NCBI RefSeq assembly: GCF_014652275.1
Contig: NZ_BMYM01000002.1
Location: 620,001-684,000 of the forward strand
Source: Parahalioglobus pacificus
Lineage (GTDB): Bacteria > Pseudomonadota > Gammaproteobacteria > Pseudomonadales > Halieaceae
Length of the DNA: 64,000 nucleotides
Direction of reading: 5' to 3'
The notes below the pieces were generated by a model, which was not told the origin of the DNA, searched no databases, and saw nothing but the letters and a program-made list of their open reading frames with translations. The position numbers and the translations under genes were made by a program. Of this stretch, positions 1-64,000 are shown piece after piece (position 1 is the stretch's first letter; each line of letters opens with the position of its first letter).

Positions 1-983
1 GTCAGCGACGACAGCATTGCGAAGCCCAGATCGTAGTCCATCAGCAAGGTGAAGGCGCTCACTTCTGTTTCGTCTCGACTCCCTACTTCATCATTGACGT
101 TCACGTTGCGGCTGTCGCCCACGTTCCAGGGCTCACCTCCATTGAGGAACAGGCCTGGGCCGCTGCTGAAGTTCGGGCCTTCACCCGTTACGCGGTAAAC
201 GGAGCCTGATTGGTCTCGGTCGTCGTACTGAAGGATGAGGTCCCCGTTGAACTTCTCGGTGGTGTAGTTGAAACTCACGCGGAGCGAGTCGTTGTCGTGC
301 TCGATCAGGTCATCGCCGCCGAACAGATTTTCAACGTAGCCGTCTTCCTCTGTATGTAAACCGGCGATGCGCATCGCGAAGTTGTCGGTGATAGGTACAT
401 TCACGCCGCCCTCAAAGACGAACACGCCTCGCTCACCCACATCAATTTCCGCGAAGCCGTTCAGGTCGTCAGTGGTCGCCTTCTCGGTAATTACGTTGAT
501 GGCCCCTGTTACTGCGCCACGTGCAAACAGGAAGCCCTGTGGTCCACGCAGGACTTCCGTACGCTCTACATCAAACAGGCCGCTAACGGCTGACCCGGTA
601 CGACCTTGGTAGGTACCGTTCATGAAGAAGCCGATGGAGGGCTCTGCGCCGTTACCAAACAGATTGGTGCGTATACCTCGCACCGAAATAGTATCGAGGA
701 AGGAGTCTTTGGAGTTGCCGGTGATACCCGGTGTGAACTGAATCAGGTCTTTGATGTCATTGAGGTTAAGTAACCGTGTTTCGGTGCCGCTCATGGCTGT
801 CATAGAGACCGATACATCCAGTACGGATTCTGCACGCTTGGTCGCAGTCACAATGACTTCTTCCAATTGCTGTGCCCTTGCCGTTTCTGCGGTCAAGCTG
901 GCGAGTAAGGCAGCAGAGACTGCTGTGGCCAAGCGCGTTTTGGACGCGGGTCGGCTCGTGAGTGAGTTCTCGGGCTTAGTCAT
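1..983 (-). CDS. TonB-dependent outer membrane receptor, N-terminal part (truncated by window edge)
   Basis: The reading frame starts at an ATG at 983 and is open to the left window edge, so only about the first 327 residues are visible. A signal peptide (about residues 1-38, ending near ARAQ) is followed by a TonB-box-like EEVIVTAT stretch. A plug domain follows with the typical ERTEVLRGPQ and GAINVITEKA segments, and the start of the beta-barrel. This is the general architecture of active outer-membrane uptake receptors for siderophores, vitamins or organic ligands. The substrate cannot be told from this part. The gene lies downstream of, and on the same strand as, a TPR-sulfotransferase and a LuxR regulator, with a 202-bp gap that holds an 18-bp palindrome. 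Family call is firm, substrate unknown. Confidence 0.9.
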   Translation of the reverse strand, partial: MTKPENSLTSRPASKTRLATAVSAALLASLTAETARAQQLEEVIVTATKRAESVLDVSVSMTAMSGTETRLLNLNDIKDLIQFTPGITGNSKDSFLDTISVRGIRTNLFGNGAEPSIGFFMNGTYQGRTGSAVSGLFDVERTEVLRGPQGFLFARGAVTGAINVITEKATTDDLNGFAEIDVGERGVFVFEGGVNVPITDNFAMRIAGLHTEEDGYVENLFGGDDLIEHDNDSLRVSFNYTTEKFNGDLILQYDDRDQSGSVYRVTGEGPNFSSGPGLFLNGGEPWNVGDSRNVNVNDEVGSRDETEVSAFTLLMDYDLGFAMLSSL

Positions 984-1151
984 GTAGGTCTCCCTGTCGA
1001 CGTTTCTGTAAAGTGTTCTGCAGGCGCACTTCTATCCGTCGTGTTGCTTTATCGTTCTATGAACACTACTCGGTCTATGCCGCTTGGGTCCATAGCGTCG
1101 AGACCGAGAGTATGCCGAAAGAGGACGCCGTAAAAGCCACTGACCGTGAGG

Positions 1152-1169
1152 CTACCCCTAAAGGGGTAG
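1152..1169. promoter_or_regulatory. 18-bp palindrome, NarL/FixJ-type 7-2-7 operator candidate
   Basis: CTACCCCT, two bases, AGGGGTAG is a perfect inverted repeat with an AA centre. The inner 16 bases match the published NarL heptamer arrangement TACYYMT-N2-AKRRGTA. It lies 169 bp upstream of the TonB receptor start and just past the sulfotransferase stop codon. The LuxR/GerE-type regulator at 2821-3672 is the obvious candidate binder, but that link is inference. There is no T-run, so it is not a convincing terminator. Confidence 0.5.
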
Positions 1170-1185
1170 TGAGACAACGGCTGGG

Positions 1186-2784
1186 TTAAACCACCAGGGG
1201 AATGCCTGCGGCCTCCAGCGCCGCGCGCATGGGGGCCAGCTGTGTTTCGTAGCGGCGCCAGCGGTCGATAGAACCGGTGTGCGCGGGCTGGCGCACTTGC
1301 ACAGCACTGGCGGTGGTCACTGCCGCATCCTGCTTATGGAACTCCAGGCAGTCGTCCTCCCAGGGAAGTTCCAGATACTCGATAAGCGCCTGCGCATTGG
1401 GTTCCAGATTGGACGCCGTCTCCTCGTAGGAGATGTCGAAGAAGCGGTTGCCAAAGCGCTCTCGCCAGACCGCCATCAAGTCGTAGTAGCGGGCGTGATG
1501 CCTGGCCATTTCGGTCTGCTCGTAGGAGTGGGGATACGCATCAGCGAACAGCTGTTTGAAGCTGGCGAAGCAAGCGTCCATGGGGTTGCGCCTGAGGTGC
1601 ACAATCTTCGCCCGGGGCAGGGCCTTGAGGATCAAGGGTATATAGAGGTAATTCGGCGGCAGTTTATCCACGAACCTGGGCAGGTCACCCTGCATCTTGG
1701 CGGTGGTCTGCAGGTAGGCTGCTCCCAGCTTTTGGTGGTCTACCTGAGCGGCCAGCTCGGCCAGCCTGGCCGACTGACTTTCGGGCTCGCTGTAGTTGGT
1801 AAGCCGGCGCAGGCAGGTGCCAAACTGGCGCAGTTCACCCGCGGAATGTACCTGCGAATGGCTGGTGATGATGCGTTCAACCAGCGTAGTGCCCGTGCGC
1901 GGTTGGCCCACCACAAAAATAGGGGAGGGCGCGTCATCGCCTTCACCCGGTGAATCCATCCATTCCTGGGTGAAGGTGTCTGCGAAGGCCTGATACATCT
2001 CCACCTCGGCGGCCTCGTCAAACTCCATCACGCTGCGGCGTGCCGCTGCACCCTTTGCGAAGGCCTCAAAGGCGGCATCCCAGTCCTTCAGGTCTTCCAG
2101 CTCTTTTCCAAGGCCGTAGTAAAGGAAAGCCAGGGCTCGGGGATCGCGCCGCTCCTGTTTGACTAGGCGTTCCAGTTCTATCACGTGCTCGTGCCCCTCG
2201 GCTTTGCGCAGGTTTGAGAGCAGCCAGTGGGCGTTGGCATTGCCCGGACGTAGCTTCAGTGCGTGATTCAGCGCGTCTTCTGCGCCTGACATGTGGCCTA
2301 GAAACATTTCGTTATTCGCCCGGTTCACCAGGAAGGCGACGTTGTCCGGTTCTTTTTCAAGCGCACGCGAGATCCACAGTGAGGCCTCTTCTTGATCTCC
2401 CAGTGAGCCGTAAACATTACTGATTACGTCCTGCACAGTCGGGTCATTGGCGTGGTGCTTTACCGCCTCGGCTAACGCACGATCAGCTCGCGCCGGCTGT
2501 CCTGCCTGCATGAACAGGCGCGCAAGGTTCGCCCAGGCAGCGCCGTGAGTGGCATCCAACTTAGTGACCGAGCCGAATGCTCTGATCGCGTTGCCCGTTT
2601 GTTTGAGTTCCAGCGAGATCAACCCGACAAGGAAGTGGCCTTCAACCAGATCCGACTTGGCGCTGAGTAACTTTTTGCAGCATTCGGAGGCCTCCTTGAT
2701 ACGCCCTGCGTTCAGGTGGGCAAAGCCCTCCCGCAGCGTGGTTTGCATCCATGGGGCGAGTGAGGAATTGGCGGCATTGGACAT
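1186..2784 (-). CDS. TPR-repeat sulfotransferase family protein
   Basis: 532 residues. The N-terminal half (about 15-250) is a run of tetratricopeptide repeats. The C-terminal half is a sulfotransferase fold. The 5'-phosphosulfate loop is GQPRTGTT at about 293-300. The 3'-phosphate-binding segment is HLRRNPMDACFASF at about 396-409. Members use PAPS to sulfate a protein, carbohydrate or small molecule; the acceptor here is unknown, and some TPR-linked members may act on other substrates. No signal peptide is visible, so it is predicted cytoplasmic. It starts 36 bp after the stop of the LuxR gene on the same strand, which suggests co-transcription, and it precedes the TonB receptor. Confidence 0.85.
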   Translation of the reverse strand: MSNAANSSLAPWMQTTLREGFAHLNAGRIKEASECCKKLLSAKSDLVEGHFLVGLISLELKQTGNAIRAFGSVTKLDATHGAAWANLARLFMQAGQPARADRALAEAVKHHANDPTVQDVISNVYGSLGDQEEASLWISRALEKEPDNVAFLVNRANNEMFLGHMSGAEDALNHALKLRPGNANAHWLLSNLRKAEGHEHVIELERLVKQERRDPRALAFLYYGLGKELEDLKDWDAAFEAFAKGAAARRSVMEFDEAAEVEMYQAFADTFTQEWMDSPGEGDDAPSPIFVVGQPRTGTTLVERIITSHSQVHSAGELRQFGTCLRRLTNYSEPESQSARLAELAAQVDHQKLGAAYLQTTAKMQGDLPRFVDKLPPNYLYIPLILKALPRAKIVHLRRNPMDACFASFKQLFADAYPHSYEQTEMARHHARYYDLMAVWRERFGNRFFDISYEETASNLEPNAQALIEYLELPWEDDCLEFHKQDAAVTTASAVQVRQPAHTGSIDRWRRYETQLAPMRAALEAAGIPLVV

Positions 2785-2820
2785 GGCGTGTGGGATCGAT
2801 TCTTAAGGGGGTGGTGCGTG

Positions 2821-3672
2821 TCAGTGAGCGTCGGAGCGGCGTGACTCAGGCGGCTGCAGATAAGCCACCAGCGTATCACCGCCATCGTAATCCTTGGCAC
2901 TCATCAAGGCGTCCAGGAATAAATAGAACAGCTCCGCCTGTGAGCTGACTTCCAGCTTGGCATAGGCGTGCTTGCGGTGCAGCTTGACGGTTTCTACCGA
3001 AATAGACAGCTTCTCGGCGATTGTTTTGGTGCTGTGCCCGTGCAAGACCAGATTGATAACCTGGGATTCGCGCTCGGTCAGCATACTGGAGCCAAAGCCG
3101 TCCAAAGCCTTGTGCAGCTGCGCACGCAGGTTTGGGCCCGTACCGCGGTGTGAGGGCTCGGCCCAGTGCGCGTGGCACAGCGCCTGGATAGTCGGTGCAA
3201 TGTCTCTCAGCACGGCCATGTGCGCCTTGCTGAATGTGGCGCGTGGCGTGGTACGGCCCAGTGCGATGTTCACAAAGCCCTCGTTGCGCAGCGGAAATAT
3301 GTAGCCGCACTCATCCTTGTAGCCGCACTTGCGGTACCAGCTGCTGTAGTACTCGCTGTCCTTGAAACCCTCGGGTGCGAGGTCGCGCAACCGGAAGGCG
3401 CCGTAGCGCTGTTCGCGGGCAGCGGCCAGGTAAAAGGGGTCTAGCAGGAAGGCGCCTTGCAGGTAGCGGTCCAGCGTGGTGCTGCCGGTATCCCGAATCA
3501 GGTCGAAATACTCAAGCACCGGCAGGTTGCCACCCTCGTAAACAATGATGGTCGCATCCTCGATGGGGATCAGGGATTTCAATAGACCCACCAGTTCCGA
3601 GGCAAAGGCGGGTGTGCCCACGCGCGGGAATAGTTCAGCCAGGTGGCGACTGAAGTCGTAGAGGGTGGACAT
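2821..3672 (-). CDS. LuxR/GerE-family transcriptional regulator
   Basis: 283 residues. The C-terminal part (about 198-255) is a clear GerE helix-turn-helix: LTERESQVINLVLHGHSTK, then SISVETVKLHRKHAYAKL. The N-terminal 170 residues look like a GAF/autoinducer-type sensory domain but lack an obvious acyl-homoserine-lactone signature, and no luxI-type synthase lies nearby. It may be a LuxR solo sensing a metabolite. It is first in a same-strand series with the sulfotransferase and the TonB receptor and could control both. The palindrome at 1152-1169 is a candidate target. Family call is firm; ligand and targets are inference. Confidence 0.88.
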   Translation of the reverse strand: MSTLYDFSRHLAELFPRVGTPAFASELVGLLKSLIPIEDATIIVYEGGNLPVLEYFDLIRDTGSTTLDRYLQGAFLLDPFYLAAAREQRYGAFRLRDLAPEGFKDSEYYSSWYRKCGYKDECGYIFPLRNEGFVNIALGRTTPRATFSKAHMAVLRDIAPTIQALCHAHWAEPSHRGTGPNLRAQLHKALDGFGSSMLTERESQVINLVLHGHSTKTIAEKLSISVETVKLHRKHAYAKLEVSSQAELFYLFLDALMSAKDYDGGDTLVAYLQPPESRRSDAH

Positions 3673-3706
3673 GGCTTAAACGATTGTCGCCTTCTTGTTC
3701 AATTGC

Positions 3707-4582
3707 TCATGATAACTTGAACGCCGCCCAATCCAAAAAGGCCTGGTTCGCAACGGATATCTGCCGGCTGTGCCGTTTAGCCAGGGCGAGCGTGAGTGAA
3801 GGGGCGCCTTCGAGGGGCAGCCCGACAATCCCTAGCTCAGCCTCTGCCATTAGCTTAAGACCCACGGTTGCGCCAAGCCCCTGTTTGACCATGCGCACCA
3901 GCATGGGCAAGAAGTTGGATTGCATCCTGAAGTCTGGTTGGCTGCTGGCGCCGGCACAGAGGGTGTCCAATGCCTGGCGCACGTAATAGCCACTCTCGTA
4001 GACCACCATCGCCTCGCCGTGCAGCTCCTGCGCGGTGACACTGGATCGATTCGACCAGGGATGATCCTCGGCAACGCACAGCACAATGGGCTCCTCGACC
4101 AGTACCACCGACTCAAAATCTGCGAGGCTATCGACAGGCTGCGCCACCACGCCCAGCTCGGTTTGCTCATCCTGCAGCAGCGCTTCGATATCGGTGGTGC
4201 CTGCCTGGGTAATGGAGGCTGTCAGACCGGGGTGGTCCTGCAGAAACTCAAGTAGAAGATCGGGCAGGAAGTAGGTGGCCAGCATAGAGGGGCAGGCCAA
4301 CGAGACTTCACCTGACAGCATTTCGCGCAGCGCATCGGTGCTGCGCTGCAGTTCCTGTGCTTCGCGCAGGATATGCTGTGCCCGCTGCAGCACCTCGCGC
4401 CCCTCGGGGGTCAGCCGCGCCTGGCGCTGGCTGCGGTCGAACAGGCGCACGCCCAAAGACTCTTCCAGTTTGCGCACGGCAACGCTGACAGCGGGCTGGG
4501 CCATATGCAGCGCCAGGGCCGCCTGGCTGAAGCTGCCGGTGTCAGCGACCACGGTGAATATTTCGAGCTTTCGCAGGTCCAT
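3707..4582 (-). CDS. gcdR: LysR-family regulator, GcdR-like
   Basis: 291 residues: an N-terminal winged helix-turn-helix (about 1-60, with the GSFSQAALALHMAQPAVSVA segment) and a C-terminal LysR substrate-binding domain. It is transcribed away from gcdH across a 113-bp AT-rich gap, the usual arrangement for a LysR regulator and its target operon. In Pseudomonas a LysR protein called GcdR controls gcdHG for glutarate use, and the same three-gene order is seen here. The symbol rests on synteny plus family, not on a measured target. Confidence 0.75.
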   Translation of the reverse strand: MDLRKLEIFTVVADTGSFSQAALALHMAQPAVSVAVRKLEESLGVRLFDRSQRQARLTPEGREVLQRAQHILREAQELQRSTDALREMLSGEVSLACPSMLATYFLPDLLLEFLQDHPGLTASITQAGTTDIEALLQDEQTELGVVAQPVDSLADFESVVLVEEPIVLCVAEDHPWSNRSSVTAQELHGEAMVVYESGYYVRQALDTLCAGASSQPDFRMQSNFLPMLVRMVKQGLGATVGLKLMAEAELGIVGLPLEGAPSLTLALAKRHSRQISVANQAFLDWAAFKLS

Positions 4583-4695
4583 GGCGTCGATTCTACATAT
4601 ACAAAAACTATGAGAAAGATAAAAAACATATATTTTATATATTTAAAGCGGGCTGTTAGGCTGCGCGCCACACTGACAAACCGTGGAGAGGCGCA
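4583..4695. promoter_or_regulatory. Divergent gcdR/gcdH promoter region
   Basis: This 113-bp gap between two divergent genes contains a strikingly AT-rich block (about 4594-4650, with several overlapping TATA-like hexamers) against a GC-rich background. A clear GGAGAGG ribosome-binding site lies just ahead of the gcdH ATG. LysR regulators usually bind such a gap at T-N11-A sites. I cannot fix the exact operator by eye. Confidence 0.5.
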
Positions 4696-5880
4696 ATGGC
4701 AGCGGGTAAGAGCTGGCAGAAACTGAATTGGCAGGATCCCTTCCTGCTGGAGCAACAGCTGACGGATGAACAGCGTATGGTGCGCGACAGTGCGCGCAGC
4801 TTCGCACAGGATCAGCTGCTGCCTCGTGTTAAAGATGCTTTTCGCGCTGAGGAAACCGACCCCGCGATATTCCGAGAAATGGGCGAGTTAGGGCTGCTGG
4901 GCTCTACCATCGACGGCTACGGCTGCCCCGGCGTGGACTATGTCAGCTATGGCCTGATTGCCCGCGAAGTAGAGCGCGTGGACTCTGGCTATCGCTCCAT
5001 GATGAGCGTGCAATCCTCTCTGGTGATGTACCCCATCTATGCCTATGGCAATGAAGCACAGCGCGAGAAATACCTACCCAAGCTCGCCACTGGTGAGTGG
5101 ATTGGCTGCTTCGGCCTGACAGAGCCTGACCACGGTTCTGACCCCGGCAGCATGGTCACCCGTGCGCGCAGCGTTGACGGCGGCTATGCCATCAGCGGTG
5201 CCAAGATGTGGATCAGCAACAGCCCCTTTGCCGACGTGTTCGTGGTATGGGCGAAGACGGATGACGACAAGATTCGCGGCTTCATTCTCGAGAAAGGCAT
5301 GCCCGGCCTCAGCGCGCCCAAGATCGAGGGCAAGCTGGCATTGCGTGCATCCATCACCGGCGAGATCGTGATGGATGAGGTGTTTGTGACTGAGGAGCAG
5401 TTGCTGCCTAACACTGAAGGCCTGAAGGGACCCTTCGGTTGTCTTAACAACGCGCGCTATGGCATTGCCTGGGGTGCACTTGGCGCCGCGGAAACCTGCT
5501 GGCACACCGCGCGCGACTACACCATGGACCGCAACCAGTTCGGTGTGCCCCTGGCCTCCAAGCAGTTGGTGCAGCTCAAACTGGCAGATATGCAGACCGA
5601 GATTTCACTGGGCTTGCAGGGCTGCCTGCGTGCAGGACACCTCATGGATGCGGGCCAGATCGCACCGGAGCTGATCTCACTGATCAAGCGCAATAGCTGT
5701 GGTAAGGCGCTGGATATCGCGCGTTCTGCCCGGGACATGCTGGGCGGTAATGGTATCTCGGATGAGTACCCCATTATGCGTCATATGGTGAATCTGGAAG
5801 TGGTTAACACCTATGAGGGTACTCACGACGTGCATGCCCTGATCCTTGGACGCACCCAGACCGACATACCCGCCTTCTGA
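4696..5880 (+). CDS. gcdH: Glutaryl-CoA dehydrogenase
   Basis: 394 residues, the usual length for GcdH. It is an FAD flavoenzyme that oxidises and decarboxylates glutaryl-CoA to crotonyl-CoA in lysine, glutarate or aromatic breakdown. The FAD/substrate segment [15 protein letters not shown] (about 139-153) is diagnostic. The catalytic Glu sits in [15 protein letters not shown] (about 372-386), and the family Arg in [13 protein letters not shown] is present. The start has a good GGAGAGG ribosome-binding site. The stop codon overlaps the next ATG by one base, so it is translationally coupled to the CoA-transferase. It is divergent from the LysR gene. Confidence 0.92.
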
Positions 5881-7067
5881 TGGGAGCGCTCACCGGTCTT
5901 AAGGTGCTGGACCTTTCACGGGTGCTGGCCGGCCCCTGGTCCAGTCAGCTGTTGGCCGATCTGGGCGCCGATGTGATCAAGATCGAGCGCCCGGGGCAGG
6001 GCGATGACACCCGCAGTTGGGGCCCTCCGTTTATGCCGGATGCGGCCGGTAATGCAACGGCTGAGTCGGCGTATTTTATGAGCACCAACCGGGGCAAGCG
6101 CTCTGTGTGTGTGGATATCAAGAGCCCGGAAGGCCAGGCCCAGTTGCAGCGTCTGGCGGCCACATGCGACGTGGTGATCGAAAACTTCAAGGTGGGTGAT
6201 GCAGCTCGCTATGGCCTGGATTACGCCACACTGTCCGTAAAGCACCCGGGTATTGTGTACTGCTCGATCACAGGTTTCGGCCAGACCGGCCCGCTAAAAG
6301 ACAGGCCGGGTTATGACTTTTTAGTGCAGGCCATGGGTGGTCTGATGAGCGTTACCGGTGTCGCCGATGGCGAGCCAGGCGCTGGGCCGCAAAAGGTGGG
6401 CGTGGCGCTCACCGACATCATGACCGGACTCTACGCCACCATTGGCATTCTTGCCGCACTGACCGAGCGGCGCAGCTCAGGGCTTGGTCAGCACGTGGAT
6501 CTGGCTTTGCTCGATGTCACGGCGGCCACCCTGGCGAATCAAGCCAGTAACTACCTGGTGGGTGGCATGAACCCCACCCGGCTGGGCAACGCGCACCCCA
6601 ATATCGTTCCGTACCAGAGTTTTGTCGTGGCGGATGGTCACCTTATTATCGCTGTAGGCAACGATGGCCAGTTCCAGCGCTTTGTCGGTGTGCTCGGACT
6701 AGAGGCGCTGGGTACAGATCCGCGCTTTGCGCGTAATGCGGATCGGGTTGCCAACCGGGATGCGCTGGTGCCCCTGCTTCAGCGCGAGCTTCTGAACCGC
6801 AATCGCGATGAGTGGTTGGCATTGCTGGAAGAAGCGGGCGTGCCAGCAGGGCCCATCAATACCGTGGCCGACGTCTTCGCCCAAGAGCAGATTCAGGCCC
6901 GCGAGATGCAGGTCAACGTGCCGCACCCCCTAAACACTGATCTGCAACTGGTGGGGAATCCCATCAAGCTGTCGCGCACGCCAGTGCAATATGATCAGGC
7001 GCCGCCGCAGTTGGGTGAGCATACCGATGAGGTGTTAGCCGCTCTTGCAGCCGATCGGGGCTGGTGA
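5880..7067 (+). CDS. gcdG: Family III CoA-transferase, probable glutarate CoA-transferase
   Basis: 395 residues, CaiB/BaiF family. The N-terminal LKVLDLSRVLAGPW and DLGADVIKIERPGQGDDTR segments are standard for the family. The catalytic Asp is expected in VALTDIMTG near residue 178. Next to gcdH it most likely activates glutarate to glutaryl-CoA using succinyl-CoA or another CoA donor, as proposed for Pseudomonas GcdG and human SUGCT. It is coupled to gcdH by a TGATG overlap. Other family III members act on carnitine, formate or 2-methylacyl-CoAs, so the substrate call rests on context. Confidence 0.8.
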   Translation: MGALTGLKVLDLSRVLAGPWSSQLLADLGADVIKIERPGQGDDTRSWGPPFMPDAAGNATAESAYFMSTNRGKRSVCVDIKSPEGQAQLQRLAATCDVVIENFKVGDAARYGLDYATLSVKHPGIVYCSITGFGQTGPLKDRPGYDFLVQAMGGLMSVTGVADGEPGAGPQKVGVALTDIMTGLYATIGILAALTERRSSGLGQHVDLALLDVTAATLANQASNYLVGGMNPTRLGNAHPNIVPYQSFVVADGHLIIAVGNDGQFQRFVGVLGLEALGTDPRFARNADRVANRDALVPLLQRELLNRNRDEWLALLEEAGVPAGPINTVADVFAQEQIQAREMQVNVPHPLNTDLQLVGNPIKLSRTPVQYDQAPPQLGEHTDEVLAALAADRGW

Positions 7068-7116
7068 CTTACGGTCCCCGCGACCATAATGAAGCGGCTT
7101 TCTGGGGGAGTACACA

Positions 7117-8289
7117 ATGAAAAAACTACTGTGGATCTTGGCCGGCATCATTTTGCTGGCCGCGGTTGGTATTGGGTTTCTGGTTTCAGGCAATAAGCCG
7201 GAGCCCTTTCCTGAAGGTAGCCAGAGTGCCCTGTGGCTGGAGACAGGCCCTTACACCGTGGCAAGCTTCGAAGAAGCGTTTGTCGATAGCAGCCGCCCCA
7301 CCGATGCCAATGGTGATTACGCGGGTGCTCCAGAGCGCACGCTGGACGGCAAGGTCTGGTATCCACAGGGTGAAACCGGCGCGGTCCCGCTGATCGTCTA
7401 CAGCCACGGTTTTACCTCTAGCCGCGAGGGCGGGGCTTACATCGCAGAGCATCTGGCCAGCCATGGCTATGTGGTAGTGGCGGTTAACTACCCCCTCACC
7501 AACATGAATGCGCCCGGTGGCCCCAATGTGAAGGATGTGGTGAACCAGCCTGCGGATGTCAGCTTCCTGATAGATACGTTGCTGGCGCGATCAGCCTCCA
7601 GTGATAATGCCCTATCGGGTCTGATTGATGCTGATCGCGTGGGTGTCACTGGCATTTCATTGGGTGGCCTTACCAGCACCCTGGCGGCTTTCCACCCCGA
7701 GTGGGCGGACTCGCGCATCAAGGTGGCCTTGTCGATTGCGGGCCCCACCGCACTGTTTACGCCCGATTTTTACCGCTTCAATGACGTACCATTCCTGATG
7801 TTGGCGGGCGATCTTGACGCTATCGTGCCCTATCCCACGAATGCAGCGCCTATCCCTGCGGTGGTCCCCGGCGGTGAGTTGGTCACCCTGGCGAATGGCT
7901 CACACACGGGCTTCGCCGGCCCTGCGGCAGCGCTGGCCTGGATGGATAACCCGGACGCGTTGGGATGCTATATGGTGCTGAATAACATCGATGAGGGCGA
8001 TGCCGACAGCTGGTACGACCTGCTGGGCACGCCAGAGCAAGGCATCAACTATGACTATCAGGATGAACTTTGTCTGATGGACCCACTGCCAGAGGCGATG
8101 AACGTGTTGCGTCAGCACATGATCACCGCAGTGGTTGTGCTGTCCTACTTCGAGAGCAAGTTTGCACAGGATGTGGTTCGCAAGGCCGACGCCCGCCGTT
8201 TCCTGTTTGATGACCTGCCCCGTGAAGCGGGCGAAGTGACGGTGACGTCCGCTGCTGATGCGCTGGCTGCCGGGTCAGCCGGGCAGTAA
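7117..8289 (+). CDS. Exported or membrane-anchored alpha/beta hydrolase (dienelactone hydrolase/PAF-acetylhydrolase-like)
   Basis: 390 residues. An N-terminal hydrophobic segment (about 3-23) is a signal peptide or anchor. The hydrolase core has an oxyanion-hole YSHGFTSSREGG motif near residue 97 and the nucleophile elbow GISLGG, with Ser near residue 181. A later Asp (AGDLDAIVP) and a His (NGSHTGFAG) complete a plausible catalytic triad. It probably cleaves an ester or similar bond in the periplasm. The gene faces the thiolase 8297-9493 tail to tail with only 7 bp between stops. The substrate is unknown. Confidence 0.75.
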   Translation: MKKLLWILAGIILLAAVGIGFLVSGNKPEPFPEGSQSALWLETGPYTVASFEEAFVDSSRPTDANGDYAGAPERTLDGKVWYPQGETGAVPLIVYSHGFTSSREGGAYIAEHLASHGYVVVAVNYPLTNMNAPGGPNVKDVVNQPADVSFLIDTLLARSASSDNALSGLIDADRVGVTGISLGGLTSTLAAFHPEWADSRIKVALSIAGPTALFTPDFYRFNDVPFLMLAGDLDAIVPYPTNAAPIPAVVPGGELVTLANGSHTGFAGPAAALAWMDNPDALGCYMVLNNIDEGDADSWYDLLGTPEQGINYDYQDELCLMDPLPEAMNVLRQHMITAVVVLSYFESKFAQDVVRKADARRFLFDDLPREAGEVTVTSAADALAAGSAGQ

Positions 8290-8296
8290 CAGCTCT

Positions 8297-9493
8297 TCAA
8301 CAGCGCTGCAGGATCAGAGCGCTGCCGCTACCGGCGGCGCCGCTGGCTGCCACCAGACCAAGTTCCAGGTCGCGCCGATTCATTTCATCCAGCAGGGTGC
8401 CGGTCATAATCGCCCCGGTCGCACCCATGGGATGGCCCAGCGCAATCACGCCCCCGTTCACGTTCACCGGCTTGTCTTCAAGCCCCATTTCCCGCTCCAC
8501 CTTGATGCTGGTGGCGGCAAACGCCTCGTGAATCTCAAAAAGCTGGATATCGTCAGTGGTCACGTGCGCGCGCGCCAGCACCGTCCGACTGGCGTCGATA
8601 CAGCCTGCCAGGACTTCTAGCGGCTCACCGCAGGCCGTGGCACTGGCGACCAGTTTCGCGCGGGGCGCGATACCCAGTTGCTCGCCGAGCGCGGCATCGC
8701 CGAGAACAACGACCGAGGCCGCGTCGCACATCGCAGGCGAATTGCCGGCAGTGTGCACATGTCGTATCTGCTCTAGCTCACCATAGGCCGCTAATTGCAC
8801 CTTATCGGCATAGGCTTCTCCTAGCTTGGCGAAGGCAGGCGGTAGCGCTGCCAGGCGCTGGGCGGTCATATCCGCGCGTATGCATTCGTCGGTATCCACG
8901 ACGCCGGCGTCTGTCGTGATAGGAACGATGGACGTGAAATACCCCTTTGCCTGAGCTTCTGCTGCTCGCTGTTGGCTGCGTAGTGCCACCGCATCCACCG
9001 CCTCGCGCGACATATCGCCCCGTGTCGCGATCAGGTCAGCGCCACTGCCCATTAACAGCATCTGGTTGGCAACGGCGTAGCCGGGGTCGGCAAATACCCG
9101 GGCTTTGTCCGCCAGTAGCGGAACACGTGACATCATTTCGATACCCCCGGCGACAATGCAGCGGCTGTGTCCGGTTGCCACTTTCATTGCAGCCAGGGCA
9201 ATGGCATCAATGCTGGAAGAGCAGAAGCGATTGACCGTCAGGCCGGCTACGGATGCGGGCCAGCCGGCATGCAATGCAGAGGTTTTTGCGATGTTGGCCG
9301 CTTGTTCCCCTTGCTGGGTCACGCAGCCCAGTATTACCTCGCTGACACGATGGGGCTGCAGCTGTATGCGCTGCTCCAGGTGGCGATAGAGCTGGGCCAG
9401 CAGTTCCGGCGGCGTCAGGCTATGCAGGCCACCGCTGTCCTTGGCCTTGGTGCGCGCCGAGCGAATGGCGTCATACAGATAAACGTCTTGCAT
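8297..9493 (-). CDS. Thiolase (acetyl-CoA acyltransferase family) with atypical C-terminal active site
   Basis: 398 residues, thiolase fold. The acyl-accepting Cys is present in NRFCSSSIDA (about residue 90). The HEAFA segment and GGVIALGHPMGATGA (His of the GHP motif) are present. The usual C-terminal CxG motif that supplies the second catalytic Cys is not visible: the corresponding stretch reads LVAASGAAGSGSA. It may therefore have altered or reduced thiolase activity, or use another residue. It is the last gene of a minus-strand set: acyl-CoA ligase, SCPx-type thiolase, then this gene with a 30-bp gap. It presumably serves beta-oxidation-like chain shortening. Confidence 0.82.
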   Translation of the reverse strand: MQDVYLYDAIRSARTKAKDSGGLHSLTPPELLAQLYRHLEQRIQLQPHRVSEVILGCVTQQGEQAANIAKTSALHAGWPASVAGLTVNRFCSSSIDAIALAAMKVATGHSRCIVAGGIEMMSRVPLLADKARVFADPGYAVANQMLLMGSGADLIATRGDMSREAVDAVALRSQQRAAEAQAKGYFTSIVPITTDAGVVDTDECIRADMTAQRLAALPPAFAKLGEAYADKVQLAAYGELEQIRHVHTAGNSPAMCDAASVVVLGDAALGEQLGIAPRAKLVASATACGEPLEVLAGCIDASRTVLARAHVTTDDIQLFEIHEAFAATSIKVEREMGLEDKPVNVNGGVIALGHPMGATGAIMTGTLLDEMNRRDLELGLVAASGAAGSGSALILQRC

Positions 9494-9523
9494 TGGAGTT
9501 TTCTGCCCGGCGAGCTGTCAGTG

Positions 9524-10759
9524 TCAGGGGCCAACGCCGATGATGAAGCTGGCGCAGGTAGTGGTGCTGCCACCCACGTTGAAGGTCTGCATGTTCTGCG
9601 CCTTGCTCAACTGGTAATCTCCGGCCCCGCCGGTGACCTGTCGGGCACAGTCCAACACCATGCGTACGCCGGTCGCGCCCACGGGATGCCCCAAACCGAT
9701 CAGGCCGCCGCTGGGGTTGATGGGTAAATCGCCGTTGCGACTGATGCGCCCCTCTTCAACGGCCTTCCAGCTTTCGCCGGGGGCGGTGAGCCCGCTGTGG
9801 TCGATAGCCATGTACTCGGTCACCGTAAAGCAATCGTGGGTTTCTAGGCCGTCGAGCTCGGTAATGTGGCCAAAGCCTGCGCGTCTGCGGGCTTCTTCCA
9901 GCGCCATTGCCGCATGCGGGAACAACAAAGGCTGGTCCTTGGATGCGCGCAGCTTGGTTTCCAGCATGATGGGGGCAGAACGGTGCCCCCAGCCCTTGAT
10001 ACGCGGAATATCTTCCAAGCTCAGGCCGTGTTTCTGCGCATGCGCCCGCGCCGCGGACTCGCTGGCGAGGATGATGCAGGCGGCGCCGTCGGTGATCTGG
10101 CCACAATCCATTTTGCGCACGCGCCCTTCGATCACGGGATTGAGTTCGTCGTTGTCGCTAAAGCAACCCTCGGGAAACTGCCAGTCCCTGGACTGAGCTC
10201 TGTGATTGAGTCGCGCATTACCGAAGTTGATCTCGGCGATGCGGTTCAGGTGCTCGCCGTCGATACCGTAACGCTGGTCGTATTCGCGGGTGATGCGATC
10301 AAACAGGTGCGGCCAGGGGAAGTCGCAGTCTGTGGCTTCGTGCCCTTGCCAGGCAGCGGCGCCCAGATGTTCGGCGCCGGTGCGGCCATTGACATTGCGC
10401 ATCAGCTCCAGGCCCAGCACGCAGGCGACGTTATAGTGCCCGGCTTCGATGTCGCGCATCGCCGACATCACCGCAATAGACCCCGAGGCGCAGGCTGCTT
10501 CGTGACGAGATGTTGGAATGCTTGCCAGCTCCTCATACACCTGGCCGAAAAAGCCGCCTATCAAGCCCTGGCCGGCGAACAGGTCGCCCACGAAGTTGCC
10601 CACATGTCCGACGTCTATCTGTGCCGGCTCAATGCCAGCTTCCGCCACGGCCTCAGTCAGCGCAGCGGAGAACATGTCGTAAATCTCCAAACCTTCGCGG
10701 GCCCAGTTGCGGGCAAAGTCAGTCTGGCTACCGCCCAGAATATAAATCGGGGTACTCAT
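9524..10759 (-). CDS. SCPx/SCP2-type thiolase family protein
   Basis: 411 residues. The active Cys lies in SRHEAACASGSIAV. A second conserved segment, LETHDCFTVTEY, and PSGGLIGLGHPVGATG follow. This pattern is typical of the SCPx-like acetyl-CoA acetyltransferases rather than classical FadA. These often act on branched or sterol-side-chain acyl-CoAs or on small ketoacyl-CoAs. Its start overlaps the end of the acyl-CoA ligase by 4 bp, so the two are translationally coupled. The specific substrate cannot be read from the sequence. Confidence 0.85.
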   Translation of the reverse strand: MSTPIYILGGSQTDFARNWAREGLEIYDMFSAALTEAVAEAGIEPAQIDVGHVGNFVGDLFAGQGLIGGFFGQVYEELASIPTSRHEAACASGSIAVMSAMRDIEAGHYNVACVLGLELMRNVNGRTGAEHLGAAAWQGHEATDCDFPWPHLFDRITREYDQRYGIDGEHLNRIAEINFGNARLNHRAQSRDWQFPEGCFSDNDELNPVIEGRVRKMDCGQITDGAACIILASESAARAHAQKHGLSLEDIPRIKGWGHRSAPIMLETKLRASKDQPLLFPHAAMALEEARRRAGFGHITELDGLETHDCFTVTEYMAIDHSGLTAPGESWKAVEEGRISRNGDLPINPSGGLIGLGHPVGATGVRMVLDCARQVTGGAGDYQLSKAQNMQTFNVGGSTTTCASFIIGVGP

Positions 10760-12453
10760 GTTTGCGTCTCCGTTGCACCCTGCAGCTGGTCGCTGAGTGC
10801 TGTTCTTACGATTTTGCCCATCGGGTTGCGCGGTAATGCATCCAAAATCAGCAGCCGCTCGGGCAGTTTGAACGTTGCCAAGCCCGCCTCTCGCAGTGCG
10901 CTACAAAGGGTGTCCAGCGTGGGCGGTGCGTCCTGCGCAGCAGGCACAATACAGGCACACACCCGTTCACCCAAGTCTGGATCGTCGCAAGCACAGACGG
11001 CCCCCTCTGCCACAGACGGCAGCGCGGCCAGTAACTGATCGATTTCACTCGGGGAAATTTTCATGCCGCCGCGGTTGATGATGTCCTTACATCGGCCCAC
11101 GATTCGGTAGTAGTGCGCGGGCGTGCCGCAAATTTCAACCAGGTCCCCGGTGCGGAAGAAACCGTCGTCGGTGAACACCGCCTCGTGCGTATGTTCCAGA
11201 TAGCCGTCGAACACAGTGGCGCCGGCAAAGCACAGCTCGCCGGCTTCACCGCACACTGTAATGTCTTCCCCGGTATCCGGATCAATGACCTTGCTGCGCA
11301 CCAGAGCTTGCCCCACCGACTCCCAGGTAATGCAATCGACCCCAAGCCGGGGGAAGCAAGTGGCCCTGAGTTCGGTGTCCGACACGGTATCGGGTGTGGC
11401 AAAAAGGGTGATGCCCTCGTTGGAACCATAGAAATTGATCACCGGTTTGCCGTAGTCCTTCTCCATCACCGCAATCATGTGTGGGGAGAGTGGTGCTGAT
11501 CCTGATCCCACCGCGCGCAGCGCGCTGAAATCATTGCCCTGCCAGAGCGCAGGTGCATCCGCCAGTTGGTTGAGCAGGGCCGGTGGCGCAATGGTGAAAT
11601 TGATGCGCTCCTCCTGCAGCTGCTGCAAATAGAGCCCCGGCTCCAACGGGTGGTGCAGCACCAGCGTGCAGCCCAACTCCATGGCCGGGAATAAAAAGCC
11701 ACCGATCGCCGCCATATTCACCAAGGGGAAGGGATTGAGTAGGCGCTCTCCGTCCCGGTAGCCCGCGGCCTCGGCGGTCACTCTGGCGGTGGCATCCCAC
11801 ATGGCATGGCTTCGGGGCACGCCCTTGGGGGTGCCGGTAGTGCCTGAGGTCCAGCAAACTGTGAGGGTGCGGTGTGCGTCATCAGTAACCAGGCCTGCCA
11901 GACAGTTGCGGTCATCCTCTGATAGTGGCTCCAGCGCAAGGCAGTTCATGTCCTTGCCTGCACAAAATACCGGGACGCCGGGCAGCGCTTGCCGGGCAGC
12001 GATGGCGATAGACTGGCCCTTGAAGCTCTCGCATACCAGCATGGCATCGGGTTTCAGAGCTGCCCCCAGCGAGCCGATTTCGTGCGTGCTGTATTGCATG
12101 GGCAGCGGCGAGATCACGACGCCCAGCTTACTGGCGGCCATCACTGCCACCACCAGCTCGCAGGTATTGGGCAGCTTCACCATCAGACGCTGTCCCGCAC
12201 TGAGGTTGGCTACGGTGAGCTGCAGCGCCAGATGATCGCTGGCTCTGTCCAGTTCGGCATAGGACATCCTCAGCGCGGACCGGCCCAACAGTGAGTCGGT
12301 GTTGGGCGGATCGACGATGGCTTCGCGCTCGGGGTGTGCCCGCGCGTGGCGCAACAGGTGGCCATGCAGGGTCAGTTCGCGCCAGAGTTCCAGGCGGGTG
12401 AGCTGTTCGCGGCGGTCGGGGTGGCTGGTGTACACGTTCGGGGTGCTAGTCAA
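10756..12453 (-). CDS. AMP-forming acyl-CoA synthetase
   Basis: 565 residues, ANL superfamily. The ATP-binding P-loop TSGTTGTPKGVP lies near residue 204. The adenylate-forming hinge and C-terminal motifs GRCKDIINRGGMKISPSEID and PRNPMGKIVR are present, so it is catalytically intact. It should activate a carboxylic acid to its acyl-CoA as the first step for the two thiolases encoded behind it. It is the first gene of the three-gene minus-strand unit and is divergent from the carotenoid oxygenase. Chain length or ring specificity is not predictable by eye. Confidence 0.9.
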   Translation of the reverse strand: MTSTPNVYTSHPDRREQLTRLELWRELTLHGHLLRHARAHPEREAIVDPPNTDSLLGRSALRMSYAELDRASDHLALQLTVANLSAGQRLMVKLPNTCELVVAVMAASKLGVVISPLPMQYSTHEIGSLGAALKPDAMLVCESFKGQSIAIAARQALPGVPVFCAGKDMNCLALEPLSEDDRNCLAGLVTDDAHRTLTVCWTSGTTGTPKGVPRSHAMWDATARVTAEAAGYRDGERLLNPFPLVNMAAIGGFLFPAMELGCTLVLHHPLEPGLYLQQLQEERINFTIAPPALLNQLADAPALWQGNDFSALRAVGSGSAPLSPHMIAVMEKDYGKPVINFYGSNEGITLFATPDTVSDTELRATCFPRLGVDCITWESVGQALVRSKVIDPDTGEDITVCGEAGELCFAGATVFDGYLEHTHEAVFTDDGFFRTGDLVEICGTPAHYYRIVGRCKDIINRGGMKISPSEIDQLLAALPSVAEGAVCACDDPDLGERVCACIVPAAQDAPPTLDTLCSALREAGLATFKLPERLLILDALPRNPMGKIVRTALSDQLQGATETQT

Positions 12454-12574
12454 TGACGTCTCGAAATCCTAGGTTAGCCGCCCGCACCTGACAAGCACAT
12501 CGCTTGCAGCCGGGGTGGTGGTTATTTACCCTGCTCGTTCCAGTTTGTGCGGGCTCGCCCGCCGGAGTTGTCAC

Positions 12575-14095
12575 GTGAACCAGGCCCTGAATTTGCGGGA
12601 ATACCCCACCACCGACCAATGCATCGGGGGGGTTACCCAGTTTGATGACACCCAGCCCTGGATTTACCAGATCGATAACCCCTATCTGCACGGCGTGTAT
12701 GCGCCCACCACGCAGGAATTGACCGAGAGCCAGCTGCCCGTTACCGGTGAACTACCTGCCGATCTCGACGGTGCTTACTTCCGCAACGGGCCCAACCCGC
12801 TGCATCAGCCCGGCAATCGCTATCACCCCTTCGACGGCGATGGCATGGTGCATGGCGTGTATTTTCGCGACGGTGAGGTGGCCTACCGCAATCGCTATGT
12901 GGATACGGTTGCTATCGCCGGTGAGCGCGAACGCGGTAGTTCGATCTCGCCGGGGGTGATGGGGCCCTTCGATTACAGCGTGTCTGAGTTTGGCATCAAG
13001 GATACTTCCAATACTGACCTGTTTTGCTATGCCGGCGGACTGATGACCCTGTGGTACAACGCGGGCCACCCGTACCGTTTGGACCCGAACACCCTGGAGA
13101 CCCAGAGTTACTTTGAGCTGGAAGGGCGTAATCACAGGCGACTGTCTGCCCATTCCAAGGTGGACTGGGCCACCGGCGAGTTGCTGTTCTTTGATTACGG
13201 TGATGAGCCTCCTTATATGAATTACGGGGTCGCTGACCCCAGCGGAAAGCTCAAACACGAGGTGGCGATTGATTTGTCAGGGCCACGGTTGCCTCACGAT
13301 ATCGGCTTCTCGCAGAACTACACCATCCTGCACGATCTGCCTTTCTTCCATGACCCGGAGGTGTTGCGCAAACATAAAATGCGGGTGCTGACCTTCCACC
13401 GTGACATTCCCACGCGCTTTGGCCTGATTCCCCGGCACGGACAGGGCAGTGATGTGCGCTGGTTCGACTGTGAGCCCTGTTACATCCTGCACGTGAGCAA
13501 TTGCTGGGAAGAGGGTGACTGGGTCATCATGGATGGCTGTCGCTCGGTAAACCCTATGCCCAGCGCCCACAATGGAGAAGGCGAGCTATCGCATATGCTG
13601 GCCTACATGCGTTTGGAGGCCAATAACTACCGCTGGCGTTTCAATGTGCGCACCGGCGAGGTTCGCGAGGGTGACATTGATGACCTCAATACCGAATTCA
13701 ATAAAACCAACCCGCTGTTTCACGGCATCAAGAGCCGTTACGCCTACCATCAGCGCATTCCGCTGTTAGAGGAGGGAGGGCATACCCTGCGTTTTACGGG
13801 CTTGGTCAAATACGACAATGAAACCGGTAGCCGACAGGAGTGGGATTACGGCAAGGGTGTGTACGGCAGCGAGGCCGTCTTTGCGCCGCGTAAAGGGGCG
13901 GATCGCACCCGTGCCGAGGACGATGGTTATGTCATAACGCTGGTCACCGATAGCCAGTCGTGGGAGTCCCACACCCTGGTTTTTGAAGCCAGTGATATCG
14001 CCCAGGGGCCCATCGCCCGCGTGCAGATGCCGCACCGGGTGCCTGCCGGATTTCACGCAACCTGGGCGCCTGGCAGCGCTATTTTTACCTCATAA
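12575..14095 (+). CDS. Carotenoid/stilbene cleavage oxygenase family protein
   Basis: 506 residues from the preferred GTG at 12575, which has a GGAG ribosome-binding site 8 bp upstream. A GTG at 12515 would add 20 residues that look non-conserved. It belongs to the RPE65/lignostilbene dioxygenase family, non-heme Fe(II) beta-propeller enzymes that split a C=C bond. The four iron-ligand histidines are expected in SAHSKVDW, NYTILHDLPFF, YILHVSNCWE and GFHATWAP; all four are present. No signal peptide is seen. The substrate could be a carotenoid, a stilbene or another conjugated compound. It is divergent from the acyl-CoA ligase gene. Confidence 0.85.
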   Translation: MNQALNLREYPTTDQCIGGVTQFDDTQPWIYQIDNPYLHGVYAPTTQELTESQLPVTGELPADLDGAYFRNGPNPLHQPGNRYHPFDGDGMVHGVYFRDGEVAYRNRYVDTVAIAGERERGSSISPGVMGPFDYSVSEFGIKDTSNTDLFCYAGGLMTLWYNAGHPYRLDPNTLETQSYFELEGRNHRRLSAHSKVDWATGELLFFDYGDEPPYMNYGVADPSGKLKHEVAIDLSGPRLPHDIGFSQNYTILHDLPFFHDPEVLRKHKMRVLTFHRDIPTRFGLIPRHGQGSDVRWFDCEPCYILHVSNCWEEGDWVIMDGCRSVNPMPSAHNGEGELSHMLAYMRLEANNYRWRFNVRTGEVREGDIDDLNTEFNKTNPLFHGIKSRYAYHQRIPLLEEGGHTLRFTGLVKYDNETGSRQEWDYGKGVYGSEAVFAPRKGADRTRAEDDGYVITLVTDSQSWESHTLVFEASDIAQGPIARVQMPHRVPAGFHATWAPGSAIFTS

Positions 14096-14159
14096 CAGGA
14101 TTTCAATCGCGCCGGCGGTGCCGGGAGGCCTTCGGGCGACCCCCAATCGGAGACACACT

Positions 14160-15896
14160 ATGCGCACTTGGACGATCGGGCTGTTAGCTGGTCTGGGTTT
14201 GTCATTGTCGGCCCAGGCCGACTGGATCGAAGACAGCGATCGCTACGCAATGCAGATACTGCGTGCATCGGCGGCACTGCAGCCCGAGTCTATTGCAGGC
14301 GTGGGGATCAGCGATTACGACGAAGAAGTCATGGACCTTGGTCCCAACATCTTCGAGCGTCGCCAGCAGTTGCTCAGGAGCAATGAAGCGTCGCTGCAGG
14401 TCTGGCTGAAGTCTGAGGAGGACCCCAAGGTCAGGCAGGACCTGCAAATCATGCTCGAAGATGTGCAGGCAGACTTGGCGAGCAACCAGCTGCACCGCGA
14501 CATGATGCTGCCCTACAACGATGTGCATGGCGCAATTTATGGCAGCTTTAACAGTCTGCTGGATCCCCGCAATGAAGCATCGCGGTACCCCGCTGCCCTC
14601 GCCAGGTTGGCTAAGTACACGGGGCAGGAAGACGGCTATCAACCGATAACTGAGCTTGCCAAGGCACGCACGCAGGAGCGCTTCGATGTGCCGGGTTTGC
14701 TCGGGCCCTATACCGCCGAGCTTGAAACGGATTTGGGTAATGCCCCGCGATATATCGAAGGTATTCGGGTGCTGTTTGAGCGTGCGGAGCTTGAGGGTTG
14801 GGAAGAGAATTTCGCCATCCTTACCGATCAGCTGAACGATTACGAGCAGTGGTTGCGCGATGAGATGGTGCCGCGTGCTAGAGAGGATAATCGTCTGCCC
14901 GAGGCAATCTACGCCGACAATCTGCGCAACTTCGGTGTCAACGATTCCCCTGAGGCTCTGATTGCGCAGGCCCAGTACAGCTACCAGCTGTTGCGCAGCG
15001 AAATGAAGGCGCTGGCGGTGCAGATCGCTGATAAGCGTGGCTGGGATGACAAAGATCTGGTGAGCGTGATCAAGGCGCTGAAGAAAGAACAGATTGCCCC
15101 TGAAGACGTGCTCAAGACCTATCAGGATCGCCTGTTGGTGATTGAAGACATTATCCGGCGCGAAGACCTCATTACACTGCCCGAGCGGGACGCGGTGATT
15201 CGTGTTGCCACGGAGGCCGAGTCGGCAGCTATCCCGGCCTCATTCATGTCCCCACCGCAGCTGGTGAACAACACCGGGCAGTACGGGGAGTTTGTGCTGG
15301 TGCAAACCAATCCTGGACTGGAAGGTGACGATGCCGTCATGGATGACTGGAGCCATGATGCCATTGTTTGGGCGCTCACCGTTCATGAAGCGCGCCCTGG
15401 CCACGAATTGCAGTTTGCCAGCCTGGTAGAAAACGGTACCTCGTTGGCGCGAGCCCTGTTTGCCTTTAACTCGGCCAACGCAGAGGGCTGGGGGTTGTAC
15501 GCAGAATCCATCATGCATGAGTTCCTGCCTCTGGAGGGGCAACTGTTCAACCTATACACCCGCATCATGCGTGCGGCACGGATGTTCCTGGATCCAATGG
15601 TGAACACCGGTCAGATGACGCACGACGGCGCGCGAGACTTTCTGGTGGAGCAACTGGCGCTGTCATTGCCTATGGCCAGCTCCGAGGCGGATCGGTATGC
15701 CTTCTGGGCTCCCGGCCAGGCCACCTCCTACTACTACGGCTACATTTCCCTGATGCGACTGCGCACCGAGGTCGAAATCGCCACAGGGGCTGCTTTCAAC
15801 CAGCGAGAGTTCCACGACTTTATTTTGGAACAAGGGCTGTTGCCGCCCGATCTGCTGCGCGCTGCTGTGCTGGAGCGCTTCGCCCCCGGCGCCTGA
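14160..15896 (+). CDS. DUF885 family protein, predicted exported metallopeptidase-like
   Basis: 578 residues from the ATG at 14160, chosen because it begins a clean signal peptide (about residues 1-20, ending SAQA/D) behind a GGAGACAC ribosome-binding site. DUF885 proteins carry a conserved HExxPGHxLQ motif, seen here as HEARPGHELQF near residue 409, and resemble zinc peptidases. The protein should be periplasmic. Function beyond the family is unknown. It follows the carotenoid oxygenase by 64 bp on the same strand and could share its transcript. Confidence 0.82.
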   Translation: MRTWTIGLLAGLGLSLSAQADWIEDSDRYAMQILRASAALQPESIAGVGISDYDEEVMDLGPNIFERRQQLLRSNEASLQVWLKSEEDPKVRQDLQIMLEDVQADLASNQLHRDMMLPYNDVHGAIYGSFNSLLDPRNEASRYPAALARLAKYTGQEDGYQPITELAKARTQERFDVPGLLGPYTAELETDLGNAPRYIEGIRVLFERAELEGWEENFAILTDQLNDYEQWLRDEMVPRAREDNRLPEAIYADNLRNFGVNDSPEALIAQAQYSYQLLRSEMKALAVQIADKRGWDDKDLVSVIKALKKEQIAPEDVLKTYQDRLLVIEDIIRREDLITLPERDAVIRVATEAESAAIPASFMSPPQLVNNTGQYGEFVLVQTNPGLEGDDAVMDDWSHDAIVWALTVHEARPGHELQFASLVENGTSLARALFAFNSANAEGWGLYAESIMHEFLPLEGQLFNLYTRIMRAARMFLDPMVNTGQMTHDGARDFLVEQLALSLPMASSEADRYAFWAPGQATSYYYGYISLMRLRTEVEIATGAAFNQREFHDFILEQGLLPPDLLRAAVLERFAPGA

Positions 15897-15936
15897 TATC
15901 TAGCCGTGCTTAATTTGCCCGGCGGCTCGCCGGGCC

Positions 15937-16749
15937 CTAACGCACGATCAATACTGGGTGTACTGCCGCCTTTTTGCCGTTGGGATTGAGCTGGCGCATT
16001 TCGGGCGTCAGTGCGGCCAGCGTGGCACCGCGGTTACCCGGAGAGGGATGCGTGCTGAGAAATTCCGGCGGTGCCTTGCCGGCATTTTGTCCCATCTTGT
16101 CCCAGAGGCTAACAGCCGCATCCGGGTCGTAGCCGGCACGGGTGGCTAGCTCGATACCCAGCCTGTCGGCTTCCAGTTCCGCGGTGCGGCTATTGGGCAG
16201 CTCGAGCGCCACCTTTGCTGCCACCGAGGCCCCCGCCATGGTGGCCACGGGGCGATCTGAGGCTACGCCCACCGCCAGTACCCCAAGACTGGTCGCCATG
16301 GCTCGGGACATGCGCTCGGCCGTATGATTGGCCAGCGCATGCGAAATCTCGTGCCCCATGATCTGGGCAAATTCGTCGTCTGTCAGTTTGAGCTTTTCGA
16401 ACAAACCGGTGTACACCGCCATGCGACCGCCGGCCATGCACCAGGCGTTCACAGTCTCAGGGTCATCGATGATGGCAACACTCCACTCCCAGTTGGCAGA
16501 TTTTGGGTATAGCGCGATGGCCTCGGTGACGAGTCGCCCTGTGATTCTGGCGACGCGATCTGCCATGCGCGGGTCATCGACCAGCTTGTTCTCCTGGTCC
16601 AGTTGGCTAACTGTACTGAGGTAGGCCTTACGCGATTCCACGATGGCTGCATCAGGCGAGATCAGCATTAGCTGGGAGCGCCCTGTGGGGCTGGTCGCAC
16701 AGGCGCTGACCAGTAGTGCGAGCGCAATAACAGTGATAAGGCGTGGCAT
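15937..16749 (-). CDS. M48-family zinc metalloprotease lipoprotein
   Basis: 270 residues. The leader ends in LLVSACATS, a lipobox with Cys near residue 17, so the protein should be lipid-anchored in the envelope. The zinc motif HEISH (about 131-135, in IMGHEISHALANHTAE) and a downstream ELEADRLGIEL third-ligand segment are intact. Relatives such as LoiP and BepA act in outer-membrane protein quality control. It converges with the DUF885 gene across a 40-bp gap. Confidence 0.88.
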   Translation of the reverse strand: MPRLITVIALALLVSACATSPTGRSQLMLISPDAAIVESRKAYLSTVSQLDQENKLVDDPRMADRVARITGRLVTEAIALYPKSANWEWSVAIIDDPETVNAWCMAGGRMAVYTGLFEKLKLTDDEFAQIMGHEISHALANHTAERMSRAMATSLGVLAVGVASDRPVATMAGASVAAKVALELPNSRTAELEADRLGIELATRAGYDPDAAVSLWDKMGQNAGKAPPEFLSTHPSPGNRGATLAALTPEMRQLNPNGKKAAVHPVLIVR

Positions 16750-16960
16750 AACAATCTCCTGGCTGTGATGCGAGTGCCGGTTGCCGATTCAAAGGCTCAG
16801 TGTAGCCGAATAGCCTGCGCGGGTGATCCGCAATTACTGGCCCTTTGATCGCAGATGTCGACGCGCCCGAGGCGCCGGCAGGGCTGTGTCATTCAATACT
16901 TCGACTGCGCCGGGGGGTGAGAGGTTCCTCCTGCGCCCTCCCCATAAAAACCCGACACAT

Positions 16961-16985
16961 AAAAAAGGGGCGCTATTGCACCCCT
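16961..16985 (-). terminator. Rho-independent terminator of the Rieske oxygenase gene
   Basis: Read on the minus strand, AGGGGTGC, a 4-base AATA loop and GCGCCCCT form an 8-bp stem with one G-U pair, followed directly by six Ts. It lies about 20 bp past the stop codon at 17006. Confidence 0.75.
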
Positions 16986-17005
16986 GGGTATCTCTCGCGA
17001 CAGTG

Positions 17006-18100
17006 CTAGGCGGTGAAGCGTAAATCCCCGTCGATATTGTGGTTTACCTCTTCGGGGGTTTTCAGTCCCTGGGTGAGGTGTTCGCCATTGACCTCAGCCT
17101 GAATGTCGCTCATGTCCTCAGGCTTGGCGTAGAACTGCGAGTACCACTTGCGTCCCAGTCGGAAGGGGCCGTCGGTCTTTAGCTGCATGATCCGCAGTGC
17201 CGGGCGCTTGTTCTGCCAAACGTTGAAATCGGCGCCGAAAGCTTCCAACGCGCCTGCTTGAGCCTCTCTGGCGGCGGCCTTGTCCTCGGCGCTGGCGGGA
17301 TTGCTCTGGCCTTTATAAAGGATGGCATGCCAAGCTTTCACCAGGCCGTCTTCAATGGGTGTATTGGCGATCAGCTCATAGATCTCATTACCGGCAAACA
17401 CCTGTTTGGAGAGCAGCAGGCCCGGTCCCGTGTACCAGGTCGTGGTTTGCAAATAGGTCTGGTACAGCTGCATCGGACCGCCTTGTCGCTGGATGTACAC
17501 GTGGTCCTTAAACTCATTGGCAAAGTACTCACAGGGTGCACCGTGGGTAGGGCCCAGATGGCGCGCGTCCGCCATATTGTCCAAGATCTCCTGCGGGTGG
17601 ATCGCCAGCTCACCCAGATGGTCTAACTCCCACTGCACCCACTGCGGGTCATCCCATTGTGACAGCATGGGTGGCTGATAGTCGGGCTCCCGGCCATCCG
17701 GGTCATACCAGGCCATGATGCACCCCATATTGTCGACCACCGGGTAGGAGCGTATTGCAGCAGACTTGGGGCAGGGGCCATCGAAATAAGGAATATCGTT
17801 AACCTGTCCATCGGGGCCATAGCGCCAGCCGTGGTAGGGGCAGCGAATGGAGTCGCCTTCGATTTGCTCGCCGTTCTTGACGATCATCGCGCTTTCGCTG
17901 GCCGTCAAGTGCGTTCCCATGTGTGCGCAGTAGGCATCCAAAAGCACGGGCTTGCCGCTCTCTCCGCGGTACAGCGCCAGGTCCTCACCAAAGAACCGTA
18001 CCGCCAGCGGACCGTCATCCAGTTCCTTGCTTTCGGCGACGATAAACCACCCACGTGGGAAGGTATTCGGTCCCAGGTTGTAATCAGCTGCGAGGGCCAT
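17006..18100 (-). CDS. Rieske [2Fe-2S] ring-hydroxylating-type oxygenase
   Basis: 364 residues. The Rieske cluster ligands are CAHMGTH (about 57-63) and CPYHGW (about 85-90), with a somewhat long spacer between them. The mononuclear iron site is the DNMADARHLGPTHG segment near residue 175, which supplies the bridging Asp and two His. This is the terminal oxygenase component of a two- or three-part monooxygenase; its reductase is not in the window. Its layout recalls KshA-type steroid hydroxylases and other small-alpha-subunit oxygenases, but I cannot assign a substrate. Confidence 0.85.
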   Translation of the reverse strand: MALAADYNLGPNTFPRGWFIVAESKELDDGPLAVRFFGEDLALYRGESGKPVLLDAYCAHMGTHLTASESAMIVKNGEQIEGDSIRCPYHGWRYGPDGQVNDIPYFDGPCPKSAAIRSYPVVDNMGCIMAWYDPDGREPDYQPPMLSQWDDPQWVQWELDHLGELAIHPQEILDNMADARHLGPTHGAPCEYFANEFKDHVYIQRQGGPMQLYQTYLQTTTWYTGPGLLLSKQVFAGNEIYELIANTPIEDGLVKAWHAILYKGQSNPASAEDKAAAREAQAGALEAFGADFNVWQNKRPALRIMQLKTDGPFRLGRKWYSQFYAKPEDMSDIQAEVNGEHLTQGLKTPEEVNHNIDGDLRFTA

Positions 18101-18251
18101 GTGTGCGCTCCTGTCCTTGGTTGTTACCCGAGCAGTATAGCGACAGGCCCCTGTGCTGAGGTCATGATGGTGGGATGAGTATTGCCGCGGCTCAACTATT
18201 TGGTGTGATGGCGCAAGCCATCATCAATAATTGAACCGCGCAGCGATGCGA

Positions 18252-19565
18252 TCAGGCGGCCTCGGGTTGTTCCTCGATGGTGCCCTGCATACGGTTGAAT
18301 TGCCGGCCCAGGTAAATACCCACGCCTGCCCAGAGTGCGGCGATGCCGGCACCGACTGCTGCCATGGCGCCCATTCCCAAACCTAAGGTGGTCAGGCCAG
18401 TAAAGGCCCAGCCACTTAGCATATCGCCGCCGCGGTACACCACGATATCGATCACCGGTTTCGCCTTGAAGCGCAGATCCCGATCTACAGCGGTGAACAG
18501 CATCTCCCGTGCTGGTCTGGAGATCGCGTAGTTGCCTGCGCGACGGGCAATCTGGATAGCCACCACTACCGCGACCATGGGTGCTGCGGCCAATACCAGC
18601 ATTCCCAGGCCAATGGCCACTGGCACAGAGGCCAGTGTGAAGGGCAGTCCCATGTACTTCGCCATACGGCCGGTGGCAAAAGCTGCGATAACGAGCGTAA
18701 GGATATTGACCACCAGGTCCATCATCGCCCAGATCTGGGATCGCTCGGCGCGACTGTAATCCGCCAGCAGGTTCTTCAGCTCGAAGTACACAAACGAGCT
18801 GATGACCGTGTACAGAAAGATGAAGAGTGCGATCCCCAATAAATAGGGACTCTTCAGGAAGTCGACGAAGCCCGACAGCGGGTTGCCGCCAATGTACTGG
18901 AGGTCCCCCGGCTTGGCACTGACGTCGCGATTGTGCATCTCAGCTTCTTTCAGGCGCTGAATCCACAGCACGATGGGAAGGGTGAGCACAATGAGTGCGC
19001 TGGCAATCAGCAGCAGCGGGTCGGTGCCTGCAAAGCCGGCAACCGCGGCAGCTATGGCAGGTCCACCAATGGCCCCGATACTGGCGCCTGCGCCTATAAA
19101 TCCGAACAGACGTTTAGCCTGGGGCTTGGAAAAGGTGTCTGACATAAAGCTCCAGAACACCGAGATGTGGAACAGGCTGAACACGCTGATCCACACATAG
19201 AACGACTTATCGATGAGGGTGCGATCCGCCACTATCTGCGTAGCGACGTAGAAGGCCACAAAGCTCGCCGCAAAGAAGCCATAGACTGTGGGCACCAGGC
19301 GTTCGATTCGGACCTTGGAAATCGCTGTGCCATACAGCGAGACGGCAATGGCACTAAAGAAGAAGTTGAAAGTCCACAGCCAGCTGACCTCCGCATCGGT
19401 CCAGTCGCTGGCCATGGCGTCTCGCAGGGGCCTGAGCAGGTAATAGGAGCCCATGAGTACCAGCACCAACGAGAACGACGCTAAGGTTGCGCGCACTTCC
19501 TCGGGGTGAATTTCACAGGCGCGTGCGAGGGTGCGCTGCACCCAGTTTGGCGATGATGTACTCAC
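18252..19565 (-). CDS. Polytopic MFS-type transporter resembling the nucleotide exchange (ATP/ADP translocase-like) branch
   Basis: 437 residues with about 12 hydrophobic segments. The MGSYYLLRPLRDAMASDW start and SYFELKNLL-like central region recall the MFS branch that NCBI names NTP/NDP exchange transporters; relatives occur in free-living bacteria and their cargo is mostly unproven. The next gene on the same strand (aldo/keto reductase) lies just upstream with a 3-bp gap, which suggests one transcript. Membrane transport is firm; substrate is not. Confidence 0.7.
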   Translation of the reverse strand: MSTSSPNWVQRTLARACEIHPEEVRATLASFSLVLVLMGSYYLLRPLRDAMASDWTDAEVSWLWTFNFFFSAIAVSLYGTAISKVRIERLVPTVYGFFAASFVAFYVATQIVADRTLIDKSFYVWISVFSLFHISVFWSFMSDTFSKPQAKRLFGFIGAGASIGAIGGPAIAAAVAGFAGTDPLLLIASALIVLTLPIVLWIQRLKEAEMHNRDVSAKPGDLQYIGGNPLSGFVDFLKSPYLLGIALFIFLYTVISSFVYFELKNLLADYSRAERSQIWAMMDLVVNILTLVIAAFATGRMAKYMGLPFTLASVPVAIGLGMLVLAAAPMVAVVVAIQIARRAGNYAISRPAREMLFTAVDRDLRFKAKPVIDIVVYRGGDMLSGWAFTGLTTLGLGMGAMAAVGAGIAALWAGVGIYLGRQFNRMQGTIEEQPEAA

Positions 19566-19568
19566 GAT

Positions 19569-20486
19569 TTACAGGCTGGCGAAAACGCGCAGCATCTCCT
19601 CTCGCTGGTCGCTGTCGGGAACACGGCCCAGATTGGCCTTCATGTTGTCATCCATGTGATGCACTTTGGAGGTGGCGGGGATGATGCTGGTCACGCCTGG
19701 GTGCGCCAGAATGAACTTGAGGAAGAACTGTCCCCAGCTGTCCACGTCGATGTCCGCAGCGACATCGGGCAGGTCCTTGCCGCGGGTCTTGGCGAACAGT
19801 GAGCCCCGCTGGTAGGGGCGGTTGATCATGGTCGCAATGCCCTGTTCCTGGGCCACCGGGAACAGAGACTCTTCCGCGGCACGGTCCATGATGTTATAGC
19901 TGAACTGCACGAAGTCGATGGGTTCTGTCTTCATCACCTTGATGAACTCATCGTGGCTGCGGCCGTGGGATGTGGTGATGCCGATGTAGCGCACCTTGCC
20001 CTGCTCCTTCCAATCCTTGAGCGTGGCCATGTGGGTTTCCCAATCTTGCAGGTTGTGCACGGCAATCAGATCAAAGGTATCTACTGCCATACGGCGTGCG
20101 GATTCTTCCATTTGAGCAATGCCCGCGTCCTTGCCGGTGGTCCACACTTTGGTGGCAGCGAATACGGGTGGCTGTTGTTCCATGCCGCGAATGACATCGC
20201 CCACACGGCTTTCGGCATTGCCATACATAGGCGAGGAGTCGATCACTTTGCCACCATTGGCGAAGAAGGACTGCATAACCTGTTTTAGCAGCGCGATGGA
20301 ATCGGCATCGTCGGGGGTATCGAAGGTGCGAGAAGTGCCCATGCCCACAACGGGTATGGCCTCGCCAGAGCTGGGTATCGCCCGGGTAATCATTGGGGCG
20401 CTTTCCTGTGCTTGTACGTTCAGCCCCAGGGAAGCGGCGGCAGCAGCGCTGGCGCCGTATTGCAACAGCTGTCGGCGATTAATCAT
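19569..20486 (-). CDS. Aldo/keto reductase with Tat-type leader
   Basis: 305 residues from the ATG at 20486, chosen for its GGAGACC ribosome-binding site and because it starts a leader MINRRQLLQYG followed by an Ala-rich hydrophobic run ending at VQAQES. The twin Arg pair suggests Tat export in a folded state, perhaps with its nicotinamide cofactor bound. The AKR catalytic Tyr is expected in SSPMYGN and His in AVHNLQ. Relatives reduce aldehydes and ketones, but the physiological substrate of an exported AKR is unclear. It is coupled to the transporter gene 18252-19565. Confidence 0.82.
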   Translation of the reverse strand: MINRRQLLQYGASAAAAASLGLNVQAQESAPMITRAIPSSGEAIPVVGMGTSRTFDTPDDADSIALLKQVMQSFFANGGKVIDSSPMYGNAESRVGDVIRGMEQQPPVFAATKVWTTGKDAGIAQMEESARRMAVDTFDLIAVHNLQDWETHMATLKDWKEQGKVRYIGITTSHGRSHDEFIKVMKTEPIDFVQFSYNIMDRAAEESLFPVAQEQGIATMINRPYQRGSLFAKTRGKDLPDVAADIDVDSWGQFFLKFILAHPGVTSIIPATSKVHHMDDNMKANLGRVPDSDQREEMLRVFASL

Positions 20487-20628
20487 AGGTGGTCTCCATG
20501 AACAGGGCGCCAGTGTTTCAACCGTCGCTTGCAGGGTCAAGCCCGCAAAATGGGGCGATTGGAAAGCTTACGCGTGTAGGACCGCTTCGGTGTCGATGAA
20601 GCGATACCCGGGCATGCACAACGCGGGG

Positions 20629-21306
20629 TTACAGGGGGACTGTGTAACTCAGGAATACGGATGGCCCTTCAATGTCGATATCGCCGATGCCGTCATCGAA
20701 TTCCAGGGAGGTGCTGATGTAGCGAATACCCAGGCCTACCGATTGCTCGCCTTTGATCTCGAGGTCGATACCGGCTCGGGCGTAGTAGCCAAAACCGAAG
20801 TCGGAGCTGTCGGAAAACTCGGGGGTGTCATCTGCACCCTGAATGTCCTCGTCCTCTACCGACACTTTCCCGTAGGTGACCATGGGGCCAGCGGCGGCAT
20901 AGGCGGTGACGGACTCGCCCAGGCGCCCGCGTACGTAGCCACCCAGGTGTAACTCGCCGAAGAAAAACGCATTGTCCACGTCGATCGCGATGACAGCGCC
21001 ATTGCTGCCGCCGATGCTTCCGGCAACGCGCGTACCGCTGCTTTTCCACGCCACGCTGCCGCCGGGATTGATGCCCCAGGCCAGGCGCTCGCCGCCATAG
21101 CGATACTCGCCTTCAATGCCGCCGATGGGCAGTGTCGGGAATTCAATATCCAGTGGCTCACCTGCACCGTCGATGGCGTCGCCCTTTTGGTCGTCCAGCT
21201 TCAGACCGCCGAGATTGGCGCTGATCAGCCGGTCATAATCGGCAGCCGCGCCTGCACTGAACGCGGCGGTGGCAAGCAGGGTGATGAATCGTTTTTGCAG
21301 GCTCAT
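20629..21306 (-). CDS. Predicted outer membrane beta-barrel protein
   Basis: 225 residues with a signal peptide (about 1-22, ending GAAA/DYDR). The mature part alternates short polar and hydrophobic strands and ends in SVFLSYTVPL, consistent with a small 8-stranded OmpA/OmpW-like barrel. I do not recognise a specific family. It is followed by pbpG on the opposite side of a short gap, all on the minus strand. Confidence 0.65.
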   Translation of the reverse strand: MSLQKRFITLLATAAFSAGAAADYDRLISANLGGLKLDDQKGDAIDGAGEPLDIEFPTLPIGGIEGEYRYGGERLAWGINPGGSVAWKSSGTRVAGSIGGSNGAVIAIDVDNAFFFGELHLGGYVRGRLGESVTAYAAAGPMVTYGKVSVEDEDIQGADDTPEFSDSSDFGFGYYARAGIDLEIKGEQSVGLGIRYISTSLEFDDGIGDIDIEGPSVFLSYTVPL

Positions 21307-21336
21307 GACGGTCTCTGGTGATTAATTCGTGACGGA

Positions 21337-22176
21337 CTAGCTGTTGGCCAGCATCCACTTGCGCAATCGGTTGGAATCGCCGAAAGGCGTGAGTTTGCCA
21401 AAGGAGTTAAGCAGCACAATGGAGACTTCCTCCCCTTCGATATTCGCCTGCATCACCAGGCAGCGACCGGCCTCGTTGATATAGCCGGTTTTCGACAGGC
21501 CGATATCCCAGCTGGCGTTTTTCAGCAGCCGGTTGGTATTGCCGTAAGCCAGAGGGCCGCGTGAGCTGTAAGGGCGGACTTCCTGGCGGCGCGTAGTGGT
21601 TGCCTGGCGGATCAGGGGATAACCGCCGGCGGCGGACACCATCAGGGCGAGGTCGGCAGCGGTGGAAACGTTGTCCACTTTCAGGCCGGCCGGATCGGCA
21701 AACCAGGTGTCAGTCATACCGATGGTGCGCGCCTTTTGGTTCATGGCCACGATGAACGCATCCATACCACCGGGGAAGGTACGTCCCAGAGCGGTGGCGG
21801 CACGATTTTCCGAGGACATCAGGGCCAGCAGAATGAGCTCGCGGCGGCTGAGTTTGGCGCCGTACTCCAGGCGTGAACCCGTGAGCTTGATCATGTCGCG
21901 GTCGGCTTTGGTGATGGTGATCTTCTCATCCAGATCCAGCTGGGCATCCAGGATGACCATGGCTGTCATGAGCTTAGTAATAGAGGCAATAGGCCGCACG
22001 CTGTAGGGGTCTTTGCCGTAAATCACGTCGCCGTCCGCATCCAGCACCATGGCACTCGCAGAGCGAAGGCCGGGGTTGCCGGCCAGGTTGCTGAATTTGG
22101 AAACTGCGAAGCCCGCTTGGGCGAACAGCAGGGCGGTGACAAAGGCGCCCAGCCTGAGGATGTGTTGCGATCGCAT
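21337..22176 (-). CDS. pbpG: D-alanyl-D-alanine endopeptidase, PBP7 type
   Basis: 279 residues from the ATG at 22176, which starts a signal peptide (about 1-24, LLFAQAGFA). The penicillin-binding serine triad motifs are all present: SITK (SxxK), SSEN (SxN) and SKTG (KTG). It trims peptidoglycan cross-links in the periplasm. The upstream in-frame ATG at 22245 would add 23 residues without leader character. It is downstream of gpsA on the same strand. Confidence 0.87.
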   Translation of the reverse strand: MRSQHILRLGAFVTALLFAQAGFAVSKFSNLAGNPGLRSASAMVLDADGDVIYGKDPYSVRPIASITKLMTAMVILDAQLDLDEKITITKADRDMIKLTGSRLEYGAKLSRRELILLALMSSENRAATALGRTFPGGMDAFIVAMNQKARTIGMTDTWFADPAGLKVDNVSTAADLALMVSAAGGYPLIRQATTTRRQEVRPYSSRGPLAYGNTNRLLKNASWDIGLSKTGYINEAGRCLVMQANIEGEEVSIVLLNSFGKLTPFGDSNRLRKWMLANS

Positions 22177-22292
22177 GATGATGTTAGCCCCGAAGCCCAA
22201 ATACCTCGCGCCGGGCCCCTTCCCGGCGCTGGGGGTATTGTGCAATAGCTCGCGAATGGGGGCCAGTCGATTCGGCAGCCCCTGTGCGTGGA

Positions 22293-23297
22293 TCAGCCGG
22301 GTTCTGACTCGGCGCCGGCGGTGACACGCAGTAAGCCCCGGTAGGCACCCCGGGCATTAGTCTGGCCGCTGACCACGCGGTAGACATCGCTGGCAATGGG
22401 CATCTCTACGCCGTACTCTTCGGCCAGCGCCATGACTGCAGGTGCGCTTTTTGCCCCTTCGGCCACCATCACCATATCGTCAATGATTTCCTGCATCGCC
22501 CGGCCCTTGCCCAGCTCAATACCCACGTGGCGGTTGCGGCTCTGGGGGCTGGTGCAGGTGGCGATCATGTCGCCCATGCCGGCTAATCCTGCGAAAGTTT
22601 CGGGCTTGCCGCCCATCGCCACACCGAGTCGCGTGACTTCAGCCAGGCCACGGGTGATGAGCGCTGCCCGGGTATTGTCGCCAGCGCCTTGGCCGTCGCC
22701 CATGCCGACGGCAATGGCAATGATGTTTTTCAACACGCCACCAAGTTCGCAGCCGATCACGTCGGTATTGGTGTAAACCCGGAACAAGCCGCTTTTAAAC
22801 ACGTTCTGCAATTCTTTGACGATGATTTCATCTTCCATGGCGATCACGGACGCGGCCGCCTGACCCGCCATTATCTCCCGCGCGAGGTTGGGCCCCGTGA
22901 GCACGCCCACCGGGTGTCCCGGTAGCACCTCGTTGATGATCTCGGTCATGCGCATGCGGGTATCCAGCTCCAGCCCCTTGGTGAGGCTGATCACCGGCAC
23001 CCAGGCCCGAATGTGCTGCTTTACCTCCAACAGCACCTCGCGAAAACTCTGCGAGGGGATGCCCATCACCACGACATCCGCGTCGGCCACAGTCTCCTCG
23101 ATGCTGGTGCTGGCAACTAGCGATTCCGGAAGCATGGCATCAGGCAGGTAGGTGGTGTTGCTATGGTTGGTGTTGATCTCCGCTACGGTATCGGCGTTCC
23201 TGGCCCACAGTGTTACTGGTACGTTTCTGCACATCAGTGCAGCCACTGTCGTACCCCATGAACCGCCGCCCAATAGTCCCGCTTTTAACTGTTTCAT
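22293..23297 (-). CDS. gpsA: Glycerol-3-phosphate dehydrogenase [NAD(P)+]
   Basis: 334 residues, normal GpsA length. It reduces dihydroxyacetone phosphate to sn-glycerol-3-phosphate, the backbone of phospholipids. The N-terminal GGGSWGTTVAALM Rossmann loop and the KNIIAIAVGMGDG and NTRAALITRGLAE segments with catalytic Lys are present. It lies 15 bp after plsB and is the last gene of the glycerolipid operon, so the enzyme making the acyl acceptor is produced with both acyltransferases. Confidence 0.94.
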   Translation of the reverse strand: MKQLKAGLLGGGSWGTTVAALMCRNVPVTLWARNADTVAEINTNHSNTTYLPDAMLPESLVASTSIEETVADADVVVMGIPSQSFREVLLEVKQHIRAWVPVISLTKGLELDTRMRMTEIINEVLPGHPVGVLTGPNLAREIMAGQAAASVIAMEDEIIVKELQNVFKSGLFRVYTNTDVIGCELGGVLKNIIAIAVGMGDGQGAGDNTRAALITRGLAEVTRLGVAMGGKPETFAGLAGMGDMIATCTSPQSRNRHVGIELGKGRAMQEIIDDMVMVAEGAKSAPAVMALAEEYGVEMPIASDVYRVVSGQTNARGAYRGLLRVTAGAESEPG

Positions 23298-23312
23298 GAC
23301 TCTCCGTTCTTG

Positions 23313-25673
23313 TTAGCGGAAGGCGCCGCGACTGGCGACACCGATGGCGCGAATGACTTCGATGCGCCGCAATACATCGCGTATCTCCAGAGCCACTGCG
23401 GTTCGCTGTTCCTTGAGGGTATCTGCGCCACCCTCGGTCAACTGGCGATGCTGCAGCATCTGGAATCCGTTCTTGTAAAGCAGCTTGCCGATAGAGCTCT
23501 CGCTGCTGATACGTCGTTGCAGGAATGCCTGTCTGCCGAGTTTCAGCGCCTCGTCGATGCACTCCTGTTGCTCCAACGACTCCCAAGACTCTTTGCGGGC
23601 CAGTAAATCGGCCACCACCACGTAGGCTTCGGCATAGGTCAGCAGAGCGACGTGGGAAACCAGCGGTACCATGGAAGCCAGCAATGCCTGGAAGCCGATG
23701 GTGCCCTGCGTTAGTAAGTCTTCCCAGTCGGTGCCGTAACGATCCAGTTCATCGCGAATTTCCTGGTGGAAAGTCTCTGTAGGTGAGTAGAAGAACTCAA
23801 ACTTGAACAGGTCTCGCAGGTGTTCGACCTCGGCCCAGAATGCCTCCACTGCGGCTGGCCCTTCCTGCTCGCTGGCCTTGAGTGCCGCCAGCTCAATAAT
23901 CGCCTTGTTCACAAAGAAGTGAATAATGGTGTTGCGGTAGTAGCTCGCCATGGGGTGTTGTTCCATGGCGATGCCGTAGACAGTCTCGGGCCCCTCGTTA
24001 TAGCGCGTAATCACGCCCTCGTCGATCATGATGCCCAGCAGGCCGTCCATTTGCTCGGCATAGGCTCTGTCGAAATCCTTGGAGATGCGCACGTTTCTCG
24101 ATTCCGCCCAGGCCAGCAGCGCGTCAAGGTCTTCAACCACTTCCTCCTCGGTGAGTGCGCGCGGTGCGGCGCCCAGCAAGACCATGGTCAGCAGCGACGG
24201 GAAGGTAATCGGTGTAACACGGTTGGCCTCCACCGCGACCTCGAAGGCAATTTTCGACAGGGCCAGGCTGTCGTCGGGTTCAGGCGCCCGATCGAGTACA
24301 ACGGGTTCACCCACGTCCATGTAGACCTTGCCCATGGGGCGGGCAAGACTGCGCACGTAGCCCACGAACCACCGCAGTGACTCTGGCCCCTTGCCGCGCC
24401 CGGTCTGTTCGGTGGCGTACTCTTCCACGTCCCGGATCAGGTCATAGTTGATGGAAATGGGAACAATATGAATCTGGCGCGCGTCGGTCGCGTGACAGGC
24501 CTCCAGCACATATTTCAACAAGCCGTACTTGGGCGGCATCAGCTTACCCATGCGTGAACGCGTTCCTTCAAAGGACCAGTTCATGGGGAAGCGCTTCTCC
24601 ATCAGGTAACCTATGTAATGGCGCAGGGTAATCTTGTAGAGCTCATTGTCCTGGAAGCTGCGCTTGATGAAGATGCCGCCGGAGCGATGCACCAGAAAGC
24701 CCAGCCCGGGGAAGTTCAGGTTGGCGCCACCAAACATATGCGGCATGGGGAAGTCGTTGTCGTAGAGCACCTTGGGCACGACCATCCCGTCCAGGTAGGT
24801 TTTGTGTGTCCAGAGCAGCATTGAGGGGTGGTCGCGCACAACCTTGCGCAGGTTCTCTACAGATTGCTGATCGTAGACCAGCTCGCTCTCGTAGCCCAAT
24901 CCCAGACAGAAGTTGTTGAACTTGGCCCACACGTCCAGCCAGAAGGTGCTGGGAATGGAGATCAGCTCCTTCATGTACTCGGAGGCAGTTTTCAGCAGCT
25001 CGGTTTTGCTCTTGCCTTCCTCCGCTGATAGTGCATCCAGTGCCTCATTGTAGGCGCGGTTGGCCTTGAGGCTTTCGGCCACGTAGCGGGGCACTTTATA
25101 GCGGCCGCCTTGCAGCCTTCGCTCGGCGATATCCAGGACAATCGCCGCCTGACGCGCAACAAACTTGGCAAAGGATTCTCGGGCTTCGTCGGTGCTGATG
25201 CCGTACTTGTGTTCGTAACGCCCGCTCAAGTTACCCAGCGTATCCGGCGCACCCACCAGCAATTGCATGCGGCTGGGGAAGCGGTTAATGATCTTCTGGC
25301 CTTTCTTGGGGCCTGGGCGTCGCGGGTCGCCGAGCAGAAAGTCCCGAATACGGGGCCCCGAGTTGATTGAAGATTCACTGGGCAGCCAGGCGATTCGCAG
25401 GGGTGCGATAACCGCGTCGTCAGGGAGGTCCATGCCCAGTCGGTCCAGCAGAGCGCTGCTGTCGATGCCCTTGCGGTCGTCGCCAAGGTCTATGGCCAGC
25501 ATGTGCTGCTGAACGGCACTGTGCTCGCCCCGATGGTGCGCTACCCACTGTGTCAGTAGCTCCTCTTCGAAGCTATTACTGGCATCGAGAAGGAACAACA
25601 CATTCTCATTGGGGCTGTCGGGCCAGGGGTCGACCTGAAATTTGGGTCGCAGATTCGTATTTTGCACCTGCAT
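23313..25673 (-). CDS. plsB: Glycerol-3-phosphate 1-O-acyltransferase
   Basis: 786 residues, close to the ~800 of PlsB. It transfers an acyl group to glycerol-3-phosphate at the membrane to give lysophosphatidate. The HX4D acyltransferase motif is HKTYLD near residue 288, followed by the GIFIKRSF and FEGTRSR blocks. The C-terminal third is helical and less conserved. Its ATG overlaps the stop of the HAD-PlsC gene by one base. Size and arrangement resemble mycobacterial PlsB2 next to a HAD-PlsC protein. Confidence 0.93.
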   Translation of the reverse strand: MQVQNTNLRPKFQVDPWPDSPNENVLFLLDASNSFEEELLTQWVAHHRGEHSAVQQHMLAIDLGDDRKGIDSSALLDRLGMDLPDDAVIAPLRIAWLPSESSINSGPRIRDFLLGDPRRPGPKKGQKIINRFPSRMQLLVGAPDTLGNLSGRYEHKYGISTDEARESFAKFVARQAAIVLDIAERRLQGGRYKVPRYVAESLKANRAYNEALDALSAEEGKSKTELLKTASEYMKELISIPSTFWLDVWAKFNNFCLGLGYESELVYDQQSVENLRKVVRDHPSMLLWTHKTYLDGMVVPKVLYDNDFPMPHMFGGANLNFPGLGFLVHRSGGIFIKRSFQDNELYKITLRHYIGYLMEKRFPMNWSFEGTRSRMGKLMPPKYGLLKYVLEACHATDARQIHIVPISINYDLIRDVEEYATEQTGRGKGPESLRWFVGYVRSLARPMGKVYMDVGEPVVLDRAPEPDDSLALSKIAFEVAVEANRVTPITFPSLLTMVLLGAAPRALTEEEVVEDLDALLAWAESRNVRISKDFDRAYAEQMDGLLGIMIDEGVITRYNEGPETVYGIAMEQHPMASYYRNTIIHFFVNKAIIELAALKASEQEGPAAVEAFWAEVEHLRDLFKFEFFYSPTETFHQEIRDELDRYGTDWEDLLTQGTIGFQALLASMVPLVSHVALLTYAEAYVVVADLLARKESWESLEQQECIDEALKLGRQAFLQRRISSESSIGKLLYKNGFQMLQHRQLTEGGADTLKEQRTAVALEIRDVLRRIEVIRAIGVASRGAFR

Positions 25674-27382
25674 TAACTACCGCTGCGCAACTTGGGTTTA
25701 ACTTTGGCGGCCGATTTGGCTGGCGTTCTGCGGGCTTTCGTCGCGGCAGACTTTTTAGGCGACGCTTTCTTGGCGGCAGGCTTTTTCACCGCTGCCTTTT
25801 TCGCCGGTGACTTCGCCTTGGCCGGCTTTGTCGATTTGGTCTTCGCTGTGGTCTTGGTCTTGGTCTTGGTCTTGGTCTTGGTCTTCGCTTTGGCTTTTGT
25901 CTTGGTCTTTGCCGCTGCCTGTGGTTTGCGCCCGCTGCTGCGGGGCTCTGGCTCCAGCGGTTGGCCCAGCGCCTCCAGGAAGAGGTTGCGTACTTCGCGT
26001 ACGTGGTCGTCTATGGTGTCTGTCTGCCACTGACTGGTGTCCACCGGCTCCAGTACTTCGACATCTACAGTGGCGGGCCTGAACACAAAGTCGCCCTTGG
26101 GCGCCACGTCGCCCGCATTGCGAATAACCACGGGGATCATGGGAACGCCAGCCTGCATCGCTAAGTGGAACGCGCCTTTTTTGAAGCGCGACAGCCGTGG
26201 CGAAATCGAGCGCGTGCCCTCTGGCGCAAGGGCAACCGACTTGCCTTCCTTGTGCATGGCTTCCACCAGCGGTGCCATGGCCTGTATTGCGCTTGCACTG
26301 TTGGCGCGATCAATCATCACCACGCCTCCCAGCTCAAGCACCTTGCCGATGACCGGCATCTTGCGGATCTCCTGCTTGCCTACCCCGGCCATGTCCCGGC
26401 GCACCAGCTGCGCCATGATGACGACATCGGCCTTGCTCTGGTGGTTGAAAACAAAGACGGCGGGGCGGTGCGACCACAGATGCTCTTCACCCTTCACGTT
26501 GAGGTTTAAGCCAATCAGTGCGCTGGCGGTATCGGCGAACAGCGACAGTGAGAAGTTCAGGGAGTCCCGGCGAGAGCCCGTGAGGGCGTAAATCGGTAGA
26601 CCTGCGGCAAAGGTGGGCACCAAACTGACGGTGGCAGCGATGGAGCGCACAAACTGCCCGACAGTGGGTCGCCCACGGCTGCCAAAGTTGGCGACCGGCC
26701 AACCGCGATCCCGGGCCAGAGCACGCAGCTTGCTGCTGGGGTTCAGCGCCCGTGGCAGGCCAACCCGTTCCAGCAGTAATTGGTCATCAGTGCTGTCGGA
26801 ATAAAAGAAGCTCTCGTCCAGATTGGCTTTGTACTTCTTGGCCAGGGCTTTTGCGGCATCGACCTTACCCTGCCCGAAGCAGGTGGGCCGGTTAACCTGG
26901 CCGGTAAACTGCCCGTCGGCCACTTCCAGTGTTGTGCACAGCACATGGGGAATGTTGAGATCTTTCGCAGCGGGCTCCACCTGATAGGGCGTCGCCGAGG
27001 AAATAATGGCAACCGTATGGCCTTTGGCCAGATGGGCATCAACCAGCGCTCGCGACTCGGGATAGACGAGGCGGGCTATTTGGCGTTGATACAACTCCTC
27101 GCCTATTTCTTCGTAGGTTTGCTCCTCGATACCGCGCATGAATTGCGCATTGATCGCCATCATGCCGGAGAAGCCCATATTGCCCAGCCCGAAGTTGGTC
27201 ATGGCTGACATCAGCTCCACGAACTCTCGCGGCGACAGATCGCCACGGCGCAGCTGCTCGCGGATAAACACTGTGGCAGAGAAACCCGCGATCAGGGTGC
27301 CATCAAAGTCGAAGATGGCCGCAATGCCCGGTCCGTCTGGTGAATCCGCAATGCTCTGTAGCAGGTCGTCCACGCTTGCCAT
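25673..27382 (-). CDS. plsC: HAD-IB hydrolase / 1-acyl-glycerol-3-phosphate acyltransferase fusion with basic tail
   Basis: 569 residues from the ATG at 27382. The frame is open 125 codons further upstream, but that stretch lacks coding character and contains a terminator. Residues about 18-210 are a HAD-IB (SerB-like) phosphatase with the DFDGTL nucleophile motif. About 245-480 is PlsC with HQSKAD (HX4D) and PEGTRS. The last ~85 residues are a Lys/Thr/Ala/Pro-rich histone-H1-like tail built on a hexanucleotide repeat. PlsC makes phosphatidate from lysophosphatidate; the HAD partner may dephosphorylate a lipid phosphate. Fusions of this kind are known in mycobacteria. Confidence 0.88.
   Translation of the reverse strand: MASVDDLLQSIADSPDGPGIAAIFDFDGTLIAGFSATVFIREQLRRGDLSPREFVELMSAMTNFGLGNMGFSGMMAINAQFMRGIEEQTYEEIGEELYQRQIARLVYPESRALVDAHLAKGHTVAIISSATPYQVEPAAKDLNIPHVLCTTLEVADGQFTGQVNRPTCFGQGKVDAAKALAKKYKANLDESFFYSDSTDDQLLLERVGLPRALNPSSKLRALARDRGWPVANFGSRGRPTVGQFVRSIAATVSLVPTFAAGLPIYALTGSRRDSLNFSLSLFADTASALIGLNLNVKGEEHLWSHRPAVFVFNHQSKADVVIMAQLVRRDMAGVGKQEIRKMPVIGKVLELGGVVMIDRANSASAIQAMAPLVEAMHKEGKSVALAPEGTRSISPRLSRFKKGAFHLAMQAGVPMIPVVIRNAGDVAPKGDFVFRPATVDVEVLEPVDTSQWQTDTIDDHVREVRNLFLEALGQPLEPEPRSSGRKPQAAAKTKTKAKAKTKTKTKTKTKTTAKTKSTKPAKAKSPAKKAAVKKPAAKKASPKKSAATKARRTPAKSAAKVKPKLRSGS
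25850..25885. repeat. Hexanucleotide tandem repeat (6 perfect copies)
   Basis: Six uninterrupted copies of GGTCTT on the plus strand encode alternating Lys-Thr in the C-terminal tail of the HAD-PlsC protein. Degenerate copies flank it on both sides. The unit length keeps the reading frame whatever the copy number, so slippage would change tail length rather than destroy the gene. Confidence 0.9.
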
Positions 27383-27506
27383 GTCTTTTCTCGGTCCCCA
27401 AAGCTGTTCTGGTACGGCGCAATACGCCAGCAAAGAGAGAGAGAATAGCGCAATACTCGCGCATGTGTGTTGGCAAAATGTGTGAAAGCCAGCACAGGAT
27501 TTGCAG

Positions 27507-27711
27507 GCCAAAAAAAAAGCGCCGTGGCGGTGCCACAGCGCAGCAGGGGTAGATGCTTGTTGTTGTATTCCGGGTGCAGGAATTAACCGATGGGATTTCG
27601 GTCCACGCCCCCTGGCCGGTAACCATTGTTCAGGCGCTAGATGCCTGCCCCTCAATCGTGAACAACGCGCCGCAGGCTCCATCCCCATGAGAGACCAGCG
27701 GGCGCGCCACA
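27507..27711 (-). ncRNA. Candidate ~200-nt RNA or attenuated leader upstream of plsC
   Basis: A sigma70-like promoter (TTGTTT at 27739-27744, 16-bp spacer, TATACT at 27717-27722, minus strand) predicts a start near 27710. The strong terminator at 27510-27541 ends the transcript about 200 nt later. Within it, CAGGC/GCCTG and flanking TTGTT/AACAA arms, plus ACCGA/TCGGT, can pair. No credible short ORF with a ribosome-binding site is visible. It could be a free small RNA or an attenuated leader of the lipid operon. I do not recognise it as 6S, SRP, tmRNA or RNase P RNA. This 27383-27875 gap holds nothing else beyond the inverted repeat at 27778. Confidence 0.4.
27510..27541 (-). terminator. Strong Rho-independent terminator upstream of the plsC operon
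   Basis: On the minus strand GCGC-T-GTGGC, a 3-base loop and GCCAC-G-GCGC form a 10-bp stem with one wobble, followed by nine Ts. It points toward plsC but lies 128 bp before the plsC start, so it would end a short upstream transcript. Confidence 0.85.
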
Positions 27712-27777
27712 GCTCCAGTATAGAAAGCACTGTTGTGCAAACAAGAAATAACGTCATGATATTTAAATCTTTCTATT

Positions 27778-27794
27778 AATAACCAATGGTTATT
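27778..27794. promoter_or_regulatory. 7-3-7 perfect inverted repeat, operator candidate
   Basis: AATAACC, three bases, GGTTATT forms a perfect palindrome in the divergent gap between the predicted promoter at 27717-27744 (minus) and the SDR gene start at 27876 (plus). Its size and symmetry suit a dimeric repressor such as a TetR-type protein, but no regulator gene is adjacent. Confidence 0.4.
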
Positions 27795-27875
27795 TCATGG
27801 TTGAGCAGAAAATACAGGTCGGCACCGATGGCGCGCCTGTCCTACACTGCCGGTTCAGGTATTGGGAGAGCAGGC

Positions 27876-28892
27876 ATGGGCATCAACAGACGACAGTTCT
27901 TAGCAGCGGGTTCAGCAGCCGCGGGCCTTTCACTCACTGGCTGTGGGGGCGATGAGGCGGAGGTCACCATCGATACGGCACTCCCGGTAGGTCCCTACGG
28001 CAAGGACTCCACCGGTGAGGAGGTGACAGCAGGCATGGATCTGTCCGGCAGGGTGGTTCTTGTTACCGGCTGTAATTCCGGGCTGGGTCTGGAGACCATG
28101 CGTGTATTAGCCCTGCGGGGCGCCCATGTGCTGGGCACCGGACGCACCCTGGAGAAAGCGGCGGCCGCCTGCGCCTCGGTGGAGGGCAAGGCCACGCCGC
28201 TGGCGCTGGAGTTATCGGACTTCCAGTCGGCCGTAGACTGCGCCGCTGCGGTGGCAGAGCTGGGGGTGGTGCCCGATACGGTGGTATTAAACGCCGGCAT
28301 CAATACCTTTGGTGAGCTTGAGCTGGTCAATGGCATTGAGAAAATCTTCGTCGTCAATGTGCTCGGCCATTTCGTGCTCATTAATCACTTGCTCCCCATG
28401 ATGCGATCTCTACCGCAGGGGAGGCTGGTGCACGTCAGCAGTCGCTCCGGCTACCGCCAGGCGCCTGCTGTGGGTATCGACTTCGACAACCTCAGGGGCG
28501 AGGGGGTATTCGATTCCGGGGAGGCCTACGGGCGCTCCAAGCTCGCCAATGCGCTGGTTTCGCTGGAACTGGCCAAGCGGCTCGAGGGCACGGGCATTAC
28601 CTCCAATGCCATACACCCCGGGTTGGTCCAAACTAATATCGCCCGCACGGCACCCGCCTTGCTCCGTGGCGCGTTCGAACTATTTGGTGGTGTGATCGCC
28701 AAGTCGCCGGCACAGGGTGCCGCTACACAAGTGTATGTAGCCACCGCGCCCGCGTTGGCCGAGGTGTCGGGTGCGTATTTTGAGGATTGCAATCCGGTGC
28801 AGGTGGTGGGGCCAAATCACATGACGGATGCTGCGATGGCAGCACGGTTGTGGGAAGAGGCCGAATCGATGACCCGGCCCTTTCTGATCTAG
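27876..28892 (+). CDS. Short-chain dehydrogenase with Tat lipoprotein leader
   Basis: 338 residues from the ATG at 27876, which follows a GGGAGAG ribosome-binding site. The leader MGINRRQFLAAG has a twin-Arg motif and ends in LSLTGC, a lipobox, so it is predicted to be exported folded and lipid-anchored. The Rossmann dinucleotide loop is TGCNSGLG (about 65-72), the NAG motif appears as LNAGIN, and the catalytic Tyr-Lys pair is YGRSK. Relatives are retinol-dehydrogenase-like SDRs. An exported NAD(P)-dependent SDR is unusual and its substrate is unknown. An upstream ATG at 27786 would hide the leader. Confidence 0.85.
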   Translation: MGINRRQFLAAGSAAAGLSLTGCGGDEAEVTIDTALPVGPYGKDSTGEEVTAGMDLSGRVVLVTGCNSGLGLETMRVLALRGAHVLGTGRTLEKAAAACASVEGKATPLALELSDFQSAVDCAAAVAELGVVPDTVVLNAGINTFGELELVNGIEKIFVVNVLGHFVLINHLLPMMRSLPQGRLVHVSSRSGYRQAPAVGIDFDNLRGEGVFDSGEAYGRSKLANALVSLELAKRLEGTGITSNAIHPGLVQTNIARTAPALLRGAFELFGGVIAKSPAQGAATQVYVATAPALAEVSGAYFEDCNPVQVVGPNHMTDAAMAARLWEEAESMTRPFLI

Positions 28893-28921
28893 GCGCGGGA
28901 CCCGAAAGCCCCGCGTTTCAC

Positions 28922-29036
28922 TCACTGTGCCTTGCGGAACAGCAGGGTCATGCGGTCTGACTCACCAATCGCTTTCATGGCTTCCCGTTTTTCGGGATCC
29001 TCCGCACTGCCGTTCAGGCTGGGCGGCAGGCGCCAG
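28922..29036 (-). pseudogene. 3' remnant of the COG4798-type methyltransferase gene (left copy of island-flanking repeat)
   Basis: This stretch encodes, on the minus strand, the last ~38 codons of the methyltransferase whose intact gene is at 36380-37228, down to its own stop codon. Positions 28935-29036 match 36393-36494 at 99 of 102 bases, without gaps. The last 13 bases before the stop match poorly (6 of 13). No start or upstream part of the gene remains. The two copies are direct repeats enclosing the iron island. Confidence 0.9.
28935..29036. repeat. Island-flanking direct repeat, left copy (102 bp)
   Basis: Identical to 36393-36494 except at three positions, same orientation, about 7.46 kb apart. 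The rest of the 28893-29205 gap holds the Fur-type site and the receptor promoter. Confidence 0.95.
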
Positions 29037-29154
29037 CGCTAACCTTCGATCACAGCGGCGGTGCACTGCACTGCAGATGGCTGCCCTGACCGACTTGCAC
29101 CTTTGGCTGGCAATACCAGTCTGTCCATCTGGTACCGATGACTTGTTTATAGTA

Positions 29155-29181
29155 TTGAGAATCATTATCATTACAATTATC
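29155..29181. promoter_or_regulatory. Fur box upstream of the heme receptor
   Basis: TTGAGAATCATTATCATTAC and the following AATTATC contain overlapping GATAAT/ATTATC-type hexamers typical of Fur sites. It ends 24 bp before the ATG of the heme receptor, so iron-bound Fur would block the promoter. Confidence 0.85.
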
Positions 29182-29205
29182 AAATAGAAGTTCTTCGGAG
29201 TTACC

Positions 29206-31329
29206 ATGTATTCACGAACCCGCACTGCGGTGCTTGTCGCCGCGGTGGCGCAAGCGAGCCTTGCTTTGGCGCAACCCGGCAATGAAGACCCTCAGCCGCG
29301 TCTGGAAGAGGTCACCGTCTATGGCACCAGCAACGCAACCAGTCTGTTCGAATACCCCGGGCAGGTGTCGGTCATAGACCGCGATGCTATTGATAATATT
29401 GTGCCTTCCACCATGTCTGATTTGCTGCGCGACGTGCCCAGCGTCGAGTTTTCGGGTGGGCCCCGGCGCACCGGCGAATCACCCGCTATTAGGGGGCGGG
29501 GCGGCGACAATGTACTGATATTGATCGATGGCGCGCGGCAGTCGTTTTCGTCGGCTCATGACGGCCGCTTCTTCGTTGAGCCAGAGTTGCTGCGCTCAGC
29601 GGAGGTTGTTAGAGGTCCTGCGTCCAGCTTGTATGGCAGCGGCGCAGTGGGCGGTGTAATGGCCTTCGAGACGCTGGACGCGGCGGACCTGTTGCGCGGT
29701 GATAGTGGTTTTGGCGGTCGTTTTCGTGCCGGTTATCAGGACGTCAATGAAGAGACCAACCTGGGCGCCACGTTGTATTACAAGGAGGGTGGTCTCGATC
29801 TTTTGGGCAGCTACAGTTGGCGCGACTCCGGAGATATTGAGCTCGGGTCTGGCGATACCCTTGGCAGTGACGACGATATCGACAGCGCATTACTCAAAGG
29901 TTCGTATGCCGTATCAGACTCATTGGAACTGGAGGCGTCATACACTCTGTTCCGTAACACGGCGCTCGAGCCAAACAATGGGCAAGGTATCAATGAGGGT
30001 GACCCCGCAGACCCCGGCACCCTGGTGGACAAAGACATCGATGCTGACTCGTACAGTCTCACCGCCCGGTTTGCACCGGAAACACCGTGGGTAGACTCTA
30101 CGCTGACGCTTTACCGGTCTGAAACTGCTGTCGACGAGGCAGAGATTGGGACTTCCCGGCGGGTACTTCGCGATATTGACACGGACGGCGTAACTTTCAG
30201 AAACGCCTCGCGCTTGGACAGTGATAACAATCACAGGCTCACGATTGGCGGTGATTGGTACAACGACGCTCAGAAGGGCCGGGACAATGCCGCTGATGAT
30301 GGACTGCGCGGCGGTGTGCCTAATGGCGATTCGGACTTTCTGGGCGTATTTGTTCAACTGGAGTCTTCGTTCCAGCGTCCACTAGGCCTTCCTGGTGAAC
30401 TGCTAATTATCCCGGCTGTGCGCTATGACAGTTATGAAAGCGAGGCCGATGACCTCGATTCTGAGGATGTCGATGATGATGCCGTTTCGCCGCGGCTGGC
30501 GATGAGCTATGGGCCCGTCGATTGGTTCCGTGGTTTCGCCAGCTATGCGGAGGGCTTTCGGGCGCCTTCGGTCAATGAAACCTTCCTAAGTGGCACTCAC
30601 TTTAGTTTGCCCCATCCGGTTCTTGGACCGCCCGTATTCATCACCAATGAATTTGTTCCCAACCCGGACCTGTCTGCAGAGACCTCGGAGTCGATCGAAC
30701 TGGGCTTTGCGTTGGATTTTGCGGATGTAGTATCAAGCGGTGATCAGGTCTCTCTGAAAACTTCTTATTACAGAAGTGATATCGAAGACCTGATCGACCT
30801 CTCCGTGGACTTTGCCTTCGACCGTACGTGTTTTGCCCCTCCATTCGCACCCTGCTCGGCGGGCACCAGTTTCAGCCAAAACATCGCGAGCGCTGAGATT
30901 GATGGTTATGAGTTAGAGGCCAGGTATGACAGCGAGCGCTTCCTGGCGGTGATGGCATACAGTTCTATCGATGGGGAAAACAATGACAGTGGTGCTGACC
31001 TGGGCGTTCTCACTCCAGATCGTGTGAACGTCGATCTGCGCTGGCGATTGCCTGCGTGGGATGCCGCCCTGGGTTCACGCATTCAGTACGCTGATAGCTT
31101 TTCCAGAGTGGCCGAGGGCCCAACCGGTGATCTCGAAACGATTGAGCGTCGTGGCAGCTATACCTTGGTCGATCTCTATGCAACTTGGCAGCCCAGCTTT
31201 ATGCCCGGGTGGCGCATTGATGCAGGGGTCAATAATGTAGCGGATGAAGATTATGAGCGCGTATTTGAGGGCGTGAGCGAACCCGGGCGCAACCTGCGCC
31301 TCGCGCTCACGTGGCAGGCCGACTTTTGA
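29206..31329 (+). CDS. TonB-dependent heme/hemoglobin receptor
   Basis: 707 residues. A signal peptide (about 1-22, ALA/QP) precedes a TonB-box EEVTVYG and a plug with the RGPASSLYGSGAVGGVMAFET segment. The barrel carries FRAP near residue 450 and NPDL near 485, the pair of boxes characteristic of heme receptors, with two His (THF and PHP) between them where the heme-ligating His usually lies. It imports heme across the outer membrane with TonB energy. It is led by a Fur box and its TGA overlaps the hmuT ATG by one base, which makes a coupled operon. Confidence 0.9.
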   Translation: MYSRTRTAVLVAAVAQASLALAQPGNEDPQPRLEEVTVYGTSNATSLFEYPGQVSVIDRDAIDNIVPSTMSDLLRDVPSVEFSGGPRRTGESPAIRGRGGDNVLILIDGARQSFSSAHDGRFFVEPELLRSAEVVRGPASSLYGSGAVGGVMAFETLDAADLLRGDSGFGGRFRAGYQDVNEETNLGATLYYKEGGLDLLGSYSWRDSGDIELGSGDTLGSDDDIDSALLKGSYAVSDSLELEASYTLFRNTALEPNNGQGINEGDPADPGTLVDKDIDADSYSLTARFAPETPWVDSTLTLYRSETAVDEAEIGTSRRVLRDIDTDGVTFRNASRLDSDNNHRLTIGGDWYNDAQKGRDNAADDGLRGGVPNGDSDFLGVFVQLESSFQRPLGLPGELLIIPAVRYDSYESEADDLDSEDVDDDAVSPRLAMSYGPVDWFRGFASYAEGFRAPSVNETFLSGTHFSLPHPVLGPPVFITNEFVPNPDLSAETSESIELGFALDFADVVSSGDQVSLKTSYYRSDIEDLIDLSVDFAFDRTCFAPPFAPCSAGTSFSQNIASAEIDGYELEARYDSERFLAVMAYSSIDGENNDSGADLGVLTPDRVNVDLRWRLPAWDAALGSRIQYADSFSRVAEGPTGDLETIERRGSYTLVDLYATWQPSFMPGWRIDAGVNNVADEDYERVFEGVSEPGRNLRLALTWQADF

Positions 31330-32237
31330 TGCAGCGCATCGGTGTTGCGCGGAGACTGTTACCAAGCGTTGCAATTTTTGCGAGCCTGCTGTGTTTGTGG
31401 TCGCCGGCGCATGCCAACGATTGCAAGCCTGTGGCAGACAGCTCGAGAATCTCTGTTGCGGGCGGCTCCATCACGGAGATATTGTTTGAGCTTGGCGTCA
31501 GCGAACGGATCGTGGGTGTGGATCGCACATCTAACTACCCGGCGGAGGCGCGCGAGCTTCCTCAGTTGGGCTACGTCAGAAACTTGTCAGCTGAGGGTAT
31601 GCTCTCTTTGGCACCTACCCTGGTGCTTGGCGAGCATGACATGGGCCCTCCCAACGTGCTGGAGCAACTCAGCCGCGTGGGGGTGCCCATCGTGGCCGTG
31701 CCCGAGCGCTTTGACCGTAGTGGCATAGTGGCGAAAGTTCGCTGCGTAGGCGACGTGGTTGCCGAGGCGGATCGCGCCCGGGCAATCATCAATGCGCTGC
31801 CCCAAGCGCCAGTACCGTCTGGTGCGCCTGAGCGGGGCTTGGTTATCCTGAACATGGAAGAAGGCGCACCCATAGCGGCGGGCGCAGACACCTCGGGGCA
31901 CGGGTTTCTTGCACTGGCAGGTGTTGAGAACGTCTTGGATTTCGAGGGCTGGAAGCCCGTATCAGCGGAAGCGCTTGCCGCTGCTAAACCGGACATTATC
32001 GTCATTACTGAGCGCGGCTTGAAATCTGCAGGTGGCATCGACCGACTGCTTGCGCACCCTGCACTAGCGAGTACGCCTGCGGCTGGGAGTCGCGCCGTGC
32101 TCTCGTTGGACGGTATGGCGATGCTCGGCTTCGGGCTGAGAACCGTAACAGCGGCGCAGGAGCTGCGCACCTACCTCGATGAGATGAATAGCGCGATGCA
32201 GGTACCGGTGAGTCATGACGCCAACGGCAGAGACTGA
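31329..32237 (+). CDS. hmuT: Heme ABC transporter substrate-binding protein
   Basis: 302 residues from the ATG that overlaps the receptor stop. A signal peptide (about 1-28, SPAHA/ND) is followed by the ISVAGGSITEILFELG segment of periplasmic binding proteins of the TroA/HmuT class. Conserved LGYVRNLSAEGMLSLAPTL and PDIIVITERGL blocks support the call. It carries heme from receptor to permease in the periplasm. It overlaps hmuU by 23 bp. Confidence 0.9.
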   Translation: MQRIGVARRLLPSVAIFASLLCLWSPAHANDCKPVADSSRISVAGGSITEILFELGVSERIVGVDRTSNYPAEARELPQLGYVRNLSAEGMLSLAPTLVLGEHDMGPPNVLEQLSRVGVPIVAVPERFDRSGIVAKVRCVGDVVAEADRARAIINALPQAPVPSGAPERGLVILNMEEGAPIAAGADTSGHGFLALAGVENVLDFEGWKPVSAEALAAAKPDIIVITERGLKSAGGIDRLLAHPALASTPAAGSRAVLSLDGMAMLGFGLRTVTAAQELRTYLDEMNSAMQVPVSHDANGRD

Positions 32238-33267
32238 AAACGCCGAGCGCCTAACGCCTACCAGCAAGTCTTCCGAATACCAACGTCTGTTGTGGCTGGT
32301 TTCAGGGCTAGCTGCTGCCTGCCTGCTGGCTATCTCCAGTGGCGCACTGGAGATTCCTATCATCTCGGCGGTGCTGGGCCGTGAATCGCTCTCGGAGCTG
32401 CAGCAAAGGGTGCTCTGGGATATACGCCTACCGCGTGTGGTTCTCGCTGCATTCGTGGGGGCGGCGCTCGCAATGACGGGAGCCGCGCTACAGGGCCTGT
32501 TCCGTAACCCGCTGGCAGAACCCCAGTTAATCGGGGTTTCCGGTGGTGCAGCTCTGGGCGCTGTGGCGATGATAGTGCTCAGCGATCAGCTTTCAATGCC
32601 CAATATTCTTCGCCCCTACGCGCTACCGTGTGCAGCGTTCGCAGGGGCTGCAGCAGTGACCTCAAGCCTTTATTGGTTTGCTTCTGGTCGACGCGCTGAT
32701 CAGGGGGTCGGTGTGCTGCTTTTGGTGGGTATCGCTATTAATGCAATCAGCAGCGTGGGTATCGGCGCCTTCACTTACCTGAGCGATGACGGGCAACTGC
32801 GTACCCTGACGTTCTGGACGCTGGGATCCTTCGGTGGCGCCAGTTGGTCCAAGGCGCTCCCAGCTATAGTGCTGATTGCTCTAGCCACAGCCGTTTTGGG
32901 CACGACGGCAAGACGACTGGATCAACTCCAGCTGGGCGAGGTAGCAGCGCAGCATGCCGGTGTTGATGTGAACCAGTTGAAGCGCCGTATTGTGTTTGCA
33001 GGTGCAGCGGCGGTGGGTGCCGGTGTCGCCGTATCAGGCATTATCGGATTTGTCGGTCTCGTTGTGCCGCACCTGGTCAGGCTGTTGATCAGTGTGAAGC
33101 ATCGGTACCTGCTACCCGGGTGTGCAGTATTTGGTGCAGCACTGGCGGTGCTTGCCGACCTGGGTTCGCGAACGCTTGTAAGTCCTGCGGAGCTTCCCGT
33201 TGGCCTTATTACCAGCGCAATAGGCGCGCCGTTCTTCCTCTGGTTGATCACGAGGGTTCGCCGATGA
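32215..33267 (+). CDS. hmuU: Heme ABC transporter permease (FecCD family)
   Basis: 350 residues with about 9-10 transmembrane segments. The FecCD motif DIRLPRVVLAAFVGAALAM and the GLFRNPLAEPQLIGVSGGAA block are classic for BtuC/HmuU permeases. The EAA-like loop near GLVVPHLVRLL contacts the ATPase. It forms the inner-membrane channel for heme and overlaps hmuT upstream and hmuV downstream (ATGA). Confidence 0.92.
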   Translation: MTPTAETENAERLTPTSKSSEYQRLLWLVSGLAAACLLAISSGALEIPIISAVLGRESLSELQQRVLWDIRLPRVVLAAFVGAALAMTGAALQGLFRNPLAEPQLIGVSGGAALGAVAMIVLSDQLSMPNILRPYALPCAAFAGAAAVTSSLYWFASGRRADQGVGVLLLVGIAINAISSVGIGAFTYLSDDGQLRTLTFWTLGSFGGASWSKALPAIVLIALATAVLGTTARRLDQLQLGEVAAQHAGVDVNQLKRRIVFAGAAAVGAGVAVSGIIGFVGLVVPHLVRLLISVKHRYLLPGCAVFGAALAVLADLGSRTLVSPAELPVGLITSAIGAPFFLWLITRVRR

Positions 33268-34040
33268 GTCTCTGCGTTAGCGGCATTACGATTCATCGCA
33301 ATGGCAATACCTTGCTCAGCGATGCGAGCCTGGCAGTTGTCCCGGGTGAGGTGCTGGTTGTGCTGGGACCCAATGGTGCGGGTAAGTCGACACTGCTGCG
33401 GGCTCTCGCGGGAGATATTCGGCCCAGTGTTGGCAGCGCTACTCTCAATGGGGTTTGTCTCAGCGCGATTAGCGTCAGTGAGCAGGCCGAGCACCGTGCC
33501 GTCGTTAGTGAGGCTGCGACGATGGCCTTTGACTACACGGTGCGCGATGTTGTCGAACTGGGTTGGCCCGAGCGCCTTGTGGATCGCAGCTGGATCACGC
33601 AGGCGCTGGCCGAAGTTCTGGCGCAATCCAATACAGCGTCCCTGGCTGGCCGCATCTTCAATACGCTTTCCAGTGGCGAGCAGCAACGAGTCATGTACGC
33701 CCGAGGCTTATTGCAGGTCTGGCGTCCACCAGGCAGCGACTCGGTCCGCTACCTATTGCTCGATGAGCCCACATCTAATCTCGATGTGAAGTGTTCAATC
33801 GCACTGATGGAGTCAGTGCGACGAGGGGCAGCATCGGGCCTCGGCGTTGTCGCGGTGCTGCATGACTTAAACCTCGCCGCACGCTTCGCGGACCGCATCC
33901 TCTTGTTGAACAGGGGTCACGTTGCCGGCGAAGGCGTCACGGCCAATGTCATGACAGCCGACCTACTCAGCCATGTTTATGAAACCGACATACTGGTTGA
34001 ACATCATCACCGATTGAATCGTCTGATAATCCTTATTTGA
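33264..34040 (+). CDS. hmuV: Heme ABC transporter ATP-binding protein
   Basis: 258 residues from the ATG at 33264, which overlaps the hmuU stop (ATGA). Walker A GPNGAGKST (about residues 37-45), signature SSGEQQR, Walker B YLLLDEPTSNLD and the H-loop (VLHDLNLA) are intact. It powers heme import with HmuU. An upstream in-frame start would run into hmuU with no coding support. Confidence 0.92.
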   Translation: MSLCVSGITIHRNGNTLLSDASLAVVPGEVLVVLGPNGAGKSTLLRALAGDIRPSVGSATLNGVCLSAISVSEQAEHRAVVSEAATMAFDYTVRDVVELGWPERLVDRSWITQALAEVLAQSNTASLAGRIFNTLSSGEQQRVMYARGLLQVWRPPGSDSVRYLLLDEPTSNLDVKCSIALMESVRRGAASGLGVVAVLHDLNLAARFADRILLLNRGHVAGEGVTANVMTADLLSHVYETDILVEHHHRLNRLIILI

Positions 34041-34058
34041 AAACGCGGAGTTAGTAGT

Positions 34059-34367
34059 ATGTTTTTAGCAATGAACCGGTTCCAGATCGCCAAGGGCTTT
34101 GAGAGCGGCTTCGAGGCTGTGTGGAGACAACGGGAATCTTACCTCAGCGAAGTCCCCGGTTTTGTTTCTTTCGCGCTGCTGAAAGGCCCCGAGCGGGACG
34201 ACCATGTGCTTTATGCCTCGCATACCCAGTGGCAGTCTCGGCAAGCATTTGATGCCTGGGTCGACTCAGATCATTTCCGCAAAGCGCATGCGCAGGCGAG
34301 TACACCCAAGGGTACTTATCTCGGTCATCCAGAGTTAGAGACTTTTGAGGCGGTCCTTCAGGAGTAG
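34059..34367 (+). CDS. IsdG-type heme-degrading monooxygenase (ABM fold)
   Basis: 102 residues, a dimeric ferredoxin-like antibiotic-biosynthesis-monooxygenase fold. The Staphylococcus IsdG/IsdI catalytic trio is Asn, Trp and His; here N6, W67 and H77 occupy the same positions. That supports cleavage of imported heme to release iron, and the gene sits 18 bp after hmuV in the heme operon. Most gammaproteobacterial heme operons use HmuS/HemS-type or HemO-type enzymes instead. Confidence 0.85.
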   Translation: MFLAMNRFQIAKGFESGFEAVWRQRESYLSEVPGFVSFALLKGPERDDHVLYASHTQWQSRQAFDAWVDSDHFRKAHAQASTPKGTYLGHPELETFEAVLQE

Positions 34368-34370
34368 CCC

Positions 34371-35747
34371 TCAGTCTGGTGATCCCGTCAGTCCTGCCGG
34401 ATCAAGCAGCTGTGCGAGCTCTGCGCGGCTGATAGCGGTTTCACGTACTGCCACATCGATGATGGCCAAGCCTTCGCTGTAAGCCAGCTTCGCAATTCTG
34501 GCAGCTTCTGCGTATCCAATAATCGGGTTTAGCGCAGTCACCAGGATAGGGTTTCGCGTCAGTGCTGACTCAAGAGAAGCTCCGTTAACTTTGAAGGTAG
34601 CAATGGCGCGATCTGCCAGTATGGGTAGAACGCCGGCCATACTCTCTATCGAGGACAGCAGGTTATGTGCGATGAGTGGGAGCATGACGTTCAACTCAAA
34701 GTTGCCGGATTGCCCCGCTACTGTGATGGCGGCGTCGTTGCCGACCACTTGGGCAGATACCATGGCCGCCGCCTCCGGAATGACTGGATTGACCTTGCCG
34801 GGCATGATGGATGAGCCGGGTTGCAGCGCCTCGAGCTCAATTTCGGAGAACCCAGCCAGCGGGCCAGAGTTCATCCAACGCAGATCATTGCTGATTTTCA
34901 TGACAGTAGTTGCCAGGGCTTTCAATGCGCCGGATAACGCCACAGAGACATCTTGTGCGCCAATTCGCGTAAACGGATTTGCAGCGACAGTGAACGGCAA
35001 GTCGGTCATTGCAGCCAGTCGGTAACAAAATGCCTGGGCAAAGTCGTCGCTGGCATTGACCCCCGTTCCTACTGCTGTTCCACCCTGGGCCAGGGCAAGC
35101 AGCTCCGGCATAAGGTTTTCCAGGCGCAGGCTTGCCGCCGCCAGTTGATCAGCCCAGGCGATTAGCGGCTGGCTTAGTCTGACAGGCATGGCATCCATGA
35201 GGTGCGTCCTGCCCGTCTTGATGTGATGATGAACGAGCGTCGCTTTTTCGCGAATAGAAGACTCCAGATGAGCAATAGCGGGTAACAGATCTCGCGTTAG
35301 CGCGATGGCAGCGCTAACGTGAATGCAGGTGGGTATGACATCGTTACTGCTCTGCGCGCAGTTCACATGATCATTGGGACTCACATCCAGGCCGCAAATC
35401 ATGGCAGCACTGGTTGCGAGCACCTCGTTTGCGTTCATATTTGTGCTGGTGCCCGATCCGGTCTGGTAGACGTCAACGGGGAAGTGACGCATCAGGCCGG
35501 GGTCTGCCAAAAGTGCCTTGGCGGCTTCCTGAATAGCTTCGCCAATCTCCGCGGGAATGGACTTGAGTGCAATGTTGCTATGGGCAGCCGCGGATTTTAC
35601 GACTAGCAAAGCTCGTATGAATGGCTCAGGTAAACTCGATCCGCTGATGGGGAAGTTTTCAACCGCCCGCTGAGTCTGCGCGCCATAGAGTGCATCTGCT
35701 GGTACTTGCACGGTGCCCAAGCTGTCGGATTCCTGGCGTGTCGTCAT
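34371..35747 (-). CDS. fumC: Class II (iron-independent) fumarase
   Basis: 458 residues from the ATG at 35747. The fumarase/aspartase signature GSSIMPGKVNP is present, along with the TGSGTSTNMNANEV substrate segment. It converts fumarate to malate without an Fe-S cluster, so it can replace iron-dependent fumarases in iron starvation. It is downstream of a Fur-boxed small gene on the same strand, the order known from the Pseudomonas fagA-fumC-sodA region. It converges with the heme operon across 3 bp. Confidence 0.93.
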   Translation of the reverse strand: MTTRQESDSLGTVQVPADALYGAQTQRAVENFPISGSSLPEPFIRALLVVKSAAAHSNIALKSIPAEIGEAIQEAAKALLADPGLMRHFPVDVYQTGSGTSTNMNANEVLATSAAMICGLDVSPNDHVNCAQSSNDVIPTCIHVSAAIALTRDLLPAIAHLESSIREKATLVHHHIKTGRTHLMDAMPVRLSQPLIAWADQLAAASLRLENLMPELLALAQGGTAVGTGVNASDDFAQAFCYRLAAMTDLPFTVAANPFTRIGAQDVSVALSGALKALATTVMKISNDLRWMNSGPLAGFSEIELEALQPGSSIMPGKVNPVIPEAAAMVSAQVVGNDAAITVAGQSGNFELNVMLPLIAHNLLSSIESMAGVLPILADRAIATFKVNGASLESALTRNPILVTALNPIIGYAEAARIAKLAYSEGLAIIDVAVRETAISRAELAQLLDPAGLTGSPD

Positions 35748-35773
35748 GGTGCGATACCTCTCTTTTGGCGAAA

Positions 35774-36121
35774 TTAGTGCAACGCTATTGTGCGAATTTG
35801 TTGAAGTCGCACCGCGATTTGTTGTCTTACGCAAGGATCTTCCGAAAACTGCCTTAATGCGAACAGGGGCCTGTAAAGGTTATCCATACAGGCGTGCCGC
35901 CAATGGGGCGGAATGCTGTGGTCGCAGGCCGCCTCTATTAGCAGCTCAAGCTGATGATCGAAATGCCCTATGCTCGCAACGGGATCATTCAGGTCTCTAC
36001 CACCATCGTGGCACAGGAATCGAATAATCATCGATATCTCGTCCTGCGCTAGGGCATAGCGCACTGCGAGTCCAAGACGAATGTAGTCCAGCATTGAGTT
36101 GTAGCGGCCGGCGGATGACAT
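35774..36121 (-). CDS. Small Fur-associated protein, FagA-like
   Basis: 115 residues from the ATG at 36121, which has a GTGAGG ribosome-binding region. No recognised domain: it begins MSSAGRYNSMLDYIR and ends RQQIAVRLQQIRTIALH. Sitting directly between a Fur box and fumC it matches the position of FagA (Fur-associated gene A) in Pseudomonas. The role of FagA is unknown. The link is by synteny only. Confidence 0.55.
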   Translation of the reverse strand: MSSAGRYNSMLDYIRLGLAVRYALAQDEISMIIRFLCHDGGRDLNDPVASIGHFDHQLELLIEAACDHSIPPHWRHACMDNLYRPLFALRQFSEDPCVRQQIAVRLQQIRTIALH

Positions 36122-36141
36122 TGAGCTTACCTCACTAACAC

Positions 36142-36160
36142 AAATGATAATCATTCTTAT
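36142..36160. promoter_or_regulatory. Fur box upstream of the fagA-like/fumC genes
   Basis: AAATGATAATCATTCTTAT is close to the 19-bp Fur consensus GATAATGATAATCATTATC. It lies 21 bp upstream of the fagA-like ATG. Together with the site at 29155 it places both outward ends of the island under iron control. Confidence 0.88.
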
Positions 36161-36379
36161 TATTGTGGGGAGAGACGCATAAATCAAGCCCGGCCGGCCT
36201 CCGAAGCTATGGGCAAATTTTGAGTGAGCGGCCCATTGCCGAATGGCTGATCGGGCTGCCGTTGGCGGAGCGAAGCGGGTTTTATTATGCGGAGGCTATA
36301 AAGTTTGACGCCTCACGCGTGTGAACGAGTGAGCCGCGGGCGGCGAGTGCCGGCCGCGCAGTGGGGGAGGTAGGCAGCC

Positions 36380-37228
36380 CTATGGCGCTTTACGGAACAG
36401 CAGAGTCATGCGGTCGGACTCACCGATCGCTTTCATGGCTTCCCGTTTTTCGGGATCCTCCGCACTGCCGTTCAGGCTGGGCGGCAGGCGCCAGACTATA
36501 TCTTCTGCACCCGGGACGTCTTTGGGGTTGGCGTTGATCTCGCTGCTGGCAACCAGTTCGAAGCCGGCGGCTTCAAAGGCTGCAACCACATCAGACTGCT
36601 TCAGATAGCCGCGACTGCCGTCAGCACCTTCCGCTGCAGCTGACTCGGGCAAGCGGTGTTGCACCACGCCAACCATACCGTCGTCTTTCAGCAGCGAGCG
36701 GGTGGCGGCCAGGGCCTGGGAGCGGGTGCCTGCGCTTTCTTCAAAACGGTTCAGATTGTGTAGGGCGCGCACCATCAGTACTCGGTCCACCGTGGCCGCC
36801 AGCTCTGGGGGGACAGTGCCGAATGTAAAGCCCTGCGCGTTGATGCCGTTATCAGTAATCTCAGCGACCATGTCGGGAAACTTGGCTGTGCTGGCAATGC
36901 GCTGTGCAATGCGTTCTTCGGAGAAGAAACCGAACAGCGGCCACATGGTGTCTGCATAGTTCACGCCGTACCAGCTGCCTTCACTGCCCAGGTAGGGCGC
37001 CAGAACGCGGGTGTACCAGCCGCCGCCAGGAAGGGCTTCAGCCACTGTCATACCGGGTTCTACCTGGAAAAATGCCAGGGTTTCGGCCGGGTGCCTGTAC
37101 GTGTCGCGAGCCTTGTCTTCTTCGCTGCGGCTGTCCACGGCAGCCTGCAGTGCGCTCGATGGCTCCTGTGCAGCCAGGGGGAGGGCGGCAGCCAGCAACA
37201 GCGAGCCGGCGGCAATCAGAGTCTTCAT
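36380..37228 (-). CDS. Exported class I methyltransferase-like protein (COG4798 type)
   Basis: 282 residues from the ATG at 37228, which opens a signal peptide (about 1-21, LPLAAQE). A SAM-binding Rossmann loop VAEALPGGGWYTRVLAP and later VRALHNLNRF and KDDGMVGVVQH strands fit the predicted methyltransferases of COG4798. An exported SAM-dependent enzyme is odd, because SAM is not known to be free in the periplasm. Its 3' end is the right copy of the island-flanking repeat. Confidence 0.78.
   Translation of the reverse strand: MKTLIAAGSLLLAAALPLAAQEPSSALQAAVDSRSEEDKARDTYRHPAETLAFFQVEPGMTVAEALPGGGWYTRVLAPYLGSEGSWYGVNYADTMWPLFGFFSEERIAQRIASTAKFPDMVAEITDNGINAQGFTFGTVPPELAATVDRVLMVRALHNLNRFEESAGTRSQALAATRSLLKDDGMVGVVQHRLPESAAAEGADGSRGYLKQSDVVAAFEAAGFELVASSEINANPKDVPGAEDIVWRLPPSLNGSAEDPEKREAMKAIGESDRMTLLFRKAP
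36393..36494. repeat. Island-flanking direct repeat, right copy (102 bp)
   Basis: Matches 28935-29036 at 99 of 102 positions in the same orientation. It lies inside the 3' end of the intact methyltransferase gene. Confidence 0.95.
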
Positions 37229-37292
37229 AGTTATGTCCTTACTGGTATCAATGGGCATGCCCTGGGGCACGCTTCAGCAAGGATACGTCAGT

Positions 37293-37742
37293 TCAAGCGC
37301 TTTGAGATTCATCCCAGGGAATTTCGGTGAGGGCATTGATGGGGTCGTTGACGTCCCAATAGCCACGCAGGGACAGCAGCTTGCCTTCATCGTTGACGTG
37401 GTAGGTGAACACGCCAAACACTTTCTGTTGAATCGCCTTGCCGTCGCCGGCTGGAATCACAATGGTGATTTCGATGTGGTTGGCAACCTCGTTGCCGGCC
37501 GCGTAGGAGTGGTTGATGACGATGTCGATATTGGCCGGCGCGATAAAGCTGTCCCAAAACGCCTCGCGCGCTGCCTGGCCCCGGTGACCTTTGCCCTCAG
37601 GGTCGATGTGGGAGACTCCGATGGGGTCTTCGATAATGGCATCGTCGGCATACAGGCCCAGCCAGCCTTCCCGATTCTTTGTGCGCACATATTCGCGCGA
37701 CAGCAGCGCAGCGCGGCGCGCCGGGTGTTCGTTCTCAAACAT
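37293..37742 (-). CDS. SnoaL/NTF2-like small cone-barrel protein
   Basis: 149 residues with an alpha+beta cone-type fold pattern: an early YVRTKNREGWLGLYADDAIIEDP segment and later FGVFTYHVNDEGKLLSLRGYWD strands. The NTF2-like family includes ketosteroid isomerases and polyketide cyclases, but many members have no known reaction. No signal peptide. It lies 65 bp upstream of the methyltransferase gene on the same strand. Confidence 0.7.
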   Translation of the reverse strand: MFENEHPARRAALLSREYVRTKNREGWLGLYADDAIIEDPIGVSHIDPEGKGHRGQAAREAFWDSFIAPANIDIVINHSYAAGNEVANHIEITIVIPAGDGKAIQQKVFGVFTYHVNDEGKLLSLRGYWDVNDPINALTEIPWDESQSA

Positions 37743-37880
37743 GAACTTATCCTTATTCTAGCGGTGCAATAAAGATAGTAGTGCTGCAGTGCTGTGCGCC
37801 GATACCCGCTCGGTCATTTGGCTCGCAAGTTAGGGTGCAGCAGACCAATTAGCTGAACAGGTCGCGGCGCGGTAGGGGTA

Positions 37881-38435
37881 TCAAGGTGCGACTTTCATCA
37901 CCCGATCAAAGGCATTGCGCCCTTGTATCACCAGCTTCGGCGTTGCCTCACCCTGGCCTGCGGGGGTCAGCATTGGATGATTGGCGGCGACCGCGCCAAG
38001 CGCTCCTTCCTGCTCGGGGTCGATATCCACAAAGAAAATATGCCGGCCCTGCGCCAGTTCCTTTTCAAAGCGGCGAAAATCTACGTGGGGTTCCTGTATC
38101 CCGATCAGGCCGCCCTCCCAAGTGCAAAACCCCAGGGCGACAATGGCCAGGAAGGTGGGCGGCACCCAGGTGGTGGTTTCTGTAATCCCCGTGAGGTAAG
38201 CCGCAGCCAGTACCATCCCAGCAACCACTATGCCAATGGCGGCGCCGCGTGCAGTGCCCCTGACCACGTCTTTCTTCAGTACCGCCTCAACGGTGTGCAG
38301 GCCATGCCGTTCTGCGCCTGCGTCATCCAGGCTGAGCACGTGAAGCTGGGGGGAGGTGATGCCCGCTTCTTCCAGTTCGCGTTCTACCGCTTCCAGATCG
38401 GCAAGGCTGTTTGACGAAAAATAGTGCCGTTTCAT
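37881..38435 (-). CDS. Two-helix membrane protein of unknown function
   Basis: 184 residues from the ATG at 38435, chosen for its AAGGAG ribosome-binding site. A soluble N-terminal ~70 residues (SLADLEAVERELEEAGI) precedes two transmembrane segments (about 72-93 and 97-112), then a soluble C-terminus with EPHVDFRRFEKELAQGRHIFFVD. I do not recognise the family. It stands alone, with nothing obvious in the 37743-37880 and 38436-38618 gaps. Confidence 0.65.
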   Translation of the reverse strand: MKRHYFSSNSLADLEAVERELEEAGITSPQLHVLSLDDAGAERHGLHTVEAVLKKDVVRGTARGAAIGIVVAGMVLAAAYLTGITETTTWVPPTFLAIVALGFCTWEGGLIGIQEPHVDFRRFEKELAQGRHIFFVDIDPEQEGALGAVAANHPMLTPAGQGEATPKLVIQGRNAFDRVMKVAP

Positions 38436-38618
38436 AAGTTGCAACTCCTTAAACCACACAAACATTAGGGTGTTTACGTCACAGTTGCCGCGCGTGGCCC
38501 TGTGTTTTTAAGACCGATTCGTTACTAGCAATGGCCTTGCAAATTACCGGATGGATATAGCGACAGTCGCCAGCCTCTGCACGCATAAGTACAATTGCGG
38601 CTTAGATCGGGTTAGGGG

Positions 38619-39992
38619 ATGCCGTTGGACGTTGAATTTGGGGCGCTGAGCTTACTGCCCACCGCTGTGGTGCTGGCGCTGGCAATCCGTAGCCATCGCA
38701 CTGTGGAATCTCTGATCGCCGGCACCATTGTGGCCTTTATAATGACGGCTGGATGGGGCTTCTTGGGCGAGCTATCGGAGGCCGTGCTCACCGTAATGCA
38801 GGACCGTGACGTAGCCTGGGTGGTGCTGGTCTGCGCGCTCTATGGCTCATTTATTGCGCTGATCGTGAAGGGTGGTGGTGCTAATGCATTCGGCCGAATC
38901 GTCACGCGGCGTGTGAGCAGCAAGCGCGGCGGACTGCTGTGGACCTGGGCATTGGGTCTGGTCATTTTTTTGGATGACTACCTCAACTCCCTGACTGTGA
39001 GCTCCAGCATGAAGGCGGTAACGGACCGTTACCGTACTTCCCGTGAGATGCTGGCGTATGTCGTGGATTCAACCGCGGCACCGATCTGTTTGATCATTCC
39101 TATTTCCACTTGGGCCGTTTACTTCGCGGGACTGCTGGAGAAAAACGGTGTGGCGGGTGAAGGCTCCGGGATAGAGGTGTTTATCCAGTCCATTCCCTAC
39201 ATGGTGTACCCCTTCCTTGCCGTGCTTCTCGTGCCGCTCGTTATTCTGGGCGTAGTGCCCTTGCTCGGCGCCATGAAGCAGGCCGAGCACCGGGCGGAAA
39301 CCACCGGGCAGCTTGCGCCGACCGGCTCTGAGAACTTGGAGATACGGGACACTTACGAGGCCGGGGATGCCAGCGAGTCCAGCGCCTCACTTTTTTTTGT
39401 GCCATTGGGCACCCTGATCTTTTTCACCATCTGGTTCGATATCGATCTGTTGATGGGCGTGATGGCGGCGATCATGCTCACACTGGTGCAGTACACGGTG
39501 CAGCGTGTGATGTCGTTGACCGAGATGCTGGATACCCTGATAGAAGGCCTGCGTGTCATGGTGCCGGTTTTGTGCATCCTCATTGCCGTGTTTACCTTCA
39601 TTGAAGCCAACACGGCTATTGGCATGACTGACTATGTGATCAAGACGGTAGCGCCGTACATGACCCCCCAACTTTTGCCGGTGCTGACCTTCATCACCAT
39701 GGCGTTTGTGTCGTTTACCACCGGGTCGAACTGGGGCGTGTTTGCCATCGCCATGCCAGTCGTTTTCCCGCTGGCCATCGAGCTGGATGTCAGCATTCCC
39801 CTAATCGCAGGTGCATTGTTTTCGGCCAGCGGTTTCGGCAGTCAGGCCTGCTTCTACTCCGATTCCACCGTACTTACAGCCCAGGGCGCTGGCTGCGGCC
39901 CGTATGAGCATGCGGTTACCCAACTGCCTTATGCCCTGATTGCTGCGGGCCTATCCGCCCTCGCCTATCTTGCCATGGCTTGGTGGGTGTAG
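38619..39992 (+). CDS. NhaC-type Na+/H+ antiporter family protein
   Basis: 457 residues, about 11-12 transmembrane segments. The DDYLNSLTVSSSMKAVTDRYR motif and later FVSFTTGSNWGVFAIAMPVVFP and SGFGSQACFYSDST helices are hallmarks of the NhaC family. It likely exchanges Na+ or another cation for protons, or an organic anion, in the inner membrane. Transcribed alone. Confidence 0.85.
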   Translation: MPLDVEFGALSLLPTAVVLALAIRSHRTVESLIAGTIVAFIMTAGWGFLGELSEAVLTVMQDRDVAWVVLVCALYGSFIALIVKGGGANAFGRIVTRRVSSKRGGLLWTWALGLVIFLDDYLNSLTVSSSMKAVTDRYRTSREMLAYVVDSTAAPICLIIPISTWAVYFAGLLEKNGVAGEGSGIEVFIQSIPYMVYPFLAVLLVPLVILGVVPLLGAMKQAEHRAETTGQLAPTGSENLEIRDTYEAGDASESSASLFFVPLGTLIFFTIWFDIDLLMGVMAAIMLTLVQYTVQRVMSLTEMLDTLIEGLRVMVPVLCILIAVFTFIEANTAIGMTDYVIKTVAPYMTPQLLPVLTFITMAFVSFTTGSNWGVFAIAMPVVFPLAIELDVSIPLIAGALFSASGFGSQACFYSDSTVLTAQGAGCGPYEHAVTQLPYALIAAGLSALAYLAMAWWV

Positions 39993-40085
39993 TGGCATGA
40001 AGCAGGGAGGCTTTATTCGTCCCTTTGGGCTGAGCGGTGGGAGCCAGCTTGCTAGTCCGTGCAGCCATAGGTGTGGCTGTCGGCG

Positions 40086-41822
40086 ATGAGTAACCCAGTG
40101 TTATCTAGCGTGAACGCCAGGCATTGGTTGATCTTGCTTGCGATTTTCATCATTGCCCTGGTACCGCGTTGGTACAGCAGTCAGACCGTGGGCTGGGGTT
40201 GGGACGGCCCCGACTCCTTCACCCTGATTAACTACGATGAGGGTGGGTCTTGCCGCGCAGCGCTTGTAGGTTTCGACTATTCCACTTTTATCGGGCAGCA
40301 GACCATTGCCGTTGCGTCGGCGCTTGGCGCCGGCGTGCCAGAGGGCACCGTGGGTGATTACAACGCAGCGCGCAGTTACTGCTACGACCCGGCACACCTG
40401 AATGTGGCCCGAGGTTATTCCGCTGTCTTGGGCGCAGCTACCGTGGTACTTGTGGGTGTTATGGGCTTTCTATTGGCGCCCGCCCTCCCAGCCGTGGGCT
40501 TCACTGCGGCAGCCCTGCTGGCTGTTTCCGGATTCCATATCAGCGAGTCGCAATCGGGCACCGTGGATGCGCCCTCCGTATTTTTCATTTACCTTTTCTT
40601 TTTGGCGGTGCTGCTGGCGCTGCGATCTAGGCGTTTGGCGCTGTGGTCAACGCCGCTGCTGTTAGTCCCCGCGGTATGGACCAAGTACTGGCTTTTTGCG
40701 TTTTTTGCTTACGCCTGCGTAGTGCCTCAGGCGGCTTGGCACTATGTGTCACAAGGGTTTAGTGCGCGCCGTCTGGTGTTGCTTGTGCTGGCCCTGTGCA
40801 TTCTGTTTGGTTTGCTCACTAATGCCGCATTTCAGGCGCTACCATCCTGGCGCTTTGCTCTGTTGCTGCCTTTTTATGCAGTAATCCCCTGGCAAGCCAT
40901 CAAACGGCCCATGATGCTGCTATGGGTGATGGTGCCTGTATTTGCCTGGGCGCTCACCCAGGTTGATTTGTTTGCGGCTTACACCACGGGGGTGATGGAA
41001 GAGCGCTTTGGCACCGGCTACGCCGCCATCGGTTGGAACAAGTGGCTGCGCAACCCCATGAACGTGGGTTGGGTGTTGCTGGTGGGAATGGGGATTCCTG
41101 CCCTGTTGTGTCTGCCCGCCGGCGTCCGCGCGATGATGGCTGACCGTGCTCATGTTCGCAGCTGGCTGGTGCTGCTGCCGGTACTGGTTTTCGCGCTGTT
41201 CATGGCGTTTCTTGCCCCAGTCACCTACTACCGTCATTACCTCGCTCTACTGCCTGCGGCCCTGTTGCTGGCTTCGCTGGGGTACTGGCAGTATCGTTTT
41301 GCCGCCAAGCCGTTCGCGCTTGCCGTGTTCTTCCTGTGGCCTGTTGCGCTGAGTGTAGACTTAGTGGGTGATTATCATCAGGACCCTCGTCAGACGCTGC
41401 GCCATTGGTATCAGGAGGCTCAGCCGCAACGTGTGTATATGTCGTTCTATGTGGCACCACCGCCTGCCTATGCACAGTCACACGCGCTACTGCAGCCGGA
41501 ATATGCCCAGGGAGACGCGGCGCAACTGCGCCAGGCGCAATATCTGGTGCTGAGCGAGAACTGGTATGACACAGCCTTTCCAAGCGAGCTTAATGGCCCC
41601 TACACCTCTAAATTGGAGCGCCTGATAAAAACCAAACCCGAGTACGCTCGCTTCTACCAGCAGGCTCTGGCCGGTGAGCATCCGTACCTGGAGCCGGCGC
41701 GGCGCTATACGGTGAGTAATTTCATGCCGGAGCTGATGCTGCACAAAGCCCTATACGGTACTTTCCAGATGTTCGTGGGAGATATCGTGGTGTTGCGCAT
41801 TACACAGGTGCCACGCTCCTGA
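40086..41822 (+). CDS. Polytopic GT-C-fold glycosyltransferase-like protein
   Basis: 578 residues from the ATG at 40086 (a GTG lies 15 bp upstream). Many transmembrane segments and an early acidic loop (NYDEGG, about residues 51-56) fit GT-C enzymes of the ArnT/PMT (GT39) group that use polyprenyl-phosphate sugars on the outer face of the inner membrane. It is the first gene of a glycan cluster and overlaps the methyltransferase gene by one base. Confidence 0.75.
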   Translation: MSNPVLSSVNARHWLILLAIFIIALVPRWYSSQTVGWGWDGPDSFTLINYDEGGSCRAALVGFDYSTFIGQQTIAVASALGAGVPEGTVGDYNAARSYCYDPAHLNVARGYSAVLGAATVVLVGVMGFLLAPALPAVGFTAAALLAVSGFHISESQSGTVDAPSVFFIYLFFLAVLLALRSRRLALWSTPLLLVPAVWTKYWLFAFFAYACVVPQAAWHYVSQGFSARRLVLLVLALCILFGLLTNAAFQALPSWRFALLLPFYAVIPWQAIKRPMMLLWVMVPVFAWALTQVDLFAAYTTGVMEERFGTGYAAIGWNKWLRNPMNVGWVLLVGMGIPALLCLPAGVRAMMADRAHVRSWLVLLPVLVFALFMAFLAPVTYYRHYLALLPAALLLASLGYWQYRFAAKPFALAVFFLWPVALSVDLVGDYHQDPRQTLRHWYQEAQPQRVYMSFYVAPPPAYAQSHALLQPEYAQGDAAQLRQAQYLVLSENWYDTAFPSELNGPYTSKLERLIKTKPEYARFYQQALAGEHPYLEPARRYTVSNFMPELMLHKALYGTFQMFVGDIVVLRITQVPRS

Positions 41823-42589
41823 TGGGCACCTACAGCAAAGAAGAGCTGCTCGAGTTACAGGAAACCTTGTATGACTCCAGCAACCCCACTCGGCGTTGGC
41901 TGCACCGTACCCGACGCGACTGGATTCTGTCGCGGATCAATGGTCTGGGTCAGGGGGCGGCCCGCGTACTTGAAGTGGGCCCCGGGTCCGGTGTGTACCT
42001 GCCTGCGTTATCGCAAGTGGCACAGTCAGTGACAGCGGCCGACATAGAAGATGCTTACCTGGAGCAGGCCAATGTGCTGGCCGAGGAACTCCCCAACCTC
42101 CAATGCCTGGCCGATGACATCACGCAAACGCAAATGGAGAAGGCCAGCTTCGACCTTATTCTCTGCACCGAGGTCATCGAGCATATTGCCGATTCACCGG
42201 CGGCGCTGGCTGGTCTTGCGTCGCTGCTGACGGAGGATGGCGTGCTGATTCTTTCCACGCCCCAGCGCTTCAGTCCGCTTGAGGTCTGCGCCCGCATTGC
42301 ATTCCTGCCTGGCATTATTCAGGTGGTGCGATGGATCTATCGCGAGCCCATTATCGAGACCGGCCATATCAATCTGCTAACGGAGTCGGCACTGGCTGCG
42401 CAGTTATCTGATGCGGGTCTTGCGACCCGCGAGGCGTGGAAGTCCGGGTTTTACCTGCCGTTAGTGGCGGAGCTGCTGGGCAGCCCTGGGCAACGGTTTC
42501 TTGCCTGGTGTGAAGACAAGCTGCGGGATGGTCCCTTGTCCTTCCTGCTGTGGACGCAATACCGGGTCCTTGGCAAGCGGCAGTCGTGA
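41822..42589 (+). CDS. SAM-dependent methyltransferase (class I)
   Basis: 255 residues. SAM-binding motif VLEVGPGSGVYLPAL and the following acidic residue (DIEDA), then DLILCTEVIEHIAD (motif post-II), are standard for UbiE/COQ5-type methyltransferases. It is fully cytoplasmic. Coupled to the GT-C gene by a TGATG overlap, it may methylate a sugar or lipid in the same glycan pathway. Confidence 0.85.
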   Translation: MGTYSKEELLELQETLYDSSNPTRRWLHRTRRDWILSRINGLGQGAARVLEVGPGSGVYLPALSQVAQSVTAADIEDAYLEQANVLAEELPNLQCLADDITQTQMEKASFDLILCTEVIEHIADSPAALAGLASLLTEDGVLILSTPQRFSPLEVCARIAFLPGIIQVVRWIYREPIIETGHINLLTESALAAQLSDAGLATREAWKSGFYLPLVAELLGSPGQRFLAWCEDKLRDGPLSFLLWTQYRVLGKRQS

Positions 42590-42613
42590 GTTCTAACACG
42601 TGAAGTCTGAATC

Positions 42614-42994
42614 GTGAGCCGAGAGCAGGGCACTGTGTGGCGCTTCGCCCTGGTGGGTTTGCTAACGGCAGGACTGTTCTACGCGCTGGTGGCTGCTGGC
42701 GTAGAGTGGTTATCCCTGTCACCTGCCGTTGCTAGCGCCGTTGCTTATCCGCTGGTGCTGGGCTTTAACTACCTGGCCCATTACCGCTGGACCTACGGCA
42801 GCGACCGCCCGACGGGCAGCGCAGTGTCTCGCTATGGCGTGATGGTCGGAGCCGGCTTCCTGATGAATCTGGCGGTCATGCACCTGGGGACCCAAGTCCT
42901 GAACTTTAACTACTTGCTGGTTCAGACCCTGTCTATGGCTGTAGTAATATCAACCAACTTCGTCCTGGCCAGCCTCTGGGTTTTCCGGGATTAA
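42614..42994 (+). CDS. GtrA-like small membrane protein
   Basis: 126 residues starting at GTG, with four predicted transmembrane segments and the LGFNYLAHYRWTY and NFVLASLWVFRD motifs of GtrA/DPMS. GtrA proteins work with GtrB-type transferases in flipping or processing polyprenyl-phosphate-linked sugars. It sits 21 bp before the GT2 gene. Confidence 0.85.
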   Translation: MSREQGTVWRFALVGLLTAGLFYALVAAGVEWLSLSPAVASAVAYPLVLGFNYLAHYRWTYGSDRPTGSAVSRYGVMVGAGFLMNLAVMHLGTQVLNFNYLLVQTLSMAVVISTNFVLASLWVFRD

Positions 42995-43015
42995 CCTAAG
43001 CTATCGGGGTGATAG

Positions 43016-43999
43016 GTGCAGCCGTTACTGTCCGTTGTTATTCCCGTCTTTAACGAGGCGCCAGTACTTGAGGCATGCTACCAGCGTCTGGTGGCGGCCA
43101 CCGGGTCGCTGTCTATGCGTCTGGAATTTGTGTTTGTGGATGACGGCAGTAGCGACGGTAGTGTTCAACTGCTGACCGATCTGCGCAGTCGTGATGCCCG
43201 CATTGCATTGGTGGAACTCAGCCGAAACTTTGGCAAGGAAGTGGCGCTCACCGCGGGGTTGGATCACGCCGCCGGGGATGCCGTGATTATCATTGATGCT
43301 GACCTGCAGGACCCCCCTGAGCTGATCCCTGATTTCGTGGCTGCATGGCAGGAAGGCTACGACGTGGTCTACGGACAACGCGCCAGTCGTGCCGGTGAGA
43401 GCTGGCTCAAGCTGAAAACGGCCAGTTGGTTTTACCGCGTAATGAACGCACTCAGCGATGTGCCCATTCCTAACGATACGGGCGACTTCCGCTTGCTTAG
43501 CCGGCGCGCGGTGGGCGCCCTGGGTGAGCTCAGGGAGAAGCACCGTTATATGAAGGGCCTGTATGCGTGGATTGGTTTCCCCCAAAAAGCCCTGCGCTAC
43601 CATCGGGAGCCTCGCGCGGCTGGCGAGACCAAGTGGAATTACTGGCGGCTCTGGAATTTTGCCCTCGAGGGTATTACGTCATTCTCAACCGCGCCCCTGC
43701 GCTTTGCCACCTACCTCGGTGCCGTCACTTCGCTGGCAGCATTCCTTTACGCCATTTTCTTCCTGTTCCGGACACTGATTTTGGGCAACCCGGTACCGGG
43801 TTACCCTTCGCTGATAGTGATCATGCTGTTCCTGGGCGGCGTGCAGCTGTTGTGTCTGGGAATTATCGGCGAGTATCTGGGCCGCACCTACGGCGAAAGT
43901 AAGTCGCGCAGCCTGTACTTCACCAAGGGCTACCACCCCGCAGCCTTAGACCCTGCTGATGTCCACGGCGCTGTGTCTGATGCGACCGACAAAACATAA
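43016..43999 (+). CDS. GT2 family polyprenyl-phosphate glycosyltransferase (GtrB/ArnC/DPM-like)
   Basis: 327 residues, starting at GTG. The N-terminal GT-A fold shows IPVFNEAPVLE, VDDGSSDGS and the DXD-type IIDADLQDPPELI. Two C-terminal transmembrane helices (about 235-310) anchor it. It should load a sugar onto undecaprenyl phosphate for the membrane transferases around it. It pairs with the preceding GtrA. Confidence 0.88.
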   Translation: MQPLLSVVIPVFNEAPVLEACYQRLVAATGSLSMRLEFVFVDDGSSDGSVQLLTDLRSRDARIALVELSRNFGKEVALTAGLDHAAGDAVIIIDADLQDPPELIPDFVAAWQEGYDVVYGQRASRAGESWLKLKTASWFYRVMNALSDVPIPNDTGDFRLLSRRAVGALGELREKHRYMKGLYAWIGFPQKALRYHREPRAAGETKWNYWRLWNFALEGITSFSTAPLRFATYLGAVTSLAAFLYAIFFLFRTLILGNPVPGYPSLIVIMLFLGGVQLLCLGIIGEYLGRTYGESKSRSLYFTKGYHPAALDPADVHGAVSDATDKT

Positions 44000-44042
44000 A
44001 GCCTCCATTAATCCATCAACGCCCACCGACCATAAGCGCAGT

Positions 44043-45728
44043 ATGAGCCGACTCGAATCCATTCTCTGGCCCCTGGCGGGCATCGTATTATTTCTCTCCT
44101 TCGGTTACACCGAGATGGCCGGCTCCGATATGTGGTGGCATGTTGCCGCCGGGCGAGAAATCTTCCAGACCGGCACCATCTGGATGGTGGATGACTGGTC
44201 ATTCACGGCTCACGGTGCTGATTGGCTGAATCATGAATGGTTAAGTGATGTTTTTTATTGGCTTTGGGTATCTGCCTTTGGCGTGGAAACCTTGGTGTGG
44301 TGGAAGTGGCTGGTGGTCATCAGTACCTACCTGCTGCTGCAGCTCACCCTGTACCGCGTAACACAAAGCTGGCCGGCGGCTTTTCTGTGCTCAGCCATGG
44401 CCATACTGGTCGGTGCGCCCTTTATCGATGTGCGCCCGCATTTGTACACGCTGCTCAACATGTGTTTGCTGCTGTATTTGCTGCTGCAGCGCGACCGCCC
44501 CCTGTGGATATTGCTGCTGTTGTTCCTAGTGTGGGTAAACCTGCATGGCGGATTCTTTTTCGGCCTGATGGTGCTGGGTGCGCTGCTGTTTCCCTGGCGC
44601 AATCTGGGTTGGGAGCCGTTTAAGGCGGCGTTTCTGGTGGGCCTGGCCTGCCTGGCCGTTACCCTCCTGAACCCCTCGGGTATCGAGTCTCTCTGGTTTC
44701 CCTTGAAGTACGCCTTTGATGGCAGTTCGCCCTACCGCGAGATCGGGGAATGGTTGCCGCCGTTCCAGCCCGGCGGTATTCAGTCGCCCTGGTTCGCTAC
44801 CCTGGTGTGGTTTCCCTTGGCGGGTCTGGCGTATCTGGTGCCAGCCATTCGCCGCCATACCGGCGTACCCTGGGAAGGCCTGGTACTGACCGCACTGACG
44901 CTGGCCATGGCACTGACCAGTCGTCGCTTTATTCCCATTTTTGGTATCTCCCTGGCCGTTATGCTGGCGCCGCTGCTGGCGTGGGCGTTGATGTGGCTGC
45001 GCGACCAGCGCCTGCGTATTGCATTCGCCGTGATCGCGCTGGGCTTTGCACTGTACCGACAGCTTCCCTATCCGGTGCAGGCCGCTCCGGCATTTCACTA
45101 CCTCACAGCTGAGTACTCCTACCCCACTGACCTTGTGGATGCCGCGCAGCTCAATGGGCTTGAGGGTAAGGTATTTGCCTACTACAACTGGGGTGGTTAT
45201 TTGCACTGGCGCACCGATGGCGCTCTCAAGGTTTACATTGATGGGCGCGCAGACACTATTTATGAAGTCGATGAATACTTGAAGTACGTGAAAGTCCTGC
45301 GCGACGAGCCGGGTTGGCTGGATATCGTCGAGCAGTCTGGTGCCGACTACTTCCTCTGGCCACGTGGCATCGCGGGTGGCGCACAGAAGTACGCAGCCAT
45401 GCAGCAGTCGGGTAACTGGCGCTTCGTGTACATGGATGCCATGGGTTATTTGCTGGCCCGCAACGAGGTCGAACTGCCAACTTCCATCGAAAAGCCGCGT
45501 GATTCAGTCGATCGCATGGTCACACTGGGCTACGAGCGCCTTGGCGGAGGTGCTCCAAATAGGGCTGTCGCTCTGGCAACATCTGCTCGAGGGTTGAAGC
45601 CATGGCACCGCACCGCCTGTATGCTGGCCATGACGGCCTATGACATTATAAGCGATGCGGCCGCTGTGGATCGCGTTGCAGCCGCATGTTACCGCCAATT
45701 TCCCACACCACTGTTTGAAAGAGAGTAA
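44043..45728 (+). CDS. Large polytopic membrane protein, GT-C-like
   Basis: 561 residues from the ATG at 44043. About 10-12 transmembrane segments, with a conserved first loop AGSDMWWHVAAGREIF and NHEWLSDVFYW. The C-terminal ~190 residues look soluble and periplasmic (GLEGKVFAYYNWGGYLHWR). The layout matches the GT-C superfamily, but I cannot name the sugar or acceptor. It is last in the glycan cluster, after the GT2 gene. Confidence 0.65.
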   Translation: MSRLESILWPLAGIVLFLSFGYTEMAGSDMWWHVAAGREIFQTGTIWMVDDWSFTAHGADWLNHEWLSDVFYWLWVSAFGVETLVWWKWLVVISTYLLLQLTLYRVTQSWPAAFLCSAMAILVGAPFIDVRPHLYTLLNMCLLLYLLLQRDRPLWILLLLFLVWVNLHGGFFFGLMVLGALLFPWRNLGWEPFKAAFLVGLACLAVTLLNPSGIESLWFPLKYAFDGSSPYREIGEWLPPFQPGGIQSPWFATLVWFPLAGLAYLVPAIRRHTGVPWEGLVLTALTLAMALTSRRFIPIFGISLAVMLAPLLAWALMWLRDQRLRIAFAVIALGFALYRQLPYPVQAAPAFHYLTAEYSYPTDLVDAAQLNGLEGKVFAYYNWGGYLHWRTDGALKVYIDGRADTIYEVDEYLKYVKVLRDEPGWLDIVEQSGADYFLWPRGIAGGAQKYAAMQQSGNWRFVYMDAMGYLLARNEVELPTSIEKPRDSVDRMVTLGYERLGGGAPNRAVALATSARGLKPWHRTACMLAMTAYDIISDAAAVDRVAAACYRQFPTPLFERE

Positions 45729-45735
45729 TGGAACG

Positions 45736-47376
45736 ATGAAGCAATGGATCGCTTTGGCCGCGTTGGCGTTAGCACAGGCAAGTAGCGCCGCCACACTGGT
45801 TCACAACGTGCACGGCTACACCATGGACGGCGAAACTGTACGTGAGTTTGTTGCCATGGAGTTTGATGACGGCAAAGTTACCGCGCTGTACGAGAGTGAG
45901 GAGGCCAGTGAGGCCAGCACGGCAGAGACCAGCATCGATGGCGAGGGTGCCACGCTGCTGCCGGGTCTGATTGATGCCCACGGCCACGTGAGCTCGCTGG
46001 GCCGGGCGCTGGCGTCGGTGAATTTGGTAGGCGCCACCAGCGAAGCTGAAGCGGTTGAGCGTGTAGTGGCCTTTGCCAAGGCCAATCCCGATGCGCCCTG
46101 GATTGTCGGCCGCGGTTGGAATCAGGTGTTGTGGGAGGGGAAGCAGTTTCCGGACCGGCAATCGCTGGATGCAGTGGGTGATCGGCCCGTGGCCTTGCAG
46201 CGCATTGATGGCCACTCCATGTGGGTGAACAGCATGGCGCTGGAGATGGCAGGGATCGACCGCGAGACGGTAGACCCTGAAGGCGGGCAAATCGTGCGCG
46301 ACGTGGCGGGCAGGGCTACCGGCGTCCTGGTCGATAACGCCATGTCCCCCGTGTTTGCGGCGATACCCACTGACACGGATGAGCTGATCGCCCAATTCCA
46401 GCTCACCGCATTGAACAACCTCGCCGCCAACGGCATTACCTCGGTGCACGATGCGGGAATCACCGCACAGGAGCTACGCGGGTTCGACAGCCTGCTGGCC
46501 GCGGGCAACATGCCAGTGCGCGTGTATGCCATGTTGGATGTGCTGGACCCTGAGAACGACAAAAATCTGGCGACAGGCCCTCGTGAAGATGAGGCAAGCT
46601 TGCTGTCTGTGCGCAGTGTAAAGATCTCCGCTGATGGCGCGCTGGGTTCCCGGGGCGCGGCGCTGTTCGAGGACTACAGCGACGACCCCGGCAACAAAGG
46701 GCTCTTGCTGCTTACGCCCGAGCAACTGACGCATCATATGAATCGCGCCGCCGCGGCGGGTTTTCAGGTAAACACGCACGCGATTGGCGACTTGGCCAAC
46801 GATCGTGTGTTGTCTGAGTACGAGCGCCTCAATAAGGAGGCAGAGACCCGCGCCCTTCGTCACCGGGTAGAGCATGCGCAAATACTGCGCCCAGCGGATA
46901 TTGATCGGTTTGAAGCTGCCGGCATTGTTGCCTCCATCCAGCCCGTTCATGCGACCAGTGACAAGAACATGGCCGGAGATAGACTGGGTGATGTGCGACT
47001 CAAGGGCGCCTACGCCTGGCACGCGTTGCTGGCCAGTGGCGCGCAGCTAGCCGGTGGTTCGGATTTTCCCGTGGAAGAGGTTAACCCTTTCCTGGGCCTG
47101 CATGCGGCAGTGACACGACAGAGCAGGGACAACCACCCTGAAGGTGGGTGGTTGCCCGGCGAAAAGCTGGACCGCGCTGAAACCCTGCACCTGTTTACCC
47201 AAGGCAGTGCCTACTCGGCCCACCAGGAAGAACTCATAGGCACATTGCTGCCGGGGTTCAGCGCCGATTTTATACTGCTTCGTGATAACTATTTCACCGT
47301 CGACGAGCAAGACATTTGGAAGAACAAGGTGCTCTCGACGTATGTGGCCGGACGACGTGTGTATCAGGCCCCGTAA
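45736..47376 (+). CDS. Exported amidohydrolase family 3 protein (YtcJ-like)
   Basis: 546 residues from the ATG at 45736, opening a signal peptide (about 1-19). The metal site begins with DAHGHV (HxH) and continues through RVEHAQILR and the final GSDFPVEEVNPFLG Asp. This is the amidohydrolase 3/YtcJ group. It should hydrolyse an amide- or imide-like bond in the periplasm; the substrate is unknown. The stop lies 2 bp before the phosphatase gene start, so they may share a transcript. Confidence 0.85.
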   Translation: MKQWIALAALALAQASSAATLVHNVHGYTMDGETVREFVAMEFDDGKVTALYESEEASEASTAETSIDGEGATLLPGLIDAHGHVSSLGRALASVNLVGATSEAEAVERVVAFAKANPDAPWIVGRGWNQVLWEGKQFPDRQSLDAVGDRPVALQRIDGHSMWVNSMALEMAGIDRETVDPEGGQIVRDVAGRATGVLVDNAMSPVFAAIPTDTDELIAQFQLTALNNLAANGITSVHDAGITAQELRGFDSLLAAGNMPVRVYAMLDVLDPENDKNLATGPREDEASLLSVRSVKISADGALGSRGAALFEDYSDDPGNKGLLLLTPEQLTHHMNRAAAAGFQVNTHAIGDLANDRVLSEYERLNKEAETRALRHRVEHAQILRPADIDRFEAAGIVASIQPVHATSDKNMAGDRLGDVRLKGAYAWHALLASGAQLAGGSDFPVEEVNPFLGLHAAVTRQSRDNHPEGGWLPGEKLDRAETLHLFTQGSAYSAHQEELIGTLLPGFSADFILLRDNYFTVDEQDIWKNKVLSTYVAGRRVYQAP

Positions 47377-47378
47377 CG

Positions 47379-48155
47379 ATGTCTAAAGCTCCCGAGTTAC
47401 CCCAGGCACCCATCTCCATCGATGTTTTGCACGATGAAGTTGAAGTGGCGCGCGAGATTCAGTTCAGCATTTTGCCGCCGGAGATGCCCAATGTGCCGGG
47501 CTACGAGCTGTGGGGCATGCTCAGACCTACAGCGCACACCGGTGGTGACATGTTCGATCTGGTGGCTCTGGAGCAGGGCGTTTTTGTGCTGTTAGGCGAT
47601 GCAACGGGGCATGGCTACGGCCCGGCCCTGTCGGCGACCCAGATGCAGGCCATGTTTCGCGTTGCTTTTCGGTTGGGCGCGAACCTTGACCAGGCCTATG
47701 TGCATGTGAATAACCAGATGTCAGAGGATTTGCCCGAGGATCGCTTTGTCACCGCCTTTCTGGGTTTCCTCGATCCGCAGACTCATCGCCTGCGTTATCA
47801 CTCCGCGGGTCAAGCGCCTATCCTGCACTTCAAGGCCGAGAGCGGACAGTGTGACTGGTACGGTCCCACCACATTTCCGCTGGGCAGCTTGCCGGTAGAT
47901 CGAGCCGCGGCAGACATGACCCTCGCCATGGGGCCTGGCGATGTTGTGGCCCTGCTGTCGGACGGGGTGTACGAATACCCCGACGGGGGTGAACACGTGT
48001 TTGGAACAGAACGCGTATCAAAACTGATCTCTGAAGGTGGTGAGCGCTCACTTTCTGAGTTGTCGTCAGACCTTCTCGCCGCGCTGGCAACCTTTGGTGA
48101 AGGCGCCGTGCAGGAAGACGATATCACCGTCGTGCTGCTTCGACGCTCGGCCTGA
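47379..48155 (+). CDS. PP2C-type serine phosphatase (SpoIIE/RsbU domain only)
   Basis: 258 residues. A short VAREIQFSILPP linker leads into the phosphatase core with metal Asp residues in GGDMFDLV, LGDATGHG, LLSDGVYE and EDDITVV. There is no sensor domain, unlike many RsbU proteins, so signal input must come from elsewhere. It should dephosphorylate a STAS protein, here the one encoded at 48630-48920. Confidence 0.9.
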   Translation: MSKAPELPQAPISIDVLHDEVEVAREIQFSILPPEMPNVPGYELWGMLRPTAHTGGDMFDLVALEQGVFVLLGDATGHGYGPALSATQMQAMFRVAFRLGANLDQAYVHVNNQMSEDLPEDRFVTAFLGFLDPQTHRLRYHSAGQAPILHFKAESGQCDWYGPTTFPLGSLPVDRAAADMTLAMGPGDVVALLSDGVYEYPDGGEHVFGTERVSKLISEGGERSLSELSSDLLAALATFGEGAVQEDDITVVLLRRSA

Positions 48156-48223
48156 ATTGCCTGTCGTGGCCCTGGTCACTGATCTACACTGAGAGGACGG
48201 GAACGGATTCCTCGGGTGCATAA

Positions 48224-48637
48224 ATGCAAATTTCGCTGGAGAGAGACATCAATGAGATTGACCGTATCGTGGCGGCGACGCGTGCGTATTTCCAGGATCA
48301 GCAATTGCCTGACAGCCTCGTTCCCACGGTAGACCTGGCCACCGAAGAGCTATTCGTAAACATGGTTCGCCACGGTCAGGCGGGTGATGCCCGTATCGTG
48401 TTGGAGATGGCTCCCACGGAAGGTGGGGTGGCCGTGACGCTGATCGATACCTCCAGCGATCCTTTCGACCCCCGCAATGTGCCTGATGTAGATACCCAGG
48501 CACCGCTAAACAAGCGGGAGCCCGGTGGTTTGGGGCTTTATCTGGTCAACCTGCTGGTGTCGGATATAGACTACGAGTTTCGCGACGGGACCAGTAGAGT
48601 CACGTTTCACGCGCGTACAGGGGAACGCGATGTTTGA
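48224..48637 (+). CDS. Anti-sigma regulatory kinase, RsbW/SpoIIAB-like
   Basis: 137 residues, GHKL-type ATPase. The N box is TEELFVNMVRHG and the G-rich lid is PGGLGLYLVNLL. Such proteins bind a target (usually a sigma factor) and phosphorylate a STAS antagonist. The 3' end overlaps the STAS gene by 8 bp. Confidence 0.88.
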   Translation: MQISLERDINEIDRIVAATRAYFQDQQLPDSLVPTVDLATEELFVNMVRHGQAGDARIVLEMAPTEGGVAVTLIDTSSDPFDPRNVPDVDTQAPLNKREPGGLGLYLVNLLVSDIDYEFRDGTSRVTFHARTGERDV

Positions 48638-48920
48638 GATTAGGCAGGACGGGGATTACCTGCGCCTGAAAGGCCGGCTTGATGCGGCGCAAGCGGCGGG
48701 GGCGGAGTCGGCATTTGCCGATATCACGGCCGGCGCATTGCTGGATATGTCGGCGCTGGAATATATCTCCAGCGCGGGACTGGGCCTGCTGTTGAAGACT
48801 CACAAACGGCTGATGGGCCAGGGTGCGGGCCTGAAGCTGGTGGAAGTGAACCCCCACATCGCCGATATCCTCCATTATTCGGGTTTTGATCGTCTTTTTG
48901 ATGTGACCCGGGAAAAATAA
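48630..48920 (+). CDS. STAS-domain anti-sigma factor antagonist, RsbV/SpoIIAA-like
   Basis: 96 residues, a single STAS domain. The MSALEYISSAGLGLLL segment carries the phosphorylatable Ser. When dephosphorylated it should sequester the RsbW-like protein. Coupled to the kinase gene by overlap. Confidence 0.9.
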   Translation: MFEIRQDGDYLRLKGRLDAAQAAGAESAFADITAGALLDMSALEYISSAGLGLLLKTHKRLMGQGAGLKLVEVNPHIADILHYSGFDRLFDVTREK

Positions 48921-49017
48921 AATATCAATAAAAACAAAGTGCTACGTCTAATTTTTACCCTTATCGACGGTTTCTGTGAAAACCCTTTCCAACTTTATCC
49001 GATGGCGCTGGTAAGTC

Positions 49018-49572
49018 ATGGGTAAGGAGATGGAAAGGGCCAGGGACGGCCAGCTCGTTCAACGAGGACTCCAGGGAGACCGTCAAGCGCTGGAAGCGCT
49101 GGTGAATCTGTACCACGGTGCGATTTACAAGCTGGCTTACAGGATGTTGGGTAACAGGGAGGATGCCGCAGATGTCACACAAACGTGCTTTCTCAAAGCC
49201 TTTGAGAACCTCGGCTCCTATAACCCTGAATACAAGTTTTTCAGTTGGTTGTACCGCATCGGCATCAACGAAGCCCTTAACACACGACGACGAAATGCAG
49301 GAATTGAACCCCTTGATCAGCCGATTCCTGATCAAGGAGATGGTCCGGAGCTGGCTACCGGGAACGATGAGCTCCAAACGCAAGTCCAGACTGCACTGAT
49401 GCAGCTGAACGACGAGCACCGGGCCGTGATTACGCTGAGGCATTACTCCGAATGCAGTTACGCTGACATGGCCGTCATCCTGGCTGTACCGGAAAAGACC
49501 GTAAGGTCCCGATTGTTTGAAGCCCGCCGCAAGTTGCAAGGCGTGCTAAGTGCAGCCGGAGTGGAGAGGTAA
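49018..49572 (+). CDS. ECF (RpoE-type) RNA polymerase sigma factor
   Basis: 184 residues. Region 2 includes YRMLGNREDAADVTQTCFLKAF and region 4 includes ECSYADMAVILAVPEKTVRSRLFEARRKL. It recruits RNA polymerase to a specific promoter set. Its stop is followed directly by the next gene, an apparent membrane anti-sigma factor. It is 97 bp after the partner-switching genes. Confidence 0.92.
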   Translation: MGKEMERARDGQLVQRGLQGDRQALEALVNLYHGAIYKLAYRMLGNREDAADVTQTCFLKAFENLGSYNPEYKFFSWLYRIGINEALNTRRRNAGIEPLDQPIPDQGDGPELATGNDELQTQVQTALMQLNDEHRAVITLRHYSECSYADMAVILAVPEKTVRSRLFEARRKLQGVLSAAGVER

Positions 49573-50268
49573 ATGATTAGCGAAGTGGACAAGCTGGCAT
49601 TACAAGCGGCGATCGACGGCGAACTGGATGTCGCTGCCGAAGCCGAGCTGCGTCAGCGTCTAGGCGACAACTCCGAGGCCTCTGAACTGGAAGCATCGCT
49701 GCGCGGGTTGTCTGAAACCCTGGCCGCGGACCCAGAGCCGGAAGTGCCGGCGAACCTTGAGAGCTACATACTCCAGTCGGTGCCGCTGCCGGTTGACCAT
49801 CGCGCCAAAACACAGGTTGTTACACCCCTGCCAACCCGCAAGCGCCCGGAGTGGCAGGGCTTTGCCATGGCTGCCAGTTTGTTTGTTGCGGTCATTTTGG
49901 GGGTGGGAGCGCTGTTCCCGGATGAGATCAACGGCGATCTCGCCGGTCAGATGACTGGTACCCTGCTGCCTTCCGATGCCCAGGTGCTCGGCGAAGCTCG
50001 CCTGGATTGGCAGTCGGTGGAAGCTGACCTCCAGTTGCTTGGGACTGACGATGGCGATCTGGCTCTGGGCCTGCGCGCTGACGCCGATCAGACCACAACT
50101 TTTTCATTCATTGATCCGGTTTCCGGCCAGTCGTATGCAGAGGTAGTGGTTGACGGCGAGACTGCGAAGCAGCTCCCGTTACCCAATCCCGTCTCCTCCG
50201 TTCAGGTCGATGTTTTCCAGAAGGGCCAACTTGTGCACCGAGAGGTTCTTCAGGTTTTGGATGAGTAG
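49573..50268 (+). CDS. Probable membrane anti-sigma factor
   Basis: 231 residues. A cytoplasmic N-terminus (about 1-90) with DGELDVAAEAELRQRL, typical of anti-sigma ASD regions, then one transmembrane helix (about 97-116, AMAASLFVAVILGVG) and a periplasmic domain. The HxxxCxxC zinc motif of ZAS proteins is absent. It immediately follows the ECF sigma gene, the standard arrangement. The function call rests on context and topology. Confidence 0.75.
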   Translation: MISEVDKLALQAAIDGELDVAAEAELRQRLGDNSEASELEASLRGLSETLAADPEPEVPANLESYILQSVPLPVDHRAKTQVVTPLPTRKRPEWQGFAMAASLFVAVILGVGALFPDEINGDLAGQMTGTLLPSDAQVLGEARLDWQSVEADLQLLGTDDGDLALGLRADADQTTTFSFIDPVSGQSYAEVVVDGETAKQLPLPNPVSSVQVDVFQKGQLVHREVLQVLDE

Positions 50269-50302
50269 TTCTCATCCCCTTTAGTAGCACCCCTGTAATC
50301 TT

Positions 50303-50327
50303 GGTGGCCTTTCGGCCACCTTTTTTG
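50303..50327 (+). terminator. Rho-independent terminator after the ECF/anti-sigma operon
   Basis: GGTGGCC, a 4-base loop and GGCCACC form a 7-bp perfect stem followed by six Ts. It lies 35 bp past the anti-sigma stop. Confidence 0.85.
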
Positions 50328-50404
50328 TTCTAGCCCTCTAAAAACACCGCACCAATAACCTCTGGGCTAGTCATTGCTTCAGCACGGAGTACACTGCTAG
50401 CGCT

Positions 50405-51457
50405 ATGGGATCGCTGCTTGCCGTGCCGATTGGATTGCTGCCCGTCATCATTTTTTTGGTGACGCTGTGGCGTATGGATCGACATCAGCTGACACCCTTG
50501 CCCCGCGTGATCAGACTGATTGCGGCAGGGATGGGCGCAGCCTGTGTGAGTCTGTTGGTCAGTGGGCTGCTAATAGAGATTTTACCGCCCGATCTAACGC
50601 GGCTTTTTCTGGCGCCGCTGATTGAAGAAACCGCTAAAGCCATGATCGTGGTTGCCCTGTTTCGGGCCAGCCGTATTGGTTTTCTGGTGGATGCGGCGAT
50701 CCTGGGGTTTGCGGTGGGTGCGGGCTTCGCGTTAGCGGAGAACCTGTATCTGATGGTGTTTGGCCCACCCATGGGTGAGGGCGTGTGGTTGGTGCGCGGC
50801 CTTGGGACCGCGGTGATGCACGGGGGTGTCACAGCAATCTTCGCCATTGTCGCGCAGCGGTTTACCGAGCGAAGTAAGCGGTTGGATCTGCAGTTTTTTC
50901 TGCCGGGGTTGGTGATGGCAACGGCGCTGCACTGGGCATTCAACCAATTTTACTTCTCGCCCATGCTGCACACCCTTGCGGTTTTGATTCTTCTCCCGTT
51001 GTTGTTGTTCCTGGTCTTTAGTAAGAGTGCCGACGATTTACGTATCTGGATGCAGCTGGACTTCGATGCCGATGCGGTCCTGATTCAGGAGATCAGTAGC
51101 GGGCAATTGAGAAACACGCGCGCGGGCGATTTTCTCGATGATATCCGTAATCGATTCCCCGGCGAGATCGTGGGCGACATATTGTGTTACTTGAGGATCT
51201 ATACCGAGCTGTCGTTACGCGCCAAAGGTTTGCTGATGATGCGCGAGCACGGCATGGAGCCGGAGTACGATCCGGCGCTGACCCCGTTGTTTGATGAGCT
51301 GCGTTATTTACGCGAGTCCATTGGGCAAATCGGCGTGTTGGCTCTGCAGCCATTCCTGAACTACGACCGCAAGCAGCTGTGGCAATTGCTTGTGCTTAAA
51401 GGACAGCACAGGGCCGGCGAGAAGGCCGCAATGCGCGAGGATTCGCGCCCGGGTTGA
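50405..51457 (+). CDS. PrsW-family membrane metalloprotease-like protein
   Basis: 350 residues with about 8 transmembrane segments. The PrsW signature is visible: EETAK (EExxK, about 77-81), ALAEN, a membrane MHGG and a later HWAFNQF. PrsW of Bacillus cleaves an anti-sigma factor in the membrane. Here it lies just beyond an ECF sigma/anti-sigma pair, so that anti-sigma is a plausible substrate, but a terminator separates them and this is inference. Confidence 0.8.
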   Translation: MGSLLAVPIGLLPVIIFLVTLWRMDRHQLTPLPRVIRLIAAGMGAACVSLLVSGLLIEILPPDLTRLFLAPLIEETAKAMIVVALFRASRIGFLVDAAILGFAVGAGFALAENLYLMVFGPPMGEGVWLVRGLGTAVMHGGVTAIFAIVAQRFTERSKRLDLQFFLPGLVMATALHWAFNQFYFSPMLHTLAVLILLPLLLFLVFSKSADDLRIWMQLDFDADAVLIQEISSGQLRNTRAGDFLDDIRNRFPGEIVGDILCYLRIYTELSLRAKGLLMMREHGMEPEYDPALTPLFDELRYLRESIGQIGVLALQPFLNYDRKQLWQLLVLKGQHRAGEKAAMREDSRPG

Positions 51458-51461
51458 GGTG

Positions 51462-51490
51462 TTGAGATGCAGCGGCGACGCCTTTATACT
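51462..51490 (+). promoter_or_regulatory. Sigma70-type promoter ahead of the tRNA region
   Basis: TTGAGA at 51462-51467, a 17-bp spacer and TATACT at 51485-51490. The predicted start (about 51497) is 8 bp before the broken tRNA copy, so the broken copy, spacer and tRNA-Val would be transcribed together. Confidence 0.7.
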
Positions 51491-51504
51491 TCGCGTCCCT
51501 TTGC

Positions 51505-51554
51505 AGGACTATAGCTCAGTTAGTTAGAGCACTTCCTTGATAGGTTAGAGGTCC
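51505..51554 (+). pseudogene. 5' fragment of a tRNA related to tRNA-Val
   Basis: Matches the first 50 nt of the tRNA-Val at 51674 at 44 of 50 positions without gaps. The acceptor 5' strand and D-arm are intact. The anticodon-stem has two mismatched pairs and the anticodon position reads GAT. The variable region runs straight into unrelated sequence, so the T-arm and acceptor 3' strand are missing. Confidence 0.85.
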
Positions 51555-51562
51555 GCAGGCGA

Positions 51563-51656
51563 CAAAACGCGACTCTGAAAGCGTTTTGGACAGCGCCCCG
51601 AAGGGGTCGCAACGCGAGAGGCAATCGCGGTGCGATCAATCTGGGTTTGCCCAGAT
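51563..51656 (+). other. Four consecutive hairpins between the tRNA fragment and tRNA-Val
   Basis: Four adjacent inverted repeats: 51563-51570 with 51581-51588 (8 bp, 10-nt loop); 51593-51599 with 51603-51610 (7 bp, one bulged T, GAA loop); 51609-51617 with 51625-51633 (8 of 9 pairs); 51639-51645 with 51650-51656 (7 bp, TTTG loop). Such a density of stems in 94 nt suggests structured RNA. It is not a T-arm and I do not recognise the family. Confidence 0.6.
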
Positions 51657-51673
51657 GAGACAGCGCAGTTTTT

Positions 51674-51750
<77 letters not shown>

Positions 51751-51758
51751 AATAAAAG

Positions 51759-51783
51759 AACCCGGCCTTGCGCCGGGTTTTTT
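51759..51783 (+). terminator. Rho-independent terminator after tRNA-Val
   Basis: ACCCGGC, a 5-nt loop and GCCGGGT form a 7-bp stem followed by a T-run just behind tRNA-Val. It may also serve the convergent acyltransferase gene. Confidence 0.85.
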
Positions 51784-51795
51784 ATTTGGCTGTGG

Positions 51796-52992
51796 TCACT
51801 CCAATGAAAAATCAGGCCACACTTGTAAGGCTTGCTCAAACGCGATTTGCGCATCATCGGGCCGCTCCTTGTCGCGGTAACGTTTAATCAATTGCTCCAC
51901 GTCCTTTCTGCATCGCCCGTCCAGTATGCCTGTGATATTTGCGCCGTTTCCGGTGTGAAGTTCACGGGAGAAGATTTCTCGATCAACGCCGCCAAGACTG
52001 TACTTGTAGGGTTCGTTCCCAATAGTGAAGTCGAAACGTTTGAAACCGTTGGCAATGGCCCAGCGAATGCAGTGTGCCTGCAGCATAAGGCCGGATGACA
52101 AATCCTTCACGGCATCGTCCCGACCGCCCACATGGAACAGCACCTCGCCTCTAACCTTGTCGAGATAGTTCGCTTGCGCAGCTATGGGCTTGCCGCCGCG
52201 GTAGAGTATCGCCAGATAAACCATGCCGTTGGCCAGCCCTAGCATGATGACATCCTTGAACAGGTCGGCCAGGTGAGTGGCGCGCTTGTGGCCTTTTTGT
52301 TCGGCATGCCTCAAGTACCACAGCTTGGACAGCACGGTGACGTCCTGAGTGTACGTTTCAGGGCGGGATTTCTTTACCTGTAGCTCAGGGTCCGTATCCA
52401 GTTGACGTAACAGGCGCCGCAACTTCTGTCGGGAGTTAGAACTGAGGGACGCCAAGTAGGCATCAAAGCTGTCAGGAAGATCGATATACGGGCATATGAG
52501 ATTGTTGGTCTGCCCATCATTGATGAGATGAGTATTCCCCTTGCAGTCGAAGAGGGTCGGGTCGAAGGCTGACGTGAATGCGTCCAGCCGGCATTTGGGT
52601 GCGCTGAAGTAGTTGAGCACTATGCGGGCGAAATCCATTTTCGACACCTCGGCTGCCAGCGCAACACAGACCTCAGCTTCCACGTCAGGATCGCACAGAA
52701 TACCGGTGTAATCGGCATCGAATACGTGCCCTAACATGTCGAGCACGTTGATAAGGCACCGTCCTGACTTACTCCACCGAGTCATCAACATCAGTGGAAG
52801 CAGCCCTACGCAGCGACCCTCATCCGACCACGCAACCACTACGCGGAATTTGCCAGCCACCCTTATAGCCACCGAGCAAAGGAAATCAGACGAGAGGTAG
52901 ATATGCGAATACGGGTCTGCCTGGTACAGCTCGTCCCAGTCCAGCTCTATTTCAAACAGCCTTTCGATGCTGTCTATAGTTTCTATTCGCAT
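51796..52992 (-). CDS. GNAT-fold acyltransferase of the FemAB/CelD-like family
   Basis: 398 residues, cytoplasmic. The SLSSNSRQKLRRLLRQL segment (about 184-200) and LSSGLMLQAHCIRWA (about 313) are typical of the CelD/Acetyltransf_6 group, found in polysaccharide and lipid modification clusters. The acceptor is unknown. It converges with the tRNA operon. The 390-bp gap upstream (52993-53382) holds the 15-bp repeats and a palindrome. Confidence 0.72.
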   Translation of the reverse strand: MRIETIDSIERLFEIELDWDELYQADPYSHIYLSSDFLCSVAIRVAGKFRVVVAWSDEGRCVGLLPLMLMTRWSKSGRCLINVLDMLGHVFDADYTGILCDPDVEAEVCVALAAEVSKMDFARIVLNYFSAPKCRLDAFTSAFDPTLFDCKGNTHLINDGQTNNLICPYIDLPDSFDAYLASLSSNSRQKLRRLLRQLDTDPELQVKKSRPETYTQDVTVLSKLWYLRHAEQKGHKRATHLADLFKDVIMLGLANGMVYLAILYRGGKPIAAQANYLDKVRGEVLFHVGGRDDAVKDLSSGLMLQAHCIRWAIANGFKRFDFTIGNEPYKYSLGGVDREIFSRELHTGNGANITGILDGRCRKDVEQLIKRYRDKERPDDAQIAFEQALQVWPDFSLE

Positions 52993-53102
52993 GGGCTGTG
53001 CTGGGCTCCAAGGTCAGTGGGCAGGGAGGAGGCAGGGCTTTTGGTTTTGCGGATTTTACCTCAGACCCCCATGATAGTTCTCAGTGGCTCCCTCACTGGA
53101 TT

Positions 53103-53162
53103 GGTTCGACCTGAATGGGGTCGACCTGAATGCGTCGGCCTGAACGGATTCGGCCCGCAACG
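53103..53162. repeat. 15-bp imperfect tandem repeat, four units
   Basis: Units start at 53103, 53118, 53133 and 53148. The first two differ at two positions (GGTTCGACCTGAATG and GGGTCGACCTGAATG). The last two are more diverged. It lies in the non-coding gap between the acyltransferase and the TonB receptor genes. Confidence 0.7.
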
Positions 53163-53312
53163 CCACAGTCAGTTTGTTCAAATACGTCCTTGAAAACCTT
53201 TGCTGCTTACCAGCCTCTAGCACTCTCAGCCTGCTTTTGGGCACCTCAATCCCAAGCAAATGGGTGAACCGCGGTAATTTTACCAACCGCTGATGATGGT
53301 TCACTCTGTCAG

Positions 53313-53329
53313 ATGATACGTTGTATCAT
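53313..53329. promoter_or_regulatory. 7-3-7 perfect palindrome upstream of the ZnuD-like receptor
   Basis: ATGATAC, GTT, GTATCAT is a perfect inverted repeat 53 bp ahead of the receptor ATG. Its symmetry and length resemble metal-regulator (Fur/Zur family) sites, but it does not match the enterobacterial Zur consensus closely. Confidence 0.5.
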
Positions 53330-53382
53330 ATCTTGCGTAGGTAACTGTTGATCCTAACTCGTTTTACTCTTAAGGACGCATA

Positions 53383-55617
53383 ATGAAAACGACAAGACTG
53401 CTGCCCCCCGCGGGTTTGTTCAAGCTCACGCCCATGAGCCTGCTTTTGGGCGCGACCATGGCCGCGGCCCAGGCGCCGGATGCCGGGAACCAAATTGAAG
53501 AGGTTATCGTTCGCTCGTCGCCCCTACTGAGCACCTCTGATGAAATCGCGCTGGGCACCACAGTGCTGGATAGACAGGGCATTCTCCAGAACCTGAATGG
53601 TACCGTCGGCGAGACCTTGTCCAGTCAGCCCGGCGTCAGCTCAACCTTCTTCGGACCGGGGGCCTCCAGACCAATCATCCGCGGCCTCGGCGGCGATCGG
53701 ATTCGTGTCCTGACTAACGACATCTCTGCATTCGATGTGTCAACAGCCAGCCAGGATCACCTGGTGGCCACGGAGGTGGCTACTGCGCAGCAAATCGAGA
53801 TTCTTCGCGGTGCCTCCACGCTTCGTTACGGCCAGAACGCCGTGGGCGGCGTTGTGAACGTTTACGACAATCGCATCCCCCGTAGCGCTCCAGAAGATGG
53901 TTTGGATGCTGAAATCTTCGCCGGTTACTCAACGGTGGACGATGGCTACACCGTTGGTGGCTCGGCGGATGTTAGCGCCACCGATAACCTTGTGTTGCAC
54001 GTTGAGGCTTCCGATCGCGACGCCGACGAATACGACATTGATGGCTTTGCGAGCGAAGCCGCTGAAGAAGAAGGTGTGAAGGACACGGTTGAGAACAGCC
54101 AGTCCGAAGCCACCTCCGGTGCTGCCGGTTTATCCTGGATTGGTGATCGGGGCTACATCGGCTTCGCTGTTGGCTACCAGGAAGGGACGTATGGCCTGCC
54201 TGGCGGCAAGAAGAAGGAAGAGGAAGAGGAAGAGGAAGAACTGGAGCTATTCGCCGAAGAGGGTGAGGAGGAGGAAGAGGAAGGCCCCATCACTATCGAC
54301 TTCGAGCAGATTCGCTACGATCTGGACGGCGAATACAACTTCGGCAATGGTCTGGTGAAGTTGGCCAAATTCCGCTTTGGTTATGCCGACTACGAGCACA
54401 CCGAGTTCGCCGGCGATGAGCCCGAAACCAAGTACGAGAATGATGAGTGGGAACTGCGTGCAGAGGCATTCATGAACGAGTTCGAGTTGGGCGCTGGCTC
54501 CGTGACCGGAACGTTTGGCGTAAACCTTGCCGATCGCGAGTTCTCGGCGGACGGTGAAGAAGCCTTTGTCCCGCTGAATGATCAGTTCCGTTGGGGCGTG
54601 TTCGGACTTGGGCGCTACGAGCTCGATATGTTCCACTTCGAGGCTAGCCTGCGGGTAGACGATCAGCAGAATGAGACAGATAACCTGGCCTTTGCCGGTG
54701 AGAGCTACGACGAGAGCGAAACCACCTACTCAGCCGCATTGACAGGTATTTACCACCTGAGTGATACCACCAGTATGGGCGTCAATCTGGCTCGATCTGA
54801 GCGTGCCCCCACGGCTGAGGAACTGTTCTCTAATGGCTTCCATGCCGCGACGAGTACAGTAGAGATTGGTGATACTAACCTCGATACCGAGGTGGCGTAC
54901 TCGCTAGAGCTCTCCCTGAAGAGCAGCTATGAAGCTCTAAACTACGGTGTGAACATCTTTTACACCGACTACAGTGACTTTATCTTCCTGAGCCCGACGG
55001 GCGACCTGTTCGAGGAAGGCGATCCGTTCCCCGCAGATGAGGGCTTCCCGGTGTTTGCCTACCAGCAAGCCGATGCGGAGTTCTATGGCTTCGAGGCTGA
55101 AGCCGATTTCCTTGCATTCAGCAATGACACCTGGGCGGTGTCCATTGATGGGCAGGTAGACATGGTGCGTGCGCAAACGACGGAGTCCACGACCTTTGGT
55201 GGAATCGAGAATGTTCGCGACGAGTTCACCCCGCTGGGCACAAGCGGCATAACCGTCGAGGAGGGTGACCTGCCCTTTATCCCGCCAATGCGTGTCCTTG
55301 GGGGTGTGGATATCGACTACAAGCCATGGCGTTCAACCCTGCGTGTTGAAGTGCAGTACGTTGATGATCAGGACCGCGTAGGCGAGACGCCAGAAGGGAG
55401 TGAAGTAGAACTGGCGGGCACTACGCCTACCGATAGCTACACCTTCCTGAACATCTATCTGACGACTCAGCCTTTCGCCAATGCGCAGAACGTAACCCTG
55501 TCGTTGCGCGGACGTAACCTGACTGATGAGTTTGCGCGTTCTGCCACGTCTTTCCTGGCCGAGTCAGCACCGTTGCCAGGGCGTGATATTCGTTTCGGTA
55601 TCAACGTGGCGTTCTAA
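53383..55617 (+). CDS. ZnuD-like TonB-dependent receptor with Glu-rich insert
   Basis: 744 residues with a signal peptide (about 1-30). The plug reads VGETLSSQPGVSSTFFGPG, then RPIIRGLGGDRIRVLTN and AVGGVVNVYDNRIP, the pattern of the ZnuD-type receptor group (zinc uptake in Neisseria). About residues 276-306 hold a long run of Glu (with a KKK start), replacing the His-rich loop seen in ZnuD proteins. This could bind metal cations. The barrel ends with the expected aromatic (GINVAF). The zinc assignment is inference. Confidence 0.82.
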   Translation: MKTTRLLPPAGLFKLTPMSLLLGATMAAAQAPDAGNQIEEVIVRSSPLLSTSDEIALGTTVLDRQGILQNLNGTVGETLSSQPGVSSTFFGPGASRPIIRGLGGDRIRVLTNDISAFDVSTASQDHLVATEVATAQQIEILRGASTLRYGQNAVGGVVNVYDNRIPRSAPEDGLDAEIFAGYSTVDDGYTVGGSADVSATDNLVLHVEASDRDADEYDIDGFASEAAEEEGVKDTVENSQSEATSGAAGLSWIGDRGYIGFAVGYQEGTYGLPGGKKKEEEEEEEELELFAEEGEEEEEEGPITIDFEQIRYDLDGEYNFGNGLVKLAKFRFGYADYEHTEFAGDEPETKYENDEWELRAEAFMNEFELGAGSVTGTFGVNLADREFSADGEEAFVPLNDQFRWGVFGLGRYELDMFHFEASLRVDDQQNETDNLAFAGESYDESETTYSAALTGIYHLSDTTSMGVNLARSERAPTAEELFSNGFHAATSTVEIGDTNLDTEVAYSLELSLKSSYEALNYGVNIFYTDYSDFIFLSPTGDLFEEGDPFPADEGFPVFAYQQADAEFYGFEAEADFLAFSNDTWAVSIDGQVDMVRAQTTESTTFGGIENVRDEFTPLGTSGITVEEGDLPFIPPMRVLGGVDIDYKPWRSTLRVEVQYVDDQDRVGETPEGSEVELAGTTPTDSYTFLNIYLTTQPFANAQNVTLSLRGRNLTDEFARSATSFLAESAPLPGRDIRFGINVAF
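54217..54240. repeat. Hexanucleotide repeat coding the Glu-rich loop
   Basis: Three perfect GAAGAG units and one variant (GAAGAA) encode Glu-Glu pairs within the ZnuD-like receptor. A second GAG/GAA-rich patch follows at about 54262-54282. Confidence 0.85.
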
Positions 55618-55668
55618 TGTGACTCTAATGCCGACCGCCCCTGCGGCCGGCCAGTGTCTAAGCCGAGA

Positions 55669-55694
55669 AGCCCCCGCAGTGCGGGGGCTTTTTT
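55669..55694 (+). terminator. Rho-independent terminator after the ZnuD-like receptor
   Basis: AGCCCCCGC, a 3-nt loop and GCGGGGGCT form a 9-bp perfect stem followed by Ts. It lies about 50 bp after the receptor stop and 3 bp before the convergent MFS gene. Confidence 0.9.
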
Positions 55695-55697
55695 GTT

Positions 55698-56864
55698 TTA
55701 GCCTGAACGAGCGTCAGTAGGGCGATCGCGCGACTGCATCAGGCCCTTGGCCGTAATCACAATGGCAACCGCACAAATAGCGTAGGCCGACAGGCTGGTG
55801 ACCATCACGCCGCTGTATTCATTGGCGCTGACCATTGAGGCAGCCACCGCTGGCCCCAGGCCGCCGCCGGCTCCGCTGGCGATGCCGCCTGCAGTAACAA
55901 CAGCGCCCCCCGGATCCAGGTCGGCCAGCAAGCTTTGTATGTAGGGCGTCATGAATGCCCAGGTCACACTGTGAATGGAGATGAATAGCAGGAAATCCCA
56001 GTAGCCGCTGGCGTTCATAATGCCCATCAGGGAGGCGGCACCAATAGCAATGCTCACCAGAACCGGCAGTGCGTGCCCGAACCTTGCCCCCACCAGAACG
56101 ATGGCAAAGGCGCCGGGTACACCAACAATCGACGCGATGCCCAGTGAGGAGCCGATCTCGCCATCACTCAGGCCCGCATGGAAGGCTATGCGCTCTAGGT
56201 AGACGTCGGTTGCCACATTGGACGCTTCGCTGAAGCACAGTGCCACAAGGCCCGCGATAGCGGGGACCGTCAGCAGTAGCTTCCACTCGCTGCCGCGAAT
56301 AGAGATGCCGGCAACATCCGCCGCATCGGTAGGCAGGTTGCGAACCAGGGCCAGTGCCGCAAACTGCAGGCAGGCAAAAGCCAAGTACATGTTGGTGACC
56401 GACAGTTCGGGTAGCCAGGTGGGTAATGCCCACAGGGCGATACCGCCAAGCCCGAACTGCAGCATCATGAACAGGCCGTAGGCGCGTTCGGACTCGGGTT
56501 GGCGGGCAAAAGCACTCATCACTGCGGCATAGGCCGCGCCTTCACTCAGTGCGTTAAGTGCGCGCAAGCCGTAGAACAGTGGCAAGTTTTCATAACTGAA
56601 GGCGGCGCCTGCATTGGCCGCTGCCGCCACAATCAGGCCGACGGTTGCAAGCCGGCGCAGTGGAAGACGATGCATGAATAGGGCGCAGATCAGTGCGATG
56701 GTTACCGATCCGATCGCCCCGTAACCCGAAGTCATCCCGGCGGCGGAGTCGCTGAGGCCGCCCGAATCCACCAGCACGCCGGTGATAATGGGGCCTATAA
56801 GAATAGGAATTAGCGTGATACAGCCGAGTACTGCGCATGCCCAGATTCTTGGCCCCGGCAGCAT
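55698..56864 (-). CDS. MFS transporter (agmatine/putrescine module)
   Basis: 388 residues with about 12 transmembrane segments of MFS type. It starts 4 bp after the stop of aguB, so it is co-transcribed and may carry agmatine, putrescine or a related amine or acid. Cargo is inferred from the neighbour only. Confidence 0.75.
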   Translation of the reverse strand: MLPGPRIWACAVLGCITLIPILIGPIITGVLVDSGGLSDSAAGMTSGYGAIGSVTIALICALFMHRLPLRRLATVGLIVAAAANAGAAFSYENLPLFYGLRALNALSEGAAYAAVMSAFARQPESERAYGLFMMLQFGLGGIALWALPTWLPELSVTNMYLAFACLQFAALALVRNLPTDAADVAGISIRGSEWKLLLTVPAIAGLVALCFSEASNVATDVYLERIAFHAGLSDGEIGSSLGIASIVGVPGAFAIVLVGARFGHALPVLVSIAIGAASLMGIMNASGYWDFLLFISIHSVTWAFMTPYIQSLLADLDPGGAVVTAGGIASGAGGGLGPAVAASMVSANEYSGVMVTSLSAYAICAVAIVITAKGLMQSRDRPTDARSG

Positions 56865-56868
56865 AGCT

Positions 56869-57744
56869 TTATCCTTCCCCGTGCGTTGTTAACACCCCAT
56901 ACAGGTCGGGCCTGCGGTCGCGAAACACCCCCCACTCGGTGCGATATCGTGCGACCTCATCGAGATCGAAGCTCGCCACTAGCACCGCTTCATTCGCGTC
57001 GTCAGCCTGATTCAGCAGAGCGCCGGTATGGTCGGCGATAAATGAATTGCCATAGAAGTCCATGTTCAGCGAGGCGTCTACAGTGGCTACCTCATGGCCA
57101 ATACGATTTGAGGCGATCAGTGGCACCATGTTGGCGGCAGCATGCCCCTGCATCGTGCGACACCAGTGTCCTCTGGAATCCAGATCGGGTATGCCGGGTT
57201 CGCTGCCGATTGCCGTGGGGTACAGCAGCATCTCGGCGCCTTGTAGCACCATGGCTCTGGCGGCCTCGGGAAACCACTGGTCCCAGCAAACGCCCACACC
57301 CACGCGACCAAAGCGTGTATCCCAGACCTTGAATCCGGTATCGCCGGGGGTGAAATACTGTTTCTCCTGGTAGCCGACCGAGTTGGGAATATGAGACTTG
57401 CGGTAGACCCCGAGGATCTCGCCGTCGGCATCAACCATGGCCAGCGAGTTGAAAAACGTATTGCCTGCGCGCTCAAACCAGCTGATGGGCAGTACCACGC
57501 CCAGTGATCGCGCCAGTTGTTGGAAGTGCTTCACCAGAGCGCTGTCTGCCAGCGGCTTGGCCAGCTCAAGGTGCTCGCCGCGCTGTTCTATACAGAAGTA
57601 AGGCGTCTCAAACAGTTCTTGCAGGAGAATAACCTCGGCGCCGGCCTCCGCGGCCTGGCGCACCAGGCGCTCGGCATTGGCAATATTGACTTCGCGGTCC
57701 CAGCTGCAGGCCATCTGTGTGGCTGCAAGAGTGACGTTACGCAT
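56869..57744 (-). CDS. aguB: N-carbamoylputrescine amidase
   Basis: 291 residues, nitrilase superfamily. The catalytic triad is Glu in LLQELFETPYF, Lys in YRKSHIP and Cys in GVGVCWDQWFPE. The GVCWDQWFPEAARAM and RGHWCRTMQGHAAANM blocks are typical of N-carbamoylputrescine amidases. It releases putrescine, CO2 and ammonia from the AguA product. It is followed by an MFS gene. Confidence 0.9.
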   Translation of the reverse strand: MRNVTLAATQMACSWDREVNIANAERLVRQAAEAGAEVILLQELFETPYFCIEQRGEHLELAKPLADSALVKHFQQLARSLGVVLPISWFERAGNTFFNSLAMVDADGEILGVYRKSHIPNSVGYQEKQYFTPGDTGFKVWDTRFGRVGVGVCWDQWFPEAARAMVLQGAEMLLYPTAIGSEPGIPDLDSRGHWCRTMQGHAAANMVPLIASNRIGHEVATVDASLNMDFYGNSFIADHTGALLNQADDANEAVLVASFDLDEVARYRTEWGVFRDRRPDLYGVLTTHGEG

Positions 57745-57841
57745 CTATGATCCCCGTTTGTAAGGATTAATTAGGGCAATGGTGCAACTGAATTCCCCAT
57801 CGAGGCAAACGCATTCTTTTTTGCCTATTGATTAAATTTGC

Positions 57842-58747
57842 TCATGTACTGCCCTTGCCCGCCTGGGCGATCAGCCAGTCCCAGAAGCGCCTTTCTGCAT
57901 CATTGCGTAGCCGATCAGGGTCTCCGCGAAGCATCCATTGTTCCTGGCGCTGAATTGTTGTCGGCCCCAAGGCAAGTAAGCGACCTTCCGCCAGTGCGCG
58001 TGAGGCCAGGGTATGACTACCCAGCGCAACACCCTGTCCGGCAAGGGCGGCATCCAGTGCCAGTCCGGGGTCGCTGAAGTTGAATCCGCGCACAGGCGCT
58101 CTCTCTTCAAGCCCCACAGTCTCGAACCACCGGTTCCAGCCATCCCAGCTCTCGTCGTGAAGGAGCTCCGCTTTCGCCAGGGTCTTGGGAGATGGGCGTC
58201 GCTTGCCCAATCGTGTTCGGTAATCGGGGGAGCACAGTGGGCCCAGTGTTTCGTTGGCAAGCACCACTGACGTTAGCCCGGTACCCGCGTCTGTGGCGAG
58301 TGCTATACACATGTCATTTTCGCTTTGCGAAAAGTCCACAGCCGCGTCTGTGCTGACTATCCAGGGATCAATGTCTGGGTGAATGTCCCTCAGTGACGGC
58401 AGGCGCGGCATTAACCAGTGCCGTGCGAAGGCGGGTGGGCAGGTGATGACCACCGATCCCGGCTTTATGTAGTAATCGAGTCGGCCAAGACCTTCGTCCA
58501 GCGTGGCCAATGTGCGCCGCGTGGTTTCCAACATGTCGCGGCCGGCATCGGTAAGCTGCACTGAGCGGCCTTGTCTGCGGAACAGGGCTTGGCCCAGCGA
58601 GTCTTCCAGTGCCCTAATCTGGTGACTCACTGCGGACTGGGTCATCGACAGTTCGTCGGCCGCTCGCGAAAAGCTCTGCAGCCTGGCGGCGGCTTCAAAG
58701 CCTACCAGTGCCTGCAGTGACGGGAAGCGACGATAACGGGAACCCAT
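57842..58747 (-). CDS. LysR-family regulator of the agmatine module
   Basis: 301 residues. N-terminal HTH (about 8-65, with the SFSRAADELSMTQSAVSHQI segment) of the GcvA-like subgroup and a C-terminal effector domain. It is divergent from aguA and lies upstream of aguB on the same strand. A 15-bp palindrome lies in the gap to aguA. Its effector is unknown. Confidence 0.88.
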   Translation of the reverse strand: MGSRYRRFPSLQALVGFEAAARLQSFSRAADELSMTQSAVSHQIRALEDSLGQALFRRQGRSVQLTDAGRDMLETTRRTLATLDEGLGRLDYYIKPGSVVITCPPAFARHWLMPRLPSLRDIHPDIDPWIVSTDAAVDFSQSENDMCIALATDAGTGLTSVVLANETLGPLCSPDYRTRLGKRRPSPKTLAKAELLHDESWDGWNRWFETVGLEERAPVRGFNFSDPGLALDAALAGQGVALGSHTLASRALAEGRLLALGPTTIQRQEQWMLRGDPDRLRNDAERRFWDWLIAQAGKGST

Positions 58748-58767
58748 AAGGAAAACTCATGGAAGGC

Positions 58768-58782
58768 ACGAAAATGTTTCGT
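58768..58782. promoter_or_regulatory. 6-3-6 palindrome between the LysR gene and aguA
   Basis: ACGAAA, three bases, TTTCGT forms a perfect inverted repeat in the divergent gap, 59 bp before aguA. It is a plausible LysR operator. Confidence 0.5.
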
Positions 58783-58841
58783 TTGAGGCAGTGTCTTTCA
58801 TGCCCTAGGCTCTGTCAAACACTGACGCTGGAGAGTCGACC

Positions 58842-59840
58842 ATGAGCGATTACCGCATGCCCGCAGAGTGGGAAGAGCACGAGCGCTGCTGGATGGCCTG
58901 GCCCGCTCGCATGTGTATGTGGGATGACCCGGACGGCACGCGCAAAGCCTATACGGCAGTCGCACACGCAATTGCCCAGTTTGAACCACTCACCATGGTA
59001 GTGAACCCACAGCAAGCGGCCGAGGCGCACAACTATTTAGGCAGCGACATCACGCTACTGGAAATGCCCATCGATGACTCTTGGGCCAGGGACACTGGAC
59101 CAAACTTCGTAAAGAGTGCAAGCGGCGATCTGGCGGGCGTTTGTTTCGGCTTTAACGCCTGGGGTGGCAAGTACACACCCTATGATCAGGATGCCAAGAT
59201 GGCCGAACGAATTCTGGCATCGGCGGGCGTGCCGGCTATCCACTCTCGCCTTATTGCGGAGGGCGGAGGCATTTGCGTTGACGGCGAGGGCACCCTGCTG
59301 ACGACAGACAGCTGTTTTCCAAACGCCAATCGTAACCCCGACTGGAGCCGCGAGCAGATCGATGAGGAATTGATGCGTCTACTGGGCGTGGAGAAGGTGA
59401 TCTGGCTGCCGGGTGATCCGCTGGATGAGGAAACCGATGGCCATGTCGATGGCGTTGCGGCCTTCGTTGCACCCGGCAAAGTAATGATTGAGGGTTCGGA
59501 TAACGCGGAAGACTCACGCAAGGAATATTTCGACAGCTTGCGGGAGGCTATCGATGGCCAGACTGACGCCCAGGGTCGAACTCTGGAGCTGCTGAACCTG
59601 CCGGAAGCCCCCTGGGATGTCTCAATGGGCGAGCGTTTTTGCTGTTCGTACGTTAACTCGTACATTGCCAATGGCGCGGTAATCGCACCGTCGTACGGCA
59701 TCGCTCTTGACGGCGAGATACGCGAACGACTGCAGGACTATTTCCCGGGACGCGAGATTGTCATGGTGCCAATTGCCGATATCGCGGTAGGCGGTGGTGG
59801 TATTCACTGCATCACACAGCAGCAGCCCGCTGCTGGATGA
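58842..59840 (+). CDS. aguA: Agmatine deiminase
   Basis: 332 residues, guanidino-group-modifying family. The MPAEWEEHERCWMAWP start, DDSWARDTGPNFV and the catalytic Cys in GGGGIHCITQQQ (about 322-327) identify AguA. It converts agmatine to N-carbamoylputrescine and ammonia, which AguB then hydrolyses. Somewhat shorter than the ~370 of many AguA proteins. Confidence 0.93.
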   Translation: MSDYRMPAEWEEHERCWMAWPARMCMWDDPDGTRKAYTAVAHAIAQFEPLTMVVNPQQAAEAHNYLGSDITLLEMPIDDSWARDTGPNFVKSASGDLAGVCFGFNAWGGKYTPYDQDAKMAERILASAGVPAIHSRLIAEGGGICVDGEGTLLTTDSCFPNANRNPDWSREQIDEELMRLLGVEKVIWLPGDPLDEETDGHVDGVAAFVAPGKVMIEGSDNAEDSRKEYFDSLREAIDGQTDAQGRTLELLNLPEAPWDVSMGERFCCSYVNSYIANGAVIAPSYGIALDGEIRERLQDYFPGREIVMVPIADIAVGGGGIHCITQQQPAAG

Positions 59841-59958
59841 GAGAAGGCCGGAAATTAGGGTTGCAGGGGAAGCTGCGTGGAGTCTGTGGGGTCTGTGCCG
59901 CAGGGGGCGATATCAGGAGCCCATCGAAGGTGCCGCAAGGCGCTTGGTTAGGGACGGG

Positions 59959-60190
59959 CTATAAGGCTCTCTCCGGGTCGCCCATCACAGACATTAGCTT
60001 AACTAGGCGGTGACGTGAGACCACGCGGGGGAGTAGGCCGAGCAATCGGTTCGGCCGACCGGTAATCACTATGCCCTGTTTCCGGGCAGCCAATGCCCTT
60101 ATCGCCTCATCCACCACCGCCTCGGAGGACTGGGTCAGTGCCTTCGGTAAATTGTTGCCGTCAGACTCGCCGCCGGTGGTAACCTGGAGC
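59959..60190 (-). pseudogene. C-terminal remnant of a short-chain dehydrogenase
   Basis: The minus strand reads an open stretch with SDR C-terminal style: SSEAVVDEAIRALAARKQG, then IVITGRPNRLLGLLPRVVSRH and a stop codon at 59959-59961. No Rossmann or YxxxK part is present upstream, and the sequence loses coding character beyond about 60200. The rest of the 59841-60548 gap has a GC-rich hairpin (about 60214-60234) and nothing else I can support. Confidence 0.5.
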
Positions 60191-60548
60191 CGATGCGCAG
60201 AACTTGGGTAATGCGCCCCCGGTCGGGGGGGGCGACTAGGAATTTAGCCTGCCGCCATCTCTGTCAGCGATAGCGCGCTGGGGCAAGATGCTTTTCAAGC
60301 TTCGTGTGGAATTGCAGTACTCCCTGTTGAAGCCTCGCGATTACGGCGCTGAGTGGAACTTTCGGCTGCAGGCGGCCCCCATCATCAATAATCCGTTCAA
60401 GTAGCGAGCACACTGACTCGCAGTGGGCTCGGCAGTCACTGTGATCCGCAAAGCCAGGCCATAGCAAACCAAAACAGATCGCGAGTGCTGTCGTGCTTTC
60501 GTCGCCCCGGGGTCTAGTCCGGCGATTCCCGCGCTGCGTAATTTCAGT

Positions 60549-61295
60549 ATGAACGAACCAACATCTGAAGGGCGCGATGCGCTTGTTATTGGCGCGGGGG
60601 GCGGCATTGGTGCAGCCATGGTGGAGGCCTTACTGGACGACAGCTCCGTGCGCCGGGTTTTTGCGGTAAGCCGAGACGGTCAGGACGCCGATGCGCAGCG
60701 CCATGAAGTGCCGTGCCACCTGCATTGTGATCACTCCGACGAAAGTATCGCCGCAGTGGTCGCCGAGCTGAAAGCACAGGAGTTTTCTCCCGGAAATATT
60801 GTGATCACATTGGGTCTGCTGCACGACGACGACTTACAGCCTGAGAAAGCGATAGAGCGTCTCAATCGTGACCATCTGCAGCAGGTGCTCACTGTGAACA
60901 CGGTGTTGCCGGCGCTGTGGTTGAGCGCGCTAGCCCCTTTGCTGAGACGCAGTGAGCGAGCTGTGGTTGCCTGCCTCAGTGCGCGCGTGGGTAGCATTGG
61001 TGATAATCATCTCGGCGGCTGGTACAGCTACCGTGCTTCGAAAGCGGCCCTGAATATGATGCTGAAAACCGCCGCGGTTGAGTTTGCGCGTCGCGCCAGG
61101 GGCGTCAAACTGATCGCCTTCCATCCAGGCACTACCGATACCCGGCTGTCGAAACCGTTTCAAGCGAGGGTGCCGGAAGACAAGCTCTTCACGCCGCAGT
61201 TTGTTGCCCAATCCCTGCTGACCCAAATGCAGTCTGCTTCTTGCGATGGTCAGCTATCCTATGTCGACTGGGCGGGGAAAACGGTTCCCTGGTAG
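60549..61295 (+). CDS. Short-chain dehydrogenase (C-factor/CsgA-like)
   Basis: 248 residues. Rossmann loop GAGGGIG (about 15-21), then a catalytic Ser in CLSARVGSI and Tyr-Lys in YSYRASKAALN. The group includes CsgA-like cell-signalling proteins and general oxidoreductases; the substrate is unknown. It is followed at 8 bp by a small unknown gene. Confidence 0.88.
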   Translation: MNEPTSEGRDALVIGAGGGIGAAMVEALLDDSSVRRVFAVSRDGQDADAQRHEVPCHLHCDHSDESIAAVVAELKAQEFSPGNIVITLGLLHDDDLQPEKAIERLNRDHLQQVLTVNTVLPALWLSALAPLLRRSERAVVACLSARVGSIGDNHLGGWYSYRASKAALNMMLKTAAVEFARRARGVKLIAFHPGTTDTRLSKPFQARVPEDKLFTPQFVAQSLLTQMQSASCDGQLSYVDWAGKTVPW

Positions 61296-61303
61296 GGCTG
61301 ACG

Positions 61304-61609
61304 ATGAGTGAGACACGTAACCAACGACGAATTCGTGAAATTCTCGGTGAAGCTGAGCCGGAGCAAGATCACTCGCTGCGTGCGCAGGCGATGGACAGGG
61401 CAACTAGCGAGCGCGTACCCAAGACCTTGACGCCGTGGGAGTGGGAGCAGTGGTATGCCGAACACGGTGCGCCGCCCGCTCACCGACAACCAGTCCAAAC
61501 CCAAAAGTCTTCTTTACTGCAGCGATTGAGGCAGCGTTTATTTGGCATTGAGAAGAAGGCAACCCCATCCAACTGCGCCCGCCTTCCCGATGAGGACGCG
61601 GATTTTTAG
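61304..61609 (+). CDS. Small hydrophilic protein of unknown function
   Basis: 101 residues, highly charged, with a TPWEWEQWYAEHGAP segment. No signal peptide or transmembrane helix. The ATG at 61304 follows the SDR gene by 8 bp, which suggests co-transcription. Family not recognised. Confidence 0.55.
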   Translation: MSETRNQRRIREILGEAEPEQDHSLRAQAMDRATSERVPKTLTPWEWEQWYAEHGAPPAHRQPVQTQKSSLLQRLRQRLFGIEKKATPSNCARLPDEDADF

Positions 61610-61616
61610 CGCCTTA

Positions 61617-61934
61617 CTAGGCTCTGGCCCGCTTGGTGAGCCGTTGTTTGGCGACCCAGGCAAAATGACGCTGTAGATCGGGGTCGCTGGAAATGGCATC
61701 CCAGCTTGCGTAGTGAGTGGCCAGTGTCATCTCGTCATACTGCTTGTGAATGCCTGAGTGACAGGCGCGGCACAGGTAGATGCCCTGATTGAGGCTTTCT
61801 CTCGTAAAATTCTTTTTGAACCTCGCTCGGCGGTGCACTTTGCGGGGAATCAAGTGGTGGAAGGTGAGATCCACATCCCGCTGGCAAGCGGGGCAGGGTC
61901 CTGTGACTGGGCGGCGGCTGTAGCTACTCTCCAT
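61617..61934 (-). CDS. HNH endonuclease domain protein
   Basis: 105 residues from the ATG at 61934. Two zinc-like CxxC pairs (CPACQ and CRACH) frame the HNH core with FHHLIPRK and HSGIHK. HNH proteins cut nucleic acids in repair, mobile elements or defence; no partner here indicates which. It faces the small unknown gene tail to tail. Confidence 0.82.
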   Translation of the reverse strand: MESSYSRRPVTGPCPACQRDVDLTFHHLIPRKVHRRARFKKNFTRESLNQGIYLCRACHSGIHKQYDEMTLATHYASWDAISSDPDLQRHFAWVAKQRLTKRARA

Positions 61935-62037
61935 CAGCACAGTGTAGTGTGTTTCGCGCGTGAACTTCGCCTCTGTGCCATTAAAAACGGGCTGGCGGCT
62001 GCAGGAAGCACAGCAACGCGCCAGCCCGGGGCTCAAC

Positions 62038-62574
62038 TTATGCGCTGGGCAGCAGGACCTTATCGATGACGTGGATAACGCCATTGGATGCGGCGATATC
62101 AACGGCTACGACCTGTGCGTCGTTAACCATTACTTTGTCGCCCATGGTTGAGATCTTCACCGCCTCACCTTCTACGGTGTCAGCGGAAGACAGCTGTGTC
62201 ACGTCTTTGGCGTAGACCGCGCCTGATATCACGTGATACGTCAGTATCTGGACCAACTTGTCTTTGTTCTCAGGCAGCAGCAGTGATTCCACAGTGCCTT
62301 CGGGCAGCGCTGCAAAAGCTTCGTTGGTCGGTGCAAACACGGTGAAGGGGCCTTCGCCGCCAAGCACGCCCGCCAGGTCTGCAGCGGTTACAGCGGCTAC
62401 CAGTGTGCTGAAGTCGTTATTGCTGGCCGCGATGTCAACGATGGTGCCTTTGTCCATGGCGTGAGCCGCGTCCATTTTTTTGTCAGCGCTGTGATCGCCG
62501 TGACCACCGGCAATGGCAGTAGTGGTTGCAACGGCAGAGACTGCCACTGCAGCCACAAGGTGTTTAATTTTCAT
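62038..62574 (-). CDS. Exported fasciclin-domain protein
   Basis: 178 residues. A signal peptide (about 1-22, AIA/GG) is followed by a His/Asp-rich linker and one FAS1 domain, with the conserved [11 protein letters not shown] and TYHVISG blocks and a closing [16 protein letters not shown]1 proteins are adhesive or surface-bound in many bacteria. The 215-bp upstream gap (62575-62789) holds nothing I can identify beyond a presumed promoter. Confidence 0.9.
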
Positions 62575-62789
62575 GTGAACCCTCTTTAATTCTCTGTCTG
62601 TAGGAATAGACGGCGTTTGTCGTCAGAGGGGTATACGCGGGCCTGTGCATCTCGCTCTGGTCAAAAAAGCAGCACACCGTGACATAACGCGGACAGTTAG
62701 CCGCGCTGTGCTAGGCGAGGGAGGTCACTCAGGTGGGTGCGGCTGGCGTCAGTGAGCCAGCCACAAGGATTGTTGTCAGGCGTTACCGT

Positions 62790-64000
62790 TCAGTCCCGAT
62801 GTTGTTCGAACCAGTCCAGGTGGCGTTGGAATCGATCGATCTGGTAACTGGGCGTCGATATGCCGTGGGATTCTCCCGGATAAACCACCAGCCCGGTGGG
62901 CACGCGCAGTACCTTCAGCGCCTGGTACATCTGTTCGCTGGACAGCGCAGGGACGTTGTAATCCTCCTGGCCCACCATGAACAGTGTGGGTGTTTGAATC
63001 CGATCTGCCTTGAGGAATGGGTAAGAGATACGGTTGTAGTTCTCTGGATTTTCCCAGGGGGTGCCCAATTCAGACAGGTAAGAGTGGATGTATTGATCAG
63101 TACCGAAACCACCCCATACATTGCTGATCGCCGCACCGGACACCGCCGCCTTAAAACGGTTATCCGATGCAACCACGTAGTTGGTCAGCATGCCACCGTA
63201 GCTCCATCCGGCAACAAACAGCTCATCTTTATCGGCGATACCTTGCTTCACCGCCCAGTCCACGCCGGCGAGTACGTCTGGCACATCTACCGAACCCCAT
63301 GCGGCAAAGATGCCCTTTGAAAACTCGATGCCGCGGCCGGTGCTGCCGCGCGGATTCATCATAATCACCACATAACCCGCATCGGCAAATACCTGCGCTG
63401 TGCTACGCGGTTCGTGCCCGAACTGCGACGTAGGGCCGCCGTGGATGTACAGCACGGCGGGGTACTTGCGACCTTTGCGGTAGTTGCCGGGTTTGACCAG
63501 CAGCCCGCTGATGTCTGTGCCATCACTCGAGGTCGCGCTGAACTCTTCGAAGGGCTGCCAGGGGTGCGCCTCGAGTAATTCGATGTTGTGATCAGTAATC
63601 GCAGTGGCAATACCGCCCTCAACCCTGTAGAGCTCAAATGGCAGATCACCGAAGCCCAGTCGAGCAACCGTAGCGCCGCCTGCATTGCCATAGCCGTAAA
63701 CGGTGAGCTTGCCGGTGAGCAGGCGTTCGATATCCCCGTTGGCGGTATCCATTTGCGCCAGCCATTGGCTGCGATCTTCCTCAACGGTGAACAGCAGAGC
63801 ATTGCCGTCATCTCGCCAGCTGAGGTCTCCGATATTCAGGTCCAGGTCTTCGGTGAGTATTTGCGCCTCGCCGCTGGCCAGATCGTACAGCTTGAGTTCG
63901 GGCTGTGCATAAAGATTATCCACCGTGTAATCAGCGGTGAGGCAGGCGATGGCCTTGCCATCGGGTCGCCACAGCGGGCGATCATGGCCGCCAATGGCGC
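62790..64000 (-). CDS. S9-family prolyl oligopeptidase-like protein, N-terminus beyond window
   Basis: About 403 C-terminal residues; the frame is open to the right edge, so the start is outside. The visible part includes the end of a beta-propeller (DGNALLFTVEEDRSQWLAQMD) and the hydrolase core with GWSYGGM (nucleophile Ser) and the final Asp and His (VGQEDYNVP, PGESHGIS). It should release peptides. A GTG at 63923 could be mistaken for the start, but coding sequence continues upstream of it. Confidence 0.9.
   Translation of the reverse strand, partial: AIGGHDRPLWRPDGKAIACLTADYTVDNLYAQPELKLYDLASGEAQILTEDLDLNIGDLSWRDDGNALLFTVEEDRSQWLAQMDTANGDIERLLTGKLTVYGYGNAGGATVARLGFGDLPFELYRVEGGIATAITDHNIELLEAHPWQPFEEFSATSSDGTDISGLLVKPGNYRKGRKYPAVLYIHGGPTSQFGHEPRSTAQVFADAGYVVIMMNPRGSTGRGIEFSKGIFAAWGSVDVPDVLAGVDWAVKQGIADKDELFVAGWSYGGMLTNYVVASDNRFKAAVSGAAISNVWGGFGTDQYIHSYLSELGTPWENPENYNRISYPFLKADRIQTPTLFMVGQEDYNVPALSSEQMYQALKVLRVPTGLVVYPGESHGISTPSYQIDRFQRHLDWFEQHRD

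Follow-up and report, generated by a model that had tools for sequence, protein, structure and literature searches.

A partner switch adjoining a SigW-like ECF sigma factor, its membrane anti-sigma factor and a PrsW-type protease in Parahalioglobus pacificus and related proteobacterial records

Sigma factors can be released by two classic routes, partner switching or regulated intramembrane proteolysis, which normally belong to different systems. In Bacillus subtilis, the intramembrane protease PrsW has been reported to cleave the anti-sigma factor RsiW (PMC3498285), and STAS proteins with unknown targets, including SypA, RbaV and BtrV, have become a recurring question (PMC8256260, PMC3999984). 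Here, we have analyzed a locus in a 64,000-nucleotide stretch of Parahalioglobus pacificus DNA (the window) in which both release routes adjoin a single ECF sigma factor, an arrangement shared by many gamma- and betaproteobacterial records and one suggesting that two modes of signalling, mostly studied separately, are combined in bacteria. Among the matches listed for literature that links ECF factors to partner switching, STAS, SpoIIE or PrsW, no title or beginning of an abstract described this locus. It sets a short list of candidate STAS targets beside the STAS gene, and natural losses shorten that list; therefore, the question of what a STAS protein acts on becomes directly testable here.

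Gene content and conservation of the locus

The following features, all on the + strand, make up the locus:

47379..48155, +, SpoIIE-type PP2C serine phosphatase with no sensor domain (Pfam SpoIIE, 6.3e-39; no other domain found)
48224..48637, +, RsbW-like serine kinase, HATPase_c_2 (Pfam, 3.7e-17)
48630..48920, +, single-domain STAS protein with the serine pair S47/S48 (Pfam STAS, 2.9e-13)
48989..49013, +, ECF-type promoter-like site, CCAACTTT-N14-GTA, directly 5′ of the ECF start codon and conserved across loci
49018..49572, +, SigW-like ECF sigma factor (Pfam sigma region 2, E=1e-15; region 4_2, E=9e-14)
49573..50268, +, membrane anti-sigma factor of 231 residues (no Pfam match; one TM helix; no cysteine)
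49957..49962, +, juxtamembrane Gly-Thr motif (residues 129-130), common to the anti-sigma factor and the repeat protein of relatives
50303..50326, +, intrinsic-terminator-like hairpin 3′ of the ECF/anti-sigma unit, a consensus match only (7-bp stem, 50303-50320, and T6)
50405..51457, +, PrsW-type intramembrane protease (Pfam PrsW-protease, 8.3e-18)
51020..51454, +, C-terminal tail (residues 206-350) of PrsW, conserved and predicted to be cytosolic (no Pfam match)

The series of six genes that the sequence-only reading had described, running from the SpoIIE-type phosphatase through the RsbW-like kinase, STAS protein, ECF factor and anti-sigma factor to PrsW, is indeed present at 47379-51457 on the + strand, and so are the distance of 97 bp from the STAS stop to the ECF start and the membrane-bound anti-sigma factor without a zinc motif (0 cysteines in 231 residues, one TM helix). 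The start of the STAS gene overlaps the stop of the kinase gene. This gene order is far above chance expectation and, as judged by comparison with relatives, the window locus is a reduced version of a gene cluster conserved with the same order in many Gamma- and Betaproteobacteria.

The three partner-switch domains (PP2C, HATPase_c_2 and STAS) are all present with conserved active-site residues. D46, D63, D184 and D237 of the PP2C domain (domain numbering), which we take to be metal-binding, are invariant in 65/65 aligned copies, and the kinase N-box (E41/E42/N46) and glycine box (G101-G102/G104) are kept in 61/61 copies, one kinase stretch with an in-frame stop (L067) having been dropped. S48 of the STAS protein is found in 60/60 copies and S47 in 59/60; the pair presumably contains the phospho-acceptor, by comparison with SpoIIAA/RsbV. 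Throughout, the conserved residues of the phosphatase, kinase, STAS protein and PrsW are taken to be the catalytic or active-site ones. When compared with PDB sequences, the kinase alone had no match at E<=0.01, and the matches of the STAS protein (n=7) were all anti-sigma factor antagonists or sporulation proteins.

Relatives were collected as 67 loci with two PP2C peptide patterns, a sample in which loci without PP2C are under-counted (L069-L072, L079 and L116 are the records behind L067, L064, L063, L061, L062 and L065). A GAF domain shares one ORF with PP2C in 60/67 loci and the kinase does so in 18/61, and the 'minimal' and 'sensor-less' character ascribed to the module from the window alone thus turns out to be a lineage-specific reduction: judging from these relatives, the GAF domain of the phosphatase is lost in the window's lineage. 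Two cultured relatives, Parahaliea mediterranea and P. maris, carry this reduced locus as well, with prsW unlinked in P. maris.

Conservation of the five-gene order, which had been proposed as a check, was confirmed in 6/6 genomes (own included) having ECF and PP2C orthologues. STAS and ECF genes are adjacent and on the same strand in all 52 of the 67 loci that have both, which come from records labelled gamma- and betaproteobacterial. Separation of the two modules in relatives, named in advance as evidence against a connection, occurs in a minority only. Two genomes (G068 and G112) keep ECF and PrsW with the partner switch absent, whereas in three loci of betaproteobacterial MAGs (L113, L114 and L132) ECF is absent and the partner switch remains, as do PrsW and two further proteins described below. 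No ECF orthologue was found in the genomes of these three loci: L113 gave no match at E<=1e-30, and the best ECF-like matches in the genomes of L114 and L132 reached 120 and 125 bits, compared to at least 220 for three strong matches. Relocation of the ECF gene within these MAGs, whose completeness is not stated, was rejected on those scores. In two other genome searches, the second of which gave the three strong matches, at most 14 and 9 candidates per genome were scored, respectively. In addition, no ECF or PrsW gene occurs in the 9.3 kb that follow the complete partner switch of L124, and in L072 PrsW is missing from the neighbourhood. Since losses occurred in both directions, the coupling between ECF and partner switch is strong and not obligatory.

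The protease follows the sigma factor closely. A PrsW orthologue was detected in every one of the 7 genomes with an ECF orthologue and in none of the other 90 (97 in total, own included); in one of the 7 (G037), prsW is unlinked and its frame is still open, with ECF present. This 7/7 co-occurrence, together with the match of the anti-sigma factor to RsiW, supports the earlier suggestion that a PrsW-like protease may add a further layer.

The sigma factor arm and its promoter-like motif

The best NCBIfam model of the ECF factor is SigW at 114.8 bits versus a cut-off of 209, so that it is not a SigW equivalog, and the top PDB match of its family profile is B. subtilis SigW (7e-43). A dedicated anti-sigma factor was recognised beside ECF in 47/52 loci. 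In the window, the AlphaFold model of this protein (pLDDT 80, pTM 0.46) consists of a helical domain, the TM helix, a flexible linker and a periplasmic beta sandwich, and its profile matches RsiW (5wuq_C) at 8.1e-6 over positions 4-77. The whole model gave nothing at E<=0.001 by Foldseek against PDB (ChrR ranked 8, E=0.02), and a second structural alignment covered mostly residues 145-231 with common beta folds (Z ~8); whole-model fold search was rejected as a source of identity. ZAS anti-sigma factors carry an HxxxCxxC motif, and such a zinc motif is absent from the window protein.

Among 23 chosen and aligned anti-sigma factors, the Gly-Thr motif is invariant, and in a wider count it is present in 40/47. 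The seven misses comprise four proteins with GA or GS (L081, L085, L090 and L092), two that end before the site (L075 and L084) and one in which the wrong helix was picked (L076); the count excludes the duplicates L061-L065 as well as L066, L109, L115, L131, L133 and L135, which were unread or broken.

E71, E72, H136 and H173 of the PrsW domain, presumably the glutamic protease residues (EE and two His), are kept in 29/29 copies, and many positions of the tail are identical in 29/29. Hydropathy revealed seven hydrophobic segments with positive-inside loops. The protein scores 27.3 against the NCBIfam PrsW equivalog, below its cut-off of 225. Taken together, the SigW-like ECF, the RsiW-like anti-sigma factor and the co-occurrence of PrsW resemble an arm of the SigW-RsiW-PrsW type, and by analogy with that system PrsW may cleave the window's anti-sigma factor.

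Many loci add a membrane-anchored nonapeptide-repeat (9-residue-repeat) protein together with an outer-membrane-like barrel that bears an HExxH site and a TolB-like propeller, both of which are among the genes kept in the three ECF-less loci; the repeat gene is followed by the barrel gene and then prsW. Neither protein was found in the window's genome, and their relocation within it was rejected on that result. The repeat proteins diverge fast and carry the Gly-Thr motif after the TM segment, as in the anti-sigma factor, and in several betaproteobacterial loci anti-sigma factor and repeat protein read as a single open frame. A search for viral relatives of the repeat protein gave 13 stretches matching a pattern, none of which was confirmed, and its Pfam matches (DUF826 and others) contained no passing stretch and were taken as repeat artefacts.

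The promoter-like motif was trained on sites picked by the -35 half, the -10 half playing no part in picking. Upstream of the ECF genes of the loci, 51 sites at or above threshold were detected; the motif precedes the repeat gene in 12/23 loci (one of 24, L096, was dropped as its available piece has no Gly-Thr motif), and it is absent from the three ECF-less loci. None of the 63 upstream regions of partner-switch genes scored 14 or more, and on this basis these genes were rejected as members of the ECF regulon. Among random stretches from the same loci, 50/1000 reach the threshold; we take these to overlap real sites because a first-order Markov control was almost empty (1 site >=12 and none >=16 in 914 kb). 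The distribution of the motif points to an ECF factor that probably drives its own gene and the repeat protein gene, the partner switch probably being a separate cytoplasmic input. The site in the window is a weak version whose -10 side has drifted (score 9.2, versus 30.5 as the median of the 50 training sites). The pattern has two exact matches in the window's genome, of which the ECF site alone is in the canonical 25-nt form, and the reversed pattern, used as a control, gives four; with no second canonical site, a wide regulon in this genome was rejected. Canonical sites are few in nine genomes, and the regulon of this ECF looks very small.

The 97-bp gap between the STAS and ECF genes holds the promoter-like site, and the terminator-like hairpin separates prsW from the anti-sigma gene (6 terminator-like matches occur in the region versus a mean of 5.5 in shuffles). 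From the positions of the site and the hairpin, the cluster probably comprises three transcription units, not one.

Two proposed inputs to one ECF factor and the competing explanations

We give an even chance to a model in which this conserved locus provides two inputs to the ECF factor and the output of the STAS protein acts on the PrsW/anti-sigma arm. In the membrane arm, the RsiW-like anti-sigma factor would hold the SigW-like ECF until the PrsW-type protease cuts it near the membrane, after which the general site-2 protease and cytoplasmic proteases might follow, as inferred from B. subtilis, and the ECF would be freed. Free ECF would transcribe the genes of ECF and of the anti-sigma factor, joined in many relatives by that of the nonapeptide-repeat protein. 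In the cytoplasmic arm, the PP2C phosphatase and the RsbW-like kinase would together determine whether the STAS serine is phosphorylated, unphosphorylated STAS being the output; its likeliest contact would be the conserved cytosolic tail of PrsW, and the kinase would not bind ECF, unlike in the sigma-B and sigma-F systems. The model builds on what was observed of gene content and order, of the positions of the promoter-like motif, of conserved residues and of patterns of co-occurrence and loss; binding, cleavage, use of the promoter and the direction of regulation are its predicted parts.

Several observations stand against two inputs. G068 and G112 retain the ECF-PrsW arm without the switch, and therefore the switch is not needed for the arm; L124 keeps a complete switch with neither ECF nor PrsW in the following 9.3 kb, and L072 is without PrsW in its vicinity; the promoter-like site of the window is weak, and an individual site is missing for 11/23 repeat genes. 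Within the model, action of STAS on PrsW is favoured by the three betaproteobacterial MAG loci and by divergence: the STAS-PrsW pair is the best correlated of ten protein pairs (Spearman 0.88; pair numbers differ), although any co-inherited operon would raise such values.

The order of phosphatase, kinase, STAS and sigma genes is like that of the rsb and spoIIA operons, and together with the intact conserved residues of kinase and STAS protein it would suit classical partner switching, in which the kinase is a second, soluble anti-sigma factor on ECF that is titrated by unphosphorylated STAS. We consider this distinctly improbable, given the dedicated, RsiW-matching anti-sigma factor beside ECF, the kinase sharing an ORF with the phosphatase as reported for SypE (PMC8256260) and its persistence without ECF in L113, L114 and L132; on the same three grounds, the kinase was rejected as the main anti-sigma factor of ECF. 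More generally, the losses in both directions argue against a kinase that is simply the anti-sigma factor of this ECF. The MAG loci bear equally on another proposal, direct binding of STAS to the cytoplasmic domain of the anti-sigma factor with displacement of ECF. Both partners are cytosolic, their genes are neighbours, and an anti-anti-sigma step of this kind has been reported for an ECF factor in the case of PhyR acting on NepR (PMC8103513). However, the switch is retained in loci without ECF and anti-sigma factor, and conservation of the anti-sigma factor as a whole is poor: 22 others share 19-32% identity with the copy in the window, compared to 46-63% for 29 others of the well-conserved STAS. 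As the partner switch outlives ECF in those three loci, neither ECF nor its anti-sigma factor is a likely target of STAS there, and for the family such binding seems doubtful.

A looser arrangement, in which switch and ECF unit are functionally independent neighbours and STAS serves another output, would account for the ECF promoter-like site between the modules, its absence before partner-switch genes and the finding of either module without the other. It has a parallel in the Bordetella Btr switch, which reportedly acts on secretion and also post-transcriptionally, with BtrA as a separate anti-sigma factor for BtrS (PMC7498569, PMC8256260). Adjacency in 52/52 loci across gamma- and betaproteobacterial records speaks against independence, which we hold to be rather unlikely.

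Returning to the two-input model, a more speculative extension, for which we see only a slim chance, is that STAS on the PrsW tail lets a cytoplasmic GAF signal license cleavage of the anti-sigma factor. The repeat protein would then be either a second PrsW substrate, sharing the Gly-Thr motif with the anti-sigma factor and competing for PrsW as a decoy in a feedback, or the regulated product itself. The window's lineage would represent such a gated-protease system stripped to switch, sigma factor, anti-sigma factor and protease.

Comparison with known systems

The RsbU/RsbW/RsbV and SpoIIE/SpoIIAB/SpoIIAA systems have the same three domains, with active-site residues intact as here. They differ in that the output sigma factor of the present locus is probably an ECF factor with its own membrane anti-sigma factor and that GAF, phosphatase and sometimes kinase occupy a single ORF. 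The SypE-SypA locus of Vibrio fischeri is not known to contain a sigma factor, and its sensor domain differs. It is similar in that kinase and phosphatase are joined and act on a STAS protein whose target is not known (PMC8256260). In the general stress response of Alphaproteobacteria (EcfG-NepR-PhyR), a partner-switching step likewise controls an ECF factor, but it uses a sigma-like response regulator and not STAS phosphorylation (PMC8103513); no PhyR-type regulator or NepR domain was found among ten neighbouring proteins scanned. The btr locus of Bordetella combines phosphatase (BtrU), kinase (BtrW) and STAS protein (BtrV) with ECF BtrS and anti-sigma factor BtrA, and its switch is reported to act on secretion (PMC7498569). 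There, genes intervene, the anti-sigma factor is secreted whereas that of the window has a TM helix, and PrsW is absent from the printed gene table (PMC7498569).

The SigW-RsiW-PrsW system of B. subtilis is matched in the best match of the ECF factor to SigW, the match of the anti-sigma factor to RsiW and the retained glutamates and histidines of PrsW. The promoter spacing, AAC-N16-nGTA, also resembles the sigma-W consensus. Differences are that the NCBIfam SigW and PrsW equivalog cut-offs are missed and that canonical promoter sites are few in the nine genomes, compared to 89 genes reported for sigma-W (PMC3498285). Unlike that system, moreover, the present locus adjoins a partner switch, and its PrsW family has a conserved 145-residue tail.

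Conservation of the signalling locus

The 3.4-Mb genome of the window carries six signalling genes at this locus, whose identities and places are as the sequence-only reading had proposed:

47379-48155, + strand, SpoIIE/PP2C phosphatase
48224-48637, + strand, RsbW-like kinase
48630-48920, + strand, STAS protein
49018-49572, + strand, ECF sigma factor
49573-50268, + strand, membrane anti-sigma factor
50405-51457, + strand, PrsW protease

The first three constitute the partner switch. A glycosyltransferase, a transmembrane (TM) protein and an amidohydrolase lie 5′ of it (43016-47376), and the same genes are upstream in three relatives (L061, L063 and L064), the amidohydrolase not being found upstream in L062. 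Only 2 bp separate the amidohydrolase stop codon from the start of PP2C, so the partner switch may use the amidohydrolase promoter. On the other side, 51507-51570 appears by eye to be a copy of the 5′ portion of the tRNA-Val gene (51674-51750); it is not reported as a tRNA, and could reflect a partial duplication or be the scar of an old integration. At 53383-55617, inspection by eye also picked out a TonB-receptor-like protein containing long glutamate runs.

A total of 97 genomes, own included, were searched with the ECF sigma factor and then with PP2C, orthologues being defined by 131 bits or more for ECF (next match 100) and 268 bits or more for PP2C (next 96). Each was detected in 7 of the 97 genomes, and both in six. 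Conservation of the five-gene order in relatives had been set beforehand as a check, and the PP2C, kinase, STAS, ECF and anti-sigma domains are contiguous on one strand in 6/6 genomes with both orthologues (the window and L061-L065), PP2C and kinase forming one gene in L065. In the seventh PP2C genome (G009), a contig end cuts the locus inside STAS; the seventh ECF genome (G068) has no partner switch beside ECF. The seven genomes with an ECF orthologue are exactly those with a PrsW orthologue; in G037, prsW has an open frame and lies on a different contig.

Scanning genome contigs with a PP2C alignment yielded 67 loci, mostly from metagenome-assembled genomes (MAGs) labelled Gammaproteobacteria, Lysobacterales, Betaproteobacteria or Burkholderiales. 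With profiles built from relatives, PP2C, kinase and STAS were recognised in 60 of these and both STAS and ECF in 52, adjacent and on the same strand in 52/52 (profile gap 45-215 bp, median 83); the anti-sigma factor was also recognised in 47 of the 52. A second sample, comprising 369 genomes from the class with the window's genome among them, was not ascertained by PP2C. It contained strong STAS matches in two genomes, with ECF adjoining in both, and a weak STAS match in G231, where ECF is absent. Strong ECF matches came from three genomes, among them G112, which lacks a partner switch. The locus is real and conserved; the lead was a good one, its interpretation right in part only.

The fuller form of the locus in relatives

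The module had been described as minimal and sensor-less, but the window copy is a reduced form of the locus, as a GAF domain is present in the PP2C ORF in 60/67 loci. The kinase is also part of this ORF in 18 of 61 loci, such as the 563-residue GAF-SpoIIE-HATPase_c_2 protein of genome G019. In addition, two extra genes recur 3′ of the anti-sigma gene, encoding a repeat protein and a barrel protein. In 25 of the partner-switch loci, the sequence continues for 7.3 kb or more beyond STAS; ECF was found in 22 of these, PrsW in 23, the barrel gene in 16 and a clustered repeat gene in 11. The complete order (GAF-PP2C-kinase, STAS, ECF, anti-sigma, repeat protein, barrel, PrsW) is seen in 13 loci and also in G261, and neither extra protein was found in the window's genome, G002, G015, G037 or G050 (genomes searched).

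The repeat protein (24 loci) has about 400 residues and is membrane-anchored, its conserved N-terminus including a TM segment and then GTIVPAERYRG, followed by tandem repeats whose consensus varies between genomes. A period of 9 or a multiple scored best in the 19 repeat proteins measured, weakly in L080; L097:12975-14399 encodes a long array of about 40 nine-residue repeats. Within a genome the consensus is often near-uniform (SDAFRDAMR, NQNFQAALGD, SNPLFAQAM and RDPAFSGLL in different genomes), as if homogenised through repeated expansion, and betaproteobacterial loci have the units GNQA, GNAA or STGQ.

The barrel protein (26 loci) has about 987 residues and combines a TolB-like beta-propeller with a C-terminal barrel-like, outer-membrane-like part. 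H127-E128-H131 and E181 are invariant in 20 sequences (mean column identity 65%), an HExxH...E pattern that we take to be gluzincin-like. The L073 protein (14300-17251) has one weak Pfam match only (Omp85_2, E=0.01).

Genome G019 also holds a decayed second copy (L068:7348-9605) with a GAF piece, STAS, ECF with a promoter-like site, anti-sigma and a PrsW piece, the phosphatase and kinase being missing. In a Rubrivivax MAG (L128:3950-5596), a related GAF-PP2C is followed by STAS and then kinase, in reverse order and with no ECF recognised, which is a partner switch of related kind in a different setting.

The ECF unit and its promoter-like site

Among PDB entries, B. subtilis SigW is the best match of the ECF profile (7e-43). 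The anti-sigma profile in turn matches RsiW (8e-6, positions 4-77), whose site-1 protease is PrsW (PMC3498285). In the anti-sigma model (pLDDT 80, pTM 0.46), a helical N-terminal domain is followed by a TM helix, a loose linker and then a beta sandwich. Across 23 aligned anti-sigma factors from Gammaproteobacteria, 19-32% identical to the window copy, D15, L18 and P59 of the cytosolic domain and G129-T130 of the juxtamembrane linker are invariant. A wider count found Gly-Thr in 40/47 anti-sigma factors, with GA or GS in four, and repeat proteins have the same motif after the TM segment, which suggests shared processing of the two proteins. The anti-sigma domain and repeat protein share one frame without a stop in L106, L112, L118, L120, L121 and L122, and L115 looks the same; of the first six, L121 is labelled only Proteobacteria and the others Betaproteobacteria or Burkholderiales. 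The junction contains a promoter-like site and a methionine, so the repeat protein may in addition be produced separately.

A near-invariant site, CCAACTTTT-N13-GTAnTT, occupies the STAS-ECF gap directly before the ECF start codon. Collection by the -35 half gave 53 such gap sites, window included. With a position matrix, 51 sites were located upstream of ECF genes across the 67 loci, and 12/23 loci showed a second one ahead of the repeat gene; none precedes the GAF/PP2C gene (0/63), barrel gene (0/27) or prsW (0/29). From this distribution, the promoters read by the ECF factor are most likely its own and, in loci that have one, the repeat-gene promoter, the partner switch not being under its control. 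All 11 repeat genes that lack a site are closer to the anti-sigma gene (113-182 nt from anti-sigma stop to Gly-Thr codon vs 187-279 nt), so transcription from the ECF promoter may extend into them. In nine further loci (L103, L105, L106, L112, L115, L118, L120, L121 and L122), a second site follows the first by 815-821 bp. L119 and L123 have no ECF call and end soon after STAS, yet contain the site. The window retains only the ECF site, and in weak form (score 9.2). At 49018, and at the same place in 52 other loci, the start codon annotated for ECF directly follows the -10 element, so that the transcript would be leaderless or start inside the annotated gene; the start-codon letters deviate in L082, L085, L121 and L122.

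Possible targets of the partner switch and known systems

Catalytic and phospho-acceptor residues of the partner-switch proteins are kept, and three classes of loss bear on what they act upon. In L113, L114 and L132, GAF-PP2C, kinase and STAS are retained together with the repeat protein, the barrel and PrsW, but neither the promoter-like site nor an orthologous ECF was found in the locus, nor such an ECF in the available genome sequence. In G068 and G112, ECF, barrel and PrsW remain and the partner switch is absent; the window and its Parahaliea relatives keep partner switch, ECF, anti-sigma and PrsW, the repeat and barrel proteins being absent. All three classes contain PrsW, which has a well-conserved, predicted cytosolic tail of 145 residues with no Pfam family, and for these reasons a putative contact between STAS and PrsW is ranked first, through which the partner switch would be linked to the membrane arm. 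L124, with a complete partner switch and neither ECF nor PrsW nearby, is a counter-example to this ranking. A possible contact of STAS with the anti-sigma factor is ranked second, functional independence of the partner switch and the ECF unit third, and direct contact of the kinase with ECF last.

Several known systems are comparable. The Bordetella btr locus likewise has partner-switch and ECF genes together and a secreted anti-sigma factor, and its partner switch reportedly acts on secretion (PMC7498569, PMC8256260). In SypE-SypA, a joined kinase-phosphatase acts on a STAS protein whose target is given as unknown (PMC8256260), and in EcfG-NepR-PhyR an ECF factor is controlled through partner switching by other parts (PMC8103513). 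Related STAS systems are discussed in PMC9239204 (Campylobacterota) and PMC3999984, the latter setting up a two-hybrid test of a kinase against sigma factors. Among the matches listed from the open-licence literature, a partner switch joined to a SigW-RsiW-PrsW-like unit was not found described; its parts are of known kinds, and their combination is a new variant.
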